In this document: in pieces, positions 1 through 64,000 of the stretch | Layout of the letters: the number at the start of each line of letters is the position of its first letter | Numbering within the stretch: position 1 is the stretch's first letter | Assembly (NCBI RefSeq): GCF_016598775.1 | Contig: NZ_CP066802.1 | Span: 2,108,001 to 2,172,000 of the forward strand | Source: Actinomyces weissii | GTDB taxonomy: Bacteria; Actinomycetota; Actinomycetes; Actinomycetales; Actinomycetaceae | DNA: 64,000 nucleotides | Reading direction: 5' to 3' | The notes under the pieces: generated by a model | Database searches by the model: none | Told to the model about the DNA's origin: nothing | Seen by the model: the letters and a program-made list of their open reading frames with translations, nothing else | Translations under genes and position numbers: made by a program

Positions 1-2177
1 TCCTCGCCCTGGCTGCTGAATCCTGGCATCTCCCCCAGGCACCGGGCCCGCTGCTGGTCGTCCAGGTCGTTCTTGAACACCGGGCAGCGGGTACGGAAGC
101 GGCAGCCGGAGGGCGGGTTGGCCGGTGAGGGCAGGTCCCCTTCCAGCAGGATGCGGGAGCGGGTGCGCTCCTTGGCCGGGTCCGGGATCGGGATGGCTGA
201 CAGCAGCGCCTGGGTGTAGGGGTGGGCCGGGGCCTCGAAGACGGCGTCCACGTCCCCGATCTCCACGATCTTGCCCAGGTACATGACCGCCACCCGGTCA
301 GCGATGTGCCGCACGACGGACAGGTCGTGGGCCACGAACAGGTAGCTCAGGCCCAGGGTGGCCCGCAGCTCGTCCAGCAGGTTGATGACCCCTGCCTGGA
401 TCGACACGTCCAGGGCGGAGACAGGCTCATCGAGCACCAGCAGTCGCGGCTCCAGGGCCAGGGCCCGGGCGATGCCGATGCGCTGGCGCTGCCCGCCGGA
501 GAAGTTGCGCGGGTAGCGGTTGGCGTGACTGGGCTCCAGCCCGACCAGCCTCATCAGCTCCTCCACCCGTGGAGCGATCTTGTGCTTTTCCCAGCCGTTG
601 GCCCGCAGCGGCTCCGCCACGATGTCGAACACCGGCAGGCGGGGGTCCAGGGAGGCCATCGGGTCCTGGAAGACGATCTGCAGGTCCCGGCGCACCTGAC
701 GGCGCTCACTGCGCCCCAGGGTGGCGGTGTCCTTGCCCAGCACCACGATCTTGCCGTCCTGGGGGGCCTTGAGGCCGAGCACCTCCATGAGGGTGGTGGT
801 CTTGCCGCAGCCGGACTCCCCCACGATGGCCAGGGTCTCGCCCTCCCGCAGGTCGAAGGAGACGCCGTCCACCGCGTGCACGGTTCCCACGCGCCGCTTG
901 AACACCGCGCCCTTCATCAGGGGGAACTGCTTGACCATGTCGGTGACCCGCAGCACCTCGGTGCGCTCGGAGCGCTCCAGGGCCATGGCGTCCGCGGTCT
1001 TGAGCTCCGGCACCGGGTAGATGTCCTGGTAGCCCAGGTTACGGGCCTCGATCTCCTGCATGCGCCGGCAGGCGGAGCGCTGCACCCCGGCGGCGGGCAG
1101 TCCGGAGGCGTCCGGCGCGCCTGCCTGGCGCACCTGCTCCAGGGTGGGCTCCGCCTCCAGGCAGGCGTCCTCGGCCAGCGGGCAGCGGGGAGCAAAGGGG
1201 CAGCCTGGGGGCAGGGCCAGCAGGGAGGGCGGGTTGCCCTCCAGGGTGGCCAGGGCAGACTCCTTCCTGGCGTCCAGGCGGGGCAGCGCCCCCAGCAGGC
1301 CGATGGTGTAGGGCATGCGGGAGCGGTAGAAGACGTCGTCGACGTCGCCGGTCTCCACGATCCGGCCCGCGTACATGACGGCGACCCGGTCGGCCATGCC
1401 AGCCACCACCCCCAGGTCGTGGGTGATCATGATGACGCCCGCGCCGGTCTCCTTCTGGGCGGTGCGCAGCACGTCCAGGATCTGGGCCTGGATGGTGACG
1501 TCCAGGGCGGTGGTGGGCTCGTCGGCGATGATGAGGTCAGGGTCGTTGGCGATGGCGATGGCGATCACCACACGCTGGCGCATACCGCCGGAGAACTCGT
1601 GGGGGTAGGCCTTGTAGCGCACCTCCGGGTTGGGGATACCCACCAGGCGCAGCAGCTCGACAGCCCGCTTGGTGGCGTCCTCGTCACTGATATCGGGCTG
1701 GTGGACGCGCAGCGCCTCAATGATCTGGTCCCCCACGGTGTAGACGGGGGTCAGGGCGGACAGCGGGTCCTGGAAGACCATGGAGACCCGCACCCCGCGG
1801 ATGCGGGACATGTACTCGTCGTCACGGCCCAGCAGCTCGGTGCCGTAGAGGCGCACGGAGCCGGTGACCTGGGCGGACTCGTCCAGCAGCCCCATGACGG
1901 CGGTGGAGGTCACGGACTTGCCGGAGCCGGACTCTCCCACCAGGGCAAGCACCTCCCCCCGGGCCAGGGACAGGTTCACGCCGCGCACGGCGTTGACCTC
2001 TCCGTCCTCGGAGGGGAAGGACACCCGCAGGTCCTCGACCTCCAGCAGGGGGGCGTTGGCCTGGGGGTCGGGCAGGTCACCAGCCTCGCCCTGGCCCTTG
2101 CGCCGGGCCGGTCCAGGCTTGGTGCCCTGCTTGTCCACGTTGCTGTTGCTGGCCTTGGTGGCACTCTTCAGGTTCAC
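1..2177 (-). CDS. Oligopeptide/dipeptide ABC importer, fused double ATPase (DppD-DppF type), 3' end outside the window
   Basis: Couples ATP hydrolysis to uptake of peptides or similar solutes at the cytoplasmic face of the two permeases encoded just upstream. About 725 residues are visible. The first ATPase half has Walker A GESGSGKS at residues 81-88, then FSGGMRQR and a DEPTTALD Walker B. The second half repeats the pattern with [16 protein letters not shown] and DEPVSALD. Each half ends in the Cys-rich oligopeptide-transporter tail (CPFAPRCP and CRFRTRCP), as in OppD/OppF. The start is GTG at 2175-2177, overlapping the stop of the upstream permease gene (GTGA), so translation is probably coupled. 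Because the second Cys-rich tail has been passed, only a few residues and the stop lie beyond base 1. D and F subunits are usually separate proteins; fused forms are known. The substrate cannot be told from sequence. Confidence 0.93.
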
Positions 2178-3187
2178 GCCTTGCCTCCGGACTTGGAAGA
2201 GGGGTCGATGGCGTCACGCAGGCCGTCGCCCATGAAGTTCACGCACACCAGCATCAGCACCAGCACGGAGGCCGGGGCCAGGAAGATCCACGGCGAGGTG
2301 GTGGCCGAGCGCTGTCCCTCGGCGATGAGCGTCCCCAGCGAGGTGTTGGGGGCCTGTACCCCGAAGCCGAAGTAGGACAGCGTCGTCTCGCTGAGCACGG
2401 CGTAGGCCACGTTGACGGTGGCGTCGACGATCAGCAGCGAGGCGATGTTGGGGATGATGTGCCGCGCGATGATCTTGGGGCTGGACACGTTCATGAAGCG
2501 GGCCGCGTTGACGTAGTCCAGGTTCTTCACGCTCAGGGTCAGGGAGCGCACCACGCGGGCGGTGAGCATCCAGCCGAAGCCTGCCAGCAGCAGGATGAAC
2601 ATGAACACCGAGCCCTTCGCGGCCCCGGCCCGCTGGGAGAGGATCGCGATGATCAGGAAGGAGGGCACCACCAGCAGCAGGTCGGTGAACCACAGGGAGA
2701 CCCGCTCCCACCAACCGCCGAAGTAGGCCGCAGAGGAGCCGATCACCGCGGCGATACCGGTCTGCAGCAAGGCCACGCAGACCCCGATCAGCATGGACTT
2801 ACGGGTGCCCTCGATAACCATCGCCAGTACGTCGCGCCCGCCCTGGGTGGTGCCCAGCCAGTGCCTGGAGGAGGGCGCCTGGAGGAAGGCCGTCTTGTCC
2901 ACGTCGGTGTAGGCCCAGGGGCTCACCAGGGTACCCAGGGACGCGAAGAGGATCAGCAGGAGGAAGCCGACTGCCCCCACCACCGCCGTGCGGTTGCGCA
3001 GGAAGCGGCGGGCGATGATCCGCCCCCGGCTCAGACGCTTGGACTCACCAGGCTCCACCTTGGTCAGCTCACCGGCGTCCGCCTCAGTGATCGGCACCTC
3101 AGCAGGCTGCTCGACGGTGGACTGTCCGCTCAAGGAGGCGGTCTTGCCTATGGAGTCCATGCCGTTGGGGTTGATGTTCCTGGACAT
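2174..3187 (-). CDS. ABC importer permease, OppC/DppC type
   Basis: Second membrane subunit of the peptide-type importer, 337 residues. A hydrophilic N-terminal tail of about 65 residues precedes the first membrane segment ([11 protein letters not shown]). Further helices and the EAA-type cytoplasmic loop ([23 protein letters not shown]) follow, and the C-terminus has the usual [11 protein letters not shown] ending of OppC proteins. It starts 2 bases after the stop of the OppB-like gene and overlaps the ATPase start, so the three genes form one operon. The family assignment is firm. The solute (peptide, nickel, other) is unknown because no binding protein is encoded here. Confidence 0.93.
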
Positions 3188-3189
3188 GC

Positions 3190-4149
3190 TCAGCTCACCC
3201 TAACCCGGGGGTCTACAACCGCCACGAACACGTCGGACAGCAGCGCCCCCGTCAGCGTGCACAGTCCGGAGAAGGCGACCACGGCGGTGACCCCGTTGAT
3301 GTCGTACTGGGCGATGGAGTTCACCGAGTACTCGCCCATTCCGTGCCAGCCGTAGACGCGCTCGGTGATGGCCGCGCCGGTGAACAGTCCCGCCAGGGCG
3401 AAGGCGAAGTAGGTGGCCATCGGGATCAGGGCGGTACGCAGGGCGTGCCTGACCACCGCCTTGCGCTTTACCAGGCCCTTAGCCCGGGCGGTACGCACGT
3501 AGTCGGCGCCCAGGGTGTCCAGCATCAGGTTGCGCTGGTAGCGCGAGTAGGAGGCTATGCCGCCCAGTGACATGGACAAGGTAGGCAGGATCAGGTGCTG
3601 GAGGCGCCCGGCCAGCCCCTCCCCCTCCCCGGTGAACTCGAAGATCTGGTAGCCGGTGGAGCGGTTGACCTGGACCGCCAGGACCTGCAGGAGGATCGCC
3701 ATGACCATGGCCGGGGTGGAGATCACCAGCATGGCCAGGAAGGAGGTCACCCGGTCAGAGAGCCGGTACTGGCGGGTGGCGGTCCACGCCCCCAGGGCGA
3801 CGCCCCCGGTCATACCGATAAACGCCCCCAGGAACACCAGGCGCAGCGAGACACCAATCTTGGTGCTGATCAGGCCGTTGACGCTCTCACCCTTGGGAGT
3901 CACCCCCCAGTCCCAGCCGGTCAGCACCGAGTGCAGCCAGGTCGTGTAGCGGCTCCACACCGGCAGGTCGGCACTGATGTTGTAGGCCACGAGGTTGGCG
4001 TTGATGGCGGCCCAGTTGAGCGTAGGGTCCTCACGGTTCCAGTTGTTGGCCGGGTCCAGGGCGAAGGACGCGAGCATATAGGCCAGGGAGGTGGCTATGA
4101 ACAGCAGGAGCGCGTAATTGAAAATCCTTCTGGCCAGGTAAAAGATCAT
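3190..4149 (-). CDS. ABC importer permease, OppB/DppB type
   Basis: First gene of the importer operon, 319 residues, forming the membrane channel with the OppC-like subunit. The N-terminus MIFYLARRIFNYALLLFIATS is the first helix typical of OppB proteins. The EAA-type loop is visible in ADYVRTARAKGL, and the C-terminus ends DVFVAVVDPRVRVS. Upstream of ATG 4149 lies a good ribosome-binding site (AGGAGAAGGAC). The next gene upstream (ending at 4441) is an unrelated oxidoreductase. The 291-base gap probably holds the operon promoter, but I see no clear -10/-35 pair. No substrate-binding protein gene is present, so it must lie elsewhere or downstream of base 1. Confidence 0.93.
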   Translation of the reverse strand: MIFYLARRIFNYALLLFIATSLAYMLASFALDPANNWNREDPTLNWAAINANLVAYNISADLPVWSRYTTWLHSVLTGWDWGVTPKGESVNGLISTKIGVSLRLVFLGAFIGMTGGVALGAWTATRQYRLSDRVTSFLAMLVISTPAMVMAILLQVLAVQVNRSTGYQIFEFTGEGEGLAGRLQHLILPTLSMSLGGIASYSRYQRNLMLDTLGADYVRTARAKGLVKRKAVVRHALRTALIPMATYFAFALAGLFTGAAITERVYGWHGMGEYSVNSIAQYDINGVTAVVAFSGLCTLTGALLSDVFVAVVDPRVRVS

Positions 4150-4440
4150 GTCCTTCTCCTACTGGACGCTAGTACCGGGACGTGCGTCCGCCAGGTCTGG
4201 GTCACGGTGTGCCACCGCGGACCAGCCACCGGTCAGGAGCGGCGGGGCCGTCAGTAGTTGCGGGCCAGGATACCCGTTCTGGGAACTGACGCTGGCCCGC
4301 TTCTCAGCCCAGGGGGCGTACCTGGCTCAGAACCGGGCCCCGGCTCGGGCGCTGGCCGCCCACCGCACAAGGGTTTACCACCCCCGACAGCGGTGCTCGT
4401 CACAGTCTTGGCAACTCACCCTTGCCAGGCCGGGTAAAAG

Positions 4441-5613
4441 TCACCACTGCTCGGCCAGGAGCCGGTAGGACTCCTGCCGGGCGCGAGCGTCGTAGACGTT
4501 GGTGAGCAGCACCAGCTCGTCCAGGTCCCAGGACCCTGCCAGGGCCAGCAGGCCGTCAGCGACCTCGGCGGGCTCACCCACGAGCGCACCCGCCAGGCTC
4601 GCCTCCACCAGGGCCTCCTTGCCCAGGGCCAGTGCCCGCCACGCCTCCAGGTCGGCGGTGGGCGGGTCCAGCGGCGCCGGGCAGCCGGAGACCAGACGGG
4701 CCGAGGCGGCCTGCGTCGTCGTGAACAGCCGGCGGGCCTCCTGGCGAGTGGGGGCGACCACCACCTGCACGGCGGCCCCGACCTGCGGCCGGGAGCAGCA
4801 CGCGGACGGGGCCTGCGGGTTGAACACGGAGCGATAGGCCATGACGGCGGCCTCCGCCTGGTGCGGTGCGAAGTGGGCGGCGGAGACGAAGGGCAGGCCG
4901 AGCCCGCCAGCCACCCGGGCACCGTTGACGGAGGATCCCAGCAGCCACACCGGTGGCTTGGTCCCCTGCCCGGGCAGTGCCCGCACCACCGGGGGCGCGG
5001 AGGCGGGCGACGGGGCCGACGGCGCCCCCGGGGCGGTGCCTGGCTGAGGCTCGTGCTGGGAGGCCAGGGACCCGGGCACGTGCGCCCCGGCGACCGCGTC
5101 CACCACCCCGCCGCGGTCCTCGTCCGTCAGGTAGCCCAGGGTCTCCAGGACCTCTTCCCTGAAGCTGCTCGGGTCAGCGGCGCCCCGGCGCAGGGCCAGG
5201 GCGGTCAACGGGTCGGTGCCAGGGGCGCGCCCCAGGCCCAGGCCCACGCGCCCCGGGTAGAGCGTGGCCAGGGTGCCGATCTGCTCGGCCACCACCAGGG
5301 GCGAGTGGTTGGGCAGCATGATGCCGCCGGATACCACCTGTATCCGGCTGGTGGCGGCCAGCACCTGCCCCATGAGCACGGTGGTGGCCGCCGCCATGAA
5401 GGTGGTGGAGCCGTGGTGCTCGGCGATCCAGTAGCGCGTGTAACCAGCCTCCTCGCAGGCGCGGGCCAGGCCGGTCATCTCCGTCAGGGCCTCAGCGCGG
5501 CTGCGCCCGGCGCTCACCGGCACCATGTCCAGCACGGACAGCACCGGCTTGGCACGGGCACCAGCAGCGCGCCCGCGGGCGTCTCGCAGCATCTCACGGG
5601 CGTCATTGCTCAT
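4441..5613 (-). CDS. LLM-class (luciferase-like) flavin-dependent oxidoreductase, YhbW type
   Basis: A 390-residue TIM-barrel flavoenzyme that probably uses reduced FMN. The N-terminal strand LSVLDMVPVSAG, then YTRYWIAEHHG, SGGIMLPNHSPL and the signature GLGLGRAPGTDP are characteristic of the luciferase-like subgroup containing YhbW. A low-complexity Pro/Ala/Ser stretch (about residues 200-215) interrupts the barrel before PVWLLGSS, where the family continues. The start ATG has AAGG 7 bases upstream. It is monocistronic, with about 196 bases to bioY upstream. The physiological substrate is unknown. Confidence 0.88.
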   Translation of the reverse strand: MSNDAREMLRDARGRAAGARAKPVLSVLDMVPVSAGRSRAEALTEMTGLARACEEAGYTRYWIAEHHGSTTFMAAATTVLMGQVLAATSRIQVVSGGIMLPNHSPLVVAEQIGTLATLYPGRVGLGLGRAPGTDPLTALALRRGAADPSSFREEVLETLGYLTDEDRGGVVDAVAGAHVPGSLASQHEPQPGTAPGAPSAPSPASAPPVVRALPGQGTKPPVWLLGSSVNGARVAGGLGLPFVSAAHFAPHQAEAAVMAYRSVFNPQAPSACCSRPQVGAAVQVVVAPTRQEARRLFTTTQAASARLVSGCPAPLDPPTADLEAWRALALGKEALVEASLAGALVGEPAEVADGLLALAGSWDLDELVLLTNVYDARARQESYRLLAEQW

Positions 5614-5809
5614 AGCGGCACCTTATGCGCCCCGGCACCGGTCCTGGCGGGACCACCGGCCTGCCGGGAGCCTCCCGCCCCCGCTAAGGCCCGCCAGCCC
5701 GGTGATTACAAACAGGGAAAGTCGCGAAAAGGTCAAGGGTGGGCCGCGGGCCGTCCCGCCCCTGCCCCACTGGCCACCGCGCAGGCCGGTCCGCAGCCCC
5801 GGCCCGGAC

Positions 5810-6367
5810 TCAGAGCCGACAGCGTGGCAGCAGCGAGGCCACCAGCGACTTGAACAGGTCCCCCCACAGGAAGGGCAGCACCCCTATAGCCAGCACGGCC
5901 CCCAGGGGCTTGCCGGTGGACACGACCAGCCAGGCGACACCGGGCACGTAAACCAGGGCAGAGGCCCCCAGCATCAGGGCCCCGCGCCACCAGGGCGAGT
6001 GGTCTCTGTGGGCCTGGCCCGCGACCACGCCCGCCACGCAGTAGCCCAGCACGTAGCCGAAGGTCGCCGTGACGCCCCCCTGCCAGCCCGCCAGGACCGG
6101 GACCCCAGACGCCGCCAGCAGCGCGAAGACCACGGTGGAGCCCAGGGCACGGCGGGAGCCGAGCAGGGCCCCGACCCCCAGTACGGCAAAGCTCCCCAGG
6201 GTCACGGGCACCGGGCTGAAGGGCAGGGGCAGGCGCAGCTGGCCCACCAGGGCGACGGCGGCGGTGCCAGCCAGGACCAGCGCCACCTCACGCGCCCACC
6301 TGGGCGCCTGACTGCGGGTCAGGCTCTGGGCCGCAGTCGGGAGAACTCTCTCAAGGGTTGTGCTCAT
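5810..6367 (-). CDS. bioY: Biotin transporter BioY (ECF S component)
   Basis: Substrate-binding membrane subunit for biotin uptake, 185 residues with about six hydrophobic segments. Family motifs are clear: PVPVTLGSFAVLGVGALLGS near residue 50, TATFGYVLGYC in the middle and LPFLWGDLFKS near the C-terminus. No BioM/BioN energising genes are adjacent. It therefore either works with a shared ECF module encoded elsewhere or alone, as some BioY proteins do. The start lacks an obvious ribosome-binding site. An inverted repeat (6433-6453) lies about 65 bases upstream and may be a control site. Presence of bioY suggests biotin import. Confidence 0.9.
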   Translation of the reverse strand: MSTTLERVLPTAAQSLTRSQAPRWAREVALVLAGTAAVALVGQLRLPLPFSPVPVTLGSFAVLGVGALLGSRRALGSTVVFALLAASGVPVLAGWQGGVTATFGYVLGYCVAGVVAGQAHRDHSPWWRGALMLGASALVYVPGVAWLVVSTGKPLGAVLAIGVLPFLWGDLFKSLVASLLPRCRL

Positions 6368-6432
6368 ACGCAGAGACTAAGGCGCGCCACAGCCCCGCGT
6401 TGCCAGTTTTTTGAACCGCACACCCAGGCAGA

Positions 6433-6453
6433 CCTTGTATGTTCTCCACAAGG
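6433..6453. promoter_or_regulatory. Inverted repeat upstream of bioY
   Basis: CCTTGT, nine bases, ACAAGG: a perfect 6-bp inverted repeat between the 3' end of the hydrolase gene and bioY. TTGT...ACAA half-sites recall BirA operators, but the spacing is shorter than the classical BirA site. A weak hairpin at the end of the hydrolase gene is the alternative. Confidence 0.3.
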
Positions 6454-6496
6454 CTGCGAGCCGGGCGGCCCGATCTACCAGTGACAGCGCCCGGCC

Positions 6497-7477
6497 TCAG
6501 GCGGCTGGCTCAGGGGGCAGGCGCTCCTCTATCCAGCGCAGGATGTCCGCCGTCACCTCGTCACGGTTGAGCTCGTTAAGGATCTCGTGCCGGGCCTGTG
6601 GGTAGAGGACCGTGGTCAGGTCCTTGATCCCGACCTTGCGGTAGGCCGCGGCCACCTCCCGCACACCGCGCCCCTGCTCCCCTACCGGGTCCATGTCCCC
6701 GGAGGCGATCAGCACCGGCAGGTCCACCGGAGTGCACGCCATCAGCCTGGGCGAGGACACCGCCGCCGTCCCCTTGAGGACGTCCTCGTACAGCGCCGCG
6801 GTGCACACGAATCCGCACATCGGGTCCATCAGGTAGGCGTCCACCTCGGCCTCGTCACGGCTGAGCCAGTCAAAGCTGGTGCGGGAGGGGGCGAAGTAGG
6901 AGTTGTAGCCTCCGAACAAGAGCTGGTCCAAGGTGGCCGACAGGTGCCTGGGGCCCTTAAAGAAGGCCCGTCCCCGCATAAAGGCCCGGGCAGCCAGGCC
7001 CGTGATCCCTGGTCCCATGCCCGCCCCGGTCAGGATCATGCCGGCGAGCTCGTCACCGTGCTGCGCGGCCAGGTCCCGCACCATGAAGGAACCTAGGGAG
7101 TGCCCCAGGAGGAACACCGGGACGCCCGGGTAGGCGGCCCGCTCGAGGCGCAGCACGGCGTCCAGGTCCCCGACCACCGCCTGCCAGCCGTTGGTGTCCG
7201 CGAAGAAGCCCTTGTCCTCCGGCCGCAGCACCGACTTGCCGTGCCCCCGGTGGTCATTGGCGTGCACCGCGAAACCGGCTGCCACAGCCGCCGCGGCGAA
7301 ACGCTCGTACCTGCCGCCGTGCTCGGCCAGGCCGTGGGCGATCTGCAGCACCGCCCGCGGGCTGCGGTCCGTGTCGCGCACGGGCGCACCCAGGACCCGC
7401 ACCCCTTCAGGCAGCCAGGAGCGCAGGTGGATGCAGACGCCGTCGTCAGCAGCCATGGAGGCGTGAACAACCTTCAT
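6497..7477 (-). CDS. Alpha/beta hydrolase, monoacylglycerol-lipase/lysophospholipase-like
   Basis: A 326-residue serine hydrolase of the S33/hydrolase-4 type. Family landmarks are IAHGLAEHGGRYERFA, HANDHRGHGKS and the nucleophile elbow GHSLGS (Ser near residue 120). The catalytic Asp is probably in SGDMDPVGEQGRG and the His in YPQARHEILNE. I chose the ATG at 7477 because GGGGAGG lies 4 bases upstream; the frame stays open about 10 codons further, where no such site is seen. Probably cytoplasmic, since there is no signal peptide. It is divergent from the NUDIX gene, with a possible iron-box between them. Confidence 0.88.
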   Translation of the reverse strand: MKVVHASMAADDGVCIHLRSWLPEGVRVLGAPVRDTDRSPRAVLQIAHGLAEHGGRYERFAAAAVAAGFAVHANDHRGHGKSVLRPEDKGFFADTNGWQAVVGDLDAVLRLERAAYPGVPVFLLGHSLGSFMVRDLAAQHGDELAGMILTGAGMGPGITGLAARAFMRGRAFFKGPRHLSATLDQLLFGGYNSYFAPSRTSFDWLSRDEAEVDAYLMDPMCGFVCTAALYEDVLKGTAAVSSPRLMACTPVDLPVLIASGDMDPVGEQGRGVREVAAAYRKVGIKDLTTVLYPQARHEILNELNRDEVTADILRWIEERLPPEPAA

Positions 7478-7579
7478 GTCCTCCCCTTTCCGCCTCATCC
7501 TGAGCACACGGACCGCCTCAGCATAGACAAAGCCTGCACGGATTTAATCTGTATGCTGGGGAAAAGTAATCTGATATTC

Positions 7580-7598
7580 AACTGTTAGGCGAACCTAC
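7580..7598. promoter_or_regulatory. Candidate DtxR/IdeR iron-box
   Basis: The bases GTTAGGCGAACCTA (7584-7597) match the right-hand two thirds of the DtxR/IdeR consensus palindrome, 13 of 19 positions by eye. The site sits in the 232-base region between the divergent hydrolase and NUDIX genes, within an AT-richer, promoter-like stretch. It could control either gene. Confidence 0.35.
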
Positions 7599-7709
7599 CC
7601 CGTTGTTACCGGAATCGGCTTATGAAAAGCCGGGGAATACTACTGGTCGAACCGGCCTAGGTCACAGCCCCCACAGGCACCGGTGTGCTGAGTGCCATAA
7701 CGTTCACCC

Positions 7710-8240
7710 ATGACCCAACTACGCTTCAGCCTGGTGCCCGCCGCCTACCTGCTGCTCACCCGCGCGCGGGGGCCGCAGCTGGAGGTCCTGCTGCAGCTGC
7801 GCCGCGACACCGGATACATGGACGGCTACTGGGCCTGCGGAGTAGCAGGCCACGTGGAGAGCGGCGAGTCGGTGCTGGCCGCGGCGGCCCGCGAGGCCTG
7901 GGAGGAGGCCGCCGTGGTGGTACGCCCCGAGGACATGCAGCCCCTGACCGCCATGCACCGCTCCGGCGACGTCGGCGGCGCCGCCCGGGAGCAGCGGGTG
8001 GACTTCTTCCTGACCACCTGCCGCTGGGAGGGCGAGCCCCGGGTACAGGAGCCCCGTAAGAACGCGGGCCTGCGCTGGTTCGCCCTGGACGCGCTGCCCC
8101 AGCCGGTACCACCGCACGAGCTGGCGGTGCTGGAGCTGCTGCGCAGACGCCAGGAGACTGGGACGGCGGTACCGGCCATCATGACCTTCGGCTTCCCTGC
8201 CGAGCAGGCCGACCCCAACCCGGAAGCGGCTTGGCACTGA
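7710..8240 (+). CDS. NUDIX hydrolase
   Basis: A 176-residue protein that should hydrolyse a nucleoside-diphosphate-linked substrate. The NUDIX box begins at the Gly of GHVESGESV and continues through REAWEEAAV: G-x5-E-x7-REAWEE is intact, but the conserved Gly near its end is replaced by Ala. Upstream, LLQLRRDTGYMDGYWA is the usual strand before the box. No Shine-Dalgarno is visible, so the mRNA may be leaderless. Its 3' end converges with the patatin gene after 58 bases. Substrate is not predictable. Confidence 0.88.
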   Translation: MTQLRFSLVPAAYLLLTRARGPQLEVLLQLRRDTGYMDGYWACGVAGHVESGESVLAAAAREAWEEAAVVVRPEDMQPLTAMHRSGDVGGAAREQRVDFFLTTCRWEGEPRVQEPRKNAGLRWFALDALPQPVPPHELAVLELLRRRQETGTAVPAIMTFGFPAEQADPNPEAAWH

Positions 8241-8298
8241 CGCCCCCGCAGGCGGCACCGTCCACGACCGGAAGCCCGCAACCTGCCCTCCTAGCCGG

Positions 8299-9288
8299 TC
8301 AGTGCCCCAGGAACTCCAGGATCCGCGGCAGCTCGCGGCGGGCCTGGGCCAGGCCCATCTCGTAGGCGGTCACGACCCGGTCATAGCGCAGCTCCCCGTT
8401 GGTGACGGGCATCCGCTCAGGCCGGTACAGGTAGACGCTGCCCGCCCGCTGGGCGGCCTCCAGCTGCTCCAGGGTGCGGTTGTAACGGCCAGGACGCGCC
8501 AGGATGCCCTCTGCCACCGCGGGGTAGCGGCGGAAGAGCGCCCGGTAGGCAGCGGGCAGGCGGGCCGGGGGCTTGCGGTAACCGGGCTCACGGGTAAGCA
8601 CCACCACCATCCGCTGGTAGCCGTCAGCCGCCGCAGCGTCAGTGGCGAGCCCGCCGGTGGGACCCAGGGCACCGTCCAGGTAGGGCAGGCCGTCCACCTC
8701 CACCAGGGGCATCAGGCCGGGCATGGAGGAGGACGCCTGGCACAGCGGCAGCAGGTCCTCCATCTGCGTCAGGTGCTCCTTGCCCCAGTAGACCTGCTCG
8801 CCAGTGTCGCAGCGGAAGGCCCCCAGCCGTAACGTGGCGGTGGAGGCTGTGAAGCTGGGCCAGTCAAAGGGGAACCTCTCCCCGGGGCGGGAGGTGTGGA
8901 GGTAGATGTGCTCGGAGTTGAAGTAGCCCTGACGGCGCAGGAAGCTGCCCCAGCCTCCGGCCTGCGGGTCGGCAGGCAGTCCCACAAAGGTCTCCCGCGC
9001 CCGCCAGCGGTCCCGGGAGACCATGTTGACGGCGTTGGTGGTGCCTGCGCTGATGCCCCCGACCCAGGGGAAGAACAGGCCCGCCTCCAGCATCACCTGG
9101 ACCAGGGCCGCCGTGTAGGTGCCGCGCATGCCCCCGCCCTCAAAGACCAGGGCGGTGCCCGCCACCGGGCGGGTGACGGGCGCGGGGGCGTGCCCCGGCT
9201 CCCCGTATGGGACCGGTGCGGGCCAGCCCGGGCTGCTGCTGGCCGGGCTGCTTCCGGCTGGACCTGGCTGCCGGTGGGTACTGCTCAT
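8299..9288 (-). CDS. Patatin-like phospholipase
   Basis: A 329-residue predicted lipid acyl hydrolase with a Ser-Asp dyad. It has the oxyanion-hole motif EGGGMRGTY (about residue 50), the nucleophile elbow GISAGT and the catalytic Asp in YLDGALG. The length and the QGYFN and REPGYRKPP segments resemble bacterial patatins of the YjjU/RssA type. ATG 9288 is preceded by a weak AGG; the frame extends further upstream only into the neighbouring aminopeptidase gene, so this start is preferred. About 45 N-terminal residues are Pro/Ser-rich and probably disordered. It lies 76 bases downstream of the aminopeptidase on the same strand. Confidence 0.88.
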   Translation of the reverse strand: MSSTHRQPGPAGSSPASSSPGWPAPVPYGEPGHAPAPVTRPVAGTALVFEGGGMRGTYTAALVQVMLEAGLFFPWVGGISAGTTNAVNMVSRDRWRARETFVGLPADPQAGGWGSFLRRQGYFNSEHIYLHTSRPGERFPFDWPSFTASTATLRLGAFRCDTGEQVYWGKEHLTQMEDLLPLCQASSSMPGLMPLVEVDGLPYLDGALGPTGGLATDAAAADGYQRMVVVLTREPGYRKPPARLPAAYRALFRRYPAVAEGILARPGRYNRTLEQLEAAQRAGSVYLYRPERMPVTNGELRYDRVVTAYEMGLAQARRELPRILEFLGH

Positions 9289-9364
9289 ACCTGGGAGGCT
9301 ACCCGTGCGGGCGCGCCCGGCGGGAGACGTCTGGCAGACGGTTCCACCGGGCTCCCCTGGCCGG

Positions 9365-10732
9365 TCAGGCTCCCTGCCAGAAGGCGCGCATGGCCTGAGC
9401 CATCCAGGGGCCGTCCTGCACGCCGCACATCTCCCGCTGGGAGTGCATGGACAGCAGCGGCTGGCCGACGTCCACCGTGGTGATACCCAGCCTCCCGGCG
9501 GTGATAGGGCCGATGGTGCTGCCGCAGGGCACGGCGTTGTGGGAGACGAAGTCCTGGCTGGGCACCCCGGCGGCGGCACAGGCCCGCCTCCACGCCGCGG
9601 CCCCGACGGCGTCGGTGGCGTAGCGCTGCTGGGCGTTGATCTTCAGCAGGGGACCACCGTTAAGGCGGGGGCGCACGGCGGGGTCGTGCAGGGCCGGGTA
9701 GCCGGGGTGGGCGGCGTGTCCGGCGTCGGCGGACAGGCACACGGAGCGGGCCAGCGCGGCCTCGTAGGCGTCGCCCTCCACCCCCAGCGCACGGGCCAGC
9801 CGCCGCAGCACGGTCTCCAGGAGGGGGCCAGCGGCGCCGGAGCGGGTCAGGGAGCCGACCTCCTCATGGTCGTTGGCGATCAGCACCACCGGCCCGGGCA
9901 CCGCAGCGCCCGCCTCCGCGAGCGCCTCCAGGGCCACCAGGGAGGAGTGCACCGAGCACAGGTTGTCCAGCCGGGAGGAGGCGAAAAGGTCCTGGTCCCG
10001 CCCGAAGCGGCTGGGCGGTTCCGTGGGGTAGGTGACGACGTCGTGGAAGGCCAGCTCCTGGGGGTCGATCCCGGCCAGCCGGCACAGGTAGCGCTCAGGG
10101 TCGTCAGGGCGCGGCTCCTGGCCCTCAGCCACCAGCGCCCACAGGGGCAGGAGGTTGGCCTGCCTGTCCAGGTGGAGGGACTCGTTCACGGAGCGGTCCA
10201 GGTGCGGGGCCACCTGGGCCACCCGGGCCACCGGGCCGGTACGCACCAGGTGGACCTGCCCGTCGCGGGTGACCAGGCGCCCGGCCAGGCCCAGCTCGCG
10301 GTCCAGGAAGGAGTTGAGCAGGGGCCCGCCGTAGACCTCCACGTTGAGCAGCTGGACCCCGTCACGTACCAGGGCGGCGGCGGGCTTGAGCTTGAGCGCC
10401 GGGGAGTCGGTGTGGCTGCCGACCACCCGGAAGCCCGCCTGCGGCCCCAGGCTCCCGGCTGCTGCCGGCCCACCGGGCTGGCCGGCGGCGGCTGGGGGCA
10501 GGAGCCAGGCCAGCAGGGCGCCGTCGCGCAGCACGTAGCCGCGTGCGGGCAGGTCCTTGCCCCAGGGCTGGCGCTCATCGACCTGCTGGAAGCCCTGGCG
10601 CCCCAGACGGCGGGCGATCTCGGCGGCGGCGTGGTAGCTGGAGGGGCTGGCGGTCACGAACTCGGTCAGTGACTCGCAGTAGCGGTCCACGTCGGTGAGC
10701 GTGTGGGGGCTGTGGCTCGGCTCAGGATTCAT
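9365..10732 (-). CDS. apeB: M18 family aspartyl-type aminopeptidase
   Basis: A 455-residue dinuclear metallo-aminopeptidase that removes N-terminal (acidic) residues in the cytoplasm. Metal and catalytic motifs of family M18 are present in order: GSHTDSPALKLKP, ANDHEEVGS, SADAGHAAHP, INAQQRYATD, VSHNAVPCGSTIGP and MHSQREMCG. ATG 10732 fits the family N-terminus (YCESLTEFVTASPSSYHAA); an upstream extension would overlap the divergent promoter. It is divergent from the HAD gene with only 47 bases between starts. Confidence 0.93.
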   Translation of the reverse strand: MNPEPSHSPHTLTDVDRYCESLTEFVTASPSSYHAAAEIARRLGRQGFQQVDERQPWGKDLPARGYVLRDGALLAWLLPPAAAGQPGGPAAAGSLGPQAGFRVVGSHTDSPALKLKPAAALVRDGVQLLNVEVYGGPLLNSFLDRELGLAGRLVTRDGQVHLVRTGPVARVAQVAPHLDRSVNESLHLDRQANLLPLWALVAEGQEPRPDDPERYLCRLAGIDPQELAFHDVVTYPTEPPSRFGRDQDLFASSRLDNLCSVHSSLVALEALAEAGAAVPGPVVLIANDHEEVGSLTRSGAAGPLLETVLRRLARALGVEGDAYEAALARSVCLSADAGHAAHPGYPALHDPAVRPRLNGGPLLKINAQQRYATDAVGAAAWRRACAAAGVPSQDFVSHNAVPCGSTIGPITAGRLGITTVDVGQPLLSMHSQREMCGVQDGPWMAQAMRAFWQGA

Positions 10733-10779
10733 GGGCACAGTCTGGCACCTTGACCACCTCTGCCTGGGAGGATGTGCCC

Positions 10780-11475
10780 GTGAGCAGCCCAACCCCTCCG
10801 GCCCCCACCAGCACCAGCCTGGGTGGCATCGGCCCCGCCGTCGTCCCCCTCCCGCCTGCCGCTACCTCGCCGGTGCGGGTGGTCCTGCTGGACGCCGACG
10901 GCGTGCTCCAGCTCATCGGGACCCCCTGGGAGCAGGCCCTGGAGGAGGGTGGCGGTCCAGGCTTCGCGGCGGCCCTGCTGGCCGGGGAGGAGGACGCCCT
11001 CAGCGGCCGGGAGTCTCTCAGCAGCCTGCTGGCCCGGCTGCGTGCGCGGCTGCAGGTGCCGCGCAGCACCACGGAGCTGCTGGACCTGTGGTGGCAGGCT
11101 GTGCCGGACCCGGTGGCCTGGGCGGTGGTGCGTGAGCTGCGGGCGGCGGGCTACCTGACTGTCCTGGCCACCAACCAGCAGTGGGAGCGGCGCGCCTGGA
11201 TGCGTGAGCGCCTGGGTTATGACGGCCTGTGTGACGTGGACGCCTACTCCTGCGAGGTCGGGGTGGCCAAGCCTGCGCCGGAGTACTTCCTGCGGGTGCT
11301 GGCCAGGGTCGGGATGTCCCGGCAGGAGGCGTCCCAGGCGCTGTTCGTGGACGACAACGCCCAGAACATCGCGGCGGCCCGCCAGCTGGGGCTGCGCACG
11401 CTGCACCACCCGGCAGACGCCGGGGGCGCGGTGCTGCGGGACGGGCTGCGCACCGTCCTGTCTCCGGCCGCGTAG
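10780..11475 (+). CDS. HAD-superfamily hydrolase (subfamily IA)
   Basis: A 231-residue predicted phosphatase. Motif I is LLDADGVLQ (nucleophile Asp near residue 30), motif II LATNQQW, the motif III lysine is in GVAKPAPEYF and motif IV is LFVDDNAQNI. I chose GTG 10780 because GGGAGG lies 8 bases upstream; a TTG ten codons earlier has no such site. The N-terminal 25 residues are Pro/Ser-rich and precede the Rossmann fold. Substrate unknown. Confidence 0.87.
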   Translation: MSSPTPPAPTSTSLGGIGPAVVPLPPAATSPVRVVLLDADGVLQLIGTPWEQALEEGGGPGFAAALLAGEEDALSGRESLSSLLARLRARLQVPRSTTELLDLWWQAVPDPVAWAVVRELRAAGYLTVLATNQQWERRAWMRERLGYDGLCDVDAYSCEVGVAKPAPEYFLRVLARVGMSRQEASQALFVDDNAQNIAAARQLGLRTLHHPADAGGAVLRDGLRTVLSPAA

Positions 11476-11537
11476 CCTCGCCGCACCGTTGCCGCAGGGG
11501 GCGTCGAGTAGGCTCGTTCCGCAGGAGGAGGGTTTGG

Positions 11538-11562
11538 AGACCTGAATCATCCTGTCAGGTCT
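11538..11562. terminator. Hairpin between the HAD and gtrA-like genes
   Basis: AGACCTGA and TCAGGTCT form a perfect 8-bp stem around a 9-base loop, 62 bases after the HAD stop and 72 before the next start. There is no T-run. It could be a terminator or a leader hairpin of the downstream gene. Confidence 0.4.
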
Positions 11563-11634
11563 AGCCCTTGGCCCCGGCAGCAGGAAGACTCTCCTCACAG
11601 GAGGCAAGAGCGCACTCAGCCGAGAAGGGATCCC

Positions 11635-12207
11635 ATGAGCCACCAGGAGCAGACCGCTACGGTATCGCCCGGACAGCTGCAGGCCAGCACCCCGGAGTCC
11701 CTACGCACGGCAGCACAGGCCGCCACCTCCGGCGGGCGGCGCGCACCCGAGGTGTTCCTGAGCCTGATAACCGCCATACACCGGCTGCTGCCCGCCCCGT
11801 TGCGCCGCCGGGTACCGGTGACCTTTATCGGCTACGCGATCATCAACGGCTCCGGCTTCCTGCTGGACATCTTCTGCCTGTGGATCTTCAACAACCACCT
11901 GCACTGGTGGTTCCCGGTGGCCGTGACCGTCGGCTACGCCATCGCGGGCCTGTACTCCCTGGTACTGAACCGGTGGCTGAACTTCCAGTCGCACGACTCC
12001 TTTGCCATGCAGGGCAGCCGCTACACCGTGGGCCTGGTCTCCCAGTACGTGATCTTTATCCTGGGCCTGTCCTCCCTGCTGCACTGGCTGGGCATGAACG
12101 CCCAGCTGGCACGCTTCATCTCCGCCTGCTGCGAGGGCCTGTACCTCTACGTGCTGATGCGCCTGTGGGTGTTCAGGGGCACCCCCGAACCGGTCAAGCA
12201 GGGCTGA
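11635..12207 (+). CDS. GtrA-family membrane protein
   Basis: A 190-residue protein with four predicted membrane segments, starting at about residue 60 (FIGYAIINGSGFLLDIFCLW). The second region (VTVGYAIAGLYSLVLNRWLNF) has the GtrA-family loop N-R-x-x-x-F. GtrA proteins are thought to flip or position polyprenyl-linked sugars during glycosylation of surface polymers. The first 55 residues are a hydrophilic extension. A ribosome-binding site (AAGGGA) lies 5 bases before ATG. No glycosyltransferase is adjacent. Confidence 0.85.
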   Translation: MSHQEQTATVSPGQLQASTPESLRTAAQAATSGGRRAPEVFLSLITAIHRLLPAPLRRRVPVTFIGYAIINGSGFLLDIFCLWIFNNHLHWWFPVAVTVGYAIAGLYSLVLNRWLNFQSHDSFAMQGSRYTVGLVSQYVIFILGLSSLLHWLGMNAQLARFISACCEGLYLYVLMRLWVFRGTPEPVKQG

Positions 12208-12226
12208 ACGGCTGCCCGCCAGCCCC

Positions 12227-12973
12227 CTACCAGTAGGCCCGGGTGGTCTCCGTGGGGCCGCCCAGCTCGGTGAGGCCGGCGTCGGTGATGGACACGGGCC
12301 GAGCGCTGCTGGCCCACGACTCCCCGCTGGGGTGGACCACGCGCACACGGTAGCCGTCCCGCGCCCAGGCCGCCCGCAGGCTAGCGGGCATCTGGGGGCT
12401 CTCCCAGACCCTTTGGGCGGCGTGGGCGCACTGGGCGGCGAGCTTGCCGCTGCTCATCTGCCTCCAGGGGGTGACCTCGACGGTGACCAGGGCGCCGTCG
12501 TTGCTGGAGCCGGAGCCCAGCACCACCTGGCTGCGGGCCTGCGGGTCCTGGGCGACGGCGGCGGTAACTGCTGCTGGCGGTGGGGGCAGCTCGTCACCTA
12601 GCGGGAACTGGGTGCCTTCCACCTGGGTCCTGGCCAGGCTGGCGGGCAGCGGGCTTACCGGGGCGGGCACGAAGGCCCGTACCTGGGCGCTGCCCCAGCC
12701 CGCAGGTCCGTCCTGGCTGACCGTCACCCCGGCCAGCTCCTGGACCTCCTGCCAGCGCGCGCCCCGGGCGCGGCGCACCAGCTTGCGGATGGCAGTGGCC
12801 CGCCAGTGCTCTACCGCCGGGGCCCACGGTCCCCCGGGGGCAGCCTGGGGGGAGGCCAGCAGGGTGACGACGGCGCGGGCGGCGGCCTCAGCGACGTCCA
12901 CCTGCCGGGGCGGGTGGACCTTGTCATAGCGCACCGCGATCTGCATGCCCCAGGGCGGGTTCTGCTCGTTCAC
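12227..12973 (-). CDS. PTH2-family peptidyl-tRNA hydrolase-like protein
   Basis: A 248-residue protein whose C-terminal half carries the PTH2 signature MSSGKLAAQCAHA (near residue 175) and the later SITDAGLTELGGPTETTR segment. PTH2 enzymes release amino acids or peptides from tRNA and are typical of archaea and eukaryotes, with homologues in actinobacteria. Here the domain follows an unrelated N-terminal part of about 150 residues (MQIAVRYDKVHPPRQ...), unlike the short canonical enzyme. The window also encodes a classical bacterial Pth (62290-62886), so this protein is unlikely to be the main enzyme. Start is GTG. It converges with the GtrA gene. Confidence 0.78.
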   Translation of the reverse strand: MNEQNPPWGMQIAVRYDKVHPPRQVDVAEAAARAVVTLLASPQAAPGGPWAPAVEHWRATAIRKLVRRARGARWQEVQELAGVTVSQDGPAGWGSAQVRAFVPAPVSPLPASLARTQVEGTQFPLGDELPPPPAAVTAAVAQDPQARSQVVLGSGSSNDGALVTVEVTPWRQMSSGKLAAQCAHAAQRVWESPQMPASLRAAWARDGYRVRVVHPSGESWASSARPVSITDAGLTELGGPTETTRAYW

Positions 12974-13081
12974 GCTCAGACCCTACCGCGGTGCCGCTCC
13001 TCCTCAGGTAGGAGGTGCTGAAGGCCCGTACCCTACTGACAGCGAGTGTCTGTGTCAGTACAGCCAGCTAGGTTTTGCCCT

Positions 13082-14353
13082 ATGAGTTCCGCAAGCTACC
13101 CACCGCCGTCCCCCTCCCCCGCCGGGGGCCCAGCAGGACCGGCCCTGGGCTATCCCGCCCAGGCCAGTGCGCCGGTCTCGCCGCAGGCGGCCCTGCCGGG
13201 CAGGCCGACCTTGTTCTCCGGCTCAACCGTCCACGGCAGGCGGGGTATCCGTCAGCTGCGCCACCCGGTGGAGATGCCGCTGCTGTGGATCGGCGTGGTG
13301 CTGACCGTCCTGGCCTACGTGGCCTGGGTGGCCCTGGTGGCGTGGCTGCTGGTGGACACGGAACCCACCGGCACCGCCAAGGAGGTGCAGGCCCTCTTTG
13401 TCGGGGAGCAGGCCAACTCAGAGGCCCAGCTGCTGCTGGCCCTGCCGGGCCTGCCGCTGCTGGTGTGGGTGGCGCGTGCCTTCATGTACGGGCGCCTGCG
13501 GGCCACCGGGGTACAGATGAGCCCCACCCAGTTCCCGGAGGGCTACCGGATGGTGGTGGAGGCGGCCGCAGCCTTCGGGATGCGCCGGGTGCCGGACGCC
13601 TACGTGGTCCTGGGCAACGGGCAGATCAACGCCTTCGCCTCCGGTCACGGCTTCCGGCGCTTCGTGTGCGTCCACTCGGACCTGTTCGAGGTGGGCGGGT
13701 CCGCCCGTGACCCGGAGGCCCTGCGCTTCGTGGTGGCCCACGAGGTGGGGCACCTGGCTGCGGGGCACGTCTCCTTCTGGCGTGTACTGGTCAACCAGGT
13801 GGTGGGCTACGTCCCCTTCCTGGGGCTGGCCCTGTCGCGTTCCATGGAGTACACCGCGGACAACCACGGTTACGCGGTCGCTCCGCGCGGTGTCCCCGGG
13901 GTGGTGGGCCTGCTGGGGGCAGGCAAGTACCTGGGGGCGCACGTGAACCTGCACGCCACTGCGGACCGCGCCGTGAGGGAGAAGGGCGCCTGGGTGCACC
14001 TGGTGAACTGGACCGCCACCCACCCGCCCTTGACCTGGCGGGCCCACGCACTGCGGGACCGTAGCCGTCCGGGGCGGGTCATGATCCGCCCCAAGACGGC
14101 CTGGTTCGAGGCTGCCGGGCCCGTGGGCTACAACCGGACGGCAGGCTGGCCCACTCCTGCACAGGTCCTGGAGCACATGGACCGGGTGTCACCCCGGGTG
14201 GTGGGAGCTGAGGAGCAGTTCGGCCGCTACCCGGGCCTGGCCTACCCGGTGGCACGTGACGTGGTGCGCCTGGCGGACCCCACCCCGGTCAGTAGACCAC
14301 CACGGCAGCCGACAGGCAGCGTACCGGCCCCCGAAGCAGGGGAGCCCTTCTGA
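13082..14353 (+). CDS. M48-family membrane metalloprotease (HtpX-like)
   Basis: A 423-residue protein. A Pro/Ala-rich N-terminus of about 55 residues is followed by two membrane segments (LLWIGVVLTVLAYVAWVALVAWL and LLLALPGLPLLVWVARAF). The zinc motif HEVGH lies in LRFVVAHEVGHLAAGH, and the third ligand Glu is in SMEYTADNHG, which matches the M48 pattern E-x-x-A-D. Function is probably membrane protein quality control. ATG 13082 gives the cleanest N-terminus; the frame is open 12 codons upstream without a better ribosome-binding site. Confidence 0.9.
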   Translation: MSSASYPPPSPSPAGGPAGPALGYPAQASAPVSPQAALPGRPTLFSGSTVHGRRGIRQLRHPVEMPLLWIGVVLTVLAYVAWVALVAWLLVDTEPTGTAKEVQALFVGEQANSEAQLLLALPGLPLLVWVARAFMYGRLRATGVQMSPTQFPEGYRMVVEAAAAFGMRRVPDAYVVLGNGQINAFASGHGFRRFVCVHSDLFEVGGSARDPEALRFVVAHEVGHLAAGHVSFWRVLVNQVVGYVPFLGLALSRSMEYTADNHGYAVAPRGVPGVVGLLGAGKYLGAHVNLHATADRAVREKGAWVHLVNWTATHPPLTWRAHALRDRSRPGRVMIRPKTAWFEAAGPVGYNRTAGWPTPAQVLEHMDRVSPRVVGAEEQFGRYPGLAYPVARDVVRLADPTPVSRPPRQPTGSVPAPEAGEPF

Positions 14354-14444
14354 GCAGAGGCGCCGGAGTCTGCCGTCCAGACCCGTGGCCCAGGTTGGTG
14401 CGGCAGCGCCTGTAGCACCTGGCCCCGCCTCCTCAGGTCTGGCC

Positions 14445-14466
14445 CAGGGCAGCTGTGGCTGCCCTG
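14445..14466. terminator. Hairpin between convergent M48 and GNAT genes
   Basis: CAGGGCAGC and GCTGCCCTG form a perfect 9-bp stem with a 4-base TGTG loop, between two convergent genes. Probably a bidirectional terminator; no T-run. Confidence 0.55.
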
Positions 14467-14505
14467 TGGACCCTGGGGCAGCGCGGCCCCTGGCAGGTGA
14501 GGTGC

Positions 14506-15159
14506 TCAGCCCCGAGACGGGCGCACGAGCATCAGGGCCGTGTCCTGACCAAAGTCCAGCTCGTCAAAAGTGGTGCCGCGGCTCTCCTCAGTAAAGCCAA
14601 GACTGCGGTGCAGGGCCACCAGCGCGTGCTCCTCAGCCGGGACGACGGCGTGCAGCCGGGCCTGCGGGTCCAGGGCCTCCACCGCGTCGATCACAGCCCC
14701 GAGGAGCTGGCGCCCCACCCCTCCCTGAGGGCAGTCGGGGTCGACGATGGGGCCGGTTACCAGCCACTGCTCACCGTGGTCGGCAGCAGCGGGCAGGATG
14801 AAGGCGCCGGCCAGGGCCACTGGCGGAGCCTGAGTGTCCTCCGGCCCCTGCGCGTCCCCAGGCTCCACCAGTCGGGCCAGCAGCAGCACAGGCAGGGAGG
14901 CGATCATGTGGGGGGCCTCCGCCAGCGTCTGCTCCAGCTCCCGCCCACGCAGGGACAGCAGCAGAGCCACCCGGTGGACGTCGTCCGGGCGGGCGGCACG
15001 GATCAGCAGGCTGGCGCCCGGCCCCTGCGCAGGGCCTGGCTTCGTTACCGACTGCTGTCCCTGGTCCGCCACCGGTTCCGGCAGCGAGCCGGAGCGGGCG
15101 TCCAGGTGCGGGGTGGTGGGTGCGGGCTCCTCCGTGCCGGGAGCGACGTCGTCATGCAT
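14506..15159 (-). CDS. GNAT-family N-acetyltransferase
   Basis: A 217-residue protein. After about 50 disordered residues, the GNAT fold begins with LLIRAARPDDVHRVALLLS. The segment WLVTGPIVDPDCPQGGVGRQLLGAVIDAV corresponds to the beta4-alpha3 acetyl-CoA site; the usual R/Q-x-x-G-x-G/A reads QGGVGR. The fold ends in ALVALHRSLGFTEESR. The acceptor substrate is unknown. Monocistronic, with a hairpin on each side. Confidence 0.82.
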   Translation of the reverse strand: MHDDVAPGTEEPAPTTPHLDARSGSLPEPVADQGQQSVTKPGPAQGPGASLLIRAARPDDVHRVALLLSLRGRELEQTLAEAPHMIASLPVLLLARLVEPGDAQGPEDTQAPPVALAGAFILPAAADHGEQWLVTGPIVDPDCPQGGVGRQLLGAVIDAVEALDPQARLHAVVPAEEHALVALHRSLGFTEESRGTTFDELDFGQDTALMLVRPSRG

Positions 15160-15338
15160 GTGCCCATCCTGCCGCAGATACCGGGCGGCACGGGAATGCC
15201 CTGGCTGAGAGGCAGTCCCCTGTCACAGCCCCACGGGTGGCAACGGCCCCCAGGCCCCTGGCAGCGCCTGCGAAAGGGTGCCCGGTGGTACCGTCCCAGA
15301 CGCCGGGGCCCGGCAGGACGGTATGCGGGCAGAGACAG

Positions 15339-15375
15339 GGCATCCGCGGGAGCGCCTTGCGCTCCCGCGGATGCC
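15339..15375. terminator. Strong hairpin downstream of the CAP-domain wall protein gene
   Basis: A perfect 17-bp GC-rich stem (GGCATCCGCGGGAGCGC and its complement) with a 3-base loop, 22 bases beyond the stop of the minus-strand gene. No T-run, as is common in high-GC genomes. Confidence 0.7.
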
Positions 15376-15396
15376 TAGAAAGGTGTAAGGCCTAGT

Positions 15397-16452
15397 TCAG
15401 GCGCGTCGCCGCGACCGGATCACGAAGACAGCCGTCCCGGCACCAGCCAGCCCCAGGGCACCCAGAGCCGCCAAGGAGGACACGCCTGTGGCAGGCAGCC
15501 TGGTGGTTCCGTCAGCGGCCTTGCTCTTCTCCGGGGCGGCCACCACGACCTCCGGCTTGCCGGAGGCGGGTCCGGCAGACTGCTTGCCAGACGGGACCTC
15601 AACCACCTTGGAGTCATGCTTCCCGGTGGACTTACCATGCTTGGAAGCGTCCTGGGTGGCGTCATTCTTCTTGGGGGCGTGGCTCTGGGGCTTGCCAGCC
15701 GGGTCGCCCGCATCCTCCTTGGGCTTGTCAGCGGCTGGAGGCGCTGGCACCGCGGCCGGGGGGTCCTCCTTCTTCGGCTCGGAGGGCGCCGCCGGGCTCG
15801 GAGCGCCAGCCTCTGGCTTCCTCTCCTCCGGCTGGGACACGGAGGGGCCGTCATCTCCCGGAGCCTCCGGGACAGCAGGCGCCGCCCCCGGCTGGGACCC
15901 TCCCGGCAGCGGTGTCAGGCCCGCACTGGCCGGGTCCGGGTAGTTGGCGAAGTTCTGCGTGCCGTACCACCGGCCGTTGCTGGGGTTGTAGGACACCCCG
16001 ATGCCGATCGCGTTGAGGTTAGGGCGCAGCATGTTCTCAAGGTGCCCGGGGGACTTGCGCCACTGCTCAAAGAGCTGCAGGCCGATCTCCGGGCCATGGG
16101 CGTCATGGTTGTAGGCGATGTTCTCCGCCGCCATGTCCCAGCCCGCCGGGTAGACACTGAACCCCGGGCGGTGCTCAAAGACACCGGTGCGGGACATCTG
16201 CTCGGACCAGTCCTGCGCGACGGCGTCGAGCTCCACGTAACGGGTGAGTGGCGCCAGCCCGTAGGATGCACGCAGCTCGTTCACCTTCACGAGGATCGTG
16301 TCAGCGTGACTGCTCTCTAGCGTGTTAGCCGCCGCCGGGCTGACGGCCACCGGGACCTGCGCCGCAGCAGGCGTGCTGAGCACGCCGGGGACGGAGAGCA
16401 CAAGTGCCACGCCTGCGCCCAGGGAGAGCGGGAGACGGGAGAAGTTCTTCAT
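15397..16452 (-). CDS. CAP/SCP-domain protein with LPATG sortase anchor
   Basis: A 351-residue secreted wall protein. The N-terminal signal peptide has KNFSRLPLSLGAGVALVL and an AAA-type cleavage region near residue 31. The CAP/SCP domain spans about residues 50-175 with DTILVKVNELRASYGL, FEHRPGF, AENIAY, SPGHLENML, AIGIGV and YGTQNFA. A Pro/Ala/Lys-rich wall-spanning region follows. The C-terminus has LPATG at about 319-323, a hydrophobic segment and RSRRRA. The role of bacterial CAP domains is not settled. Its own promoter region carries two AGATAGAT copies 20 bp apart. No sortase gene is nearby. Confidence 0.93.
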   Translation of the reverse strand: MKNFSRLPLSLGAGVALVLSVPGVLSTPAAAQVPVAVSPAAANTLESSHADTILVKVNELRASYGLAPLTRYVELDAVAQDWSEQMSRTGVFEHRPGFSVYPAGWDMAAENIAYNHDAHGPEIGLQLFEQWRKSPGHLENMLRPNLNAIGIGVSYNPSNGRWYGTQNFANYPDPASAGLTPLPGGSQPGAAPAVPEAPGDDGPSVSQPEERKPEAGAPSPAAPSEPKKEDPPAAVPAPPAADKPKEDAGDPAGKPQSHAPKKNDATQDASKHGKSTGKHDSKVVEVPSGKQSAGPASGKPEVVVAAPEKSKAADGTTRLPATGVSSLAALGALGLAGAGTAVFVIRSRRRA

Positions 16453-16516
16453 CAGGAATCCTCTCGGACCGGGTAGTCAGGGATCTATCAGGTCTACGGC
16501 CCAGGCAGATGGTAAC

Positions 16517-16544
16517 AGATAGATTAAGATGCCGGTAGATAGAT
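16517..16544. promoter_or_regulatory. Paired AGATAGAT direct repeats upstream of the CAP-domain gene
   Basis: AGATAGAT occurs at 16517-16524 and 16537-16544, 20 bp apart, i.e. about two helical turns. It lies in an AT-richer stretch 65-92 bases before the gene start. Placement on one DNA face suggests a regulator site. Confidence 0.35.
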
Positions 16545-16590
16545 ACTGACTATAGGCAGCAGGCCGCCCGCTCCCCCGCAACAGGCAGGT

Positions 16591-17562
16591 TCACAGGTAG
16601 CGGGCGCGCAGCTCCGCGGGGCTGTGGGGGCTGAGCTCGCTGAGCGTCACGTCGAACACGGTTACCGCCCCGGTCTGCCCCTGGGCGGCCTTGCGCGCTA
16701 CCGCCCGGCCCATAGCGGCGACGACCGAGCCGGTGAACTCCGGGTTGGAGCCCAGGGACAGCTCAAAGCCGATGGTGGCTGCCACCTCCCCGGAGGTCTG
16801 GCCGCGCCGGATGACCGTGCCGCCGTGCGGGATACCAGCGTGCCGGTCCGCCAGCTCCTGGGCGCTGACGAAGGTGACGGTGGTGTCGTAGTCGGCGAAG
16901 TAGTTGGGCATGGCCTTGATCTCTGCCTCGATGCGGGCCCGGTCGGCCCCCTCGGCGGCCACCACGTAGCAGTCGCGGGTGTGCATGGAGCGGGTGGTCA
17001 GCTCGACGTCCTCACCGTTCTTGACGGCGGCCACGGTGGCGGGCACCGGCAGGGTGTACTGCTTGGCGTCCAGCACGCCGTCGATGCGCCGCAGGGCGTC
17101 GGAGTGTCCCTGGGAGACGCCCGGCCCCCAGAAGGTGGTGGTCCGTCCCTGCGGCAGGACTGCCTCGCCCAGCACGCGGAGCATGGAGAACAGGCCAGGG
17201 TCCCAGCCGGTGGAGACCAGGGCGACGTGACCTGCGGCCCGGGCGGCGGCGTCGACGGCGGCGAAGTAGCCGGGGATCTTGGCGTGGGTGTCAAAGGAGT
17301 CCACCGTGTTGAAGTAGGCGACGGCGGCGGGCCCCTGCTCCTCCAGGTCGGTGGCGGAGCCCCCACAGTTCAGGCAGACGTCCACCTTCTCCTGCCAGGC
17401 AGCCATCTCGTCCACGTGGACCACGGGCGCACCCTGGGTGGCGACCGTGGCAGGGTCGCGGCGGGTGAAGACGACCACGAGCTCCATGTCCTCGTTCTGG
17501 CTGACAGCCTGCTCGGCACCGCGCCCCAGGTTGCCGTAGCCGTTGATAGCGACCCTGATCAT
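16591..17562 (-). CDS. ddh: meso-Diaminopimelate D-dehydrogenase
   Basis: A 323-residue NADPH enzyme that converts tetrahydrodipicolinate directly to meso-diaminopimelate in lysine biosynthesis. The Rossmann motif is INGYGNLG at the N-terminus. Ddh signatures follow: VSTGWDPGLFSMLR, FWGPGVSQGHSDALRRI and the C-terminal GFELSLGSNPEFTGSV. Length and order match the family throughout. ATG is preceded by AGGAGG. It stands alone, between two wall-protein genes, with no other lysine genes nearby. Confidence 0.95.
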   Translation of the reverse strand: MIRVAINGYGNLGRGAEQAVSQNEDMELVVVFTRRDPATVATQGAPVVHVDEMAAWQEKVDVCLNCGGSATDLEEQGPAAVAYFNTVDSFDTHAKIPGYFAAVDAAARAAGHVALVSTGWDPGLFSMLRVLGEAVLPQGRTTTFWGPGVSQGHSDALRRIDGVLDAKQYTLPVPATVAAVKNGEDVELTTRSMHTRDCYVVAAEGADRARIEAEIKAMPNYFADYDTTVTFVSAQELADRHAGIPHGGTVIRRGQTSGEVAATIGFELSLGSNPEFTGSVVAAMGRAVARKAAQGQTGAVTVFDVTLSELSPHSPAELRARYL

Positions 17563-17678
17563 GCGTCCTCCTGGACTTGCCTAGTGTGCTTCTACAGCCT
17601 CCATCATCGGGCGATACGAGGTTTTGGGGCAGAGCACATCTCAGAGCGTGGACCCTGTGCGGTGCCTGGCTGCAGGAA

Positions 17679-17716
17679 GCCGCTGGCCCCAGGTCTTCTC
17701 ACCTGGAGCCAGCGGC
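17679..17716. terminator. Terminator hairpin of the SpaA-repeat protein gene
   Basis: GCCGCTGGC plus CCAGGT pair with ACCTGG plus GCCAGCGGC (9 + 6 bp with one internal mismatch) around a 6-base loop. It begins 20 bases after the minus-strand stop. Confidence 0.7.
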
Positions 17717-17735
17717 CCGGTCCTGATGTGGAGCC

Positions 17736-20579
17736 TCAGCTGGCGCGCACGGCCCGCAGGCGCCTGAACACTCCTGCCACCAGGGCCGCCACGCCGAGCA
17801 CGGCACCCCAGATCCAGAACATGTCGGCCCCCAGCCCGCCGGTCAGCGGCAGGGCTGGTACGGCGGTCTTGTGGTTCTCAAAGGCGGCAGGGAATACGTG
17901 GTCCCGGTTGGTGGTGTCCAGGGTGAAGCCGTGCACCTTCCGGTCCAGCCGGTAGCCAGCGGGCGCGGCGCTCTCCACCAGCTGGTAGGAGCCCAGCGGC
18001 AGCTCCGTGACCTGGAAGGCCCCGGGGGCCGGGTCCCGGTCCGGCCCCTTGCAGGCGGTGGCGTCGTCGGCCACACAGTCCTGGACCTCCTGGACCGCGG
18101 AGGACGCCCCGGTGGGGCCGGTGAGCCGCCAGCTGCTGCCCGCCAGCGGGTGGCGGTTGGCCGCGTCCACCTTCTGCCAGCTCACGGAGCCGTGGGAAGG
18201 CTGGTTGACGTAGGCACCCGCCTCCACGGTCCCGCCCACGTGGCTGTCCAGGACCACCACCTCATGCGGGGTGCTGTCCAGCAGGTAGCCCTGCGGCGGG
18301 GTCTTCTCCACGAGGGTGTAGGTACCGGGCTGGACGTCGTGCAGCTCCAGGGCACCAGCGGCGGGGTCACGGTCAGGCCCCTGGCAGGCGGTGGGCCGGT
18401 CAGCCACGCAGTCAGTGACCTCGACGGCCTGGCGCGGAGTCCGCTTAGGGGTCCAGGTCCACACTGAGCCCGGCAGGGGAGCGGCAGCAGGCGCAGGGCC
18501 GGTCTTGGTCCAGCGCACCTTGGGCAGGGCCTGGTTGACGACGTCCCCGACCTGCACGGTCTCACCGTCGGTGGACACCGTGATCTTCTTGGTCTCCGTG
18601 CTGCGCACGTAGCCCTGGGGAGCCTTCTTCTCAGTGAGGTCATAGCTGCCGTAGCCCAGCCCGTCCAGACGGAAGACGCCGCCCTGGGGGTCCTGGTCGC
18701 CCCCGGTCGCGCAGGGGGTCTTGACGCAGTCCCTGATCTCGCGGGCCGGGCCGGTGGGACTGGTGGGGGTGAGGGTCCACACCGAGCCCGCCAGCAGGGC
18801 CTGGGAGCTGCTCACCTTGCGCCAGGTGGCACCGCCCCGGACCGGGCGGTTGGTGCGGGCACCTATACCCAGGGGCGTGCGGACATGGGTGGGGCTGAGC
18901 TCAAAAGGATGCTCAGTGGGGTCCAGCACGTATCCGGTCGGGGCGGTCTTCTCCTTTAGGATGTAGCGCCCCAGGGAGACGTCCTCCACGCGGAACACGC
19001 CCGCGGCAGGATCCCGGTCCCGGCCCCGGTAGCCCGACTGCCCGGTGTTGTCCGTGACCTCTATGGCCGGGGAGCCACTAGCGGGCCTGATCTCCCACAC
19101 GGAGCCCGGCAGGTTACTGCCGGTTTCCTGGTCCGTCTTGGTCCAGGAGACCTGGCCCCGTGGGGTGTTGCTCAGCTCGCAGACCACGTCACGCGAAGGG
19201 CCGTAGCCCGGAGAGAGCTCGTACTCGGTGCTGGAGATCCTGGTGGGAGACACCTGCTCACCGGTGCCCTGGACCCAGCACTTGAGGTCGGCGTCATAGT
19301 CGCGTAAGGAGGCTCCTGCTGCTGCCGTCTCCTTGATGGTATAGGTACGCGACTTGAGCAGGATGAACGGCCCCAGGGGTGCCTGAGATCCTGTGCTGGT
19401 GCCGCTTGTGGTAGCCGCGCCCAGCTCCTTGCCGCCTTTACGGGACACTGAGACCCGGAACTGGTCGCGGCTGTTCTTCCGGCCGACGACGTTCTTCTGG
19501 ACGTACAAGGTGGAGGGCGAGGCACAGGAGGCGAGGTCTGTGGAATAGGTCAGGTCAAGAGGCACAGGGTTGCTTAGGGACTGCCCACTCTCTGGGTCGA
19601 TAGTGTAGACGTGCGCCTTATAGAGCCACTGCCGACCGTCCCAGTAGTTCTGGTTGTACTGGATAATGAGCCGACCATACTCATCAAAAGCCAAGCCGTT
19701 GTAGCCACCTGCACCAGTTGTCAGCGACTGACTGCTCCCCCTGGAGATCGTGTACTCCACGATGTTCTGCGGCAGAAGGGACTCCGCCCTGACCGGCACC
19801 ATAATAGTATGACCGTCAGCGTTGTTCCACAGGATAAACATATCCCCCGCGGCGGAGAACACCAGGTCCCCGTTACTACCCGTAGGTGTTTCAACGTTCC
19901 CAACGTAAACGTATCCGACAAAGAGGATCCTGCCTCCAGCAACCTTGTGCAAGGAGAAGTGGGTGTCATTATTGCTGTCCTTAGTGAACCCCCCGAAGTA
20001 GTACTCCGCATCCGGATCCTTGGGGTTTATACCGCCAGCGACTATACCAGTAGGACGGAGCTCCCCGGGCAAGGGGCCCCTGACCACCCTCCTAGCCCTA
20101 CCAGAGGCAGCATCCCACCGGTAGACACCTATCGCTGGATCATTGCTGGCACTCAGGTCCTCCTGACGGTTGATAGACCAGGCCACCCGACCATTAGCGC
20201 CCACCGCTAAGGCATTGAAATCCGCACGACCCTCCTGGTTTTTGAAGCGAATGGCCGTACCGTCGTACACCCCAGAGCCGTCAGGTACGCCCGCCTCCTC
20301 ATGGAGACGGTAGACACTACCGTCGCTTGTCATCGTGTAGTAGTCCCCCTGCGCACAGGACAACGGATTAGCACGGTCCGCCACATTTGCCGCACTGCCA
20401 GGCTGACCAGCCAGCCCGATGACCGGCACCGGACTTGGGTTGCCCCCGTCCGAGGAGACCTCCCCCCGGGAGGCGGCGACATCAGCCGCCTGCGGGACCA
20501 GTGCCAGACCCACAACCCCTAGAAGAAGCAGGAACCGGGCGGCCACCCGCCTTGCTCGGCAGCCTGGGACGCGAGGCAT
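17736..20579 (-). CDS. Large surface protein with SpaA-type repeats and LPLTG sortase anchor
   Basis: A 947-residue predicted adhesin or pilin-like wall protein. ATG 20579 has AGGAGGG 8 bases upstream and gives a normal signal peptide (CRARRVAARFLLLLGVVGLALV). Residues about 60-350 form an unassigned domain beginning NPLSCAQGDYYTMTSDGSVYRL, with propeller-like repeats. A first B-type domain follows (about 357-445), then four SpaA/prealbumin-like repeats starting near 475, 583, 688 and 800. Each repeat has a SWTKTD-like strand, LPGSVW, a D-x-D-P-A-A-G segment and EKTAPTGY; the Lys and Glu fit isopeptide-bond formation. LPLTG is at about 910, followed by a membrane helix and a basic tail. No sortase or other pilin gene is adjacent, so a single anchored adhesin is as likely as a pilus subunit. 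Confidence 0.9.
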   Translation of the reverse strand: MPRVPGCRARRVAARFLLLLGVVGLALVPQAADVAASRGEVSSDGGNPSPVPVIGLAGQPGSAANVADRANPLSCAQGDYYTMTSDGSVYRLHEEAGVPDGSGVYDGTAIRFKNQEGRADFNALAVGANGRVAWSINRQEDLSASNDPAIGVYRWDAASGRARRVVRGPLPGELRPTGIVAGGINPKDPDAEYYFGGFTKDSNNDTHFSLHKVAGGRILFVGYVYVGNVETPTGSNGDLVFSAAGDMFILWNNADGHTIMVPVRAESLLPQNIVEYTISRGSSQSLTTGAGGYNGLAFDEYGRLIIQYNQNYWDGRQWLYKAHVYTIDPESGQSLSNPVPLDLTYSTDLASCASPSTLYVQKNVVGRKNSRDQFRVSVSRKGGKELGAATTSGTSTGSQAPLGPFILLKSRTYTIKETAAAGASLRDYDADLKCWVQGTGEQVSPTRISSTEYELSPGYGPSRDVVCELSNTPRGQVSWTKTDQETGSNLPGSVWEIRPASGSPAIEVTDNTGQSGYRGRDRDPAAGVFRVEDVSLGRYILKEKTAPTGYVLDPTEHPFELSPTHVRTPLGIGARTNRPVRGGATWRKVSSSQALLAGSVWTLTPTSPTGPAREIRDCVKTPCATGGDQDPQGGVFRLDGLGYGSYDLTEKKAPQGYVRSTETKKITVSTDGETVQVGDVVNQALPKVRWTKTGPAPAAAPLPGSVWTWTPKRTPRQAVEVTDCVADRPTACQGPDRDPAAGALELHDVQPGTYTLVEKTPPQGYLLDSTPHEVVVLDSHVGGTVEAGAYVNQPSHGSVSWQKVDAANRHPLAGSSWRLTGPTGASSAVQEVQDCVADDATACKGPDRDPAPGAFQVTELPLGSYQLVESAAPAGYRLDRKVHGFTLDTTNRDHVFPAAFENHKTAVPALPLTGGLGADMFWIWGAVLGVAALVAGVFRRLRAVRAS

Positions 20580-21247
20580 GTACAGGCCCTCCTCTGGGTG
20601 CTCAGAACTAACACTCCCCACTCAGGCCTACTGCGATACACCTTTAGCGGGACCTAGCCACCATAGCCCCGCGCCCCGCCCTTGAGACCAGGCGATACGA
20701 TCCTGCAATAGATACGTGCTATGAATAATATTGTTGCCGGAGAGGAGAGGCAAGGCCCCCGGGAGGCCACACAGGCGGCAGACCTGGCCCTCAAAGCAAG
20801 AACCAGCCCTCCGCACCCGGAAGCAGCAAATTGACCAGCCAATTGCCCTCCAGCGGGAATTTAATCTCGGTCACCGGCACTTCACGGTACGGGCTCCCGC
20901 GCAGCGGCCCGCGCTAGAACCTCCTACAAACTACGCCCTTGAGCACGCCCCCACCCGGGTGCCCGGCCCCGCGCGCACCCACGGTGCAGTCCCCTAGGCG
21001 CCCCTCACGAGGACCCAGCATTCTCTTGTCGCGGTGCGGTCACAGCCTGTCCCGCACCTGTCAGGCAAAGGACAACCGTTCGGAAACGGCTCCGCAAGCA
21101 CCCCACCGGGAGCCCCCTGCCAGGCAAAGGTTCTACGTACCACCCTGAGACACTGTGGCCGAGCCCAAGACAGCCGCCGGGCCAGCCTCACCCTGTGCGG
21201 TCCCGTCACGGGGGCAGACTCGCCCCGACCCGGGTCGCAGGTGCCGG
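20580..21247. other. 668-base gap without a recognised gene
   Basis: The part next to the wall protein is its promoter region, with an AT-rich core at about 20695-20740 (ATAGATACGTGCTATGAATA). CAGGCAAAGG occurs twice, about 59 bases apart (near 21061 and 21120). A perfect 12-bp palindrome CGACCCGGGTCG is at 21226-21237, close to the 3' end of the DUF1508 gene. Short open frames here have no recognisable product. Confidence 0.5.
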
Positions 21248-21436
21248 TCAGGGCTGCTCGGTCAGGTCCTTGGTAGTAGCGTCTGCGGCCGCCCGCTGTA
21301 CCGCTTTGGTGCCTTTGACAGCCGCGGCCTTGGTCTCATATGCCTGGCTGGTAGCCACCACCTCACCATTGCCCGCCTTGAGACGGAAGCGGAACTTGCC
21401 TGCACTGTCCTCGTAGATCTCGAACTTGCCCGCCAT
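21248..21436 (-). CDS. DUF1508 (YegP-type) small protein
   Basis: A complete 62-residue protein with one DUF1508 repeat: KFEIYEDSAGKFRFRLKAGNGEVVATSQAYETKAAA. E. coli YegP has two such repeats; single-repeat forms are common in actinobacteria. Function of the family is not established. It is probably cytoplasmic and monocistronic. A ribosome-binding site (GAGAGGGG) lies a few bases before ATG. Confidence 0.85.
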   Translation of the reverse strand: MAGKFEIYEDSAGKFRFRLKAGNGEVVATSQAYETKAAAVKGTKAVQRAAADATTKDLTEQP

Positions 21437-21833
21437 TGGATTCCCCTCTCTTTGCGGAAGTACTTAAAACGAGTATGGCATGCAGGTTAATGCCAGGGAA
21501 GCACCTACCACCCCGCTCCACCCTCCCCGCCAGCCCTCCATACGTGAGGTCACCCCAGTCCTGCCGGACACGCGCGTACCACACCGGGGACCAGCCGCCT
21601 AGCAGCACGGTTACCCCGTTAGGGAGCTAGCAGCAACAAGGTACGTTCTCGCTATAAGGCAGCACCCCTGCCTGTTCAGCACCAGGCAGCACGCCCCGCA
21701 CCACACCGGTCCCATCGCGTAGGGTGGGCACGCCCCGCAGCCGCCACGAGCACTGGCCCGCACCTGACAGCCAGGTAACGTGCCCCCCAGGCCCGTGCGG
21801 AGCAAACCGCAGACCACACCACCAAAGGACCCG
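21437..21833. other. 397-base gap upstream of nhaA
   Basis: It holds the promoters of the divergent DUF1508 and nhaA genes. A -10-like element (GCTATAAGG) is near 21650. A 6-bp stem TGCCTG/CAGGCA with an 8-base loop lies near 21668-21688. The leader of nhaA would be long if transcription starts there. No gene seen. Confidence 0.4.
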
Positions 21834-23147
21834 ATGAGCAACAGCAAGCAGCCCCAGTCCCCCCGCACCCAGCAGGCCCTCCCCCGCCCCTCCTGGGTGG
21901 AGATCTCCCACGTCAACGAGATTCTCCGGCAGGAGACCACCGGCGGCATCCTGCTTACCATTGCCACGTTCTTCGCCCTGGCCTGGGCCAACCTGGCCCC
22001 CGGAAGCTATGAGGCGCTGCGGGAGACCCATGTTGGTCCCGCGTCACTGCACCTGAACCTCTCCCTGGGCCACTGGGCGGCCGACGGGCTGCTGGCCGTG
22101 TTCTTCTTCCTGGCCGGGCTGGAGCTCAAGCACGAGCTGGTGGCCGGGTCGCTACGCTCCCCCGGCAAGGCGGCGCTACCGGTTGTCGCCGCCGTCGGTG
22201 GCATGGCGGTGCCCGCACTGCTGTTCACCGCCATCAACTGGCACGCCGACGGCGCTGCCCTGCAGGGGTGGGCGATCCCCACCGCCACTGACATCGCCTT
22301 CGCCCTGGCGGTCCTGGCGGTAGTCGGCACCCAGCTGCCGGCGGGGCTGCGCACCTTCCTGCTCACGCTGGCCGTCGTCGACGACCTGCTGGCGATCATC
22401 GTGATCGCGGTGTTCTACACGCACGACCTGCGCCCCGAGCTGCTCCTGGCGGCCCTGGTACCCATCGTGTGCTTCGCGGCCGTGGTACGGCGTCGCCGCA
22501 CCACCTGGTGGCTGCTGCTGCCCCTGGCCTTCGCAGCCTGGGCGCTGGTGCACGCCTCCGGGATCCACGCGACCGTGGCCGGGGTCCTGCTCGGTTTCAC
22601 GGTCCCGGTCCTGCGGGAGGGCACCACGGGGGTGCGCGACGTGGCCCACGACCTGGAGCACCGCTGGCGCCCGATCTCCGCAGGGATCGCGGTGCCCCTG
22701 TTCGCCTTCTTCGCGGCGGGGGTCACGATCGGCGGCTGGGGGCGTCTCGGCACCGCCCTGACCGACCCGGTGGCCCTCGGGGTGATCGCGGGCCTGGTGG
22801 TCGGCAAGACCGTGGGGATCCTGTCCACCACCTGGATGATGGCCCGCTTTACCAGGGCCCAGCTGGACCCCGAGCTGTCCTGGCTCGACGTGGCCGGGGT
22901 GTCGGTGCTGGCCGGGATCGGCTTCACCGTGTCCCTGCTGATCGGGGACCTGGCCTACGGCGGCGCCAGCGAGCGGGCGGAGGTGGTCAAGATCGCCGTC
23001 CTGGTGGCCTCCCTGACGGCGGCGACCCTGGCGGCCGTGGTGCTGGGCGCACGCAACCGCGTCTACCGCCGTATCAACGCCGCCGACGCCGTTGACGCTG
23101 ACGCGGACGGCGTGCCCGACGTCTACGAGACCGAGGCGCAGGCCTGA
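21834..23147 (+). CDS. nhaA: Na+/H+ antiporter NhaA
   Basis: A 437-residue inner-membrane antiporter that exports Na+ in exchange for protons. Family motifs are [41 protein letters not shown] and [17 protein letters not shown] in the last is the conserved Asp pair (equivalent of E. coli D163/D164). ATG 21834 is chosen because AAAGGA lies 5 bases upstream. The C-terminal tail ends in a D-x-D-x-D-G-x-x-D-x-x-E loop (residues 421-432), unusual for NhaA. It converges with the glycosylase gene after 13 bases. Confidence 0.95.
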
Positions 23148-23160
23148 GGCCGCGGCAAGG

Positions 23161-23607
23161 TCAGGGACCCGGCTCGGGCGTGAGCGGTCTGCGTTCCCAG
23201 CTGGCCACAGGGCCGTCCACCACCCGGAACAGGGGGTGTGGGGCGGCACCGGTCAGGCGGGGCAGCCACTGGGGCTCACGGACGGTGACCTTCTGCCGCA
23301 GGTGGGCCAGCTCCAGCTCCAGCTGGCCGGTGGTGACGGTCAGGGAGCCTGCCGGGGCGGGGTCGGCGGCGATCAGCTCCCGGTTAAAGCGGTAGCCGCG
23401 GGCGGTGGCCTCCCGCTGCAGGCCACAGAGGAAGGCCGCGATATGGGAGGCGGGGTCGCTGGTGGCCTTGAACCGCTCCAGCTGGGGGTGGTTGCGGTAG
23501 CCCTTGGTCCGGCCCTGGAGGACCTTCTGGGCAAGCAGGGCCTCACGCCAGCAGGCGACCAGCGCGGCACGGTCCAGCAGCGCCGGGTCCAGGCTCCAAA
23601 GCCTCAT
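23161..23607 (-). CDS. Pyrimidine dimer DNA glycosylase (T4 endonuclease V family)
   Basis: A 148-residue protein matching the Pyr_excise family from its first residues: MRLWSLDPALLDRAALVACWREALLAQ, then GRTKGYRNHPQLERF and the later RGYRFNRELI. Family members start repair of UV-induced pyrimidine dimers by glycosylase and AP-lyase activity; in phage T4 the N-terminal amine and a Glu are catalytic. The ATG has AAAGGAG 4 bases upstream. The reading frame stays open upstream through the low-complexity region 23640-23850 but contains no start codon there. Confidence 0.87.
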   Translation of the reverse strand: MRLWSLDPALLDRAALVACWREALLAQKVLQGRTKGYRNHPQLERFKATSDPASHIAAFLCGLQREATARGYRFNRELIAADPAPAGSLTVTTGQLELELAHLRQKVTVREPQWLPRLTGAAPHPLFRVVDGPVASWERRPLTPEPGP

Positions 23608-23931
23608 GGGAGCTCCTTTCTGCGGTGCTGGCAGTAGTCCGGTGGCAGTGCTGGCGGCGGCGGTCGTGTTAGCGACGACGGCGGTTTCGGTGGCGGTTGC
23701 GTTAGCGAAGGCGGCCAGGCTGGAGGTTGCGAAGACGGCGACGGCGTCGGTCGGATGGGCGGGCAGGTTGGCAGTGGTTCTGAAGGCGACGGCGGCGTCG
23801 GTTCCTGCGATGACTCTTATGGCAGCGGGAGGGCTCCGACTGTGCGGAGGATGCCCCTAGAGCGCCACGGTCAGCCCGCGGCGGGGAAGGCGCGGACGGC
23901 TGCGGCGCAAGAGCCCCCGAATGCGTCGTGG
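23608..23931. other. Low-complexity intergenic region with a strong triplet pattern
   Basis: Bases about 23640-23840 are dominated by GGC/GCG/GGT triplets. They are stop-free in one plus-strand frame (Gly/Asp/Ser-rich) and in minus-strand frames (Ala/Thr-rich or Pro-rich), but no convincing start with a ribosome-binding site is present. It probably contains the promoter of the glycosylase gene. Confidence 0.5.
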
Positions 23932-24696
23932 TCAGTCCACCGGCCGCCGGGCCACCAGGACCATGAGCCGCTGGTCCGGGCCGCCGCTGAACGGGGTGCG
24001 CCCCCAGTCACCGTAGGTTGCCTCTACCTGCAGCCCGGCTGCGCAGAGGTCTGCCCGCAGCTGCTCGTGGCTGCGGAACTGGAGGCGCTGCTCGCCCGCC
24101 AGGACGTCACCGTCGTCCAGCATCTCGTTGCGGTAGGTCATGACCACTATCCCGTCGGCGTCCGGAGGGGTGGTGGTCAGCGACTCCCGTACCGCGCCCA
24201 CGGGGGTCTGTCGCACTGCGGGGGCGGCCTGCCAGCCTTCCCACGCCCGCGCTACGGGATTGCGCGTCTCAAAGGCAAGTACCCCACCTGGCCGTAGCCC
24301 GGCGGCGATCGCCGCCAGGGTCTGGGGCCAGGCATCTCCGACGATGTGCATGGCGACGTTGCCGGTCATGACCACCAGGTCGGCTAGGCCCGGCGGGATC
24401 TGGTTGGCGGTGCCTGTCACCCACTCGACGGCGTCCCCGCCGGGGCGTGAGTGTGCGCGCTCCAGCATGGCTGGGGCCGGGTCGATACCGAGTACGCGTC
24501 GGCCCGGGGCCGCCAGCGTCACCGTGAGGATGCCCGTCCCGCAGCCCAGGTCGACGATGCTGCGGGCCCCGGTCTCGGCGGCCAGCGCCCGGTAGAAGTC
24601 GTGGTCTGCTCCCGCCGGGTTGTCGACGTCGTAGATGACGGCAAGACGTGCGTCGTTGAAAGGCGTGGCGCTGGCGATGACGTCGCTGGGGCTCAT
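23932..24696 (-). CDS. Class I SAM-dependent methyltransferase
   Basis: A 254-residue cytoplasmic methyltransferase. Motif I is IVDLGCGTGILTV (about residue 47) and motif II VLGIDPAPAML. TGTANQIPPGLADLVVMTGNV corresponds to motifs III-IV, and LRPGGVLAFETRNP is the post-IV strand. The closest general type is the ubiquinone/SAM small-molecule group; the acceptor cannot be inferred. It is divergent from the DUF4256 gene. Confidence 0.87.
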   Translation of the reverse strand: MSPSDVIASATPFNDARLAVIYDVDNPAGADHDFYRALAAETGARSIVDLGCGTGILTVTLAAPGRRVLGIDPAPAMLERAHSRPGGDAVEWVTGTANQIPPGLADLVVMTGNVAMHIVGDAWPQTLAAIAAGLRPGGVLAFETRNPVARAWEGWQAAPAVRQTPVGAVRESLTTTPPDADGIVVMTYRNEMLDDGDVLAGEQRLQFRSHEQLRADLCAAGLQVEATYGDWGRTPFSGGPDQRLMVLVARRPVD

Positions 24697-24844
24697 ACTG
24701 CCAGGCTAGCCGCGCGTGATAGGCGGGCCGGATATGGCCACTCGCTATCGCACCGGAGCCCGACCTCGTTGCCAAAGGCCGACGCTAACCTCTATGACCA
24801 GGGGGCGAAGTCCTCGCAGCCGCCCACCACTGACAGGAAGAGAC

Positions 24845-25366
24845 ATGATTGACGTCCTGCGCACACGTTTCGTCGCCCACCCGCACCGTCACGTCGGAGT
24901 GCGGTGGGAGCAGGTGGCAGAACGCCTGGCGGAGCATCCCGAGGCGCTGCGCTCCTTGGAGCGTCTAGAGGCCTCCGGCGGTGAGCCCGACGTCGTCGGC
25001 ATTGACGAGCAGTCCGGCGTCCTCACCTTCTATGACTGCTCGGTGGAGTCGCCTGCGGGCAGACGGAGCCTGTGCCTCGACGAGGAGGCCCTGCGCGGGA
25101 GAAAGCGAAACCCGCCTCGGGGCAGCGCTGCTGGCGAGGCTACGGCAGCCGGGGTGCGACTCATGGGAGAAGACGAGTACCACCACCTGCAGCGCCTAGG
25201 CGAGTTCGACCTGAGGACCTCGACGTGGCTCGCCACTCCCCCGGCAGTGCGGACGCTGGGTGGGGCACTGTTCGGTGACCGACGCTACGGGCGGGTGTTC
25301 ATCTATCACAACGGCGCAGACTCGTACTACGCCTCCCGCGGGTGGAGGGGCGTGCTGGAGGTGTAA
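24845..25366 (+). CDS. DUF4256 family protein
   Basis: A 173-residue protein matching DUF4256 end to end: RHVGVRWEQVAERL, DVVGIDEQSGVLTFYDCS, RRSLCLDEEAL, LGEFDLRTSTWLATPP and GRVFIYHNGADSYYASRG. Members are widespread small cytosolic proteins without assigned function. ATG 24845 has AGGAAGAG 3 bases upstream, so I prefer it to the open frame further upstream. It is the last gene before the restriction-modification cassette and converges with it. Confidence 0.85.
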   Translation: MIDVLRTRFVAHPHRHVGVRWEQVAERLAEHPEALRSLERLEASGGEPDVVGIDEQSGVLTFYDCSVESPAGRRSLCLDEEALRGRKRNPPRGSAAGEATAAGVRLMGEDEYHHLQRLGEFDLRTSTWLATPPAVRTLGGALFGDRRYGRVFIYHNGADSYYASRGWRGVLEV

Positions 25367-25568
25367 TCGCCGTGCTCGACTCCGACCTGGCCCACTAACG
25401 TGCCAGGAGCCAGGACTAAGGCGGGGTAGGGCGGCGGGCGTAAGTCCATTTCTACGCAAGGTCAAGACCGCTCCAGCCGACCGGGCCCCTCCGTCGGCTC
25501 ATCAAACGGTGGGACGGAGACACCCATAACACCTTCACACGCTCGGCCGGAACTCGGGTGTGAGAGGT

Positions 25569-25582
25569 CCTCATATATGAGG
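25569..25582. repeat. Perfect 14-bp palindrome beyond the R-M methyltransferase gene
   Basis: CCTCATATATGAGG, 18 bases downstream of the methyltransferase stop and near the right limit of the AT-richer segment. It could be an operator, part of a terminator or an element boundary. Confidence 0.4.
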
Positions 25583-25599
25583 CTAAACACCCCGTCCCC

Positions 25600-26436
25600 T
25601 CAGTGCTTACCAGCCTCTCGAAACTCAACCCCCACACCACTAAGAAGAGTGCGTACACGCGTGATCGAATATCCGGTTTGATCGCTGATCTCACGAATGC
25701 TGGCACCAGCCTCATACTCTGCACGCAGCTTGTTGCCGATAACCACTTGATTCTCAGGAGTCAGGCGCTCATGCGGCTTCAATGCCGGTACGAGAAGCGG
25801 CCCCCCCGCGTAACCCCGATAAGTCTTTCCGCGCGGCACAACATCCTCTGCAGACTCATCCCCCCAGACCGACCAACCTTCACGTGGGTGGCGCGCAAAC
25901 ATTTCAAGAAATGGGCCGGGAGAACAGGATTCAATGAGGCCGTATTGCTCGTCTGGCTTACGCGAGTGCTCACGTTTTCGCGTTTCGATCATATTGACTT
26001 GACGACGCGCTGGAGCAAGTGTGCGCATAGAACCCCGCACCCCAAAAAGGATTAGTTCGGTGACGTTACGGAAATAGAAGCCCACCCCGCGGCCATCAGG
26101 ACCCCCATCTTTTCGACGCTTCGCCCAAACTAGGTTTGAGACATATCGGAAACCCCAAGCCTCCATAACAGCCAGCCCCTCGGGAAGCAGCGCGTTCGGA
26201 ACCCAGAGGTAGAGGTGAGCATTTTTAGTTGTCACATCCGCAACAGGGAGCGCCTTAATCTCTTCCAGGCTCATAGTTGAGTAGCGATCAAGGCGACGAT
26301 GCTCGGGAGCAACCTTCCCTGTGCGGTTTTGAAAACGCCACGGGGGGTCCGCCAGGACGGTCTTGAAACCGCCATCAACATGAGGAAGGGGCGCTACATC
26401 AAAGTTATCGCGCAGTGGTTCAGCAGGAAAGGTCAT
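25600..26436 (-). CDS. MT-A70 family DNA adenine methyltransferase with C-terminal helix-turn-helix
   Basis: A 278-residue N6-adenine methyltransferase, the modification partner of the adjacent endonuclease. The catalytic motif DPPW lies in FKTVLADPPWRFQNR, followed by HLYLWVPNALLPEGL and NLVWAKRRKDGGPDGRG, all typical of the MT-A70 fold. Residues about 230-275 form a separate helix-turn-helix (RAEYEAGASIREISDQTGYS), which could bind DNA and let the enzyme control its own promoter. Base composition is clearly more AT-rich than the neighbours, suggesting transfer. The start codon is preceded by a -10-like TATGAT 12 bases upstream, so it may have its own nearly leaderless transcript. Confidence 0.9.
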   Translation of the reverse strand: MTFPAEPLRDNFDVAPLPHVDGGFKTVLADPPWRFQNRTGKVAPEHRRLDRYSTMSLEEIKALPVADVTTKNAHLYLWVPNALLPEGLAVMEAWGFRYVSNLVWAKRRKDGGPDGRGVGFYFRNVTELILFGVRGSMRTLAPARRQVNMIETRKREHSRKPDEQYGLIESCSPGPFLEMFARHPREGWSVWGDESAEDVVPRGKTYRGYAGGPLLVPALKPHERLTPENQVVIGNKLRAEYEAGASIREISDQTGYSITRVRTLLSGVGVEFREAGKH

Positions 26437-26442
26437 ATCTAA

Positions 26443-26490
26443 ATCATATCATAAGTAGATCTCATGTGAGATCCACTTTGACAGTGTCAA
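26443..26490. promoter_or_regulatory. Methyltransferase promoter with two inverted repeats
   Basis: On the minus strand a TATGAT -10 candidate lies at 26453-26448. Directly upstream is GATCTCA-TG-TGAGATC (26458-26473), a perfect 7-bp inverted repeat that contains AGATCT (26457-26462) and AGATCC (26469-26474), both RGATCY sites. Further upstream is TTGACA-G-TGTCAA (26478-26490), which overlaps the stop codon of the endonuclease gene. The arrangement suggests an operator for methyltransferase expression. Confidence 0.5.
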
Positions 26491-27224
26491 GCCTCACTAG
26501 TCGACTGAAGTTGCGTGCCGTCAGAAAATGTAAATCCTTTTAGAATATCCATCGGAAGTCCGCGCACCTTCTCGGGTTCAATGCCTACACACAGCAGTGG
26601 ACACTCTCCACCACCACCCATGTCAATCATGGGCGTCAACTTGTTCCAGTGAGTCGTTGCCTTACCGTACTTCGTCTTTGGATACTCACCAGCAGCACCC
26701 AGGAACTCCAGAAGCTCCTGCAAACGAGGCCCCCTCGTTACGATGACCCCGACAGCAATGACACCTTCCCGGTGTAACGCCTGAAAGTTGTTGAGGTCTC
26801 TATGAAAAAATGGATCCTTGTTATTCCACTCCATCTCGTCGGCGATGCCGGGATAACCCCCATCATCCCCCATGGTAAAGACGTCAATCTCGTGGTTGCG
26901 TACACGATATACAGGCACACCATCGACGAGCTTTTCTATCGTCACATTGTGCTTAGACCACCCGCGTTGCGTTAGCCCATCATCGTGGCGTGCGGTGTGC
27001 CGTGCACGAGAGCCGCCACCCGCTTTGATGTCCTCTGCGTAGTCAATATAAAAGTCCTCCAGATTACCTACGATGTCGACATACTTTTGAGGGAACGCGT
27101 CGCGTAGAATCAGGTCAGCATAGCGTGTGACGCCATACTTGTAACCAGAGGGGAACACCACCTGCGGATCGCACACTGCACCTGGAAGTTGCTCCATGTC
27201 GGTACTCGATACAGCCCCGGTCAT
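26487..27224 (-). CDS. Type II restriction endonuclease, BglII/BstYI family
   Basis: A 245-residue endonuclease. The core HEIDVFTM ... DEMEWNNKDPFFHRDLNNFQALH ... VIAVGVIVTRG is the conserved block of the BglII/BstYI family; Asp of EID and Glu of MEWNN are likely metal ligands. Family members cut AGATCT or RGATCY, so a GATC-centred hexamer is the likely target. ATG overlaps the ychF stop (ATGA), so it is probably co-translated with ychF. Its AT-richer composition contrasts with ychF. The partner methyltransferase follows after 50 bases on the same strand. Confidence 0.9.
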   Translation of the reverse strand: MTGAVSSTDMEQLPGAVCDPQVVFPSGYKYGVTRYADLILRDAFPQKYVDIVGNLEDFYIDYAEDIKAGGGSRARHTARHDDGLTQRGWSKHNVTIEKLVDGVPVYRVRNHEIDVFTMGDDGGYPGIADEMEWNNKDPFFHRDLNNFQALHREGVIAVGVIVTRGPRLQELLEFLGAAGEYPKTKYGKATTHWNKLTPMIDMGGGGECPLLCVGIEPEKVRGLPMDILKGFTFSDGTQLQSTSEA

Positions 27225-28324
27225 TTCTTGCCCCCAGACGTAAGCCCGCTTCTGAACTCCACGACGTCGCCGTCCTGCATGACGTAGTCCTTGCCCTCCA
27301 TGCGCATCTTGCCGTGGGCGCGGGCCTGCGCGATGCCACCCTGCTCCATGAGCTCGTCAAAGCCGATAACCTCCGCCTTGATGAAGCCCCGCTCAAAGTC
27401 GGTGTGGATCACGCCCGCAGCCTGGGGGGCGGTCCAGCCCTTGCGGATCGTCCAGGCGCGCGCCTCCTTCTCCCCCGCCGTCAGGTAGGTCTGCAGGCCC
27501 AGCGTGTCGAAACCGACCCGCGCCAGCTTGTCCAGGCCCGACTCCTCCTGCCCGTTCTCGTGCAGCATCTCCGCCGCCTCCTGCGGCTCCAGCTCCACCA
27601 GCTCGGCCTCGAACTGGGCGTCCAGGAAGATTGCCTCCGCCGGGGCCACCAGCTCACGCAGCCGGGCCTGCTTGGCGGAGTCGTTCATACCGGCGTCGTC
27701 CATGTTGAACACGTAGATAAAGGGCTTGGTGGTCATCAGCTGGAAGGAGCGCAGCACCTCCGCGTCCAGCCCCTTGCGCTCCGCCACGGCGGACAGCAGC
27801 GTGCCCTCCTCCAGGACCGCCAGCGCCGCCCTGGCGGTCTCCAGCACCGCGGGGTCGGTCTTCTTGCCGCGCACCTCCTTCTCCAGGCGCGGCAGGGCCT
27901 TCTCCAGGGTCTGGATATCCGCCAGCACCAGCTCGGTCGCGATGGTCTCGATGTCGCTGGCGGGCTCGACCTTGCCGTCCACGTGCACGACGTCGGGGTC
28001 GTCAAAAGCGCGCGTGACCATGCAGATCGCGTCCGCCTCCCGGATGTTGGCCAGGAACTGGTTGCCCAGCCCCTCCCCCTCGCTGGCGCCGCGCACGATC
28101 CCGGCGATGTCCACGAAGGAGACCGTCGCGGGCACCGTGCGGACCGAGTGGAAGAGCTCGGCCAGCTGGTCCAGCCGGGGGTCCGGCAGCGGCACGATGC
28201 CGACATTCGGCTCGATGGTGGCGAAGGGGTAGTTCGCCGCGAGCACGGTCGCGCGGGTGAGGGCGTTGAACAAGGTGGACTTGCCGACGTTGGGCAGTCC
28301 GACGATTCCGATGGTAAGAGCCAC
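27221..28324 (-). CDS. ychF: Ribosome-binding ATPase YchF
   Basis: A 367-residue Obg-family P-loop ATPase. It begins MALTIGIVGLPNVGKSTLFN (Walker A GLPNVGKS), followed by FVDIAGIVRGASEGEGLGNQFL (switch region), FNMDD in place of the GTPase NKxD specificity motif, and a C-terminal TGS domain ending KDYVMQDGDVVEFRSG. The altered specificity motif explains preference for ATP. GTG start without a clear ribosome-binding site. The endonuclease gene begins in its stop codon. Confidence 0.96.
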   Translation of the reverse strand: MALTIGIVGLPNVGKSTLFNALTRATVLAANYPFATIEPNVGIVPLPDPRLDQLAELFHSVRTVPATVSFVDIAGIVRGASEGEGLGNQFLANIREADAICMVTRAFDDPDVVHVDGKVEPASDIETIATELVLADIQTLEKALPRLEKEVRGKKTDPAVLETARAALAVLEEGTLLSAVAERKGLDAEVLRSFQLMTTKPFIYVFNMDDAGMNDSAKQARLRELVAPAEAIFLDAQFEAELVELEPQEAAEMLHENGQEESGLDKLARVGFDTLGLQTYLTAGEKEARAWTIRKGWTAPQAAGVIHTDFERGFIKAEVIGFDELMEQGGIAQARAHGKMRMEGKDYVMQDGDVVEFRSGLTSGGKK

Positions 28325-28526
28325 GTGCCGAGTCTAGACGCAGCCTCTGACACCTTCCTCCCGCCGGTTCTCTAGCCCCTCTCTCCGGGACCATGCCACA
28401 GCTCCACTCACCGCCACCACGCACCGCCCAGAGGATGACAGGCCAGCCCATCGAAGGCGCCCGCGCCGCGCACCGCACGAAGCTCCTGCCGCAGTTAGTG
28501 TCGTACCCCTGTGGCACGGTGGATAC

Positions 28527-29738
28527 ATGTACTCCACACACACGGTCTTCCCCTATGTGCTGCTCCTGCTGGGCACGGTGGTGGGGGTGCTGCTGGGTTA
28601 CGCCCTGGCAGCCGCCCGCGCCAGCACCGCCCGCGTGCACTGGCGTGACGAGGTCGCCACCCTGCGCGCCGACGCCGCCGCCTGGCAGGCCCGGGCGGAG
28701 GAGCTGGAGGAGCGCGCCCAGCTGGCGGAGGAGCGCAATGAGCGCGACGGCGCGGTACTGCGCGTCCTGGCACCCGTGCGCGCCCAGCTGGAGCAGGTGG
28801 GGGCCAAGGTGGAGCAGATGGAGCGCTCGCGCGCGGAGCAGCACGCCAGCCTCTCCGAGCAGCTGCGCTCGGCCGCCAGCGCGGAGCGGGAGCTGTCCCG
28901 GGCCACCACCCGGCTGGAAGGTGCCCTGCGGTCACGCTCTGCCCGCGGCCTGTGGGGAGAGGTGGAGCTGGCGCGGATCCTGGAGGCCTCCGGCATGCTG
29001 CCGCACATCGACTTCCTGGAGCAGAAGGCCGTCGGCGCTCCCGGCCCGGAGACGGGACTGTCCCGTCCGGACGTGGTCGTGCGCCTGCCCGGGGGCGCAC
29101 ACCTGGCCCTGGACGCCAAGGTCCCCCTGGACTCCTACCTACAGGCCAGCGCCAGCCCCGCAGGCCCCACCGCCACCGAGGCGGAGGCCCGTCGGCAGGA
29201 GCTGCTGCAGGCGCACGCCAAGGCCCTGCGCCGGCACGTGGACGAGCTGGCTGCCCGGCGGTACGACCGCTCCCTACCCTCCGCCCCCGAGCTGGTGGTG
29301 CTCTTCGTGCCCGCCGAGCCGGTGCTGGCCGCCGCCCTGGAGGCCGACCCGACGCTGCTGGAGCACTCCCTGGGCAAGGGCGTGGCCCTGACCTCACCCG
29401 CCTCTCTGCTGGCGCTCCTGCGCACCTGCGCCACCGCCTGGGCCCGGGCCGCCGTCAACGACGACGCCGCCGCCCTGCTGGAGCTAGGCCGCACGCTCTA
29501 CGAACGGCTCTCAGTGGTTGCTAAGCATATTGACCAGCTTGGTTCAGCCTTGCAGCGTAGCGTGCACGCCTACAACCGGCTCGCTGGCTCGGTGGAGTCC
29601 CGGCTGCTGGTCACCGCCCGGTCCTTCACCTCACTGGCGCAGGAGCTGCCGGAGGTCCAGCCCATAGACCCAGACAGCGCCCAGCTGCGCCAGCTCTCCA
29701 GCCCCGAGCTGGGCTTGGACCAGGCTTGGAGGGCTTGA
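28527..29738 (+). CDS. rmuC: RmuC-family DNA recombination protein
   Basis: A 403-residue protein. An N-terminal membrane segment (VFPYVLLLLGTVVGVLLGYAL) is followed by a coiled coil of about 110 residues rich in Glu/Arg/Ala. The RmuC nuclease-like core includes RGLWGEVELARILEASGM, RPDVVVRLPGG, LALDAKVPLDSYL and LVVLFVPAEPVLAAAL. RmuC limits inversion at short inverted repeats in E. coli; its biochemistry is only partly known. It is divergent from ychF and monocistronic. Confidence 0.92.
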   Translation: MYSTHTVFPYVLLLLGTVVGVLLGYALAAARASTARVHWRDEVATLRADAAAWQARAEELEERAQLAEERNERDGAVLRVLAPVRAQLEQVGAKVEQMERSRAEQHASLSEQLRSAASAERELSRATTRLEGALRSRSARGLWGEVELARILEASGMLPHIDFLEQKAVGAPGPETGLSRPDVVVRLPGGAHLALDAKVPLDSYLQASASPAGPTATEAEARRQELLQAHAKALRRHVDELAARRYDRSLPSAPELVVLFVPAEPVLAAALEADPTLLEHSLGKGVALTSPASLLALLRTCATAWARAAVNDDAAALLELGRTLYERLSVVAKHIDQLGSALQRSVHAYNRLAGSVESRLLVTARSFTSLAQELPEVQPIDPDSAQLRQLSSPELGLDQAWRA

Positions 29739-30188
29739 CGGCCCCGCACTCACCCTGCAAGCCAGCCAGCCTGCGGCAGGCCGCCCCCTAGGTCCCATAC
29801 GGATTGCTACCATCCCGCTAGCCTAGCCCTCCCTACTACCTACCAGCAGTCAGATGCGTAGTGGGATACCAGGAGCCACCGCGCCCGCGCCCCAGCCCAC
29901 CAGACGCCTGGATTCAGGCCGCATACCGCGGATCGCAGGACAGCCCTCCGCCACAGCACGCATGCGGCCCGCGTGCAGCACCCCGCATGACCCACAAGTC
30001 CGCATTGCGCCGCATGCTACCCGCACACAGGAAACTGAGACTTCTTTGTTATATCAGCGTTCCTCCCAGTTCAGCCCAACCTAGAACCGCACCTTTCCAG
30101 CATTACGGTTGATAAGCGGTAGGTACGGAGGCAGCCGGGAACTAGTGTGTAACACATTGGCAACCACTGATTAGGAGGTTCAGGGCAT
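29739..30188. other. 450-base gap between rmuC and the alkyltransferase-like gene
   Basis: GCCTGC-G-GCAGGC at about 29768-29780 may end rmuC transcription. AT-richer patches near 30040-30070 and 30100-30115 may be promoters. TGTGT-A-ACACA (30146-30156), 33 bases before the next start, is a short perfect inverted repeat. No gene recognised. Confidence 0.4.
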
Positions 30189-30863
30189 ATGTCTGTTAGC
30201 GCACCGACCCTCGACCGGACACCCCGGTCAGGCATGTTCGGCAAGTCCGCCCCTGAGGCCCCCACGGAGACCCGCTCCGTTCTAGACCGTCTTCGGTCCC
30301 TGGCAAGTGAGCAGCAGCGCCTCCAGGACGCGCTGCAGATCCTGCGCAACGAGCGTGACCGGCTGATCCTCAAGGGACTGTCCTTCGGCGTCAGCTCTTC
30401 TGAGCTGGCCAACACATCACATCTCACGGGAGCCCGCGTGCGCGCCATCGCTGACGCCGCCGCCACCTCCTCCGCCCGTGAGCGCGTCGCCCAGGCTGTT
30501 GCTGGCCTGGTCTCTCACGAGCCCCCCATGTGCACCACCTACGGCGCCCTCGCCGACGCCGTCGGCATCGGCTCCGCCAAGGGCGTGGCCTCCTCCCTGG
30601 CCACCAACCCGGACGTGACCGGCCGTGAGGGAGCCCGCGTGCTCCTGCTACGTTGGGCCACCCCGGCGCTGGGGGGCTACGTCATCCCGGAGCACGAGCC
30701 CGCGTGGCAGACCCAGGGGGACGACACCGCCTCCCGCCTGGAGTGCCTGCAGGCCGAGGGCCTGGTCACCCAGGTCCACTCCCCTGAGGGGCCGGTCTGG
30801 GTCGTGCCCTTCGAGCGGGTCTGCGCGGACCCGCGCCGCCTGATCTCCCTGATCAACAAGTAG
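30189..30863 (+). CDS. Alkyltransferase-like (MGMT-fold) DNA-binding protein with N-terminal coiled coil and HTH
   Basis: A 224-residue protein that I cannot match to a named family over its full length. Residues about 28-60 are a predicted coiled coil (LRSLASEQQRLQDALQILRN) and 60-90 a possible helix-turn-helix (SSSELANTSHLTGARVRAIAD). Residues 114-205 resemble the DNA-binding half of O6-alkylguanine transferases: TTYGALADAVGIGSAKGVASSL, NPDV, ARVLLLRWATPALGGYV and ECLQAEGLV. The alkyl-acceptor PCHRV motif is absent, as in alkyltransferase-like (ATL) proteins. It may recognise damaged or particular DNA, or be a regulator. AGGAGG lies 10 bases before ATG, and a strong terminator follows. Confidence 0.6.
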   Translation: MSVSAPTLDRTPRSGMFGKSAPEAPTETRSVLDRLRSLASEQQRLQDALQILRNERDRLILKGLSFGVSSSELANTSHLTGARVRAIADAAATSSARERVAQAVAGLVSHEPPMCTTYGALADAVGIGSAKGVASSLATNPDVTGREGARVLLLRWATPALGGYVIPEHEPAWQTQGDDTASRLECLQAEGLVTQVHSPEGPVWVVPFERVCADPRRLISLINK

Positions 30864-31245
30864 GCGCAGACCAGGTAGACGCACTACCTAACTACTGAGG
30901 CCGTCGGCACACCGCAACAGGTACCGACGGCCTCAGCGCGTCAAGCACGCCAACCGCCCAGGTGCCCCGGACGTCCCGGGTGCCGACTAGCCTGTAACCG
31001 GAGGCGGACGCCAACCACCCCGGAGCCCAGGACGTCCCGCAAGACTCACCCACCTGCGCCGTCCACACGTACAGCAGCCTCTGCAACCGCGCACCAGAGC
31101 ACCACACCCACCATGCAGCGCCACCCCGGGGAGGCCACCTCGTCACGAAGACGCCGCCCTCGCAGAAGAAGCATGCAAGGCCACCCCGCGGACCCCACGC
31201 ACAAGGCAGCGGCGCCGCAGAGCAGCCCCGCTCAGCAGGTACCGC
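30864..31245. other. 382-base gap between convergent genes
   Basis: Apart from the terminator at 30895-30936, the region is C-rich (CCACCCCG occurs at about 31122 and 31179 in two related stretches) with no recognised gene. An 84-codon minus-strand frame spans it but reads through the terminator hairpin and looks non-coding. Confidence 0.5.
30895..30936 (+). terminator. Terminator hairpin after the alkyltransferase-like gene
   Basis: CTGAGGCCGTCGG pairs perfectly with CCGACGGCCTCAG (13 bp) around a 16-base loop, 32 bases beyond the stop codon. Confidence 0.7.
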
Positions 31246-32301
31246 TCAGCAGGTGTGGTCCGCCCGCACCTCCCGGCGACCGTGCTCAGGGGCCACACCC
31301 CCGGAGGCGGCCATCAGGTCCGCCCGCAGGTTCTTAGGCAGGGAGAAGGCGATCTTCTCGGTGGCCGTCACCACCTCCTCCACATCAGTGAAGCCCAGCT
31401 CACCCAACCTCTCAACGACCTCACGCACCAGGATCTCCGGCACCGAGGCGCCGCTGGTCAGCCCCACCGTGCGGGCCCCCTCCAGCCAGGCCGGGTCGAT
31501 CTCGCTGGCGTAGTCCACCCGATGGGCGGCCCCCGCCCCCGCCTCCAAGGCGACCTCCTTGAGGCGCACCGAGTTGGAGGAGTTGCCGGAGCCCACCACG
31601 ATCACCACGTCGCAGCGGGGTGCCAGCACCTTCACCGCCGCCTGGCGGTTCTGGGTGGCGTAGCAGATGTCGTCACCGGGCGGGTCGGTCAGGTGCGGGA
31701 AGCGCTCTCGCAGCAGCCGCACCGTCTCCAAGGTCTCGTCCACGCTCAAGGTGGTCTGGCTGATCCACACGACCTTGTGCGGGTCACGCACAGTCACCTG
31801 GTCCACCTCATGGGGCCCGTTGACCACCTGGATGTGGTCCGGGGCCTCCCCCTGGGTGCCCTCCACCTCCTCATGGCCGGTGTGCCCCACCAGGATGATG
31901 TCGTAGTCCTCCTTGGCGAAACGCACCGCCTGCTTGTGCACCTTGGTGACCAGGGGGCAGGTCGCGTCAATCGTGGCCAGCCGCCTGGCCGCCGCCTGCT
32001 CGTGCACGGCCGGGGAGACACCGTGGGCGGAGAAGACCACCCGCTCCCCCTCCGGCACCTCGTCGGTCTCCGAGACGAACACGGCCCCGCGCTTGGAGAG
32101 GGCCTCCACCACGTACTTGTTGTGGACGATCTCCTTGCGCACGTAGATGGGGGCGCCGTAGTGGGCCAGGGCCTGCTCCACGGCGTCCACCGCCCGGTCC
32201 ACGCCGGCGCAGTAGCCGCGCGGCGCCGCCAGCAGCAGCTTCTTGCCGCTACCTGCGGCCGGGCCTACGGCGTCGTTCTCGACTGAGACAGCTTCACTCA
32301 C
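31246..32301 (-). CDS. ispH: 4-Hydroxy-3-methylbut-2-enyl diphosphate reductase
   Basis: A 351-residue [4Fe-4S] enzyme, last step of the MEP pathway, giving IPP and DMAPP. The three cluster cysteines are in [26 protein letters not shown] and [10 protein letters not shown]; the conserved His in HGVSPAV and GHTGHEE are present, as is SGNSSNS. Start is GTG 32301, with GGGGGT upstream. The frame runs on into the divergent xseA gene, but that extension has no family similarity. It supplies the precursors used by the uppS product encoded at 43927. Confidence 0.95.
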
Positions 32302-32358
32302 ACCCCCACTGTGCCACAGGGCGCGAGCCTGGCTCACTGCCGTGGCACAGTGTTCCCC

Positions 32359-33693
32359 GTGACAGCCACCAGCCCAACGCCCCCAGCCAACGGCCCGGCC
32401 CTGCCGCGGCTCGCCCGGGACACCACCGCGGAGCACCCCTGGCCACTGCGCGTGCTGTCCACCAAGATCGGCGAGTACGTGGACAAGATGACCGGCGTGT
32501 GGGTGGAGGGCCAGGTGGTGCAGTTCAACCGGCGGCCCGGCTCCGGCATGCAGTACCTGACCCTGCGGGACCCGGAGGAGGACATGTCCATGTCCGTGTC
32601 CCTGTTCACCCGTGAGCTGGCGGCCATCGAGCAGCGCACGGGGGCGCCGCTGCAGCAGGGTGCCCGGGTGGTCGTGCACGCCAGGCCCCGCTTCTGGACG
32701 CGGCGCGGCAGCCTGGACCTGCGCGCTGACGACATCCGCCCGGTAGGCGTGGGCGACCTGCTGGCCCGTATCGAGCAGCTGCGGCGGGTGCTGGCCGCCG
32801 AGGGCCTGTTCGACGCCGAGCGCAAGCGGCCCCTGCCCTTCCTGCCCCGCCAGGTGGGTCTGGTGTGCGGCCGCAATGCCAAGGCCAAGGACGACGTGCT
32901 CGTCAACGCCCGCCTGCGCTGGCCCGGGCTGCCCTTCCATGTGCGGGAGGTGGCGGTGCAGGGCACGGCCGCCGTCCACGAGGTCAGTGCCGCTATCCGG
33001 GAGCTGGACGCCGACCCCACGGTGGACGTGATCGTGGTGACCCGGGGCGGGGGCGCGGTGGAGGACCTGCTGCCCTTCTCCGACGAGGGCCTGGTGCGCA
33101 CCGCCGCCCAGTGCCGCACGCCGCTGGTCTCCGCAATCGGGCACGAGACCGACTGCCCGCTGCTGGACCTGGTGGCCGACTACCGGGCCTCCACCCCCAC
33201 CGACGCCGCCCGCCGGATCGTGCCGGACCTGGCCGAGGAGACCGAGCGCCTGGACTCGGCCCGCGAGCGCCTGCGCGCCAACCTGAATGCGCGCCTAGAG
33301 GCCGAGCAGCGCCAGCTCGACCAGCTGCGGGCCCGCCCGGTCATGACCGAGCCTTCACTGATGCTGCGCGACCGCTTCACCGAGCTCGCGCAGCAGCGGG
33401 AGCGTCTGAGCCGCGCCCTGGACAACAGGATCAGCCTGGCCCGGGCCCAGCTGGCGGCGGAGCAGGCGCGGCTCACGGCCTTGTCCCCCCAGGCAGTGCT
33501 GGACCGGGGCTACGCGATCCTGCGCCTGCCCGGCAGGAAGATCCTAAGGAGCGCGCAGGACGTGAAGAAGGGGGACCTGCTGGAAGGGGTGCTGGCCTCA
33601 GGCCGCCTGGTGGCCCAGGTGGTGGGGGCCACCAAGCCCCCCACGCCTACCGGGACCACCGGGCCTACCGGGCCCACCGGGACTCGTGCCTGA
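32359..33693 (+). CDS. xseA: Exodeoxyribonuclease VII large subunit
   Basis: A 444-residue nuclease subunit that degrades single-stranded DNA to oligonucleotides with XseB. The N-terminal OB-fold ([25 protein letters not shown]) is followed by the catalytic domain ([51 protein letters not shown]), then a coiled coil and [15 protein letters not shown]. The C-terminus ends in a short collagen-like Gly-x-x tail ([14 protein letters not shown]). GTG 32359 fits the family start. A 63-bp inverted repeat follows the stop directly. Divergent from ispH. Confidence 0.95.
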
Positions 33694-33755
33694 CTTGTGC
33701 ATTTCGGCTCGACTTGTGCCGGAATTCGGCACAAGTCGAGCCGAAATGCACAAGT
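33693..33755. repeat. 63-bp perfect inverted repeat between xseA and xseB
   Basis: Arms 33693-33721 and 33727-33755 are perfectly complementary (29 bp) around the loop GAATT. Each arm contains the 9-mer GACTTGTGC (or its complement) twice, 19 bp apart, with ATTTCGGCTC between. It touches the xseA stop and ends 35 bases before xseB. No T-run follows. It resembles a REP/BIME-type intergenic palindrome. Confidence 0.85.
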
Positions 33756-33790
33756 GGGTGGGGCGGGCAGGCGCGTGGGACAATATGGGC

Positions 33791-34066
33791 ATGAGTGCAC
33801 AGACCCCTCAGACACCTCCGGCGGGCCTCAGCAACGCCGCTGACGGCTCCGCCAACGACGACGTCGCCACCATGAGCTATGAGCGAGCCCGGGAGGAGCT
33901 GGTTGGCGTGGTCCAGCGGCTAGAGGCCGGGCAGGTCCCCCTGGAGGAGTCCCTGGCCCTGTGGGAACGGGGCGAGGCCCTGGCCGCCCGCTGCCAGGGC
34001 TGGCTGGACCAGGCCCGCGCCCGCCTGGAGGCCGTGGCCCAGGACAGTGCTCCCGCCGACGTCTGA
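33791..34066 (+). CDS. xseB: Exodeoxyribonuclease VII small subunit
   Basis: A 91-residue protein. The family core starts [20 protein letters not shown] and continues [19 protein letters not shown], all conserved in XseB, which forms helical bundles on XseA. The N-terminal 27 residues (Pro/Ala/Asn-rich) are an extension; an alternative start at 33872 would remove them. Separated from xseA by the 63-bp inverted repeat, but on the same strand and probably co-transcribed. Confidence 0.93.
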
Positions 34067-34413
34067 ACCGTTCCCGACGGGACGCTCACGCCGCGCCCCC
34101 GGAGCCAGGCAGGCCCGGCACCCGGCGGCTGGCACCCAGCCCGGCAGGCCCGGCACCCGGCAGCTGGCACCCAGCCCGGCAGGCCCGGCACCCGGCAGCT
34201 GACACCCAGCCCGGCAGACCCAGTCCGGCAGGCCCAGTATCCGGCAGCTGACACCCAGCCCGGCAGACCCGCCCCTCACCCACTCCGCAGCCACCCGGCC
34301 AAGCAACCCACCCAGCCCATACGGCCCGCACAGCCCTAGCCAGCAAAGAAGCCCTCTCATAACCTCAGTACCCGGCGCCGCAGGACGCGCCCTCGCCAGC
34401 AAAGGAGCCCCTC
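34067..34413. other. 347-base gap after xseB, mostly a minisatellite
   Basis: Contains the 35-bp tandem repeat described separately. Near its right end GCAAAGAAGCCCTCTCATAACC is echoed by GCAAAGGAGCCCCTCATGACC, the latter being the ribosome-binding site and start of the kinase gene, so the leader itself appears duplicated. No gene seen. Confidence 0.6.
34107..34270. repeat. 35-bp tandem repeat (minisatellite)
   Basis: Unit CGGCAGGCCCGGCACCCGGC + AGCTGGCACCCAGCC (35 bp). Copies start at 34107 (variant), 34142, 34177 and 34226. A 14-base partial copy at 34212 sits before the last full copy, and a truncated copy starts at 34261. Units differ by a few substitutions. The period is not a multiple of three, and the region lies between genes. 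Confidence 0.9.
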
Positions 34414-35370
34414 ATGACCCCAGCACCCGGCCCCGCAGGACGCGCCCTAGTCATCGGTGAGGCCCTGGTAGACGTCGTCGTCGCCCCGGGAGCGCAGCCA
34501 CAGGAGATCCCGGGCGGCTCCCCGGCCAACGTGGCCCTGGGGCTGGCCCGTCTGGGCCGGGAGGTGGAGCTGTCCTGCTGGATCGGCCAGGACGAGCGCG
34601 GCCAGGCCGTACGGCACCACCTGGAGTCCGCCGGGGTCCGTCTGAGCCCGGGGGCTGACGGCGCCCAGCGCACCAGCACTGCCCAGGCGGTTATCGGGGC
34701 GGACCGGGCCGCCACCTACAGCTTTGACCTGGAGTGGGCCCCGCCCTTCCCCGACCCGGTTCCCGGCAGCGCCCCGCTGCTGGTGCACACAGGCTCGATC
34801 GCCGCGGTCCTGGAGCCCGGATGCGCCACCGTGGAGCAGGTGCTGCGCGCCTACCGGGACACCTCCACCACCTGCTACGACCCCAACGCACGCCCCCAGC
34901 TCATGGGCACCGCCGCGCAGGCCCGCGCCACGGTGGAGCGCCTGGTGGCCCTCTCGGACCTGGTCAAGTGCTCGGACGAGGACCTGGCCTGGTTCTACGG
35001 CCTGGACCGCAGTGACGACGACGCCGTCGAGACGGTCCTGCGCCAGTGGCTGCAGGACGGCCCCGCCGTCGTGGTGGTGACCCGCGGCAAGCGGGGGGCC
35101 CTGGCCCTGTCCGCCTCCGGGGCCCGGGTGGAGGTGCCCGCCGACCCCAGCGTGGTGGTGGTGGACACGGTGGGTGCCGGGGACTCCTTCATGGGCGGCC
35201 TGGAGGACGGCCTGTGGTCCGAGGGCCTGGTCGGGGCCTCGCAGCGCGCGGCCCTGCGGGCGATCGACGCCGCCACCCTGGAGCGGGTGGTGCGGCACGC
35301 CTCCGCGGTCGCGGACGTCACGGTCTCACGCAAGGGCGCCAACCCGCCCACCCGCGCCGAGCTGGCCTGA
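34414..35370 (+). CDS. PfkB-family carbohydrate kinase (fructokinase-like)
   Basis: A 318-residue sugar kinase. PfkB signature 1 lies in IPGGSPANVALGLARLGREV and signature 2 in VVDTVGAGDSFMGGL; the latter contains the catalytic Asp and anion-hole GAGD. The overall order (GEALVDVV, YDPNARP, KCSDEDLAWFYG) is closest to bacterial fructokinases, but the sugar is not certain. AAAGGAG lies 7 bases before ATG. It stands alone between the minisatellite and the convergent phoH gene. Confidence 0.88.
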   Translation: MTPAPGPAGRALVIGEALVDVVVAPGAQPQEIPGGSPANVALGLARLGREVELSCWIGQDERGQAVRHHLESAGVRLSPGADGAQRTSTAQAVIGADRAATYSFDLEWAPPFPDPVPGSAPLLVHTGSIAAVLEPGCATVEQVLRAYRDTSTTCYDPNARPQLMGTAAQARATVERLVALSDLVKCSDEDLAWFYGLDRSDDDAVETVLRQWLQDGPAVVVVTRGKRGALALSASGARVEVPADPSVVVVDTVGAGDSFMGGLEDGLWSEGLVGASQRAALRAIDAATLERVVRHASAVADVTVSRKGANPPTRAELA

Positions 35371-35559
35371 ACCAGACCGACCCACACCCAACCAGCCCGG
35401 GCCGAACCAGCCCACACCGAGCTGGCCTGCACCGGACCTGACCCGCCGCAGACACCCATGCAGGAGCCATAGGCAGGTCACCCCCTTGCTCCGGCCCCGT
35501 ATGACGGCACGCTCCGCACAGGCCCTGGGGCCGTGCGGGCCGGTCCTGTTGCGGGCCGG

Positions 35560-36873
35560 TCAGTACTGGGGCACCTCGTCCAGCATCTTGGTGACCAGCT
35601 CGGCGATCTGCGAGCGCTCGGTGCGCACCAGGTCGATGTGGGCGAACAGCCCCTCGCCCTTGAGGGACTCCACCACGCTGGCCACGCCGTCCCAGCGCCC
35701 TACCCGCAGGTTGTCCCGCTGGGCGACATCGTGGGTTAGCACCACCTTGGCGTTGTGGCCGACGCGTGAGAGCACTGTGAGCAGCACGCCGCGCTCCAGG
35801 GACTGGGCCTCGTCCACGATCACGAAGGCGTCGTGCAGGGAGCGCCCCCGGATGTGGGTCAGGGGCAGTACCTCCAGCTGGCCCAGGTTGACCACGCGCT
35901 CCACCCGCTCGGCGGGCACCACCGAGTTCAGGGTGTCGAACACGGCCTCCGCCCAGGGCTGCATCTTCTCCTCGGTGTCCCCGGGCAGGAAGCCGAGGGT
36001 CTGCCCGCCCACCGCGTACAGGGGCCGGAAGACCATGACCTTGCGCTGCTCGCGGCGGGTGACTACGGCGTCGAGCCCCGCGGCCAGGGCCAGGGCGGAC
36101 TTGCCGGTGCCCGCGCGCCCACCCAGGGAGACGATGCCGACGTCGGGGTTGAGCAGGTGGTCGATGGCCACGCGCTGCTCGGCGCTGCGCCCCCGCACCC
36201 CGAAGACCTCCCGGTCCGGGGCCACCAGCCGCAGCTCACCGCTGACCAGCGTGGCCAGGGCCGAGCCGCGCGGGGAGGTGAGCACGGCCCCGGTGTGGGC
36301 GGGCTGGTCGCTCAGGGCGGTCACCGACTCCGGGGTGAGCAGGCCGCTGACCTCCAGGCGCTCGTCACGCCACAGGGCGGACATCTCCTCCTCGGTGAGG
36401 GCGGCCCTGACCATGCCGGTGTAGACCTCCTCGCTGGCCAGCTCATGGCGGTACTCGTCCGCAGGCAGGCCCACGGAGGCCGCCTTGATGCGCATGGGCA
36501 GGTCCTTGGAGACGACGGTGACCTGCGCGCCGCTGTTGGCCAGCGTGACGGCCACGGACAGGATGCGGGTATCGTTGTCGCCCATGCGCATGCCCACGGG
36601 CAGGACCTTGTCGTCTGAGCCGTTGAGCTCCACCCGCAGGGTGCCACCCGCCTCGTTGAGCTTGATGGGGCGGTCCAGGCGCCCGTGCTCCGCCCGCAGG
36701 CGGTCCAGCAGGCGCAGGGCCGAGCGGGCGAAGTAGCCCAGCTCCGGGTGGTGCCGCTTGCCCTCGAGCTCGGTGACCACCACCACCGGCAGCACGACGG
36801 CGTGCTCGTCGAAGCGCAGCATGGCGTGGGGGTCAGACAGTAGTACGGAGGTGTCCAGGACGTAGGTGCGCAT
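35560..36873 (-). CDS. PIN domain-PhoH ATPase/helicase-RNase (PhoH2 type)
   Basis: A 437-residue fusion. The PIN domain (residues about 1-140) has the acidic residues in [20 protein letters not shown] and MGDNDTRIL. The PhoH domain has Walker [11 protein letters not shown] and Walker [12 protein letters not shown], plus [17 protein letters not shown]. PhoH2 proteins act as sequence-specific RNA helicases and RNases. Unlike mycobacterial phoH2 there is no antitoxin-like gene upstream. ATG 36873 has GGAAGG 5 bases upstream, preferred over an upstream start. A TATAGT -10 candidate lies at 36950-36955. Confidence 0.92.
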
Positions 36874-37285
36874 CTTTGCCTTCCGGAAGAGACTGGGCAG
36901 GACTGGGACAGGACCAGACCACAAAAAACCCTGATGTGCTTCCTGTCACACTATACCCTTGAGGGGGTGGCAGTGCCCGCCCCTTCGCAACTACCCCCTC
37001 CCCCGGCAAGCCGCTTCCAGGGAGGAAGGTCACATTTACGAGCCAAGACCGTGACACCGGCCGCCCAGTTAGGACAGAATCAGTTTCATCATTTACATCA
37101 CATGTTGCGCCGCGATAGATAGCCGACATCAATTTGTATTTGCTGGTCCCTATAGACCGCAAAACGCACCACGTACCACCACGACCCCAGGAACGCCCGC
37201 AGACGACCACGCCGTCGCCTGGCCCGGACTCCTCCGGCCGAGACGGCACCCGGCGCGCGCTCCACGGTCCTAGACGAGAGAGACC
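36874..37285. other. 412-base divergent promoter region of phoH2 and the glycosyltransferase operon
   Basis: The left part has TATAGT (minus strand, 36955-36950) as a good -10 for phoH2. The right part (about 37075-37145) is AT-rich (TTTCATCATTTACATCACATG, GATAGATAGCC) and probably holds the operon promoter. That would leave a leader of more than 100 bases before the glycosyltransferase start, with no hairpin that stands out. Confidence 0.45.
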
Positions 37286-39712
37286 ATGGACGACACCACC
37301 ATCCGCATCCTCCTGTACAGCCACGACGCCCAGGGCCTGGGCCACGTACGCCGTAACCTGGCTATCGCCCACCACCTGGCAGAGGAGCTCCCCGCCCTGA
37401 CCGGCTGCCAGGTCTCCGGGCTGCTGGTCTCCGGCGTCTCCCACGCCGACAGCTTCCCCCTGCCCAAGGGCTTCGACTGGCTCACCATCCCCGGGGTCAC
37501 CAAGGGCCTGGGCGGGTACGAGCCCCGCAACCTGGCCGGGCCCGCCGCCCGGCTCATGAACCTGCGCTCCGTGCTGCTGGAGTCCACCCTGCTGGGCTTC
37601 GGCCCCGACCTGGTCATCATCGACCGGCACATCTACGGGGTGTGGAAGGAGCTGCGCGAGCCCCTGCACCGCCTGCGCACCCTCCTGCCCGACACCAAGG
37701 TGGTGCTGGGGCTGCGGGAGGTCCTGGACGACCCCGCCGTCGCCGTCAAGGAGTGGCGCAACCTGGGAGACCCCGGCAAGCTGCGCGCGGTGGTGGACGA
37801 GGTGTGGGTCTACGGAGATCAGCAGGTGCACGACCCAGTGGCCACCGGGGAGGCCCCCATCACCCTGGGCGACCGCACCCGCTTCACCGGCTACCTGGCC
37901 GAGGGCCGGGGCCACGCCGACCACGCCACCCCCCTGTCCGAGGAGCCCTTCATCCTGACCACCGCCGGAGGCGGCTCCGACGGCTACGCCCTCATGCGGG
38001 CCGCCGCCGGCCTGACCGTCCCCGAGGGCCACCGCCACATCCTGGTCACCGGCCCCCAGCTGGACGAGAACGAGCTGGAGTCCGTACGTGCCGCCGCTGG
38101 CCCCCGCACCCAGGTGCTGCGCTCCGTCAAGGGCCTGGGCCAGCAGATCGACGCCGCGGCCGCAGTCATCACCATGGGCGGCTACAACTCCGTGTGCGAG
38201 GTGCTGGCCACCACCACCCCGGCCCTGGTGGTCCCCCGCGAGGAGCCCCGCACCGAGCAGCTCATCCGTGCCAGCTCCCTGCAGGAGGTGGGCGCCCTGG
38301 ACCTGCTGCGCCAGCAGGACTTGAGCACCGACGCCCTGAGCCAGTGGGTGGCGGGGGCCGTGGGCCGCCAGGTGGACCGCTCCCACCTGGACCTTGACGG
38401 GCTGCGCACCGTCTCCCGCTACGCCGCCGAGCTCACCCAGGCCGCCTGGGCCCCCGCCCCCGAGCGCGGCCAGGTGGAGCCCCGCATCGGCTACGTCCTG
38501 AAGGTCTACCCCCGCTTCTCCGAGACCTTCGTGGTCACCGAGATCCTGGCCCGGGAGGCCCTGGGAGACGACCTGCGCATCTACGCCATGCGCCCCACCA
38601 GCGACACCCGGTTCCACCCGGAGATCTCCCGGGTCAAGGCCGAGGCCAAGTGGATGTTCCGCCCCTACGGGGCCATCACCTCCTGGGAGCAGATGTCCCA
38701 GGCCATCCACCACCCGCGGCTACGGGACAACTTCGCCCACCTGCTGCCCGAGCTCTCCACCCTGCCCGGTGACGAGGTGGCCCAGGGCGTGGCCCTGGCC
38801 AAGGCGGTGCTGGACGACGGCATCACCCACCTGCACGCGCACTTCGCCTCCCTGGCGGGGCGCATGGCCTGGATAGCCTCCCGCCTGACCGGGGTGCCCT
38901 ACACGGTCACCACCCACGCCAAGGACATCTACCACGAGTCCGTGGACCCGGTGTGGCTGCGCCGTATCTGCAACGACGCCGAGCGCGTGATCGCCATCAG
39001 CCGCTTCAACGAGGACTACCTGCGAGGCGTGCTGGCCCGTACCAAGGCCAATGTGAGCCTGCAGTACAACGCGCTGGAGCTGGACCGCTTCCCCTACCAG
39101 GAGCCGATCCCCCTGAGCAGCCCGCTGCAGGTGGCCGCCGTAGGCCGCCTGGTGCCCAAGAAGGGCTTCGCGGACCTCGTCTCCGCCGTGGCCCTGGCCC
39201 GCAGCCGGGGCCTGGACGTGAGAGTACGCCTGGCTGGCGAAGGGGGCCTGCGCGCCGCCCTGGAGGACCAGATCCACCAGCTGGGAATCAGCGACTACTT
39301 CAAGCTGATCGGCCCCCGCAACCAGGCCGAGCTGCGGGAGCTGATAACCAGCTCCCACCTGTTCGCCGCCCCCTGCGTGACCGGAGAGGGCGGCAACATC
39401 GACGGCCTGCCCACTGTGGTGCTGGAGGCCATGGCCTGCGGCACCCCGGTGGTAGCCACCGCCGTCTCCGGCCTGCCGGAGGTGGTCCGCGACGGCGACA
39501 CCGGCGTCCTGCTGGAGCCCGGCGACGTCGAGGCCCTGGCGGCCACCCTGGAGCGGGTCGCGGCGGGCGAGGTGGACCTGCTGCGCTTCTCCCGCAACGC
39601 CCGGGCCCTGATCGAGGAGCAGTTCGACAGCCGCAAGCAGGCGGCCACCCTCTCGGCCTGGCAGTCTGACGTCCACAGCCGCCACTACGACGACCACAAG
39701 GGAGGCCACTGA
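37286..39712 (+). CDS. Two-domain GT-B glycosyltransferase fusion
   Basis: An 808-residue cytoplasmic protein made of two complete GT-B units. Residues 1-390 resemble MurG/GT28-type enzymes: GLGHVRRNLAIAHHLAEEL, TTAGGGSDGY, ITMGGYNSVCEVLA and VPREEPRTEQLIRA. Residues about 400-808 are a GT4 enzyme: KVYPRFSETFVVTEILARE, HLHAHFASLAGRMA, VGRLVPKKGFADLV, and the donor-site EGGNIDGLPTVVLEAMACGTPVVAT with its E-x7-E. It probably transfers two sugars in succession. First gene of a four-gene operon; its stop overlaps the next start (TGATG). Substrates unknown. Confidence 0.88.
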   Translation: MDDTTIRILLYSHDAQGLGHVRRNLAIAHHLAEELPALTGCQVSGLLVSGVSHADSFPLPKGFDWLTIPGVTKGLGGYEPRNLAGPAARLMNLRSVLLESTLLGFGPDLVIIDRHIYGVWKELREPLHRLRTLLPDTKVVLGLREVLDDPAVAVKEWRNLGDPGKLRAVVDEVWVYGDQQVHDPVATGEAPITLGDRTRFTGYLAEGRGHADHATPLSEEPFILTTAGGGSDGYALMRAAAGLTVPEGHRHILVTGPQLDENELESVRAAAGPRTQVLRSVKGLGQQIDAAAAVITMGGYNSVCEVLATTTPALVVPREEPRTEQLIRASSLQEVGALDLLRQQDLSTDALSQWVAGAVGRQVDRSHLDLDGLRTVSRYAAELTQAAWAPAPERGQVEPRIGYVLKVYPRFSETFVVTEILAREALGDDLRIYAMRPTSDTRFHPEISRVKAEAKWMFRPYGAITSWEQMSQAIHHPRLRDNFAHLLPELSTLPGDEVAQGVALAKAVLDDGITHLHAHFASLAGRMAWIASRLTGVPYTVTTHAKDIYHESVDPVWLRRICNDAERVIAISRFNEDYLRGVLARTKANVSLQYNALELDRFPYQEPIPLSSPLQVAAVGRLVPKKGFADLVSAVALARSRGLDVRVRLAGEGGLRAALEDQIHQLGISDYFKLIGPRNQAELRELITSSHLFAAPCVTGEGGNIDGLPTVVLEAMACGTPVVATAVSGLPEVVRDGDTGVLLEPGDVEALAATLERVAAGEVDLLRFSRNARALIEEQFDSRKQAATLSAWQSDVHSRHYDDHKGGH

Positions 39713-40881
39713 TGCGTGTCGCCTACATCTGTATCGACCCCGGGATCCCGGTATTCGGCACCAAGGGCGCCTCCGTGCACATACAGGAGGTGGTGCGCGA
39801 GCTGCGCAGCCGCGGGCACGAGGTCACCGTCTACGCCACCCGCCGCGGCCAGGAGGTGCCCGCGGACCTGGAGGACCTGGAGGTGGTGGACCTCCCGGTG
39901 GGCACCAAGGACCCCGCCGCCCGTGAGAAGGCGCAGCAGGAGGCCTCCCAGCAGGTGGTCCAGATGCTGCTGGGCACCGGGGTGGACCTGGTCTACGAGC
40001 GCTACTCCCTGTTCAGCACCGCCCTGGCCGGGCTGCACGCCGCGGAGGGCACCACGGGCGTGCTGGAGGTCAACGCGCCCCTGATCGACGAGCAGCGTGA
40101 GCACCGGGTGCTGCTGGACGAGGCCGGGGCCCAGGAGGCCCTGCGTGCCCAGGTCGCGGCCGCCGCGGCTACCGTCTGCGTCTCCGAGCCGGTGCGCCAG
40201 TGGGTGCTGGAGCACACCGCAGGCGGCCGGGTCCACGCCGTGGCCAACGGGGTGAGCGTGACCCGGATCTTCCCGCAGCCGGAGGAGCCGGGCGCCCCCG
40301 TGGTCACCTTCGTAGGCACGCTCAAGCCCTGGCACGGGGTCGGGGACCTGCTGCAGGCCGCCGCGCTGGCCCGCCAGCCCTGGCGGCTGCGCGTCATCGG
40401 CGACGGCCCCCAGCGGGACGCCTTGCTGGCCCAGGCCCAGGAGCTCGGCCTGGAGGTGGACTTCCGGGGGGCCGTCAGCCCTGAGCAGGTACCTGCGCAC
40501 CTGGCTGGCTCCGCCGTCGGCGTGGCCCCCTACCCGGACCTGGGCTCGGAGCAGGCCCAGTACTTCTCCCCCCTGAAGGTCTACGAGTACCTGGCCGCCG
40601 GGCTGCCCGTGGTGGCCTCGGCAGTCGGCCAGATCCCCCAGATCCTCGGCCCCGCCCAGGAGGGCACCGGCACCGGCTTCCGCAGCACCGCCACCGGCGC
40701 CCTGACCCCGCCCTCCGACCCGCAGGCCCTGGCCAGCGCCCTGGACCACCTGGCCGCCGACCCGCGGCTGCGCGCGCAGGCCGGGGCGCAGGCCCGCAAG
40801 CTGGCCCAGGAGAAGCACTCCTGGTCCGGGGTGGTAGGACAGATCCTGGAGCTGGCGGAGGCAGGTGACAGCCGTGACTGA
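39712..40881 (+). CDS. GT4-family glycosyltransferase
   Basis: A 389-residue GT-B enzyme. The acceptor-domain loop reads DPGIPVFGTKGASVHIQEVV, typical of GT4 enzymes. The donor domain has FVGTLKPWHGVGDLLQAA, RVIGDGPQRDALLAQA and YFSPLKVYEYLAAGLPVVAS; the Glu of this last motif is the nucleotide-sugar ligand. It overlaps the preceding gene by one base and the ABC exporter gene by 17 bases. Presumed partner in building the same product. Confidence 0.9.
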   Translation: MRVAYICIDPGIPVFGTKGASVHIQEVVRELRSRGHEVTVYATRRGQEVPADLEDLEVVDLPVGTKDPAAREKAQQEASQQVVQMLLGTGVDLVYERYSLFSTALAGLHAAEGTTGVLEVNAPLIDEQREHRVLLDEAGAQEALRAQVAAAAATVCVSEPVRQWVLEHTAGGRVHAVANGVSVTRIFPQPEEPGAPVVTFVGTLKPWHGVGDLLQAAALARQPWRLRVIGDGPQRDALLAQAQELGLEVDFRGAVSPEQVPAHLAGSAVGVAPYPDLGSEQAQYFSPLKVYEYLAAGLPVVASAVGQIPQILGPAQEGTGTGFRSTATGALTPPSDPQALASALDHLAADPRLRAQAGAQARKLAQEKHSWSGVVGQILELAEAGDSRD

Positions 40882-42688
40882 GAAACCTGGAAAGGTGGAG
40901 GGCCGGGCCCTGCGTCGCAGCCTGCGGCTGGTACGCCCCGACCTGCGCCAGCAGCGCGGGCTGATCGCCGGGGGCACCGTGGCCCTGCTCCTGGAGGTCG
41001 TGTTCCGCGTCCTGGAGCCCTGGCCCATGAAGGTCGTTATCGACGCGGTCTCGGCCTCCCTGGGGGCCAACGTCTCCCAGGCCCCGGCCACCCTGGGGCT
41101 GCTGCTGCTGTGCGGCGCGGCCCAGGTGGCCGTGGTGGCCCTGCGCGCCCTGACCAACTACCTGGCTACCGTGGCCTTCGCCCTGGCCGGCTCCCGCACC
41201 GCCACCCTGCTGCGGGCCCGCGTGTTCCGGCACGTGCAGCGCCTGTCCCTGCAGTTCCACGCTCGCAACCGCAGCGCCGACACCGTGCAGCGGATCGTCT
41301 CCGACGTCGCCCGCATGCAGGAGGTGGCGGTGACCGCGGGCCTGCCGCTGCTGGCCAACGTCATCACCCTGCTGGTGATGCTCTGCGTCATGGTGGTGCT
41401 GGACCCGGTGCTCTCGCTGGTGGTCGTGGTGGCACTGGGCCTGTTCATCCTCAGCTCCACCGGCACCTCCCAGAAGATCGCCGTCGCCTCCCGCAAGACC
41501 CGTAAGGGTGAGGGCCAGCTGGCCAACACCGCCCAGGAGTCCCTCTCCGCCATCAAGGTGGTGCAGGCCTACGGCCTGGAGGAGCACATTGAGGGACGCT
41601 TCGTCTCCGCCAACCAGACCTCCCTGCGGGCGGGGGTGCGCTCGCGCCGCCTGGCCGCCCGCCTGGAGCGCTCCACCGACGTGATCGTGGGCCTGGCCAC
41701 CGCCCTGGTCATGGTGGGTGGCGGTCTGCGGGTGCTCGACGGCGCCATGACCCCGGGGGACCTGGTGCTCTTTGCCACCTACCTGTCCACCACCATGAAG
41801 CCCATGCGCGACATGGCCAAGTACACCGGCCGTATCGCGCGGGCCTCGGCCTCCGGCGAGCGGGTGGCGGACCTGATGGAGATCACCTCAGAGGTGGTCA
41901 ACCCCGACGACCCGGTACGCCCGGACGAGGTGGTGGGCTGGATCGGCTTCCAGGGCGTGCGCACCCAGTACGACGGGCACGAGGTGCTGCGCGGCGTGAA
42001 CCTGACCGTCGGCCCCGGGGAGAACGTGGCCTTCATCGGCCCCTCCGGCTCCGGCAAGTCCACCCTGGTGTCCCTGCTGGTGCGGGCCCAGGACCCCACC
42101 AGCGGCGTAGTCACCCTGGACGGGCACGACCTGCGGGACCTGGACCTGACCCAGCTGCGTGCCAACGTGTCCCTGCTGCACCAGGAGGCGGTCCTGTTCA
42201 CCGGGACCATCCGCGACAACATCCGCCTGGGCCGCCAGGACGCCACCGACACCGAGGTCGAGGAGGCCGCCCGGGCCGCTCACGCCCACGACTTCATCAC
42301 CCGTCTGCCCGAGGGCTACGACACGGTGGTGGGTGAGCGCGGCGGCACCTTGTCAGGCGGCCAGCGGCAGCGGGTGGCGATCGCCCGCGCCCTGCTGCGC
42401 AGCTCGCCGGTGGTGGTGCTGGACGAGGCCACCACCGGGCTGGACCCCGAGTCCGCCGGGCTGGTCATGGACGCGATCGCCCGCCTGGTGGAGGGCCGCA
42501 CCACCTTGGCAGTCACCCACGACGTCGAGATGGCGCTGCGCGCCACCCGCGTGGTGTGGGTGCAGGACGGACGGATCCTGCTGGACGGCAGCCCCCACGA
42601 CCTGCTGGCCACCAGCCAGGAGTTCCGTGACTGGGTCACCGCCTCCGGGCGCGCCTCAGACGAGATCCGCATCGGGGAGCGGCCGTGA
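40865..42688 (+). CDS. ABC exporter (fused membrane and ATPase domains)
   Basis: A 607-residue half-transporter of the MsbA/lipid and multidrug exporter type, acting as a dimer. Six helices occupy residues about 30-300 (first segment GLIAGGTVALLLEVVFRVL). The ATPase has Walker A GPSGSGKST near residue 394, Q-loop LLHQEAVLFTG, signature LSGGQRQRVAIARAL, Walker B VVVLDEATTGLD and a switch His in VTHDVEM. GTG 40865 has GGAGG 3 bases upstream; GTG 40874 is possible. It overlaps both neighbours, so it likely exports the product of the linked glycosyltransferases. Confidence 0.9.
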   Translation: MTAVTEKPGKVEGRALRRSLRLVRPDLRQQRGLIAGGTVALLLEVVFRVLEPWPMKVVIDAVSASLGANVSQAPATLGLLLLCGAAQVAVVALRALTNYLATVAFALAGSRTATLLRARVFRHVQRLSLQFHARNRSADTVQRIVSDVARMQEVAVTAGLPLLANVITLLVMLCVMVVLDPVLSLVVVVALGLFILSSTGTSQKIAVASRKTRKGEGQLANTAQESLSAIKVVQAYGLEEHIEGRFVSANQTSLRAGVRSRRLAARLERSTDVIVGLATALVMVGGGLRVLDGAMTPGDLVLFATYLSTTMKPMRDMAKYTGRIARASASGERVADLMEITSEVVNPDDPVRPDEVVGWIGFQGVRTQYDGHEVLRGVNLTVGPGENVAFIGPSGSGKSTLVSLLVRAQDPTSGVVTLDGHDLRDLDLTQLRANVSLLHQEAVLFTGTIRDNIRLGRQDATDTEVEEAARAAHAHDFITRLPEGYDTVVGERGGTLSGGQRQRVAIARALLRSSPVVVLDEATTGLDPESAGLVMDAIARLVEGRTTLAVTHDVEMALRATRVVWVQDGRILLDGSPHDLLATSQEFRDWVTASGRASDEIRIGERP

Positions 42689-43701
42689 GCGCCCCCAGCG
42701 CCGCCCTGCAGGCCCTGCGGGACCTGCCTGGGGTGCGCCGCGCCTGGCCCGGCAAGCACGGTGAGCTGGTCCTGGAGCGGCACGACGACCAGGGGCGGCT
42801 GCGCGCGGGCCAGATCGCGCCGGACGGGACCGTCACCATGGTGGGCTTCGCCACCGACCCGCGCCTGCCAGCCCTGGAGCCCCCCGCCCGCGGTGAGCTG
42901 GTGGTCCACCGCCTGGGGCGACGGGCCGTGGTGCTGGAGCCCGAGCGGGCCGTCAAGATCCTGCGCCCGGGCCGGGCTCCCGCCGTCGCCGAGGTCACCG
43001 CAGCCCTAGCCCAGCGCTGCGCCGCCGCCGGGCTAGGGGCCGCCCAGGTGGTGTCAGCCACCCCCGACACCCTGAGCACCACGCTACTGCCCGGACGGAC
43101 CCTGCACGACCTGGGGGCGGCTGGCCGCCCCGGCTGGGAGGTGCTGCTGGAGCGCTGGCCCACGCTGGCCAGCCAGGAGGACACCAGCCTGTCCGCGCAC
43201 GGCCCCGCCCAGGAGGCCCAGGTGCTGGAGCACTGGCTGTCCCTGGTACGTGAGCACGGCGCCCTAGAACCGGTGGAGGCCCTGGGCCAGCAGGTCAACC
43301 AGGTGCGCCAGGAGCTGCTGGAAGGACGGGCTGATCCTTACGTCCTGCTGCACCGGGACCTGCACGACAAGCAGCTCCTGTGGGACGGCCGCACCCTGAG
43401 CGTCCTGGACATGGACACCGCTGCGCGCGGCGAGGCCGCCCTGGACCTGGGTAACCTCCTGGCCCACCTGCGCCTGCGGGTGCTGCAGGGGATGCTGCCC
43501 GCCGCCCTGGCCCAGGAGCTCCGGCCACGGCTGCGGGACCTGGCGGCGGACCTGGGGGCCAGCCCCAGCCGCCTGGCCCTCTACACCCGGGCCGCCGCCC
43601 TGCGCCTGGCCTGCGTATACGCCTTCCGCCCCTCCTCAGCCTCCTGGATGCCCCGCTGGCTGGAGGAGCACCTGGACGCCCGCGCCCCGCAGCAGGACTA
43701 G
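42685..43701 (+). CDS. APH/choline-kinase-like phosphotransferase
   Basis: A 338-residue kinase-fold protein. The ATP-binding Lys is probably in RAVKILRPG. The catalytic loop is LLHRDLHDKQLLW, with the usual Asn replaced by Gln, and the metal-binding Asp is in LSVLDMDTAARGEAALDLGNLLAHL. Similarity is to aminoglycoside/choline kinases, so the substrate should be a small hydroxyl compound or sugar. GTG start overlaps the exporter stop (GTGA); last gene of the operon. It could phosphorylate the exported product, its lipid carrier, or act in self-protection. Confidence 0.8.
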   Translation: MSAPSAALQALRDLPGVRRAWPGKHGELVLERHDDQGRLRAGQIAPDGTVTMVGFATDPRLPALEPPARGELVVHRLGRRAVVLEPERAVKILRPGRAPAVAEVTAALAQRCAAAGLGAAQVVSATPDTLSTTLLPGRTLHDLGAAGRPGWEVLLERWPTLASQEDTSLSAHGPAQEAQVLEHWLSLVREHGALEPVEALGQQVNQVRQELLEGRADPYVLLHRDLHDKQLLWDGRTLSVLDMDTAARGEAALDLGNLLAHLRLRVLQGMLPAALAQELRPRLRDLAADLGASPSRLALYTRAAALRLACVYAFRPSSASWMPRWLEEHLDARAPQQD

Positions 43702-43926
43702 CGAGCCGCAGCCGGGCTAGCGCACCGCCTCAGACACCAGGGACCGGTCTGTGACGCACATGCCGGCCCCGCGTCCTGCGGCCCCGGAACCGGGTTTGCC
43801 GCTGCCCGGAGCCCCGCCCTCGTCCTGCTACCGGGCGCACGAGCGTACGGGTGACCGGTAGCCGGGTCGTGCGTGGGGCCGCGCCCTGGCCCGAGCCCGC
43901 TGACGGACTGCCGCAGGGCACCGGTC

Positions 43927-44715
43927 TCAGCGGCCTAGACGCCGGTCCCGCCGCCCGTAGTCGCGCAGCGCCCGCAGGAAGTCCACCCGGCGGAAGGCGG
44001 GCCAGTTGACCTCACAGAAGTAGAACTCGGAGTGCACCGACTGCCACAGCAGGAAGCCGGAGAGCCGTTGCTCCCCCGAGGTGCGGATCACCAGGTCCGG
44101 GTCAGGCTGGCCCTTGGTGTAGAGGTGGGAGGTGATGTCCTCCTCGCTGAGGCTGTCTGCCACCTGCTGCAGGTCGTGCCCCTGGGCGGCCCGCTCACGC
44201 AGCAGGTCCCGCACCGCGTCCGCGATCTCCTGGCGGCCCCCGTAGCCGACGGCGATGTTGACGCGCACCCGTCCGTCCTCCGTACCGTCCGGCGCGGTGG
44301 TCACGAGCTCGGTGCTGCTGGCGGCCCGGGCCAGGCGGGAGGCGACGTCGTCGGGCAGCAGCTCGGTAGCCCCCACGATGCGCAGGCGCCACCGCCCGGA
44401 GCCAGCCAGGTCGTCCACGGCGTCGGTGATGATCCCCAGCAGGGGGGCGAGCTCGGCGGGGTCCCGGGAGAGGTTGTCGGTGCTCAGCAGCCACAGGGTG
44501 ACGATGCGCACCCCGGCGGCCTCCGCCCAGCCCAGGAACTCCGCGATCTTGTCCGCCCCACGCTGGTGCCCCTGCGAGGCCCCCATGCCCACGGAGCGGG
44601 CCCAGCGGCGGTTCCCGTCCAGGATCACCCCCACGTGGCGCGGCACCCTGCCCGGGTCAAGCTGGGCGGCCAGGCGGCGCTCGTAGAGGTCATATATGAG
44701 CCTGTCACCAGCCAT
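43927..44715 (-). CDS. uppS: cis-Prenyltransferase (undecaprenyl/polyprenyl diphosphate synthase)
   Basis: A 262-residue enzyme that builds Z-polyprenyl diphosphate, the lipid carrier for cell-wall and surface glycans. Motifs are HVGVILDGNRRWARS with the catalytic Asp, TLWLLSTDNLSR, VGYGGRQEI, DLVIRTSGEQRLSGFLLWQS and SEFYFCEVNWPAFR. ATG 44715 has GGAGGGG 4 bases upstream; the longer open frame has no similarity. Actinobacteria often carry two paralogues of differing chain length, so the product could be shorter than C55. Confidence 0.93.
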   Translation of the reverse strand: MAGDRLIYDLYERRLAAQLDPGRVPRHVGVILDGNRRWARSVGMGASQGHQRGADKIAEFLGWAEAAGVRIVTLWLLSTDNLSRDPAELAPLLGIITDAVDDLAGSGRWRLRIVGATELLPDDVASRLARAASSTELVTTAPDGTEDGRVRVNIAVGYGGRQEIADAVRDLLRERAAQGHDLQQVADSLSEEDITSHLYTKGQPDPDLVIRTSGEQRLSGFLLWQSVHSEFYFCEVNWPAFRRVDFLRALRDYGRRDRRLGR

Positions 44716-45001
44716 AGCCCCTCCGTTCTGCTCGTGGTCCGCGCCGTCGTCCTGCTGCGGCCGGGCGGAGCCTGCGGCACCTGCAAGCGGCGGCTGACGA
44801 CGGTTCCCGGTCAACGGTAGCGCCCAGCAGGCCCGCCAGCACCAAAAGCCGCACCGGGATGGCGACGACGCAGCGGCAGCAGGTGACTCAGGCCACCAGC
44901 GCACGGACGGCGGCCCCCTGGCTACACCCAGGCAGCCGCGATAACGTGACCAGGCACCCGCATTCCTGCCCTGGCGTGCTGGGCACGCACAGAGGAGCGA
45001 G

Positions 45002-45718
45002 ATGACGATCAACGCCCTGTTCTCCGGTGAGCCACCGAGCTTCCTGAGGACCGCACCAAAACCTCCCGGCTTCACCCGCCCCAGGCTGCGCGGCTGGGTG
45101 CACACCCTGGCCGCTCCGCCGGCAGTGGCCGCCTGCACGGTGCTGACAGTGACGGCCTACCAGCAGCGTGGCCCCGGCCTGGCCTGGGCCTGCGCCATCT
45201 ACCTGACCTGCTCGGCCCTGCTGTTCATCAACTCCGGCGTCTACCACCTGTGCAAGGGGCGCACCCCCAAGGCCTTCACGGACGTGCTCCAGCACATAGA
45301 CCACGCCAATATCTACCTGCTGATCGGCGGGACCTACACGCCCTTCGCCGTCGCCCTGCTGAGCCCCCTGTGGGCCACCGTGCTGCTGGTGGTGATGTGG
45401 ACCGGGGTACTGGCGGGCATCACGGCGCGCTTCGTCTGGCCCCGTACCCCCCGCTGGCTCGGAGCGGTGATCTACGTGAGCATGGGCTGGCTGTCCCTGG
45501 CCTTCCTGCCGGCCTTCTGGCGGACCGGCGGCCCCGCCGTCGTGCTGCTGCTGCTGGCTGGAGGAGCGCTGTACACGCTGGGGGCGCTGGTCTTCGCCCG
45601 GCAGGAGCCCGACCCCTTCCCCCTGGTCTTCGGCTTCCACGAGATCTTCCACGTACTGACCGTGGTGGCCTGGGCCTGCCACTGCACCGCCTGCTACCTG
45701 GCCGTTCTCCACCCTTAG
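45002..45718 (+). CDS. Hemolysin III family (YqfA/PAQR-like) membrane protein
   Basis: A 238-residue protein with seven predicted helices. The family's metal-site residues are visible: INSGVYHLCKGR, DHANIYLLIGGTYTPF, and the C-terminal GFHEIFHVLTVVAWACH with paired His. Bacterial members have no proven haemolytic role in vivo and are related to PAQR receptors, which are thought to be hydrolases. It is divergent from uppS (286 bases between starts). Confidence 0.9.
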   Translation: MTINALFSGEPPSFLRTAPKPPGFTRPRLRGWVHTLAAPPAVAACTVLTVTAYQQRGPGLAWACAIYLTCSALLFINSGVYHLCKGRTPKAFTDVLQHIDHANIYLLIGGTYTPFAVALLSPLWATVLLVVMWTGVLAGITARFVWPRTPRWLGAVIYVSMGWLSLAFLPAFWRTGGPAVVLLLLAGGALYTLGALVFARQEPDPFPLVFGFHEIFHVLTVVAWACHCTACYLAVLHP

Positions 45719-45873
45719 GGCATTCACAGGCCATCACCTCCGGTCCCGTTGCAGGCTTGGGCGGGAAGCGCAACCCAGTCCACTGGCAGCGGAGAGAGCC
45801 CGCACCTCCTTGGCGCAGCCGTCCCCGCCGGTAGACTCCCGCTCCATATGGCCGCAGGTCACCAATGATGGCG

Positions 45874-45932
45874 ACTTGCGACGGCAAGTACGCAAGCCCG
45901 TCAACCGGGAAAGGACGTCGGTCAGGCCGACG
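45874..45932 (+). promoter_or_regulatory. Two hairpins in the greA leader
   Basis: ACTTGC-GACG-GCAAGT (45874-45889) and CGTCGG-TCAGG-CCGACG (45916-45932), both perfect 6-bp stems. The second ends 22 bases before ATG and just before AGGAGG. They may be leader structures or part of promoter DNA. Confidence 0.35.
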
Positions 45933-45954
45933 ATGTCCCAGGAGGATTCCATTA

Positions 45955-46458
45955 ATGGCTACTGAGCACACCGACCAGCTGGAACAGCACGGCACCTGGC
46001 TCACCCAGGACGCTTTCGACCGTCTGACCGCCGAGCTGGAGCGGCGCAAGACCACCGGCCGCAGGGAGATCGCCCAGCGGGTGGAGGACGCCCGCCAGGA
46101 GGGTGACCTGCGGGAGAACGCCGGCTACCACGCCGCCCGGGAGGAGGCGGGGCTCAACGAGGCCCGCATCAGCCAGCTGGAGGCCCTGCTGGAGACGGCG
46201 CAGATCGGCGAGGCGGCGGCCGACGGCTCCGTGTCCGCAGGCACGATCGTCACCGCCAAGATCAACGGCAAGGAGCAGGTATTCGCCCTGGGAGGCCAGG
46301 AGATCACCGAGGACGTACCCGAGGGGGTCAAGGTGTTCTCCCCGGACGCCCCCCTGGGACGGGCGCTCATGGGGCACCGCGCAGGCCAGAAGGTCAGCTA
46401 TGAGGCCCCTAACGGCAAACGGCTCACGGCGGAGATCCTGCAGGTCAAGCGGGTCTGA
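45955..46458 (+). CDS. greA: Transcription elongation factor GreA
   Basis: A 167-residue protein that rescues backtracked RNA polymerase. The N-terminal coiled coil has WLTQDAFDRLTAELERRK and, at its tip, GDLRENAGYHAAREEAG, which carries the acidic residues that act in the secondary channel. The C-terminal FKBP-like domain ends SYEAPNGKRLTAEILQV. AGGAGG lies 9 bases before ATG 45955. Single gene, followed 89 bases later by msrA. Confidence 0.96.
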   Translation: MATEHTDQLEQHGTWLTQDAFDRLTAELERRKTTGRREIAQRVEDARQEGDLRENAGYHAAREEAGLNEARISQLEALLETAQIGEAAADGSVSAGTIVTAKINGKEQVFALGGQEITEDVPEGVKVFSPDAPLGRALMGHRAGQKVSYEAPNGKRLTAEILQVKRV

Positions 46459-46547
46459 GCAACTAGGGGCTACTCGGGGCTTATTCCCTTCTCGCTGCTG
46501 GCTGAGCCGCGCCTGGGCACCCAGACCAGCCGGTAGCGTCTGCCGCC

Positions 46548-47273
46548 ATGGACACCACCTCAGCAGCCTCCCGCCCGCAGCGCAGCACGACCCTGCCCGG
46601 CATCACCTCCAGCCGCCTGCCGGCTCCCGGTACCCACCCGGTGCTGGGCACCCCGCTGGACGGCCCCTGGCCCGAGGGCTCCCAGGTCATCTACCTGGCA
46701 GCAGGATGCTTCTGGGGCGTGGAGCGGATCCTGTGGCGGCAGGACGGTGTCATCAGCACGGCGGTGGGCTACATGGGTGGCAACACCCCCAACCCCTCCT
46801 ACGAGGAGGTGTGCACGGGGGCCACCGGCCACGCCGAGGCCGTGCGCGTGGTATTCGACCCGGCCGTGGCAGGACCGGGTGGGGAGGCCCTGCTGCGGGT
46901 CTTCTGGGAGAACCACGACTCCACCCACCTGAACCGGCACGGCAACGACATCGGCACCCAGTACCGCTCCGCGGTGTGGACGACGACGCCGGAGCAGGCG
47001 GCGGCCGCCCGCGCCATCCGTGCCGCCTTCCAGGGTGAGCTGACGCGCCTGGGCCGGGGCACCTGCGTGACCACTGTTGACGACGCCGCCACCGCCTACG
47101 CGGAGTTCGGTGGCCCCTTCTACCTGGCGGAGGACTACCACCAGGCCTACCTGCACAAGCACCCGCGCGGTTACTGCAACCACGGGCCGAACGGGGTCAC
47201 CTGCCCGGTGGGGATCACCAACCTGCCCGCACAGACCGAGGTGCTGCCGCCCGCCCGGCTGCCGCAGCCCTGA
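46548..47273 (+). CDS. msrA: Peptide-methionine (S)-S-oxide reductase
   Basis: A 241-residue repair enzyme. The catalytic Cys is in YLAAGCFWGVERILW. VGYMGGNTPNPSYEEVCTG, HAEAVRVVFDP, FWENHDSTHLNRHGNDIGTQYRS and EDYHQAYLHKHPRGYCNHG are the conserved blocks. The usual DPTQ of the fourth block is DSTH here. Resolving Cys candidates lie in the C-terminal tail (GYCNHG, VTCPVG). Cytoplasmic; a bidirectional hairpin follows. Confidence 0.95.
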   Translation: MDTTSAASRPQRSTTLPGITSSRLPAPGTHPVLGTPLDGPWPEGSQVIYLAAGCFWGVERILWRQDGVISTAVGYMGGNTPNPSYEEVCTGATGHAEAVRVVFDPAVAGPGGEALLRVFWENHDSTHLNRHGNDIGTQYRSAVWTTTPEQAAAARAIRAAFQGELTRLGRGTCVTTVDDAATAYAEFGGPFYLAEDYHQAYLHKHPRGYCNHGPNGVTCPVGITNLPAQTEVLPPARLPQP

Positions 47274-47325
47274 GGGCCCTTGAGCAGGGCGGGGCAGCCT
47301 ACTCGCCAGGACGCGTCTACCCGGA

Positions 47326-47364
47326 CAGGACCGGGACCTACCGGACAGGTAGGTCCCGGTCCTG
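47326..47364. terminator. Bidirectional terminator between msrA and the DUF2254 gene
   Basis: CAGGACCGGGACCTACC pairs perfectly with GGTAGGTCCCGGTCCTG (17 bp) around the loop GGACA, between convergent genes. Confidence 0.8.
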
Positions 47365-47424
47365 CTTAGCCGCGGCTGGCGCGGCTCCGTGGTCCGCCGC
47401 TACCGGGGCCAGGGCCGTGGGCGC

Positions 47425-48738
47425 TCAGAAGGCCTGGGCGGGCTCGATCTCCTGGCGCGTGCCTCCCATCCCGCGCAGCAGCTCCTTGACGGCCTCCTGG
47501 TGCTCGGGGCGCGCCACCTGGAGCAGGTCGTCCAGGGTCTCCAGCAGCACCCGCCGCACGTCAGGCGCCTCAGCCCCGTGGTGTATCGGACCGTCCAGCC
47601 CCACGGACAGCAGCTGGCTGACCGTCTGGGGGCGCCACCACAGGCGGGCCACGCCGTCGTCGTCCTTGAAGAAAGGCGCCAGGTCACGGCGCTGCACCGC
47701 CTGACGCAGGACCTCGTGGATCTCGTTGACCCCCTGCACCGCCGTGGTCGGGTCATTGGTGCCTGGGGACAGGGCCCGCACACAGATGTCCGAGACCTGG
47801 CGCAGCACGTAGGCCGGGTCGAACTCGTTGGTGCGGGTGCCTCGTAGCTCAAAGGCGGCACGCAGCCGGTCCTCGTCCGGTCCCTCCACCGGGCCGCCGT
47901 CGTGGGCCTCGCCCGCCTCAGGCACCCAGGCGACCAGCGGGGTCCCTGAGGGGCAGAACTGTCCCACCTGGGCCAGCACGTAGAGGGTGCCCCCTGCCGT
48001 CACCGCCTGGGACATCAGCTCGTTCAGGCGGATCGAGCCCACCACGCCCCGCACGCTCGCACGTACCAGCCGGGCCTCCTGCGGGGCCTGCCCGTCCCAG
48101 GGCTCGGCCTGCACCACCGGGTACTCCTCCGGCCCGTCCCCGGCAGGTTCCAGCTGGCGGTCCAGCACGCGCCGGGCGACGTCACCCAGGTAGCCGATGA
48201 TCCAGGAGACCTGCACGGAGGTGGTCACGTGGTGGATGAAGGCCACGAAGCACACCACGCAGGCCAGGGTGAGCAGGAAGGCCACCAGCAGGGACACCTG
48301 GGGCACGAAGGTGAGGTCGTTGCTGCGGATGGTGCGCAGCACGGTCAGGGAGTAGACGAAGGTGCCCAGGAAGATCCCCAGGGTGACCTTGCTCATCCGC
48401 AGGTGCAGGAAGGTCTGCAGTACCAGCGGGGAGAACTGGCTGGAGGCCAGCTGCACCACCACCAGGGTGGTGGAGAACACCACCCCGACCACGGAGATGG
48501 TGGCGGCGGCTACCGCCCCCAGCACGCTACGGGCCCCCTCCGGACCGGCGGTGAAGCCTAGCGGCAGGTACCAGGCCACGGCGTCGTCGAACAGGGGCAG
48601 CAGGACGCCCAGCAGGAAGCAGGCGGTCACCAGCAGCATGGGCAGCACCCAGAAGGGCTGCCAGGCCCGCACCCACCAGGTGGAGGGCGAGGGCGAGCGG
48701 GACTCGGGCAGGGAAAGCGTCATCTCTTGCACAGGCAC
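47425..48738 (-). CDS. DUF2254 membrane protein
   Basis: A 437-residue protein. Four membrane segments lie in the first 190 residues (WVLPMLLVTACFLLGVLLPL, VLGAVAAATISVVGVVFSTT, VTLGIFLGTFVYSLTVL, VSLLVAFLLTLACVVCFVAF), followed by a cytoplasmic domain of about 240 residues with SRxxDISVRALSPGTNDPTTA-like content (VSDICVRALSPGTNDPTT). This order is that of DUF2254, whose function is unknown. The start could be GTG 48738 or the ATG five codons later. It is divergent from the RGG-tailed ATPase. Confidence 0.85.
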   Translation of the reverse strand: MPVQEMTLSLPESRSPSPSTWWVRAWQPFWVLPMLLVTACFLLGVLLPLFDDAVAWYLPLGFTAGPEGARSVLGAVAAATISVVGVVFSTTLVVVQLASSQFSPLVLQTFLHLRMSKVTLGIFLGTFVYSLTVLRTIRSNDLTFVPQVSLLVAFLLTLACVVCFVAFIHHVTTSVQVSWIIGYLGDVARRVLDRQLEPAGDGPEEYPVVQAEPWDGQAPQEARLVRASVRGVVGSIRLNELMSQAVTAGGTLYVLAQVGQFCPSGTPLVAWVPEAGEAHDGGPVEGPDEDRLRAAFELRGTRTNEFDPAYVLRQVSDICVRALSPGTNDPTTAVQGVNEIHEVLRQAVQRRDLAPFFKDDDGVARLWWRPQTVSQLLSVGLDGPIHHGAEAPDVRRVLLETLDDLLQVARPEHQEAVKELLRGMGGTRQEIEPAQAF

Positions 48739-48819
48739 AGTCTGCCTGCTGCGGCGTCTGCGCTGACCGGCTGTCCGTCGTCCGAGCCCGCGCTACCTGG
48801 ATTGTGCCAGGATCAGCCC

Positions 48820-50700
48820 ATGAGCGAGCAGGAGCAGCGGTCAGCGGGCAGGGAACGAGGCTACCGGGGAGGCTACGGAGGCGGCCTGCGGGGCCGGGAG
48901 CGCGGCGGCTACGGCGGCCAGCGCGGCGGCTACGGCGCAGACCGGGGAGGCAGCGGCTCCTACCGGCCCCGGCGGGACTACGACGACGAGCCGCGTGACG
49001 GTTTCCTGGCTGACCTGGTGGGGCACCTGCACGCCCTGGACGGCCGCTCCTACGCGGCCTACAAGGCGGTGGTGGGCCGCTACCGGGCCCCGGGCGGCTG
49101 GACGCTGCACATCGACCGGGTCCAGCCCGACCCCTACGCCCCGCCAACTGCCGCGCACGTGGACGTGCCGGTGGACCCCGCGCGCTCGCCCCGGCTGGCC
49201 GCCCTGGTGGAGGAGGAGCTGCTGGGGACCCTGGACCGGCAGGTGGCGGTGCGGGACTTCCTGGTGCGGGAGCTGCACGCCGGTTTCAAGGGCACCGCCT
49301 TGTCCGTCGCCGCACCGGGGCAGGAGATCCTGGAGCGCTCGGCGGTGGTGCTGCGGCATGCTGAGGATCCCACGGACCCGGTCCTGGAGGTGCGCCTGCG
49401 CCTCTCCCTGCCCGCCCAGGGGCGCGCCATCCAGGGGCACGAGGCCGCCCGCATAGTGGGCCGGGACCTGGTGCGGGAGCTGGAGGCCGCCCTGGACCTG
49501 ACCGGGGAGCGCCTGGAGCGGCTGCGGCGGCACGTAGCCGCCCTGGAGGACCACCGGGCCCTGACGGCGGCCTTGCAGGAGAAGGGCTGGGTGGCCTTCC
49601 TGGCGGACGGCGCCCTGCTGCCCCGCCGCTCCGGGGTCTCGGACGAGCCTATGCGCGCGGGCGCCATCCCCTTGGAGGCCCCGGAGACGCTGGCGGCGAC
49701 CGTGTCCCTGCCCCACGCGGGCCGGGTGCGCGGCACCGCTATCGGCCAGGGGGTGACCTTGGTCGTCGGGGGCGGCTACCACGGCAAGTCCACGCTGCTG
49801 GGGGCGATCACCCGCGGCGTCTACCCGCACGTGCCCGGTGACGGCCGGGAGCTGGTGGCGACGGTGCCGGACGCCGTCAAGGTACGGGCCGCGGACGGGC
49901 GCAGCGTGACCGGGGTGGACCTGAGCCCCTTCATCTCCCACCTGCCCGGGGGGCGGGACACGCACAGCTTCACCACCGCCAACGCCTCCGGCTCGACCTC
50001 CCAGGCGGCCAGCATCGTGGAGTCGGTGGAGGCGGGGGCCTCGGCGCTGCTGCTGGACGAGGACACCTGTGCCACCAACCTGCTGATCCGCGACTCGCGC
50101 ATGCGCGCCCTGGTGGCTGACGAGCGGGAGCCGATCACTCCCCTGGTGGACCGTATCGGGGCCCTGTACCGGCAGCGGGGAGTGTCTACCGTGCTGGTGA
50201 TGGGCGGCTCGGGTGACTACCTGGACGTGGCTGACCGGGTGCTGCTGCTGGACTCCTACCGGCTGCTGGACGCGACCGGGCGGGCCCGGCAGGTGGCGGC
50301 GGCGCTGCCCCGTGAGGTCACGCAGATAGAGGGGTTCCCGGCGGCGGAGCCACGCAGGCCCCTGCCAGCGGAGGAGCGACGCACCCGTGGGCCGGTGCGC
50401 ACCCGCTCGCGCGGCACCGTGGCCCTGGTGCTGGACCGCGACGAGGTGGACGTCAGTGACGTGGCGGGCGTGGTGGACCCGGGCCAGGCAGAGGCTCTGG
50501 CCCACGCGCTGCGGGCCTTGCTGGAGCAGCGTTTCGACGGTGTCTCGCCCTTGGCTGAGTGCCTGGAGGACCTGGAGGAGCTGCTGGACGAGGAGGGCCT
50601 GGACGCCCTGGGCGGGCGCCGCCCGGCCTTCCTGGTGCGGCCTCGCGCGGTGGACGTGGCGGCAGCCGTCAACCGCTACCGGCGCCTAGAGCTGGCCTGA
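48820..50700 (+). CDS. ABC-class P-loop ATPase with N-terminal RGG-box
   Basis: A 626-residue soluble protein of the 'predicted ABC-class ATPase' family (PF09818 type), without membrane domain. Family blocks: LRLSLPAQGRAIQGHEAARI, VVGGGYHGKSTLLGAI (Walker A), DLSPFISHLPGG, FTTANASGSTSQAASIVE, ALLLDEDTCATNLLIRD (Walker B), STVLVMGGSGDYLDVAD. Residues about 12-46 are a Gly/Arg/Tyr tract with repeated RGG and RGGYGG, like eukaryotic RNA-binding RGG boxes. Family function is unknown; the tract suggests nucleic-acid contact. ATG 48820 follows AGGA; the upstream extension overlaps the divergent promoter. Confidence 0.88.
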   Translation: MSEQEQRSAGRERGYRGGYGGGLRGRERGGYGGQRGGYGADRGGSGSYRPRRDYDDEPRDGFLADLVGHLHALDGRSYAAYKAVVGRYRAPGGWTLHIDRVQPDPYAPPTAAHVDVPVDPARSPRLAALVEEELLGTLDRQVAVRDFLVRELHAGFKGTALSVAAPGQEILERSAVVLRHAEDPTDPVLEVRLRLSLPAQGRAIQGHEAARIVGRDLVRELEAALDLTGERLERLRRHVAALEDHRALTAALQEKGWVAFLADGALLPRRSGVSDEPMRAGAIPLEAPETLAATVSLPHAGRVRGTAIGQGVTLVVGGGYHGKSTLLGAITRGVYPHVPGDGRELVATVPDAVKVRAADGRSVTGVDLSPFISHLPGGRDTHSFTTANASGSTSQAASIVESVEAGASALLLDEDTCATNLLIRDSRMRALVADEREPITPLVDRIGALYRQRGVSTVLVMGGSGDYLDVADRVLLLDSYRLLDATGRARQVAAALPREVTQIEGFPAAEPRRPLPAEERRTRGPVRTRSRGTVALVLDRDEVDVSDVAGVVDPGQAEALAHALRALLEQRFDGVSPLAECLEDLEELLDEEGLDALGGRRPAFLVRPRAVDVAAAVNRYRRLELA

Positions 50701-50791
50701 CCCCCGCAGGCCGTCCTGGTTCTGGCGGGGGGCGGGTGCGGCGGCCTCAGCACCACCGTACCCGCACCAGTAGCGGCGCGTGCCCGTGGAC

Positions 50792-50839
50792 GACGACAGA
50801 CCCGCCCTCTCCTGCTAGGGAGGGGGCGGGTCTGCGTCG
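50792..50839. terminator. Bidirectional terminator between convergent genes
   Basis: CAGACCCGCCC (50797-50807) pairs with GGGCGGGTCTG (50824-50834); an outer CGACG/CGTCG extends the stem past one bulged base. It lies between the ABC-class ATPase and FMN reductase genes. Confidence 0.75.
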
Positions 50840-50877
50840 TAGGCGGGCTGGTCCCGTCTACCGCCTGGGCACTGGGC

Positions 50878-51435
50878 TCAGCGCAGGGCGGAGAGGGCCT
50901 TGTCCTGGGCGAGGATGGCCTCGACCATGGCGGGCACCTCACCGTCGTGGAAGGCGGCGGGCTTGAAGACGCTCATGTTCTCGAAGTCGCTGGCCAGGTG
51001 CAGGTTGACCTCCGGACGCACGACACCGGTGGTGAAGTTGGCCAGTATGTCGCGCAGGTGGCCGGTCTGACGGTGGCCGGAGGAGAAGGAGTAGCCCACC
51101 AGGCCGACAGCGCGGTTGTCCAGGACGGAGGGGGTGATGAAGTCGATGGCGTTCTTCAGGGCGCCGGGCACGGAGCGGTTGTACTCGGGGCTGACGAAGA
51201 TGAAGGCGTCGAAACCAGCCAGGGCCTCGTTCCAGGCCACGGCAGCCGGGTCCTTGGCGGGGGCGAAGGCCGGGGCAGCCTCCTCGACGAAGAGGGGCAG
51301 GTTGAAGGCGGCGATGTCGAGGACCTGGGCCTCAACGCCCTCAACGGTGTTGGCCTTGGCGGCCACCCACTCGGCGACGCCGGCACCGGCGCGGTTGGGG
51401 CGGATGGAGCCGAGGACGACGGCGATCTTGGTCAT
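50878..51435 (-). CDS. NADPH-dependent FMN reductase
   Basis: A 185-residue flavodoxin-fold reductase. The FMN phosphate loop is VVLGSIRPNRAGAGVAEWV, and FIFVSPEYNRSVPGALKNAIDF is the conserved second block of the family; GLVGYSFSSG follows. Such enzymes supply reduced flavin or reduce quinones, azo compounds or metals. It could serve the flavin-dependent oxidoreductase at 4441, but no linkage is visible. A GGAGAG ribosome-binding site lies before ATG, with an AT-rich promoter directly upstream (TTAACGAATCAAGTAA on the minus strand). Confidence 0.9.
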   Translation of the reverse strand: MTKIAVVLGSIRPNRAGAGVAEWVAAKANTVEGVEAQVLDIAAFNLPLFVEEAAPAFAPAKDPAAVAWNEALAGFDAFIFVSPEYNRSVPGALKNAIDFITPSVLDNRAVGLVGYSFSSGHRQTGHLRDILANFTTGVVRPEVNLHLASDFENMSVFKPAAFHDGEVPAMVEAILAQDKALSALR

Positions 51436-51839
51436 GTGCTCTCCTTGCGGGGACGCTGGCGAATTTACTTGATTCGTTAACTACATTAGGGCCGAGGAGG
51501 TCCGCCACGCCAGCACCCGCACCCGTGACCCCCAACACACCCCCTCTCTCGCGAGACCGGGACATATGGCTCACGAGACCGGTAAGGTCACCCTAAGCCG
51601 AAGGCGGGTGACCAGCCCAGGCCCCTCCCACGGCCCGCACGCGGCCAGACCACGGCCAGACCACGGCCCACCTCACGCACGTGCCTGCTGTACCTCAGAG
51701 TCACAACAGCCCAAGGCGGCCCGCACCGGGGAGCGGGCCTCGCCTGCACCACCACCGCCCCGTCAGCACGACGCAGCCCCCTGCCGCCGACCGTGGCACG
51801 GACCGCCCCACGCCGTCGGCGGCAAACCAGGACAGACCC
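51436..51839. other. 404-base gap between the FMN reductase and ilvA genes
   Basis: Contains the FMN reductase promoter (about 51455-51490), a copy of the CGAGACCGG repeat (51547-51597) and a short tandem CCACGGCCAGA (about 51650-51672). No gene recognised. Confidence 0.5.
51547..51597. repeat. CGAGACCGG-family intergenic repeat, copy A
   Basis: The 9-mer CGAGACCGG occurs at 51552-51560 and 51574-51582, exactly 22 bp apart, with GACATATGG between, followed by TAAGGTCACCCTAAG. Nearly identical to the reverse complement of the left half of the copy at 62180. Confidence 0.85.
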
Positions 51840-53405
51840 TCAGCGCGCCAGGAAGAACTGCGCCGAAGGGTCGCCCGTCTCCTCCCGGTAGACGTAGCCG
51901 AGGCGGTCCATGTGCTCGGTGAGCTCCCCCTCAGCCTCCCCGTCACGGACCTCGAAGCCCGCCAGGATGCGCCCGTAGTCGGCCCCGTCGGTGCGGTAGT
52001 GGAACAGGGTCACGTTCCAGCGCGTCCCCAGCACCTCCAGGAAACGGGTCAGCGCCCCCGGGAACTCTGGGAACTCCAGGCTGAAGAGCCGCTCCCCCAA
52101 CCCCTCCGGGGCCCGACCACCGATCATGGAGCGCACGTGCACCTTGGCGAGCTCGTCCTCCGTCAGGTCCACGACGCCGTAGCCCGCCGCCTCCAGGTCC
52201 GCCACGATCTCCCGGCGCTCCTCCCGGCCCCGGGTGAGCCGCACGCCCACGAAGATCCGCGCCGGCGCCCCCGGCGCGGCGGAGGCCGAGACGCGGTAGT
52301 TGAACTCCGTGACGGCCCGACCGCCCAGCACGCGCGCGAAGCGTAGGAACTCGCCCTGCACCTCGGGGATCGTGACCCCCAGGATCGCCTCCCGCTGCTC
52401 ACCGATCTCGGAGCGCTCCGAGATGTAGCGCAGCTGGTGGAAGTTCAGATTGGCGCCGGACAGCACGCAGGCCAGGCGCTCCCCCCGCAGCCCGTGGGCC
52501 GCCACGTACTTCTTCAGGCCCGCGAGCGCGATCGCGCCGCTGGGCTCGGGCACCGCCCGCAGGTCCTCAAAGAGGTCGCGCACGGCCGCGCTGGTCTCGT
52601 CGGAGGAGACGGTGACGACGTCGTCCAGCAGCCCGGCGCACAGGCGGAAGGTCTCGTCACCGATGCGGCGCACCGCGACCCCCTCCGCGAAGAGCCCCAC
52701 CCGTTCCAGGGTGACGGGCCGCCCGGCCTGGAGCGCGGCGGCCAGGCAGGCGGACTCCTCGTGCTCAACGCCCACGACCTGTACCTGCGGCATGAGCTGC
52801 TTGATGAGCACGGCGATCCCGGCCACCAGGCCGCCTCCGCCCACGGGCACGAAGACCCGGTCCAGCTCGGCGTCCTGCTGGATCATCTCCAGGCCGATGG
52901 TGCCCTGCCCGGCGATCACCCGGGGGTCGTCGAAGGGGGCGATGTAGGTCAGGGCGCACTCCTCGGCCAGGCGCAGGGCCTCGGCCTTGGCGGCGTCGAA
53001 GTTCTCCCCCTGCAGCAGGACCTCCCCGCCGAGGGCCCGCACGGCGTCTACCTTGATCTGGGGGGTGACGGTGGGCATGACGATCAGCGAGCGCACCCCC
53101 AGGATCGCGGCGGAGCGGGCCACCCCCTGGGCGTGGTTCCCGGCGGAGGCGGTGACGACGCCGCGGGCACGGACCTCCTCGGGCAGGGAGCGCATGGCGT
53201 TGTAGGCGCCGCGGATCTTGAAGGAGTGGACTGGCTGCAGGTCCTCCCGCTTGACCTCGACCGTGTTCCCCAGCCGGGTGGAGAGGGAGTCCATGACCTC
53301 CAGCGGGGTGTGCTCGGCGGCCTCGTAGACGGGGGCGCGCAGGACGGCCCGCAGGTAGGTGGCCTTGTCCCAGGTCTCGGGGAGCGTGGAGGCAGTCTGT
53401 GTCAC
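51840..53405 (-). CDS. ilvA: Threonine ammonia-lyase, biosynthetic
   Basis: A 521-residue PLP enzyme that deaminates threonine to 2-oxobutanoate, the first step of isoleucine synthesis. The PLP Lys is in PVHSFKIRGAYNA and the phosphate loop is VPVGGGGLVAGIA. The catalytic domain ends near residue 330. Two ACT-like regulatory repeats follow (AILGVTIPEVQGEFLRFARVLG and RLFSLEFPEFPGALTRFLEVLG), which in this class mediate isoleucine/valine control. GTG start. ilvD lies upstream on the same strand, separated by 446 bases, so a separate promoter is likely. Confidence 0.96.
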   Translation of the reverse strand: MTQTASTLPETWDKATYLRAVLRAPVYEAAEHTPLEVMDSLSTRLGNTVEVKREDLQPVHSFKIRGAYNAMRSLPEEVRARGVVTASAGNHAQGVARSAAILGVRSLIVMPTVTPQIKVDAVRALGGEVLLQGENFDAAKAEALRLAEECALTYIAPFDDPRVIAGQGTIGLEMIQQDAELDRVFVPVGGGGLVAGIAVLIKQLMPQVQVVGVEHEESACLAAALQAGRPVTLERVGLFAEGVAVRRIGDETFRLCAGLLDDVVTVSSDETSAAVRDLFEDLRAVPEPSGAIALAGLKKYVAAHGLRGERLACVLSGANLNFHQLRYISERSEIGEQREAILGVTIPEVQGEFLRFARVLGGRAVTEFNYRVSASAAPGAPARIFVGVRLTRGREERREIVADLEAAGYGVVDLTEDELAKVHVRSMIGGRAPEGLGERLFSLEFPEFPGALTRFLEVLGTRWNVTLFHYRTDGADYGRILAGFEVRDGEAEGELTEHMDRLGYVYREETGDPSAQFFLAR

Positions 53406-53851
53406 GGCCCCAGACTAGAGGAGCCACCACCCCCGCCGGACCCCCTGCCACCGCCCCGCCTCCGCGAGACCGGGACATATGGACCGCGAGACCGGTACGC
53501 CCTGTGGATAACTCCGACGGCGCGGCCGTCTGCCTGCACGCTCTGCGCACCCGGTGGCGGGTGGACGACCCCGCCCCTGGTCTTGCACGCACTAGCGGAT
53601 ACGCGACCCAAGAGATCCTTGAGATTCCAACATTTCTAGGACCTGCCCGAAGAAGTAGAGCGCGTCAGGCGCGCAACAGCCTCCGACTTGCACATTATCC
53701 CGGCCGTAACGGTCTCACCGACCGCCCCCAGCAGAACAGCTGCTCCGCGCAATTCCAAGTAAAAGCAGTCACACAGTGGTTTACGTCAGCATTCCCGTGC
53801 GTGCAGCCCGCCCCGTCTGGAGCCTGCCGCCAGCCCCCTGCTTCCCGCGGG
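53406..53851. other. 446-base gap between ilvD and ilvA
   Basis: Contains a CGAGACCGG repeat (53462-53503) 57 bases upstream of the ilvA start. The rest (about 53600-53800) is AT-richer and probably holds the ilvA promoter. I see no leader peptide with an Ile/Val/Leu run and no convincing attenuator. Confidence 0.45.
53462..53503. repeat. CGAGACCGG-family intergenic repeat, copy B
   Basis: CGAGACCGG at 53465-53473 and 53487-53495, 22 bp apart, with GACATATGG between, then TACGCCCTG. About nine tenths identical by eye to bases 62246-62286. Confidence 0.85.
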
Positions 53852-55738
53852 TCACAGACGCGGCAGCCGGTCCAGGTCGCGCACGGCCCCCTGGTCGGCG
53901 CTGGTGGCCAGCATGGCGTATGCGCGCAGGGCGGCGCTGACCTGGCGGGGCCGCTCCACGTGCGGGCTCCACGCCGCCTGCCCCCGGGCCTCCTCAGCCG
54001 CCCGGCGCCGCGCGACCTCCGCCTCGTCCACCATCAGCTCGATCCGCCGGGCCGGGATGTCGATCTCGATCCGGTCGCCGTCACGCACCAGCCCGATCAG
54101 CCCGCCCGCCGCCGCCTCCGGGGAGACGTGCCCGATAGACAGCCCGGAGGTCCCGCCCGAGAAGCGCCCGTCCGTGAGCAGGGCGCACTCCTTACCCAGG
54201 TGCATCGACTTGATGTAGGTGGTGGGGTACAGCATCTCCTGCATGCCCGGCCCGCCGCGTGGCCCCTCATGGCTGATGACGACGACGTCGCCCGCCCGGA
54301 CCCGCCCCCCGAGGATCCCCGCTACCGCGTCCTCCTGGGACTCGAAGACCACGGCGCTCCCGGAGAACACCAGGATGGAGGGGTCCACCCCGGCAGTCTT
54401 GACGATGCAGCCCTTCTCGGCGACGTTGCCGAAGAGCACGGCCAGGCCGCCGTCGGCGGAGAAGGCGTGCTCCCGGTCGCGGACCACCCCGGCCGCACGG
54501 TCGGTGTCCAGCGACTCCCAGCGGGAGGCCTGGGAGAACATCTCGGTGGTGCGCACCCCGGCGGGGGCGGCCAGGTAGCCGGTGCGGACCTCCTGGCTCA
54601 GGGCGGAGCCGGGCACGCCGTCGGGGCCGGGGCGGGCAATGTCGTAGGCGGCCAGCGCCTGCGCCAGGGTGCCCTGCATGACGTTGCGTACCTGGGTGTC
54701 CAGCAGCCCGCAGCGGTCCAGCTCGCCCAGGATCCCCATGACGCCGCCCGCCCGGTGCACGTCCTCGATGTGCACCAGGCTGGTGGAGGGGGCCACCTTG
54801 CAAAGGTGCGGTACCACGCGGGAGAGCCGGTCTATGTCGGCCATGCGGAAGTCCACCCCGGCCTCCTGGGCGGCGGCCAGCAGGTGCAGCACGGTGTTGG
54901 TGGAGCCTCCCATGGCGATGTCCAGGCACATGGCGTTCTCGAAGGCCGCCTTGGTGGCGATGGCGCGAGGCAGGACGGTCTCGTCGTCCTGCTCGTAGTA
55001 GGCCTTGGTGATGGCCACTACCTGGCGGCCAGCGGCCCGGAACAGCTCGCCCCGGTCGGCGTGGGTGGCTAGCAGGGTGCCGTTCATGGGCAGGGCCAGG
55101 CCCAGGGCCTCGGTCAGGCAGTTCATGGAGTTGGCGGTGAACATGCCGGAGCAGGAGCCGCAGGTGGGGCAGGCCAGGCGCTCGATGGCGCTGATGGTCT
55201 CCTCGCTCACGGTGGGGTCGGCGGCGTCCATCATGGCGTCGATCAGGTCCAGCTTGCGGCTGGTGCCGTCGGCGGCGGTGGTGCGGCCGGACTCCATGGG
55301 GCCGCCGGAGACGAAGACCGTGGGGATGTTCAGGCGCAGGGCGGCCATGAGCATGCCGGGGGTGATCTTGTCGCAGTTGGAGATGCACACCAGGGCGTCG
55401 GCGCAGTGGGCGGCGGCCATGTACTCCACGGAGTCAGCGATCAGGTCGCGGCTGGGCAGGGAGTAGAGCATGCCGTCGTGCCCCATGGCGATGCCGTCGT
55501 CCACGGCGATGGTGTTGAACTCCTTGGCGATGCCGCCTGCGGCCTCGATCTGCTCGGCCACCAGGCGGCCCACGTCACGCAGGCCGACGTGCCCGGGCAC
55601 GAACTGGGTGAAGGAGTTGGCGACCGCGATGATCGGCTTGCCGAAGTCCTCGTCCTTGACGCCGGTGGCGCGCCACAGGGCGCGGGCCCCCGCCATGTTG
55701 CGGCCGGAGGTGGAGGTGGCGCTGCGGTACTGCGGCAT
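53852..55738 (-). CDS. ilvD: Dihydroxy-acid dehydratase
   Basis: A 628-residue Fe-S dehydratase of valine, isoleucine and leucine synthesis. Cluster cysteines are in [13 protein letters not shown] and [44 protein letters not shown] and the C-terminal [21 protein letters not shown] are conserved. ATG 55738 has AGGAG 5 bases upstream and gives the family N-terminus [20 protein letters not shown]; the open frame extends further without similarity. It is followed by ilvA on the same strand; no ilvBNC genes in the window. Confidence 0.96.
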
Positions 55739-56091
55739 GGGGGCTCCTGGGGTATGGGCGACACGGTGTGCGAAACCTGGGGCCAGGGTAGTGCGCTGGC
55801 CGTGCCGTGCAGCCGTGGGTGTCATCACGCGGACCCCGGGCTGCCTGTGCCCCCGGCAGAGGAGGGGACGGTCACGCACCAGCTGGGCAGCACCTGCGGA
55901 TTGACGACGGCGGGCGGCAGGCGTCGCGACCACCTTCTGCGGCCCCGTCCTAAAGCAGCAGCCAAGCAGCTGCGCAGGCTCGTTCCCTCAAGGAGCCCAA
56001 GGGGCCGTCTCCTGCAGGCACAGCGGTGCCCCCGTCGGGGCGCACGACGACGGGGGCACCGGGGCCAGCCTGGCGGCTCAGCAGCCGCTGG
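55739..56091. other. 353-base gap between FKBP and ilvD genes
   Basis: Holds the ilvD promoter and the FKBP terminator (56024-56061). No gene or leader peptide recognised. Confidence 0.5.
56024..56061 (-). terminator. Terminator hairpin of the FKBP gene
   Basis: CGGTGCCCCCGTCG pairs perfectly with CGACGGGGGCACCG (14 bp), 10-base loop, 30 bases beyond the stop. Confidence 0.75.
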
Positions 56092-56499
56092 TCACATGAC
56101 CCCCAGGATCTCGGTGACGAAGACCAGGGTGGCGCCGCCCTTGATACCGGCCTGGGGCACGCCGCGGTCGCCGTAGCCCAGTTCGGAGGGGATGGACAGC
56201 AGCACACGGGAGCCGACGCGCTGGCCCACCAGGCCGTCGTCCCAGCCGCGGATGACCATGCCGACGCCGATCTGGAAGCTCAGCGGCTGGCCGCGGTCGT
56301 AGGAGTTGTCAAAGACCTCGCCGTTCCAGGACTGGCCCAGGTAGTGGCAGACGATGGTGTCCCCGGCCTCCACCTGCTGGCCGGTACCGGCGTCGAGGAC
56401 CTGGACCTGCAGGCCCTCAGGGGCCTCCTCGCCAGGAAAGCTCAGGACGGGCTTGGTGCCTTTGGCCCCCTCGACGGTGGGCATGCTCGTGTTGATCAT
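56092..56499 (-). CDS. FKBP-type peptidyl-prolyl isomerase
   Basis: A 135-residue single-domain FKBP that catalyses cis-trans isomerisation of Xaa-Pro bonds. Conserved blocks are GDTIVCHYLGQSWNGEVFDNSYDRGQP, FQIGVGMVIRGWDDGLVGQRVGSRVLLSIP and LGYGDRGVPQAGI; active-site aromatic and Asp residues of the family are present. There is no signal peptide, so it is probably cytoplasmic. Flanked by strong hairpins on both sides, so it is a single transcription unit. Confidence 0.94.
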   Translation of the reverse strand: MINTSMPTVEGAKGTKPVLSFPGEEAPEGLQVQVLDAGTGQQVEAGDTIVCHYLGQSWNGEVFDNSYDRGQPLSFQIGVGMVIRGWDDGLVGQRVGSRVLLSIPSELGYGDRGVPQAGIKGGATLVFVTEILGVM

Positions 56500-56521
56500 G
56501 GCCCCAGGCTACGGGAGGACA

Positions 56522-56574
56522 AGCGCCTGCCACCACCGCGGTTCCAGCTCTGCTCCACGGTGGTGGCAGGCGCT
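56522..56574 (-). terminator. Terminator hairpin of the BI-1 gene
   Basis: AGCGCCTGCCACCACCG pairs perfectly with CGGTGGTGGCAGGCGCT (17 bp) around a 19-base loop, 50 bases beyond the stop. Confidence 0.75.
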
Positions 56575-56624
56575 AGGTCAGTGGCCGGGCGTCTCAGCCC
56601 CGGCCAGGCGTCAGCCCGCAGGAC

Positions 56625-57605
56625 TCAGTTCTCGCGCAGGATCGCCAGGATCCGCAGGAACTCCACGTACATCCACACCAGGGTGACCACCAGGCCGAAG
56701 GCGCCAGCCCAGGCGTAGCGGGTGGGCAGCCCCTGCTCCACGCCCTGCTGGATGGCCTCGAAGTCCAGCACCAGGCTCAGGGCCGCCATGACCACCGCGA
56801 GCAGGCCGATCACCAGTCCGAGCGGGATACCAGCGACCGTCACGCCCCGCAGCCCCCACGGGTCGGAGACTACGCCGGTGACCATCAGCCCGAAGTTCAC
56901 CAGGGAGAACACCAGGTAGCCGCCCATGGCGATCAGCAGGACCTTGCTGGCCTTGGCGGACAGGCGGAACCCGGCCCGGGTGTAGGCCAGCAGCATCACG
57001 CCGAAGGTGGCCGCGCTGGCCAGCACCGCCTGCAGCACGATACCGGGGTAGAGGTTCTCCATGATCCCGGAGAAGCCGCCCAGCATGGCCCCCTCGAACA
57101 CGGCGTAGGCCATGATCAGCAGCGGGCTGGGCTCACGCTTGAAGGTGTTGACCAGGCCCAGGACCAGCGCGCCGACGGCCCCGATCGCCAGGGCCCCCAG
57201 CCCGAGCGCCCCGAGCCTGGCGTCCGTGGAGGACACCATCCCCCAGGTCACCGCCCCGGTAGCCAGGATCACCGCGAAGATCCCGGCGGTGCGCATGACG
57301 ACGTCGTCGTAGGTCATCCGGCCCCGGTCCACGTTGGTGGCCGACGGCGCCGCGTACTGCTGCTCCAGGTGGCTGAGCTGCTGCGGGCTCACGTCGCCGT
57401 AGCCGCTGGCGGGCCGCTGCGAGGTGGGGGCGCCGTAACCGGCCCCGTAGCCGTAAGGCCCGCTCGACGCGTACTGGTCTGCCGGGAGGCCCTGCCCGCG
57501 CTGCCCCACCTGGTAGCCCGGCATGGTCGGGTATCCAGCGGGCGTCGTCAGGGTGGCGGCGCGGCCGTTGAAGGCCGGGTTCTTGGTGAAGAAGGGGTTA
57601 GACAT
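56625..57605 (-). CDS. Bax inhibitor-1/YccA family membrane protein
   Basis: A 326-residue protein. About 100 N-terminal residues are Gly/Tyr/Pro/Gln-rich and probably disordered. Seven membrane segments follow, from MRTAGIFAVILATGAVTWGMV to AGAFGLVVTLVWMYVEFLRILAIL. Family landmarks are VFEGAMLGGFSGIME and LDFEAIQQGVEQGLPTRYAW, the latter holding acidic pore residues. Related proteins are pH-sensitive Ca2+ leak channels; function in actinobacteria is not established. Confidence 0.92.
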   Translation of the reverse strand: MSNPFFTKNPAFNGRAATLTTPAGYPTMPGYQVGQRGQGLPADQYASSGPYGYGAGYGAPTSQRPASGYGDVSPQQLSHLEQQYAAPSATNVDRGRMTYDDVVMRTAGIFAVILATGAVTWGMVSSTDARLGALGLGALAIGAVGALVLGLVNTFKREPSPLLIMAYAVFEGAMLGGFSGIMENLYPGIVLQAVLASAATFGVMLLAYTRAGFRLSAKASKVLLIAMGGYLVFSLVNFGLMVTGVVSDPWGLRGVTVAGIPLGLVIGLLAVVMAALSLVLDFEAIQQGVEQGLPTRYAWAGAFGLVVTLVWMYVEFLRILAILREN

Positions 57606-57898
57606 CTGCTCTCCGATTCCTTGTCAGACCAGGGGCACCTGGTGCAACAAGCCCATTGTGCCAGGCATTCCCCTGGAGGCTACGGGCAGGACTGCACAGT
57701 GGCTAGAGCACCCTGGTCCGCCCCAGCGTCCCAGCCTGACCGCTAAGGGGCCTCCTCCCAGAGGATGAGCAGCCTCCACCTGCAGGCACCCACCTGGGCG
57801 CCAGCGATTTCCTCTGAGCGGCCGATCTGGCGCGGGCCGCCGGTTACTAGCCTGGATACATCACGCAGGAAAGCCGCTATAACCGAAAGGCCCCGCTC

Positions 57899-58834
57899 AT
57901 GATCGAAGCAGTCAACCTCAGCAAGCGTTACGGCAGCAAGCTCGCCGTCGACAACGTCTCCTTCACGGTGGAGCCCGGCACCGTGACCGGGTTCCTGGGC
58001 CCCAACGGCGCCGGCAAGTCCACCACCATGCGCATGATCATGGGCCTGGACCGGCCCACCTCCGGCTCAGTCACGGTCAACGGCAAGCCCTACCGGGAGC
58101 TGAAGGCCCCCCTGTGCGAGGTAGGTGCGCTGCTGGACGCCAAGGGACTGCACGGCTCGCGCACCGCCCGCGCCCACCTGCTGCAGCTGGCGGTCTCCAA
58201 CGGCATCCCCACCCGGAGGGTGGATGAGGTGCTGGAGCTGACCGGCCTGACCAGCGTGGCCAAGAAGCGCGTAAAGGGGTTCTCCCTGGGCATGGGCCAG
58301 CGCCTGGGCATGGCCGCCGCCCTGCTGGGGGACCCGCAGGTGCTGATCTTTGACGAGCCCGTCAACGGCCTGGACCCCGAGGGCGTCAAGTGGGTCCGTG
58401 AGACCTGCCGCGCCCTGGCCGCGGAGGGACGCACGGTGTTCATCTCCTCCCACCTGATGAGCGAGATGTCCCAGACCGCCGACCACCTCCTGGTCATCGG
58501 CCGGGGCCGCATCCTCACCTCCGGCCCGGTGGACCAGGTGATCTCCTCCGCCACCTCGGACCGGGTGCGCGTCACCTCCCCCCAGGCGGAGGCGCTCGCG
58601 CAGGCTCTGACCTCCCGCGGCATCCAGGCCGTGGCCACCGCCCCCGGGGTGCTGGAGACGACGACGGCGAGCGCCGCGCAGGTCGGTGAGACCGCCGCCG
58701 CCCACGGGGTGGTGCTGCACGAGCTGACCACCGTCAAGGCCTCCCTGGAGGAGGCCTACCTGGAGCTGACCAGCGGGGAGGTGGAGTACACCACCGGCTC
58801 CACCACCTCCCTGTCACCGGCCCAGGCCGCCTGA
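57899..58834 (+). CDS. ABC-2 type exporter, ATPase subunit
   Basis: A 311-residue ATPase that energises the permease encoded next. Walker A is GPNGAGKST, the signature is FSLGMGQRLGMAAAL (a common variant of LSGGQ in this class), Walker B is VLIFDEPVNGLDPEG and the switch His is in FISSHLMSEM. The C-terminal 90 residues match the DrrA/CcmA-like extension. GAAAGG lies 10 bases before ATG. The subfamily includes antibiotic and lantibiotic exporters; the two-component system downstream supports induction by an external compound. Confidence 0.92.
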   Translation: MIEAVNLSKRYGSKLAVDNVSFTVEPGTVTGFLGPNGAGKSTTMRMIMGLDRPTSGSVTVNGKPYRELKAPLCEVGALLDAKGLHGSRTARAHLLQLAVSNGIPTRRVDEVLELTGLTSVAKKRVKGFSLGMGQRLGMAAALLGDPQVLIFDEPVNGLDPEGVKWVRETCRALAAEGRTVFISSHLMSEMSQTADHLLVIGRGRILTSGPVDQVISSATSDRVRVTSPQAEALAQALTSRGIQAVATAPGVLETTTASAAQVGETAAAHGVVLHELTTVKASLEEAYLELTSGEVEYTTGSTTSLSPAQAA

Positions 58835-58866
58835 ACCACCAAGCCATACCCGAAGGAAGAACGACC

Positions 58867-59709
58867 ATGAGCACCGCCGTCACCGCCCCGTCCACCCCCC
58901 AGTCCCGCCCCCGCCTGCGCATCCAAGGCAGGCAGAGCTTCCTGACCCTGGTCCGCTCCGAGTGGATCAAGGTCCGTTCCGTGGTATCCACCTGGGTCAC
59001 TGCCGCCCTGACCGTGTCCATCACCGTGCTGCTGGGCGCCGGCCTGGCGATCGGCTACTCCCAGACCCCTGAGATGGCTGAGCAGGCCAAGCACATGATC
59101 GCTGCCGGCTCGGCCTTCGGACACCTGGTGGTGGCCGTGCTCGGAGCCCTGGTGATCACCGGTGAGTACGGCTCCGGGCAGATCCGCTCCTCCCTGGCCG
59201 CCGCCCCGCAGCGCACCCGGCTGATGGCCGCCAAGGTGCTGGTCGTCTCCGCGCTGGCCTTCCTCCTGGGAGCCTTCTCCGTGCTGCTGTCCTGGGCCGT
59301 CTCCGCCCCCTTCATGGGGGAGCACGCCGGCTCCCTGGCCGACGCCCACTACCTGGGCTACGTGTGGGGCACCGGCCTGAGCTTCGTGGTCATCACCGTG
59401 ATGTCCCTGGCCCTGGGCTACCTGCTGCGCTCCACCGCGGGCGCGATCACCGTGAGCATGGTGCTGCTCTTCGTGCTGCAGATCCCCCTGGGCCTGGCAG
59501 CCATGAAGTGGCAGTCGGTCCTCTGGGTGGTCAACCTGCTGCCCGGGGGCGCCGTGCAGGCCCTGGCTGACCCCCACAGCCTGGTCCACACCTGGGGCGC
59601 TGAGGGCTCCTACACCCTCTCCCAGCCGCTGACGGTGGCCGTCGCCGCCGCCTGGGCCCTGGTGCCGCTGCTCGCCGCCTGGGTCACCTTCATCAAGCGC
59701 GACGCCTGA
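58867..59709 (+). CDS. ABC-2 type exporter, permease subunit
   Basis: A 280-residue membrane protein with six predicted helices, among them VSTWVTAALTVSITVLLGAGLAIG, FGHLVVAVLGALVITGEYG, AITVSMVLLFVLQIPLG and LTVAVAAAWALVPLLAAWV. The ITGEYGSGQIRSSLAAAPQRTRLMAAK segment is a hallmark of actinobacterial ABC-2 permeases next to such ATPases. It starts 32 bases after the ATPase gene with GAAGGA upstream. A strong intrinsic terminator follows the stop. Confidence 0.9.
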   Translation: MSTAVTAPSTPQSRPRLRIQGRQSFLTLVRSEWIKVRSVVSTWVTAALTVSITVLLGAGLAIGYSQTPEMAEQAKHMIAAGSAFGHLVVAVLGALVITGEYGSGQIRSSLAAAPQRTRLMAAKVLVVSALAFLLGAFSVLLSWAVSAPFMGEHAGSLADAHYLGYVWGTGLSFVVITVMSLALGYLLRSTAGAITVSMVLLFVLQIPLGLAAMKWQSVLWVVNLLPGGAVQALADPHSLVHTWGAEGSYTLSQPLTVAVAAAWALVPLLAAWVTFIKRDA

Positions 59710-59727
59710 GCAGGTAGCCGCTGGCCA

Positions 59728-59777
59728 GGAAGGAGGGCGGGCGCGGGCCCCAATGGCCCCGCGCCCGCCCTCCTTCC
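59728..59777 (+). terminator. Intrinsic terminator after the ABC-2 exporter
   Basis: A perfect 20-bp GC-rich stem (arms 59728-59747 and 59758-59777) with a 10-base loop, followed by GTTTGAATA. It lies 19 bases beyond the permease stop and separates the exporter from the two-component system. Confidence 0.85.
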
Positions 59778-59833
59778 GTTTGAATAGGTCCGTGACCAAG
59801 GCTGAGGAAGACGCCCTTGAACCGAGGCAAGCC

Positions 59834-61336
59834 ATGACTGTCCCGCCCCGCATCATGCGGGTGGCGGCCTGGCAGGACGCGCACCCGCAGCTGGTGGACG
59901 CCGCCGTCGCCGTGCTCATCTGCCTGCTCAACATCCCCTTGGGCCTGGAGACGCTCGACCATGAGGGCCCCTCCGTCGACTCCTCTGCCACGAGACTGGT
60001 GTCCGTGGCGGCTATCGTGGTGGTCGGGACGGCGCTGCTGCTCCGCCGTCGTTATCCGCTGGCCGTGTGGCTGGTGACCAGCCTGACGCTGCCGGTCGCC
60101 CTGCTGGGGTCCGAACAGCTGCTGGACCTCAGCTTCGAGCAGAAGCGCCAGCTGTTCACCTCCTTGCCGACGCTCAGCCTGCTGGCCGTCCCCCTGACCG
60201 TCGGCACCGTCACCACCCACAGGGCCATGCGGCTGGGCCTGCTGGCCTTCCTGGTCTCCACCGCCGCGGAGACCGCCACCGTCAGCACCCTCTACCCCGT
60301 CAAGGGAGTGCCGGACCTGTTCTCAAACGTCTTCCCCTTCGCCCTGGTGAACCTGATAGGTCTGCTCACGGGCACCCTGCTGCGCGTGCACCGGCAGACG
60401 CTTGAGGACACCAAGGCCTACGCAGCCCGCGCTGCCCTGGCCTCCGAGCAGCGTGCCCTGCTGGCGGCCGCCACCGAGCGAAGCCGGATCGCCCGGGAGA
60501 TGCACGACGTGATCGCCCACTCCCTGGCAGTGATGATCACCATGGCGGACGGCGCGGCGGCCACGATCGACCGCAGCCCTGAGCGGGCCAAGGAGGCCCT
60601 GGGCGTGCTGGCGGAGACGGGCCGCTCAGCCCTGGCCGACACCCGCCGTCTGGTGGGGGTGCTCCGGGAGGACCCAGGTGCCAGCTCGGCGGGCGACGAC
60701 GGCACCGTCCTGCGGGGGGCGGCCACGGCCACTCCCCCGCCACCCGCCCTGGGGCCAGCGCCAGCCAGCGCCCCACAGGTGCGGGACCTGCCCGTGCCCG
60801 AGTTCGCGCCCCCCGGCACCGTCGTCCCCGTGGAGCCCTCCGCCCCGATCGCGGACCTGCGGGCGGACGCCACCACCGGCCAGGACACCTCCACCGGGGG
60901 CACCCCCACCGCCCCCGCACCGGAGTCAGCCGACCTGGAGGTGCTGGTCCAGCGTTTCAAGACGGCGGGCGTGCCCGTCACCTACACCTGGAACGGAGCC
61001 CCCCTGCCGGACGACAAGGGGCTGCAGCTGACCCTGTTCCGCATCGCCCAGGAGGCCCTGACCAATGTGCTGCGCTACGCCCCCACCACCCGCAGCGTGA
61101 AGGTGCAGGTGGACCGGCACACGGGCACGGTGGTGCTGCTGGTGCAGAATGATGCCGCCCCCGGCTCCACCCCCATGCACGGCTCCGGCAAGGGCCTGAT
61201 CGGGATGCGGGAGCGCGCCGCCGTCTATGGTGGGCAGCTGCAGGCAGGGCCAACCGCACAAGGCTGGCAGGTCCGGGCGATACTGCGCTGGGACGAGACT
61301 GACGAAGGAAGCACTTCATGGCAGAGACCATCATGA
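59834..61336 (+). CDS. Sensor histidine kinase (NarL/LuxR-type partner, HisKA_3)
   Basis: A 500-residue membrane kinase. Several helices occupy the first 190 residues (VDAAVAVLICLLNIPLGL, VSVAAIVVVGTALLL, AVWLVTSLTLPVALLG, LSLLAVPLTVGTVT). The HisKA_3 box is RSRIAREMHDVIAHSLAVM (His near residue 223). A Pro/Ala-rich linker (about 296-369) is followed by the HATPase with EALTNVLRYAP (N box) and GKGLIGMRERAAVYGG (G box). ATG 59834 has GAGG 7 bases upstream; earlier in-frame starts lie at or near the terminator hairpin. It overlaps the response regulator gene by 19 bases. Signal unknown; the exporter upstream is a likely target. Confidence 0.92.
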   Translation: MTVPPRIMRVAAWQDAHPQLVDAAVAVLICLLNIPLGLETLDHEGPSVDSSATRLVSVAAIVVVGTALLLRRRYPLAVWLVTSLTLPVALLGSEQLLDLSFEQKRQLFTSLPTLSLLAVPLTVGTVTTHRAMRLGLLAFLVSTAAETATVSTLYPVKGVPDLFSNVFPFALVNLIGLLTGTLLRVHRQTLEDTKAYAARAALASEQRALLAAATERSRIAREMHDVIAHSLAVMITMADGAAATIDRSPERAKEALGVLAETGRSALADTRRLVGVLREDPGASSAGDDGTVLRGAATATPPPPALGPAPASAPQVRDLPVPEFAPPGTVVPVEPSAPIADLRADATTGQDTSTGGTPTAPAPESADLEVLVQRFKTAGVPVTYTWNGAPLPDDKGLQLTLFRIAQEALTNVLRYAPTTRSVKVQVDRHTGTVVLLVQNDAAPGSTPMHGSGKGLIGMRERAAVYGGQLQAGPTAQGWQVRAILRWDETDEGSTSWQRPS

Positions 61337-62049
61337 GCCCCGAGGACAGCCCGGAGGAGCGGCCGCAGCAGGACGCCGGGACGCCGTCGCCCATCCGGGT
61401 GGTGCTGGCTGACGACCAGGCCCTGATGCGGATGGGCTTCCGCATGGTGCTGGAGGCTGAGGACGGTATCGAGGTCGTGGGCGAGGCCTCCGACGGCAGC
61501 TCGGCGGTGGCCCAGGCCCGGGCGCTGCGCCCCGACGTGATCCTCATGGACGTGCGTATGCCGGGCATGAACGGCATTGAGGCCACTGAGGCGATCACCG
61601 CCCAGTGCCCCGCCACCAAGGTCCTGATCCTGACCACCTTCGACCTGGACGAGTACGCCTTCGCCGGGCTCAAGGCGGGGGCGGCGGGCTTCCTGCTCAA
61701 GGACACCCGCCCGGCGGACCTGGCGGAGGCGATCCGCACGGTGGCCGGTGGGGAGGCGGTGGTCTCGCCCCGGGTCACGCGGCGGATGCTGGAGATGTTC
61801 GCCTCCCGCCTGCCCGACTCCGGGCCCGTGGCCCAGGCCGAGGACCCCCGCGTGGCCGCACTGACGCCCCGCGAGCGGGAGATCCTGGTGCTGATGGCCC
61901 ACGGGCTGTCCAACGCGGAGATCGCCGAGTCGCTGGTGGTCTCGGCCACCACCGTGAAGACCCACGTGGGCAACGTGCTGGCCAAGTTCAACGTGCGGGA
62001 CCGGGTGCAGGCGGTGGTGGTCGCCTACGAGAGCGGCCTGATGTCCTGA
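61318..62049 (+). CDS. LuxR/NarL-family response regulator
   Basis: A 243-residue DNA-binding regulator, partner of the kinase it overlaps. The receiver domain has VVLADDQALMRMGF (acidic pocket), VILMDVRMPGMNGIEA (phospho-Asp) and LLKDTRPADL (Lys). The C-terminal HTH is LTPREREILVLMAHGLSNAEIAESLVVSATTVKTHVGNVLAKFNVRDRVQAVVVAYE-type, with a normal LuxR recognition helix. The first 25 residues are a hydrophilic extension. It probably controls the ABC-2 exporter genes. Confidence 0.94.
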   Translation: MAETIMSPEDSPEERPQQDAGTPSPIRVVLADDQALMRMGFRMVLEAEDGIEVVGEASDGSSAVAQARALRPDVILMDVRMPGMNGIEATEAITAQCPATKVLILTTFDLDEYAFAGLKAGAAGFLLKDTRPADLAEAIRTVAGGEAVVSPRVTRRMLEMFASRLPDSGPVAQAEDPRVAALTPREREILVLMAHGLSNAEIAESLVVSATTVKTHVGNVLAKFNVRDRVQAVVVAYESGLMS

Positions 62050-62179
62050 GGACCGCCGCCCGGTGGGCCCGCCGGCTCAGGGGGCACTGGCGATCAGGTC
62101 GAGGTCTTCAAGCGCCGCCCCGCAGGCCCGCCGGCTCAGGGCTCTCCACAGCCAGGATCGTTTATAAGGCCGTCTCTTC

Positions 62180-62286
62180 TAAGGTCACCCTTACCGAACT
62201 CGCGAGCCATATGTCCCGGTCTCGCGAGACCGGGACATCGGTACCGCGAGACCGGGACATATGCACCACGAGACCGGTACGCACTG
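62180..62286. repeat. CGAGACCGG-family intergenic repeat, copy C (five-unit array)
   Basis: Reverse-oriented units at 62194-62202 (degenerate) and 62216-62224, forward units at 62225-62233, 62247-62255 and 62269-62277. All same-strand neighbours are exactly 22 bp apart. The inner pair forms the perfect 28-bp palindrome 62211-62238. The array sits between convergent genes and ends 4 bases from the pth stop. Confidence 0.88.
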
Positions 62287-62289
62287 GAC

Positions 62290-62886
62290 TCAGGCGGAGC
62301 GCAGGCGCTGCTGGACGATCTCAAAGCCCACCGTCACCACGGCCTCGACGGCGTCAGCCGCCTGCTCCAGGGTCACGGCCAGCTCCTCACGCTCCCGGGA
62401 CGGGAAGTCCGAGAGCACGTAGTCGGCGGGGTCCTGCCGCCCCGGGGGACGGCCCACCCCCACCCGCAGGCGGGCGTAGTCGCGGGTCCCCAAGGCCTGG
62501 GAGACGGAGCGCAGGCCGTTGTGCCCACCCTCGCCACCACCCCGCTTGAGCCGCAGCTGGTGGGCGGGCAGGTCCAGCTCGTCGTGCACCACCAGCAGCC
62601 GCGCCGTCGGGTCGATCCCGTAGAACTGGGCCAGCGCCTTGACCGGCCCCCCGGACAGGTTCATGAAGGCCGCTGGCTCAGCCAGCACCACCCGTGGCCC
62701 CGGGGCGCCCCCCGGCAGCAGGCCCAGCCGCACCTCCGCCACCTGGGCGCGGGCCTTGTGCCGGGTGAGCCGAGACCCGGCACGCCCCGCCAGCAGCTCG
62801 ACCACCATGTGGCCGACGTTGTGACGGTTCCGCGCGTACCGGGCCTCGGGGTTCCCCAGCCCGACGACGAGCCAGGGGTCACTCAC
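62290..62886 (-). CDS. pth: Peptidyl-tRNA hydrolase
   Basis: A 198-residue enzyme that releases peptides from dropped-off peptidyl-tRNA. The fold begins [24 protein letters not shown]; the catalytic His is in [43 protein letters not shown] and GGHNGLRSV are conserved. It lies 37 bases downstream of the L25 gene on the same strand, a common bacterial arrangement (rplY-pth), so the two are probably one transcript. Confidence 0.96.
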
Positions 62887-62923
62887 AGCGTCTCCTCAGC
62901 AGCACCCTGCCTGTTCAGGCGGC

Positions 62924-63523
62924 TCACTCGGCCTCGGCGGCGGGGGCCTCGTCAGCGGCGGGGACCGCCTCGGTGACCGCGTTCTCGTCCGCGACGTTGA
63001 CCACGCCGGCCTCGGCGTCGCCCAGGGCCTCCACGCCAGCGGGCAGCTTGAGGTCGGCGACGGTGATGATGGTGCCGCCAGCCACGCCGGTCACGTCCAC
63101 CTCAATGGCCTCGGGGATGGACACGGCCGGGGCGGAGACGAGCAGGTTGGCAGCCTCGATCATGTGGATGGTGCCCGGCTCGGCGTCACCGACGACGGTC
63201 ACCGGCACCTCCACCTCGACGCGCTCGTTGCGGTTCACCAGCTGGAAGTCCACGTGCTGCACCCCGGTGCGGATGGGGTGGCGCTGCACGGCCTTGGTCA
63301 GGACCAGCAGCTTCTCACCGGCCAGGTCCAGCTCGATCAGCGCGTTCTCGTTGCCGCGCAGGGCCAGGGAGGTGGCGTGGCCGGGCAGCAGGACGTGGCG
63401 GGGCTCAGAGCCGTGCCCGTAGACGACGGCGGGCACCAGCCCGTCACGGCGGGCCTGGCGGGAGGCCCCCTTGCCGAAGTCGGTGCGGTCCTGGGCGGTG
63501 AGCTTGGTGGCTTCGTGGGCCAT
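62924..63523 (-). CDS. rplY: Ribosomal protein L25 (TL5/Ctc type)
   Basis: A 199-residue 5S rRNA-binding protein with the extra C-terminal Ctc domain. The N-terminal RNA-binding part has RTDFGKGASRQARRDGLVPAVVYG. The second domain has HVDFQLVNRNERVEVEVPV and ends VADLKLPAGVEAL; an acidic Ala/Glu tail follows. ATG 63523 has GAGGAGG 6 bases upstream; the frame is open further but without similarity. The leader contains two GC palindromes (63575-63594 and 63628-63643). Confidence 0.95.
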   Translation of the reverse strand: MAHEATKLTAQDRTDFGKGASRQARRDGLVPAVVYGHGSEPRHVLLPGHATSLALRGNENALIELDLAGEKLLVLTKAVQRHPIRTGVQHVDFQLVNRNERVEVEVPVTVVGDAEPGTIHMIEAANLLVSAPAVSIPEAIEVDVTGVAGGTIITVADLKLPAGVEALGDAEAGVVNVADENAVTEAVPAADEAPAAEAE

Positions 63524-63574
63524 GAGGTCCTCCTCGGTCAGGCGGGGCCTCGCCCCGCGTCGTGTGGTGGGCCC

Positions 63575-63643
63575 GCTGCGCGTCGACGCGCAGCACCTGT
63601 CAGGCACCACCACGTCGATAACGGATGCACGCGCAAGCGCGTG
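63575..63643 (-). promoter_or_regulatory. Two palindromic hairpins in the rplY upstream region
   Basis: A perfect 20-bp palindrome GCTGCGCGTCGACGCGCAGC at 63575-63594, and CACGCGC-AA-GCGCGTG at 63628-63643. One may end aroD (minus strand, stop at 63707), the other may be a leader structure of rplY. Confidence 0.45.
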
Positions 63644-63706
63644 TCCCTCGCCGGGGCAACAGGAGGAGCCTACCTGAAGGCGCCCGCACCCTGAACGCGA
63701 CGCTGC

Positions 63707-64000
63707 TCACTGCCCGCTGGCGGCCCGGACCACCGCCACCGGCAGCTGCCCGGGCGCGGAGGCCACCGCCCCGGCCCCCGCCGTCGCAAAGCTCAGGGCT
63801 GAGCCCAGGCGCCACCCCTGGGTGCGGGTCACCTCCCCTAACGCCCCCATGCCGATCACCACCACCGGGATCTCCAGCTCGGCGCGCGCCCGGGAGGTCA
63901 GGTCCAGCAGCCGCCGCACCTCCCCCTCCGTGTCGGGCATAACCGCGACCTTGGCCACCTGCGCCCCGGCGGCCTGCATGCGCCACAGCCGCTCCAGCAG
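63707..64000 (-). CDS. aroD: Type I 3-dehydroquinate dehydratase, C-terminal part (5' end outside the window)
   Basis: About 97 C-terminal residues are visible. AQVAKVAVMPDTEGEVRRLL contains the Schiff-base Lys region of type I DHQases. VVVIGMGALGEVTRTQGWRLGSALSFAT and the ending SAPGQLPVAVV are the family's conserved C-terminal blocks. The enzyme makes 3-dehydroshikimate in the shikimate pathway. Many actinobacteria use the unrelated type II enzyme, so this is a useful taxonomic hint. The reading frame continues past base 64000. Confidence 0.9.
   Translation of the reverse strand: MLERLWRMQAAGAQVAKVAVMPDTEGEVRRLLDLTSRARAELEIPVVVIGMGALGEVTRTQGWRLGSALSFATAGAGAVASAPGQLPVAVVRAASGQ

What the first reader, a model, noticed from the sequence alone, without database searches (positions are those of the whole stretch)
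62180..62286. Five-unit CGAGACCGG array with exact 22-bp phasing and a perfect 28-bp palindrome
Two reverse units (62194, 62216) and three forward units (62225, 62247, 62269) flank a central palindrome (62211-62238). All same-strand spacings are 22 bp, about two helical turns. CATATG separates two of the unit pairs. The same unit pair occurs at two other intergenic loci in this window. Exact phasing and head-to-head symmetry suggest repeated protein binding on one DNA face or a REP/BIME-like mobile palindrome, not a simple terminator. I do not recognise it as a named element.
Basis: partly seen in the sequence, partly recalled or inferred. Interest (0 to 1): 0.8.

Follow-up and report, generated by a model that had tools for sequence, protein, structure and literature searches.

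The report
Phased intergenic repeat arrays in Actinomyces
The array is one of roughly a hundred copies in this bacterium of a DNA repeat family seen only in the genus Actinomyces: a 9-base word repeated every 22 bases beside genes, which looks like a set of docking sites that has spread through the chromosome without the enzyme usually blamed for such repeats.

Summary
The genome holds 188 matches to CGAGACCGG-N13-CGAGACCGG (at most 2 mismatches; backwards control 0), in 104 array loci, 97 intergenic by my gene caller. The family is genus-wide: 15 of 49 Actinomyces genomes have at least 10 matches to a relaxed core, up to 652; 164 other genomes of the family show chance level. Between species the spacers differ, but core (mostly CGARAYCGG) and period stay: 364 of 364 intervals were 22 bp in 12 sets; low-copy species mix 22 and 23. 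Arrays have an outer and an inner side; separate neighbours under 4 kb apart mostly form inverted brackets (30 of 37). Homology fades about 25 bp outside the array; adjacent genes here are enriched in TAA stops. Two relatives lack arrays at all three window sites. Palindrome arms share private variants. Y1 (RAYT) transposases were found in 0 of 49 genomes; no target-site duplication was seen. Best reading: a non-autonomous, foldback-like intergenic element whose unit is a phased protein-binding site. Binding protein and mover were not found. The kind is known; this form appears new.

The parts
62194..62277 (.). composite array: two minus-strand units (62194-62202 CGAGTTCGG, 62216-62224) head to head with three plus-strand units (62225-62233, 62247-62255, 62269-62277), period 22
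62211..62238 (.). perfect 28-bp palindrome at the junction of the two arms
   Evidence: 62190-62282 folds at -35.3 kcal/mol, z -8.9
62180..62193 (-). inner flank of the minus-strand arm, TAAGG-N4-CCTTA type
   Evidence: consensus over 87 pure array arms
51552..51582 (+). two-unit array between the threonine ammonia-lyase gene (51840-53405, minus) and a gene with weak similarity to FMN reductases (50878-51435, minus)
51527..51551 (+). C-rich outer flank of the 51552 array
   Evidence: outer homology fades near 25 bp
51583..51596 (+). inner flank TAAGGTCACCCTAA
53465..53495 (+). two-unit array between the dihydroxy-acid dehydratase gene (53852-55738, minus) and the threonine ammonia-lyase gene
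53503..53511 (+). TGTGGATAA, DnaA-box-like word on the inner side; the only TTRTCCACA-type match in the window
53600..53764 (-). weak copy of the noncoding interior module (model R1, E 5.6e-6), which belongs to a second repeat family

Best explanation
The array is one end, or a fused pair of ends, of a non-autonomous mobile intergenic element specific to Actinomyces. The element has a C-rich outer flank of about 25 bp, a block of 2 to 8 copies of a 9-bp core spaced about two DNA turns apart, and an inner flank; two such ends often face each other in inverted orientation round a variable interior, like a foldback transposon. SHOWN: family, restriction to the genus in the genomes searched, phasing, polarity and bracketing, an edge to the outer homology, preference for gene 3' ends, presence/absence between relatives, arm-to-arm identity, species-specific spacers round a constant core. 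INFERRED: a sequence-specific protein binds the cores side by side on one DNA face; it, or an enzyme that uses it, copies the element to new intergenic sites in bursts; fold-back template switching makes the second arm an exact copy of the first; conversion between loci spreads each species' spacer version while binding preserves core and period.
For: 188 pair matches, control 0. Genus-wide with core drift (CGAGACCGG, CGAGATCGG, CGAAACCGG, CGAGAACGG) and differing spacers. 364 of 364 intervals at 22 when 21-23 was allowed (loci were chosen with a 22-bp pattern, so one interval per array is not independent). Bracketing: of 37 separate neighbours under 4 kb apart, 30 '+-', 6 '++', 1 '--', 0 '-+' (the 17 fused head-to-head arrays count as single loci). 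Homology to the best partner falls from 0.53 at 20-25 bp to 0.35 at 25-30 bp outside the array. TAA stops in 17 of 34 array-adjacent genes against 14 of 230 others. Arrays absent at 3 of 3 window loci in G033 and G009, G009 having 2 matches in all. Positions hardly shared between G000 and A. gaoshouyii (3 of 29 distinct loci). Arms identical in 17 of 18 distinct compact palindromes, and in 6 of 17 head-to-head junctions in G000, five of these by private variants.
Against: No target-site duplication in 24 bracket pairs. No transposase recognised, by eye and without a domain search, in the 15 bracket neighbourhoods translated, nor among the 25 of 54 Pfam families shown for 41 flanking proteins of low-copy species. 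No autonomous copy found. No clean empty site: the intergenic regions of relatives differ throughout. Array positions are kept between species that are 88-95% identical, as function would also give. TAA enrichment is weaker with a narrower array definition (9 of 27 vs 25 of 233) and in the other species (8 of 54 vs 16 of 315). In G000 three of the 17 junctions have only one unit on one side, and 6 matches stand against 2.6 expected. The protein is hypothetical.
Confidence: 0.55

Rival explanations
1. A host system, not a selfish element: arrays are operator blocks for a chromosomal DNA-binding protein that marks or silences gene boundaries, as a transcription road-block or nucleoid anchor, and are kept by selection.
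For: Core and phase conserved while spacers diverge; outer side faces gene 3' ends 54 times and 5' ends 27 times in G000; positions kept between close species.
Against: 21 of 49 genus genomes have no match, and 200 kb of one of them show no 22-bp excess; copy number swings from 2 matches (G009) to 144 (G000) between relatives that are 91-93% identical in three of five aligned stretches and 75-83% in two; positions differ between clades.
Confidence: 0.25
2. An RNA element: transcribed 3'-end hairpins that terminate transcription or protect the message.
For: Frequent place after stop codons (34 genes within 60 bp, distance 10-43 bp, commonest 18); two compact palindromes fold very strongly (-52.8 and -56.8 kcal/mol as DNA).
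Against: The two single-direction arrays of the window fold no better than shuffles; no T-run terminator at the 62-kb locus; in co-directional regions the second array of a bracket lies towards a gene 5' end; no Rfam family matches the window arrays above its gathering score.
Confidence: 0.1
3. Chromosomal descendants of an iteron replication origin: 22-bp direct repeats next to a DnaA box, bound by a Rep protein.
For: DnaA-box-like TTRTCCACA words in 36 of 117 inner flanks against 3 of 117 outer flanks; 22-bp iterons next to DnaA boxes are known in plasmid origins (recalled).
Against: 81 of 117 inner flanks lack the exact word; blastn of the 221-bp 62-kb region found no array in the plasmid or phage collections (best E 0.6-0.7); the 3 IMG/VR stretches with the pair pattern show a lone pair without the flanks of the family; no Rep gene was sought.
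Confidence: 0.05
4. REP/BIME elements moved by a RAYT (Y1) transposase.
For: High copy, intergenic, mosaic and alternating orientations as in BIMEs.
Against: 0 of 49 genus genomes have a Y1 match, while 5 of 14 control genomes ring; the unit is not itself palindromic.
Confidence: 0.03

Closest known systems
STAR elements of Staphylococcus (PMC3532100, passages read)
   Same: intergenic direct repeats of a short GC-rich core with recurring spacers; different loci and copy numbers in each species; mechanism of spread unknown
   Different: 14-bp core and spacers of 40 bp or more, against 9 and 13; STAR spacers are reported as locus-specific without conversion, here they are homogenised into species versions; the passages read do not mention inverted arms, brackets or a two-turn phase
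REP/BIME elements with RAYT (PMC2817692, PMC3733652, passages read)
   Same: high-copy, intergenic, mosaic arrangements, alternating orientation, preservation of palindromes
   Different: no Y1 transposase match in 49 genomes; units are direct repeats, not palindromes
BOX elements of Streptococcus (PMC3049150, passages read)
   Same: modular: flanking modules round a variable number of tandem middle modules, number varying between strains
   Different: unit length and sequence; arrays here are often paired in inverted orientation; folding is not general
Foldback transposons of eukaryotes (recalled)
   Same: inverted ends made of tandem sub-repeats round a variable interior
   Different: bacterial, short, no transposase known
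Tn7/Mu ends and plasmid iterons (recalled)
   Same: 22-bp protein-binding units in arrays
   Different: no matching transposase or Rep gene identified; dispersed in hundreds

Membership tests
REP/BIME with RAYT | Y1 (PF01797) RAYT transposase in the genome | tested here: not met
   0 of 49 genus genomes; 5 of 14 control genomes ring
REP/BIME with RAYT | unit is itself an imperfect palindrome | tested here: not met
   single-direction arrays at 51552 and 53465 fold at z -0.85 and 0.35
REP/BIME with RAYT | high copy, intergenic | tested here: met
   188 matches; 97 of 104 loci intergenic by my gene caller, 84 of 87 with a narrower array definition
MITE | terminal inverted repeats round an interior | tested here: met
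   30 of 37 separate neighbours under 4 kb apart are inverted brackets; many arrays have no partner
MITE | target-site duplication | tested here: not met
   24 bracket pairs, mean shared word 3.9 against 4.1 permuted, 173 of 200 permutations at least as high
MITE | cognate transposase with matching ends | not tested
   only Y1 was searched genome-wide
STAR | 14-bp core T(G/A/T)TGTTG(G/T)GGCCC(C/A), spacers of at least 40 bp | tested here: not met
   9-bp core and 13-bp spacer; definition from PMC3532100
STAR | short GC-rich intergenic direct repeats with recurring spacers, species-specific loci | tested here: met
   but loci are shared between close species
BOX | boxA/boxB/boxC sequences | not tested
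   no comparison with BOX sequences was made
Intrinsic terminator | GC hairpin followed by a T run | tested here: not met
   0 found at 62000-62400; only this locus scanned
Iteron origin | direct repeats with an adjacent DnaA box | tested here: inconclusive
   36 of 117 inner flanks
Iteron origin | Rep initiator gene | not tested
   no search made
Rfam RNA families | match above gathering score | tested here: not met
   window 50000-64000 searched at E up to 1; the hit over the 62-kb array (mir-9209) scores 28.9 against a cut-off of 90

The most novel reading that the evidence does not exclude
A genus-specific chromosome address system: an unknown Actinomyces protein reads CGARAYCGG cores phased at two DNA turns, in arrays that mark intergenic borders with a fixed polarity; protein and core have co-evolved between species while conversion rewrites the spacers, so that each species carries its own dialect at dozens to hundreds of sites.
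Probability: 0.2. Interest if true: 0.85.

Novelty: new variant of a known kind. Interest (0 to 1): 0.6.

Why it matters
The best-studied dispersed palindromes of bacteria are tied to a Y1 transposase. This family reaches hundreds of copies in a genus where no such enzyme was found, keeps a 9-bp core and a two-turn phase while the sequence round it changes, and shows arm-to-arm copying. It offers a clean case for asking what spreads such repeats and which protein reads them, and the close sets (A. gaoshouyii, A. denticolens and G032; G000 with G009 and G033) make gain, loss and conversion directly observable.

Tried and rejected
RAYT: rejected. RNA family: no Rfam match above its cut-off over the arrays or over the interior module (4 loci). 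Phage or plasmid origin: blastn of 221 bp found nothing convincing; the pattern scan gave 3 IMG/VR stretches, each a lone pair without the family's flanks when read. Brackets as gene cassettes: rejected as a rule, since the interiors up to 1 kb are mostly noncoding, although several longer ones hold ordinary genes; the 1-kb insert between the arms of one palindrome in G032 is unexplained. Target-site duplication: none. Shared array positions between distant clades: 3 of 29 A. gaoshouyii loci with G000, which I judge near chance; that expectation is my estimate, not a computed control. Autonomous element in low-copy genomes: the flanking genes shown were ordinary. 22-bp arrays in a zero-match genome: no excess in 200 kb of G037.

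Literature, open-access PMC papers only: Actinomyces with intergenic repeat and palindromic (0 papers); CGAGACCGG (89 papers, 10 listed, none on bacterial repeats by title); Actinomyces with repetitive extragenic palindromic (4 papers, on streptococci by title); Actinomyces with intergenic, tandem repeats, interspersed; CGAGATCGG (245 papers, 6 listed, none on bacterial repeats by title); REP sequences/RAYT/Actinobacteria/MITE; miniature inverted-repeat; BOX/BIME/Actinomyces (none on Actinomyces repeats by title). The unlisted papers were not seen.

Limits of my counts: both gene callers are simple codon-usage callers of my own, so intergenic place, stop codons and facing counts depend on them. 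One search counted some loci twice; one search gives distinct loci (10 of 13 instead of 11 of 14, 8 of 25 instead of 9 of 30, 3 of 29 instead of 3 of 35). One search counted some low-copy loci twice; one search gives 35 pairs at 22, 14 at 23, 2 at 24, 1 at 21. In one search one compact palindrome was counted twice (L146 and L099), so 18 of 19 is 17 of 18. One pair match, at G000 494752 (2 mismatches, a different spacer), was judged chance by eye and not fetched. One search failed and one search aligned the wrong strand; one search replaces both. G040 stretches contain masked bases.

Full report
WHAT WAS CHECKED. The five units, the 22-bp spacing, the 28-bp palindrome and the two further pairs are exactly as reported. 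Five pair matches in the window compare with a mean of 0.02 in 100 shuffles. The 62-kb array lies between a response-regulator gene (61318-62049, plus) and pth (62290-62886, minus); names.

THE FAMILY IN THIS GENOME. G000 (2.56 Mb, one contig) has 95 forward and 93 reverse pair matches with up to 2 mismatches, control 0. Sixty stretches round the hits plus the window give 104 array loci (one match at 494752 left out as chance); 17 of them are fused head-to-head arrays. There are 117 arms of 2 to 5 units. The anatomy recurs: a C-rich outer flank ending in CCG or TCG; units of CGAGACCGG plus a 13-bp spacer (of 182 spacers, GACATATGTACCG 42, GACATATGGCTCA 40, GACATCGGTACCG 29, GACATATGGCTCG 25); then on the inner side TAAGG-N4-CCTTAG and often TTGTGGATAAC (total). 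An exact DnaA-box-like TTRTCCACA word occurs within 60 bp in 36 of 117 inner and 3 of 117 outer flanks. By my gene caller 97 of 104 loci are intergenic; with a narrower array definition 84 of 87.

POLARITY AND BRACKETS. Separate neighbouring loci less than 4 kb apart are 30 '+-', 6 '++', 1 '--' and 0 '-+'; between 4 and 8 kb there are 3, 1, 1 and 1; beyond 8 kb 9, 11, 16 and 24. The fused head-to-head arrays are '-+' junctions at distance zero and are not in these counts. The brackets up to 1 kb enclose mostly noncoding DNA with the C-rich side outwards; some longer ones hold ordinary genes. The outer side faces a gene 3' end 54 times and a 5' end 27 times (genes within 400 bp). Intergenic regions with arrays were divergent in 5 of 70 cases, those without in 20 of 132.

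EDGE AND STOP CODONS. Each outer flank was compared with its best partner, chosen on the first 20 bp. In the 50 strong pairs identity is 0.53 at 20-25 bp, then 0.35, 0.34 and 0.30 up to 40 bp; shuffled flanks give 0.25-0.31. On the inner side the fall is slower: 0.60, 0.55, 0.44, 0.37 (62 strong pairs). The outer side therefore has an edge near 25 bp. Of 34 genes whose 3' end lies within 60 bp of the outer side, all stop 10 to 43 bp from the first unit, 26 within 25 bp, 8 at exactly 18. Seventeen of 34 use TAA, against 14 of 230 other genes (Fisher p 1e-9). With a narrower array definition the figures are 9 of 27 against 25 of 233 in G000, and 8 of 54 against 16 of 315 in eleven other sets: same direction, weaker. 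The simplest reading is that the element brings a stop codon; I did not show this case by case.

GENUS-WIDE, WITH CORE DRIFT. With CGANANCGG cores, 28 of 49 genus genomes match: 15 have at least 10 matches (G040 652, G041 325, G027 257, G032 211, G004 148, G000 144, G048 119, G035 110, G014 104, G016 101, G030 70, G005 34, G038 20, G021 16, G029 13), 13 have 1 to 8, 21 have none; controls sum to 4. Of 164 genomes in other genera of the family, 13 match, at most twice, with 3 control matches. The main core is CGAGACCGG, CGAGATCGG, CGAAACCGG or CGAGAACGG according to species. Over 12 sets, 364 of 364 intervals were 22 bp when 21-23 was allowed, with one interval per array set by the search pattern. 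In 88.5 kb of G040, core pairs 22 bp apart number 75, against 1 at 21. The loci of ten low-copy genomes give 35 distinct core pairs at 22, 14 at 23, 2 at 24 and 1 at 21, so the phase is about two turns rather than one exact number. Ten stretches (200 kb) of the zero-match genome G037 show no 22-bp excess.

TURNOVER. G033 is probably A. bovis. Its one exact-core array appears to be the one that A. bovis NCTC11535 shares with G000 in a stretch of at least 5.1 kb that is 95-98% identical, while the window region is 75-85% identical in G033. G009 is 75-93% identical over the window region and has 2 matches in all. In both, the three window loci have no array and no single exact unit in the intergenic regions. 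At 62 kb the convergent genes nearly abut in G033; in G009 another gene lies between them. Array positions are shared in 10 of 13 distinct G032 loci with A. gaoshouyii and in 8 of 25 A. denticolens loci with A. gaoshouyii, all partial samples, but in 3 of 29 A. gaoshouyii loci with G000, which I judge near chance. At shared loci the aligned stretches are 88-95% identical while units differ in number and spacer: at one locus both arms read TCGAAAATAGGAG in A. gaoshouyii and TCGAAGTGGCGAT in A. denticolens. At another, a palindrome with an 8-nt loop in A. gaoshouyii has about 1 kb between its arms in G032.

ARMS. In A. gaoshouyii, A. denticolens and G032, compact palindromes (loop 4-24 nt) have identical spacers in both arms in 18 of 19 cases, 2.7 expected; 17 of 18 after removing one locus counted twice. 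In G000 6 of 17 head-to-head junctions match, 2.6 expected (three of the 17 have a single unit on one side), and five of the six are variants found 1 to 3 times among 182 spacers. One arm thus looks copied from the other, as fold-back template switching would do. Of five strands folded, the three two-arm arrays fold far better than shuffles and the two one-direction arrays do not.

INTERIOR. Fifteen G000 brackets of 456-969 bp contain a noncoding module of about 170 bp. A sequence model finds it 22 times in G000, 21 of them inside or beside array loci by their coordinates, and in G016 (19), G039 (12), G031 (6) and six further genomes once each. In the loci of G016, G031 and G039 that I read it is a symmetric element of about 190 bp, mostly without arrays near it (4 of 18 G016 loci had one). 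It is a second repeat family that sits in the brackets here.

MECHANISM. Polarity, edge, copy bursts, clade-specific sites and end pairing argue for a mobile, non-autonomous element; core and phase kept against changing spacers argue for a protein that reads them. Neither the protein nor the mover was found: no Y1 transposase in 49 genomes, no target duplication in 24 bracket pairs, no transposase recognised in the neighbourhoods that I looked at (other transposase families were not searched genome-wide). Selection on a host function remains the main rival.

COMPARISON. Nearest in kind are STAR repeats, BIMEs and BOX elements, read in passages; none fits fully, as the membership table shows. 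I found no description of this family in the listings of the searches named under Tried and rejected.

Noticed in passing
G016, G031 and G039 loci L228-L230, L238-L240, L242-L244, L246-L266; window 53600-53764: A second Actinomyces repeat family: a symmetric element of about 190 bp with four copies of a GAATGTGCA word (at 0, 83, 105 and 188 in G016) and ends TGTTGCACATTC / GAATGTGCAACA; diverged copies sit inside the array brackets of G000.
   Followed up: partly
L034:831-939 (G000 C1 about 250830): Actinomyces-1 RNA (RF02928) at 68.4 bits, above its cut-off of 39.1, near but not part of an array bracket.
   Followed up: no
L097 (A. bovis NCTC11535) and L064 (G000): At least 5.1 kb are 95-98% identical, while the window region is 75-85% identical in G033, probably the same species: looks like recent horizontal transfer that carried an array along.
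   Followed up: partly
L164:11643-12709 (G032) against L140 (A. gaoshouyii): About 1 kb of DNA without a clear intact gene lies between the two arms of a palindrome that is compact in the sister species.
   Followed up: partly
IMG/VR loci L124-L126: Three viral-contig stretches hold the exact pair pattern; each is a lone pair without the family's flanks.
   Followed up: yes
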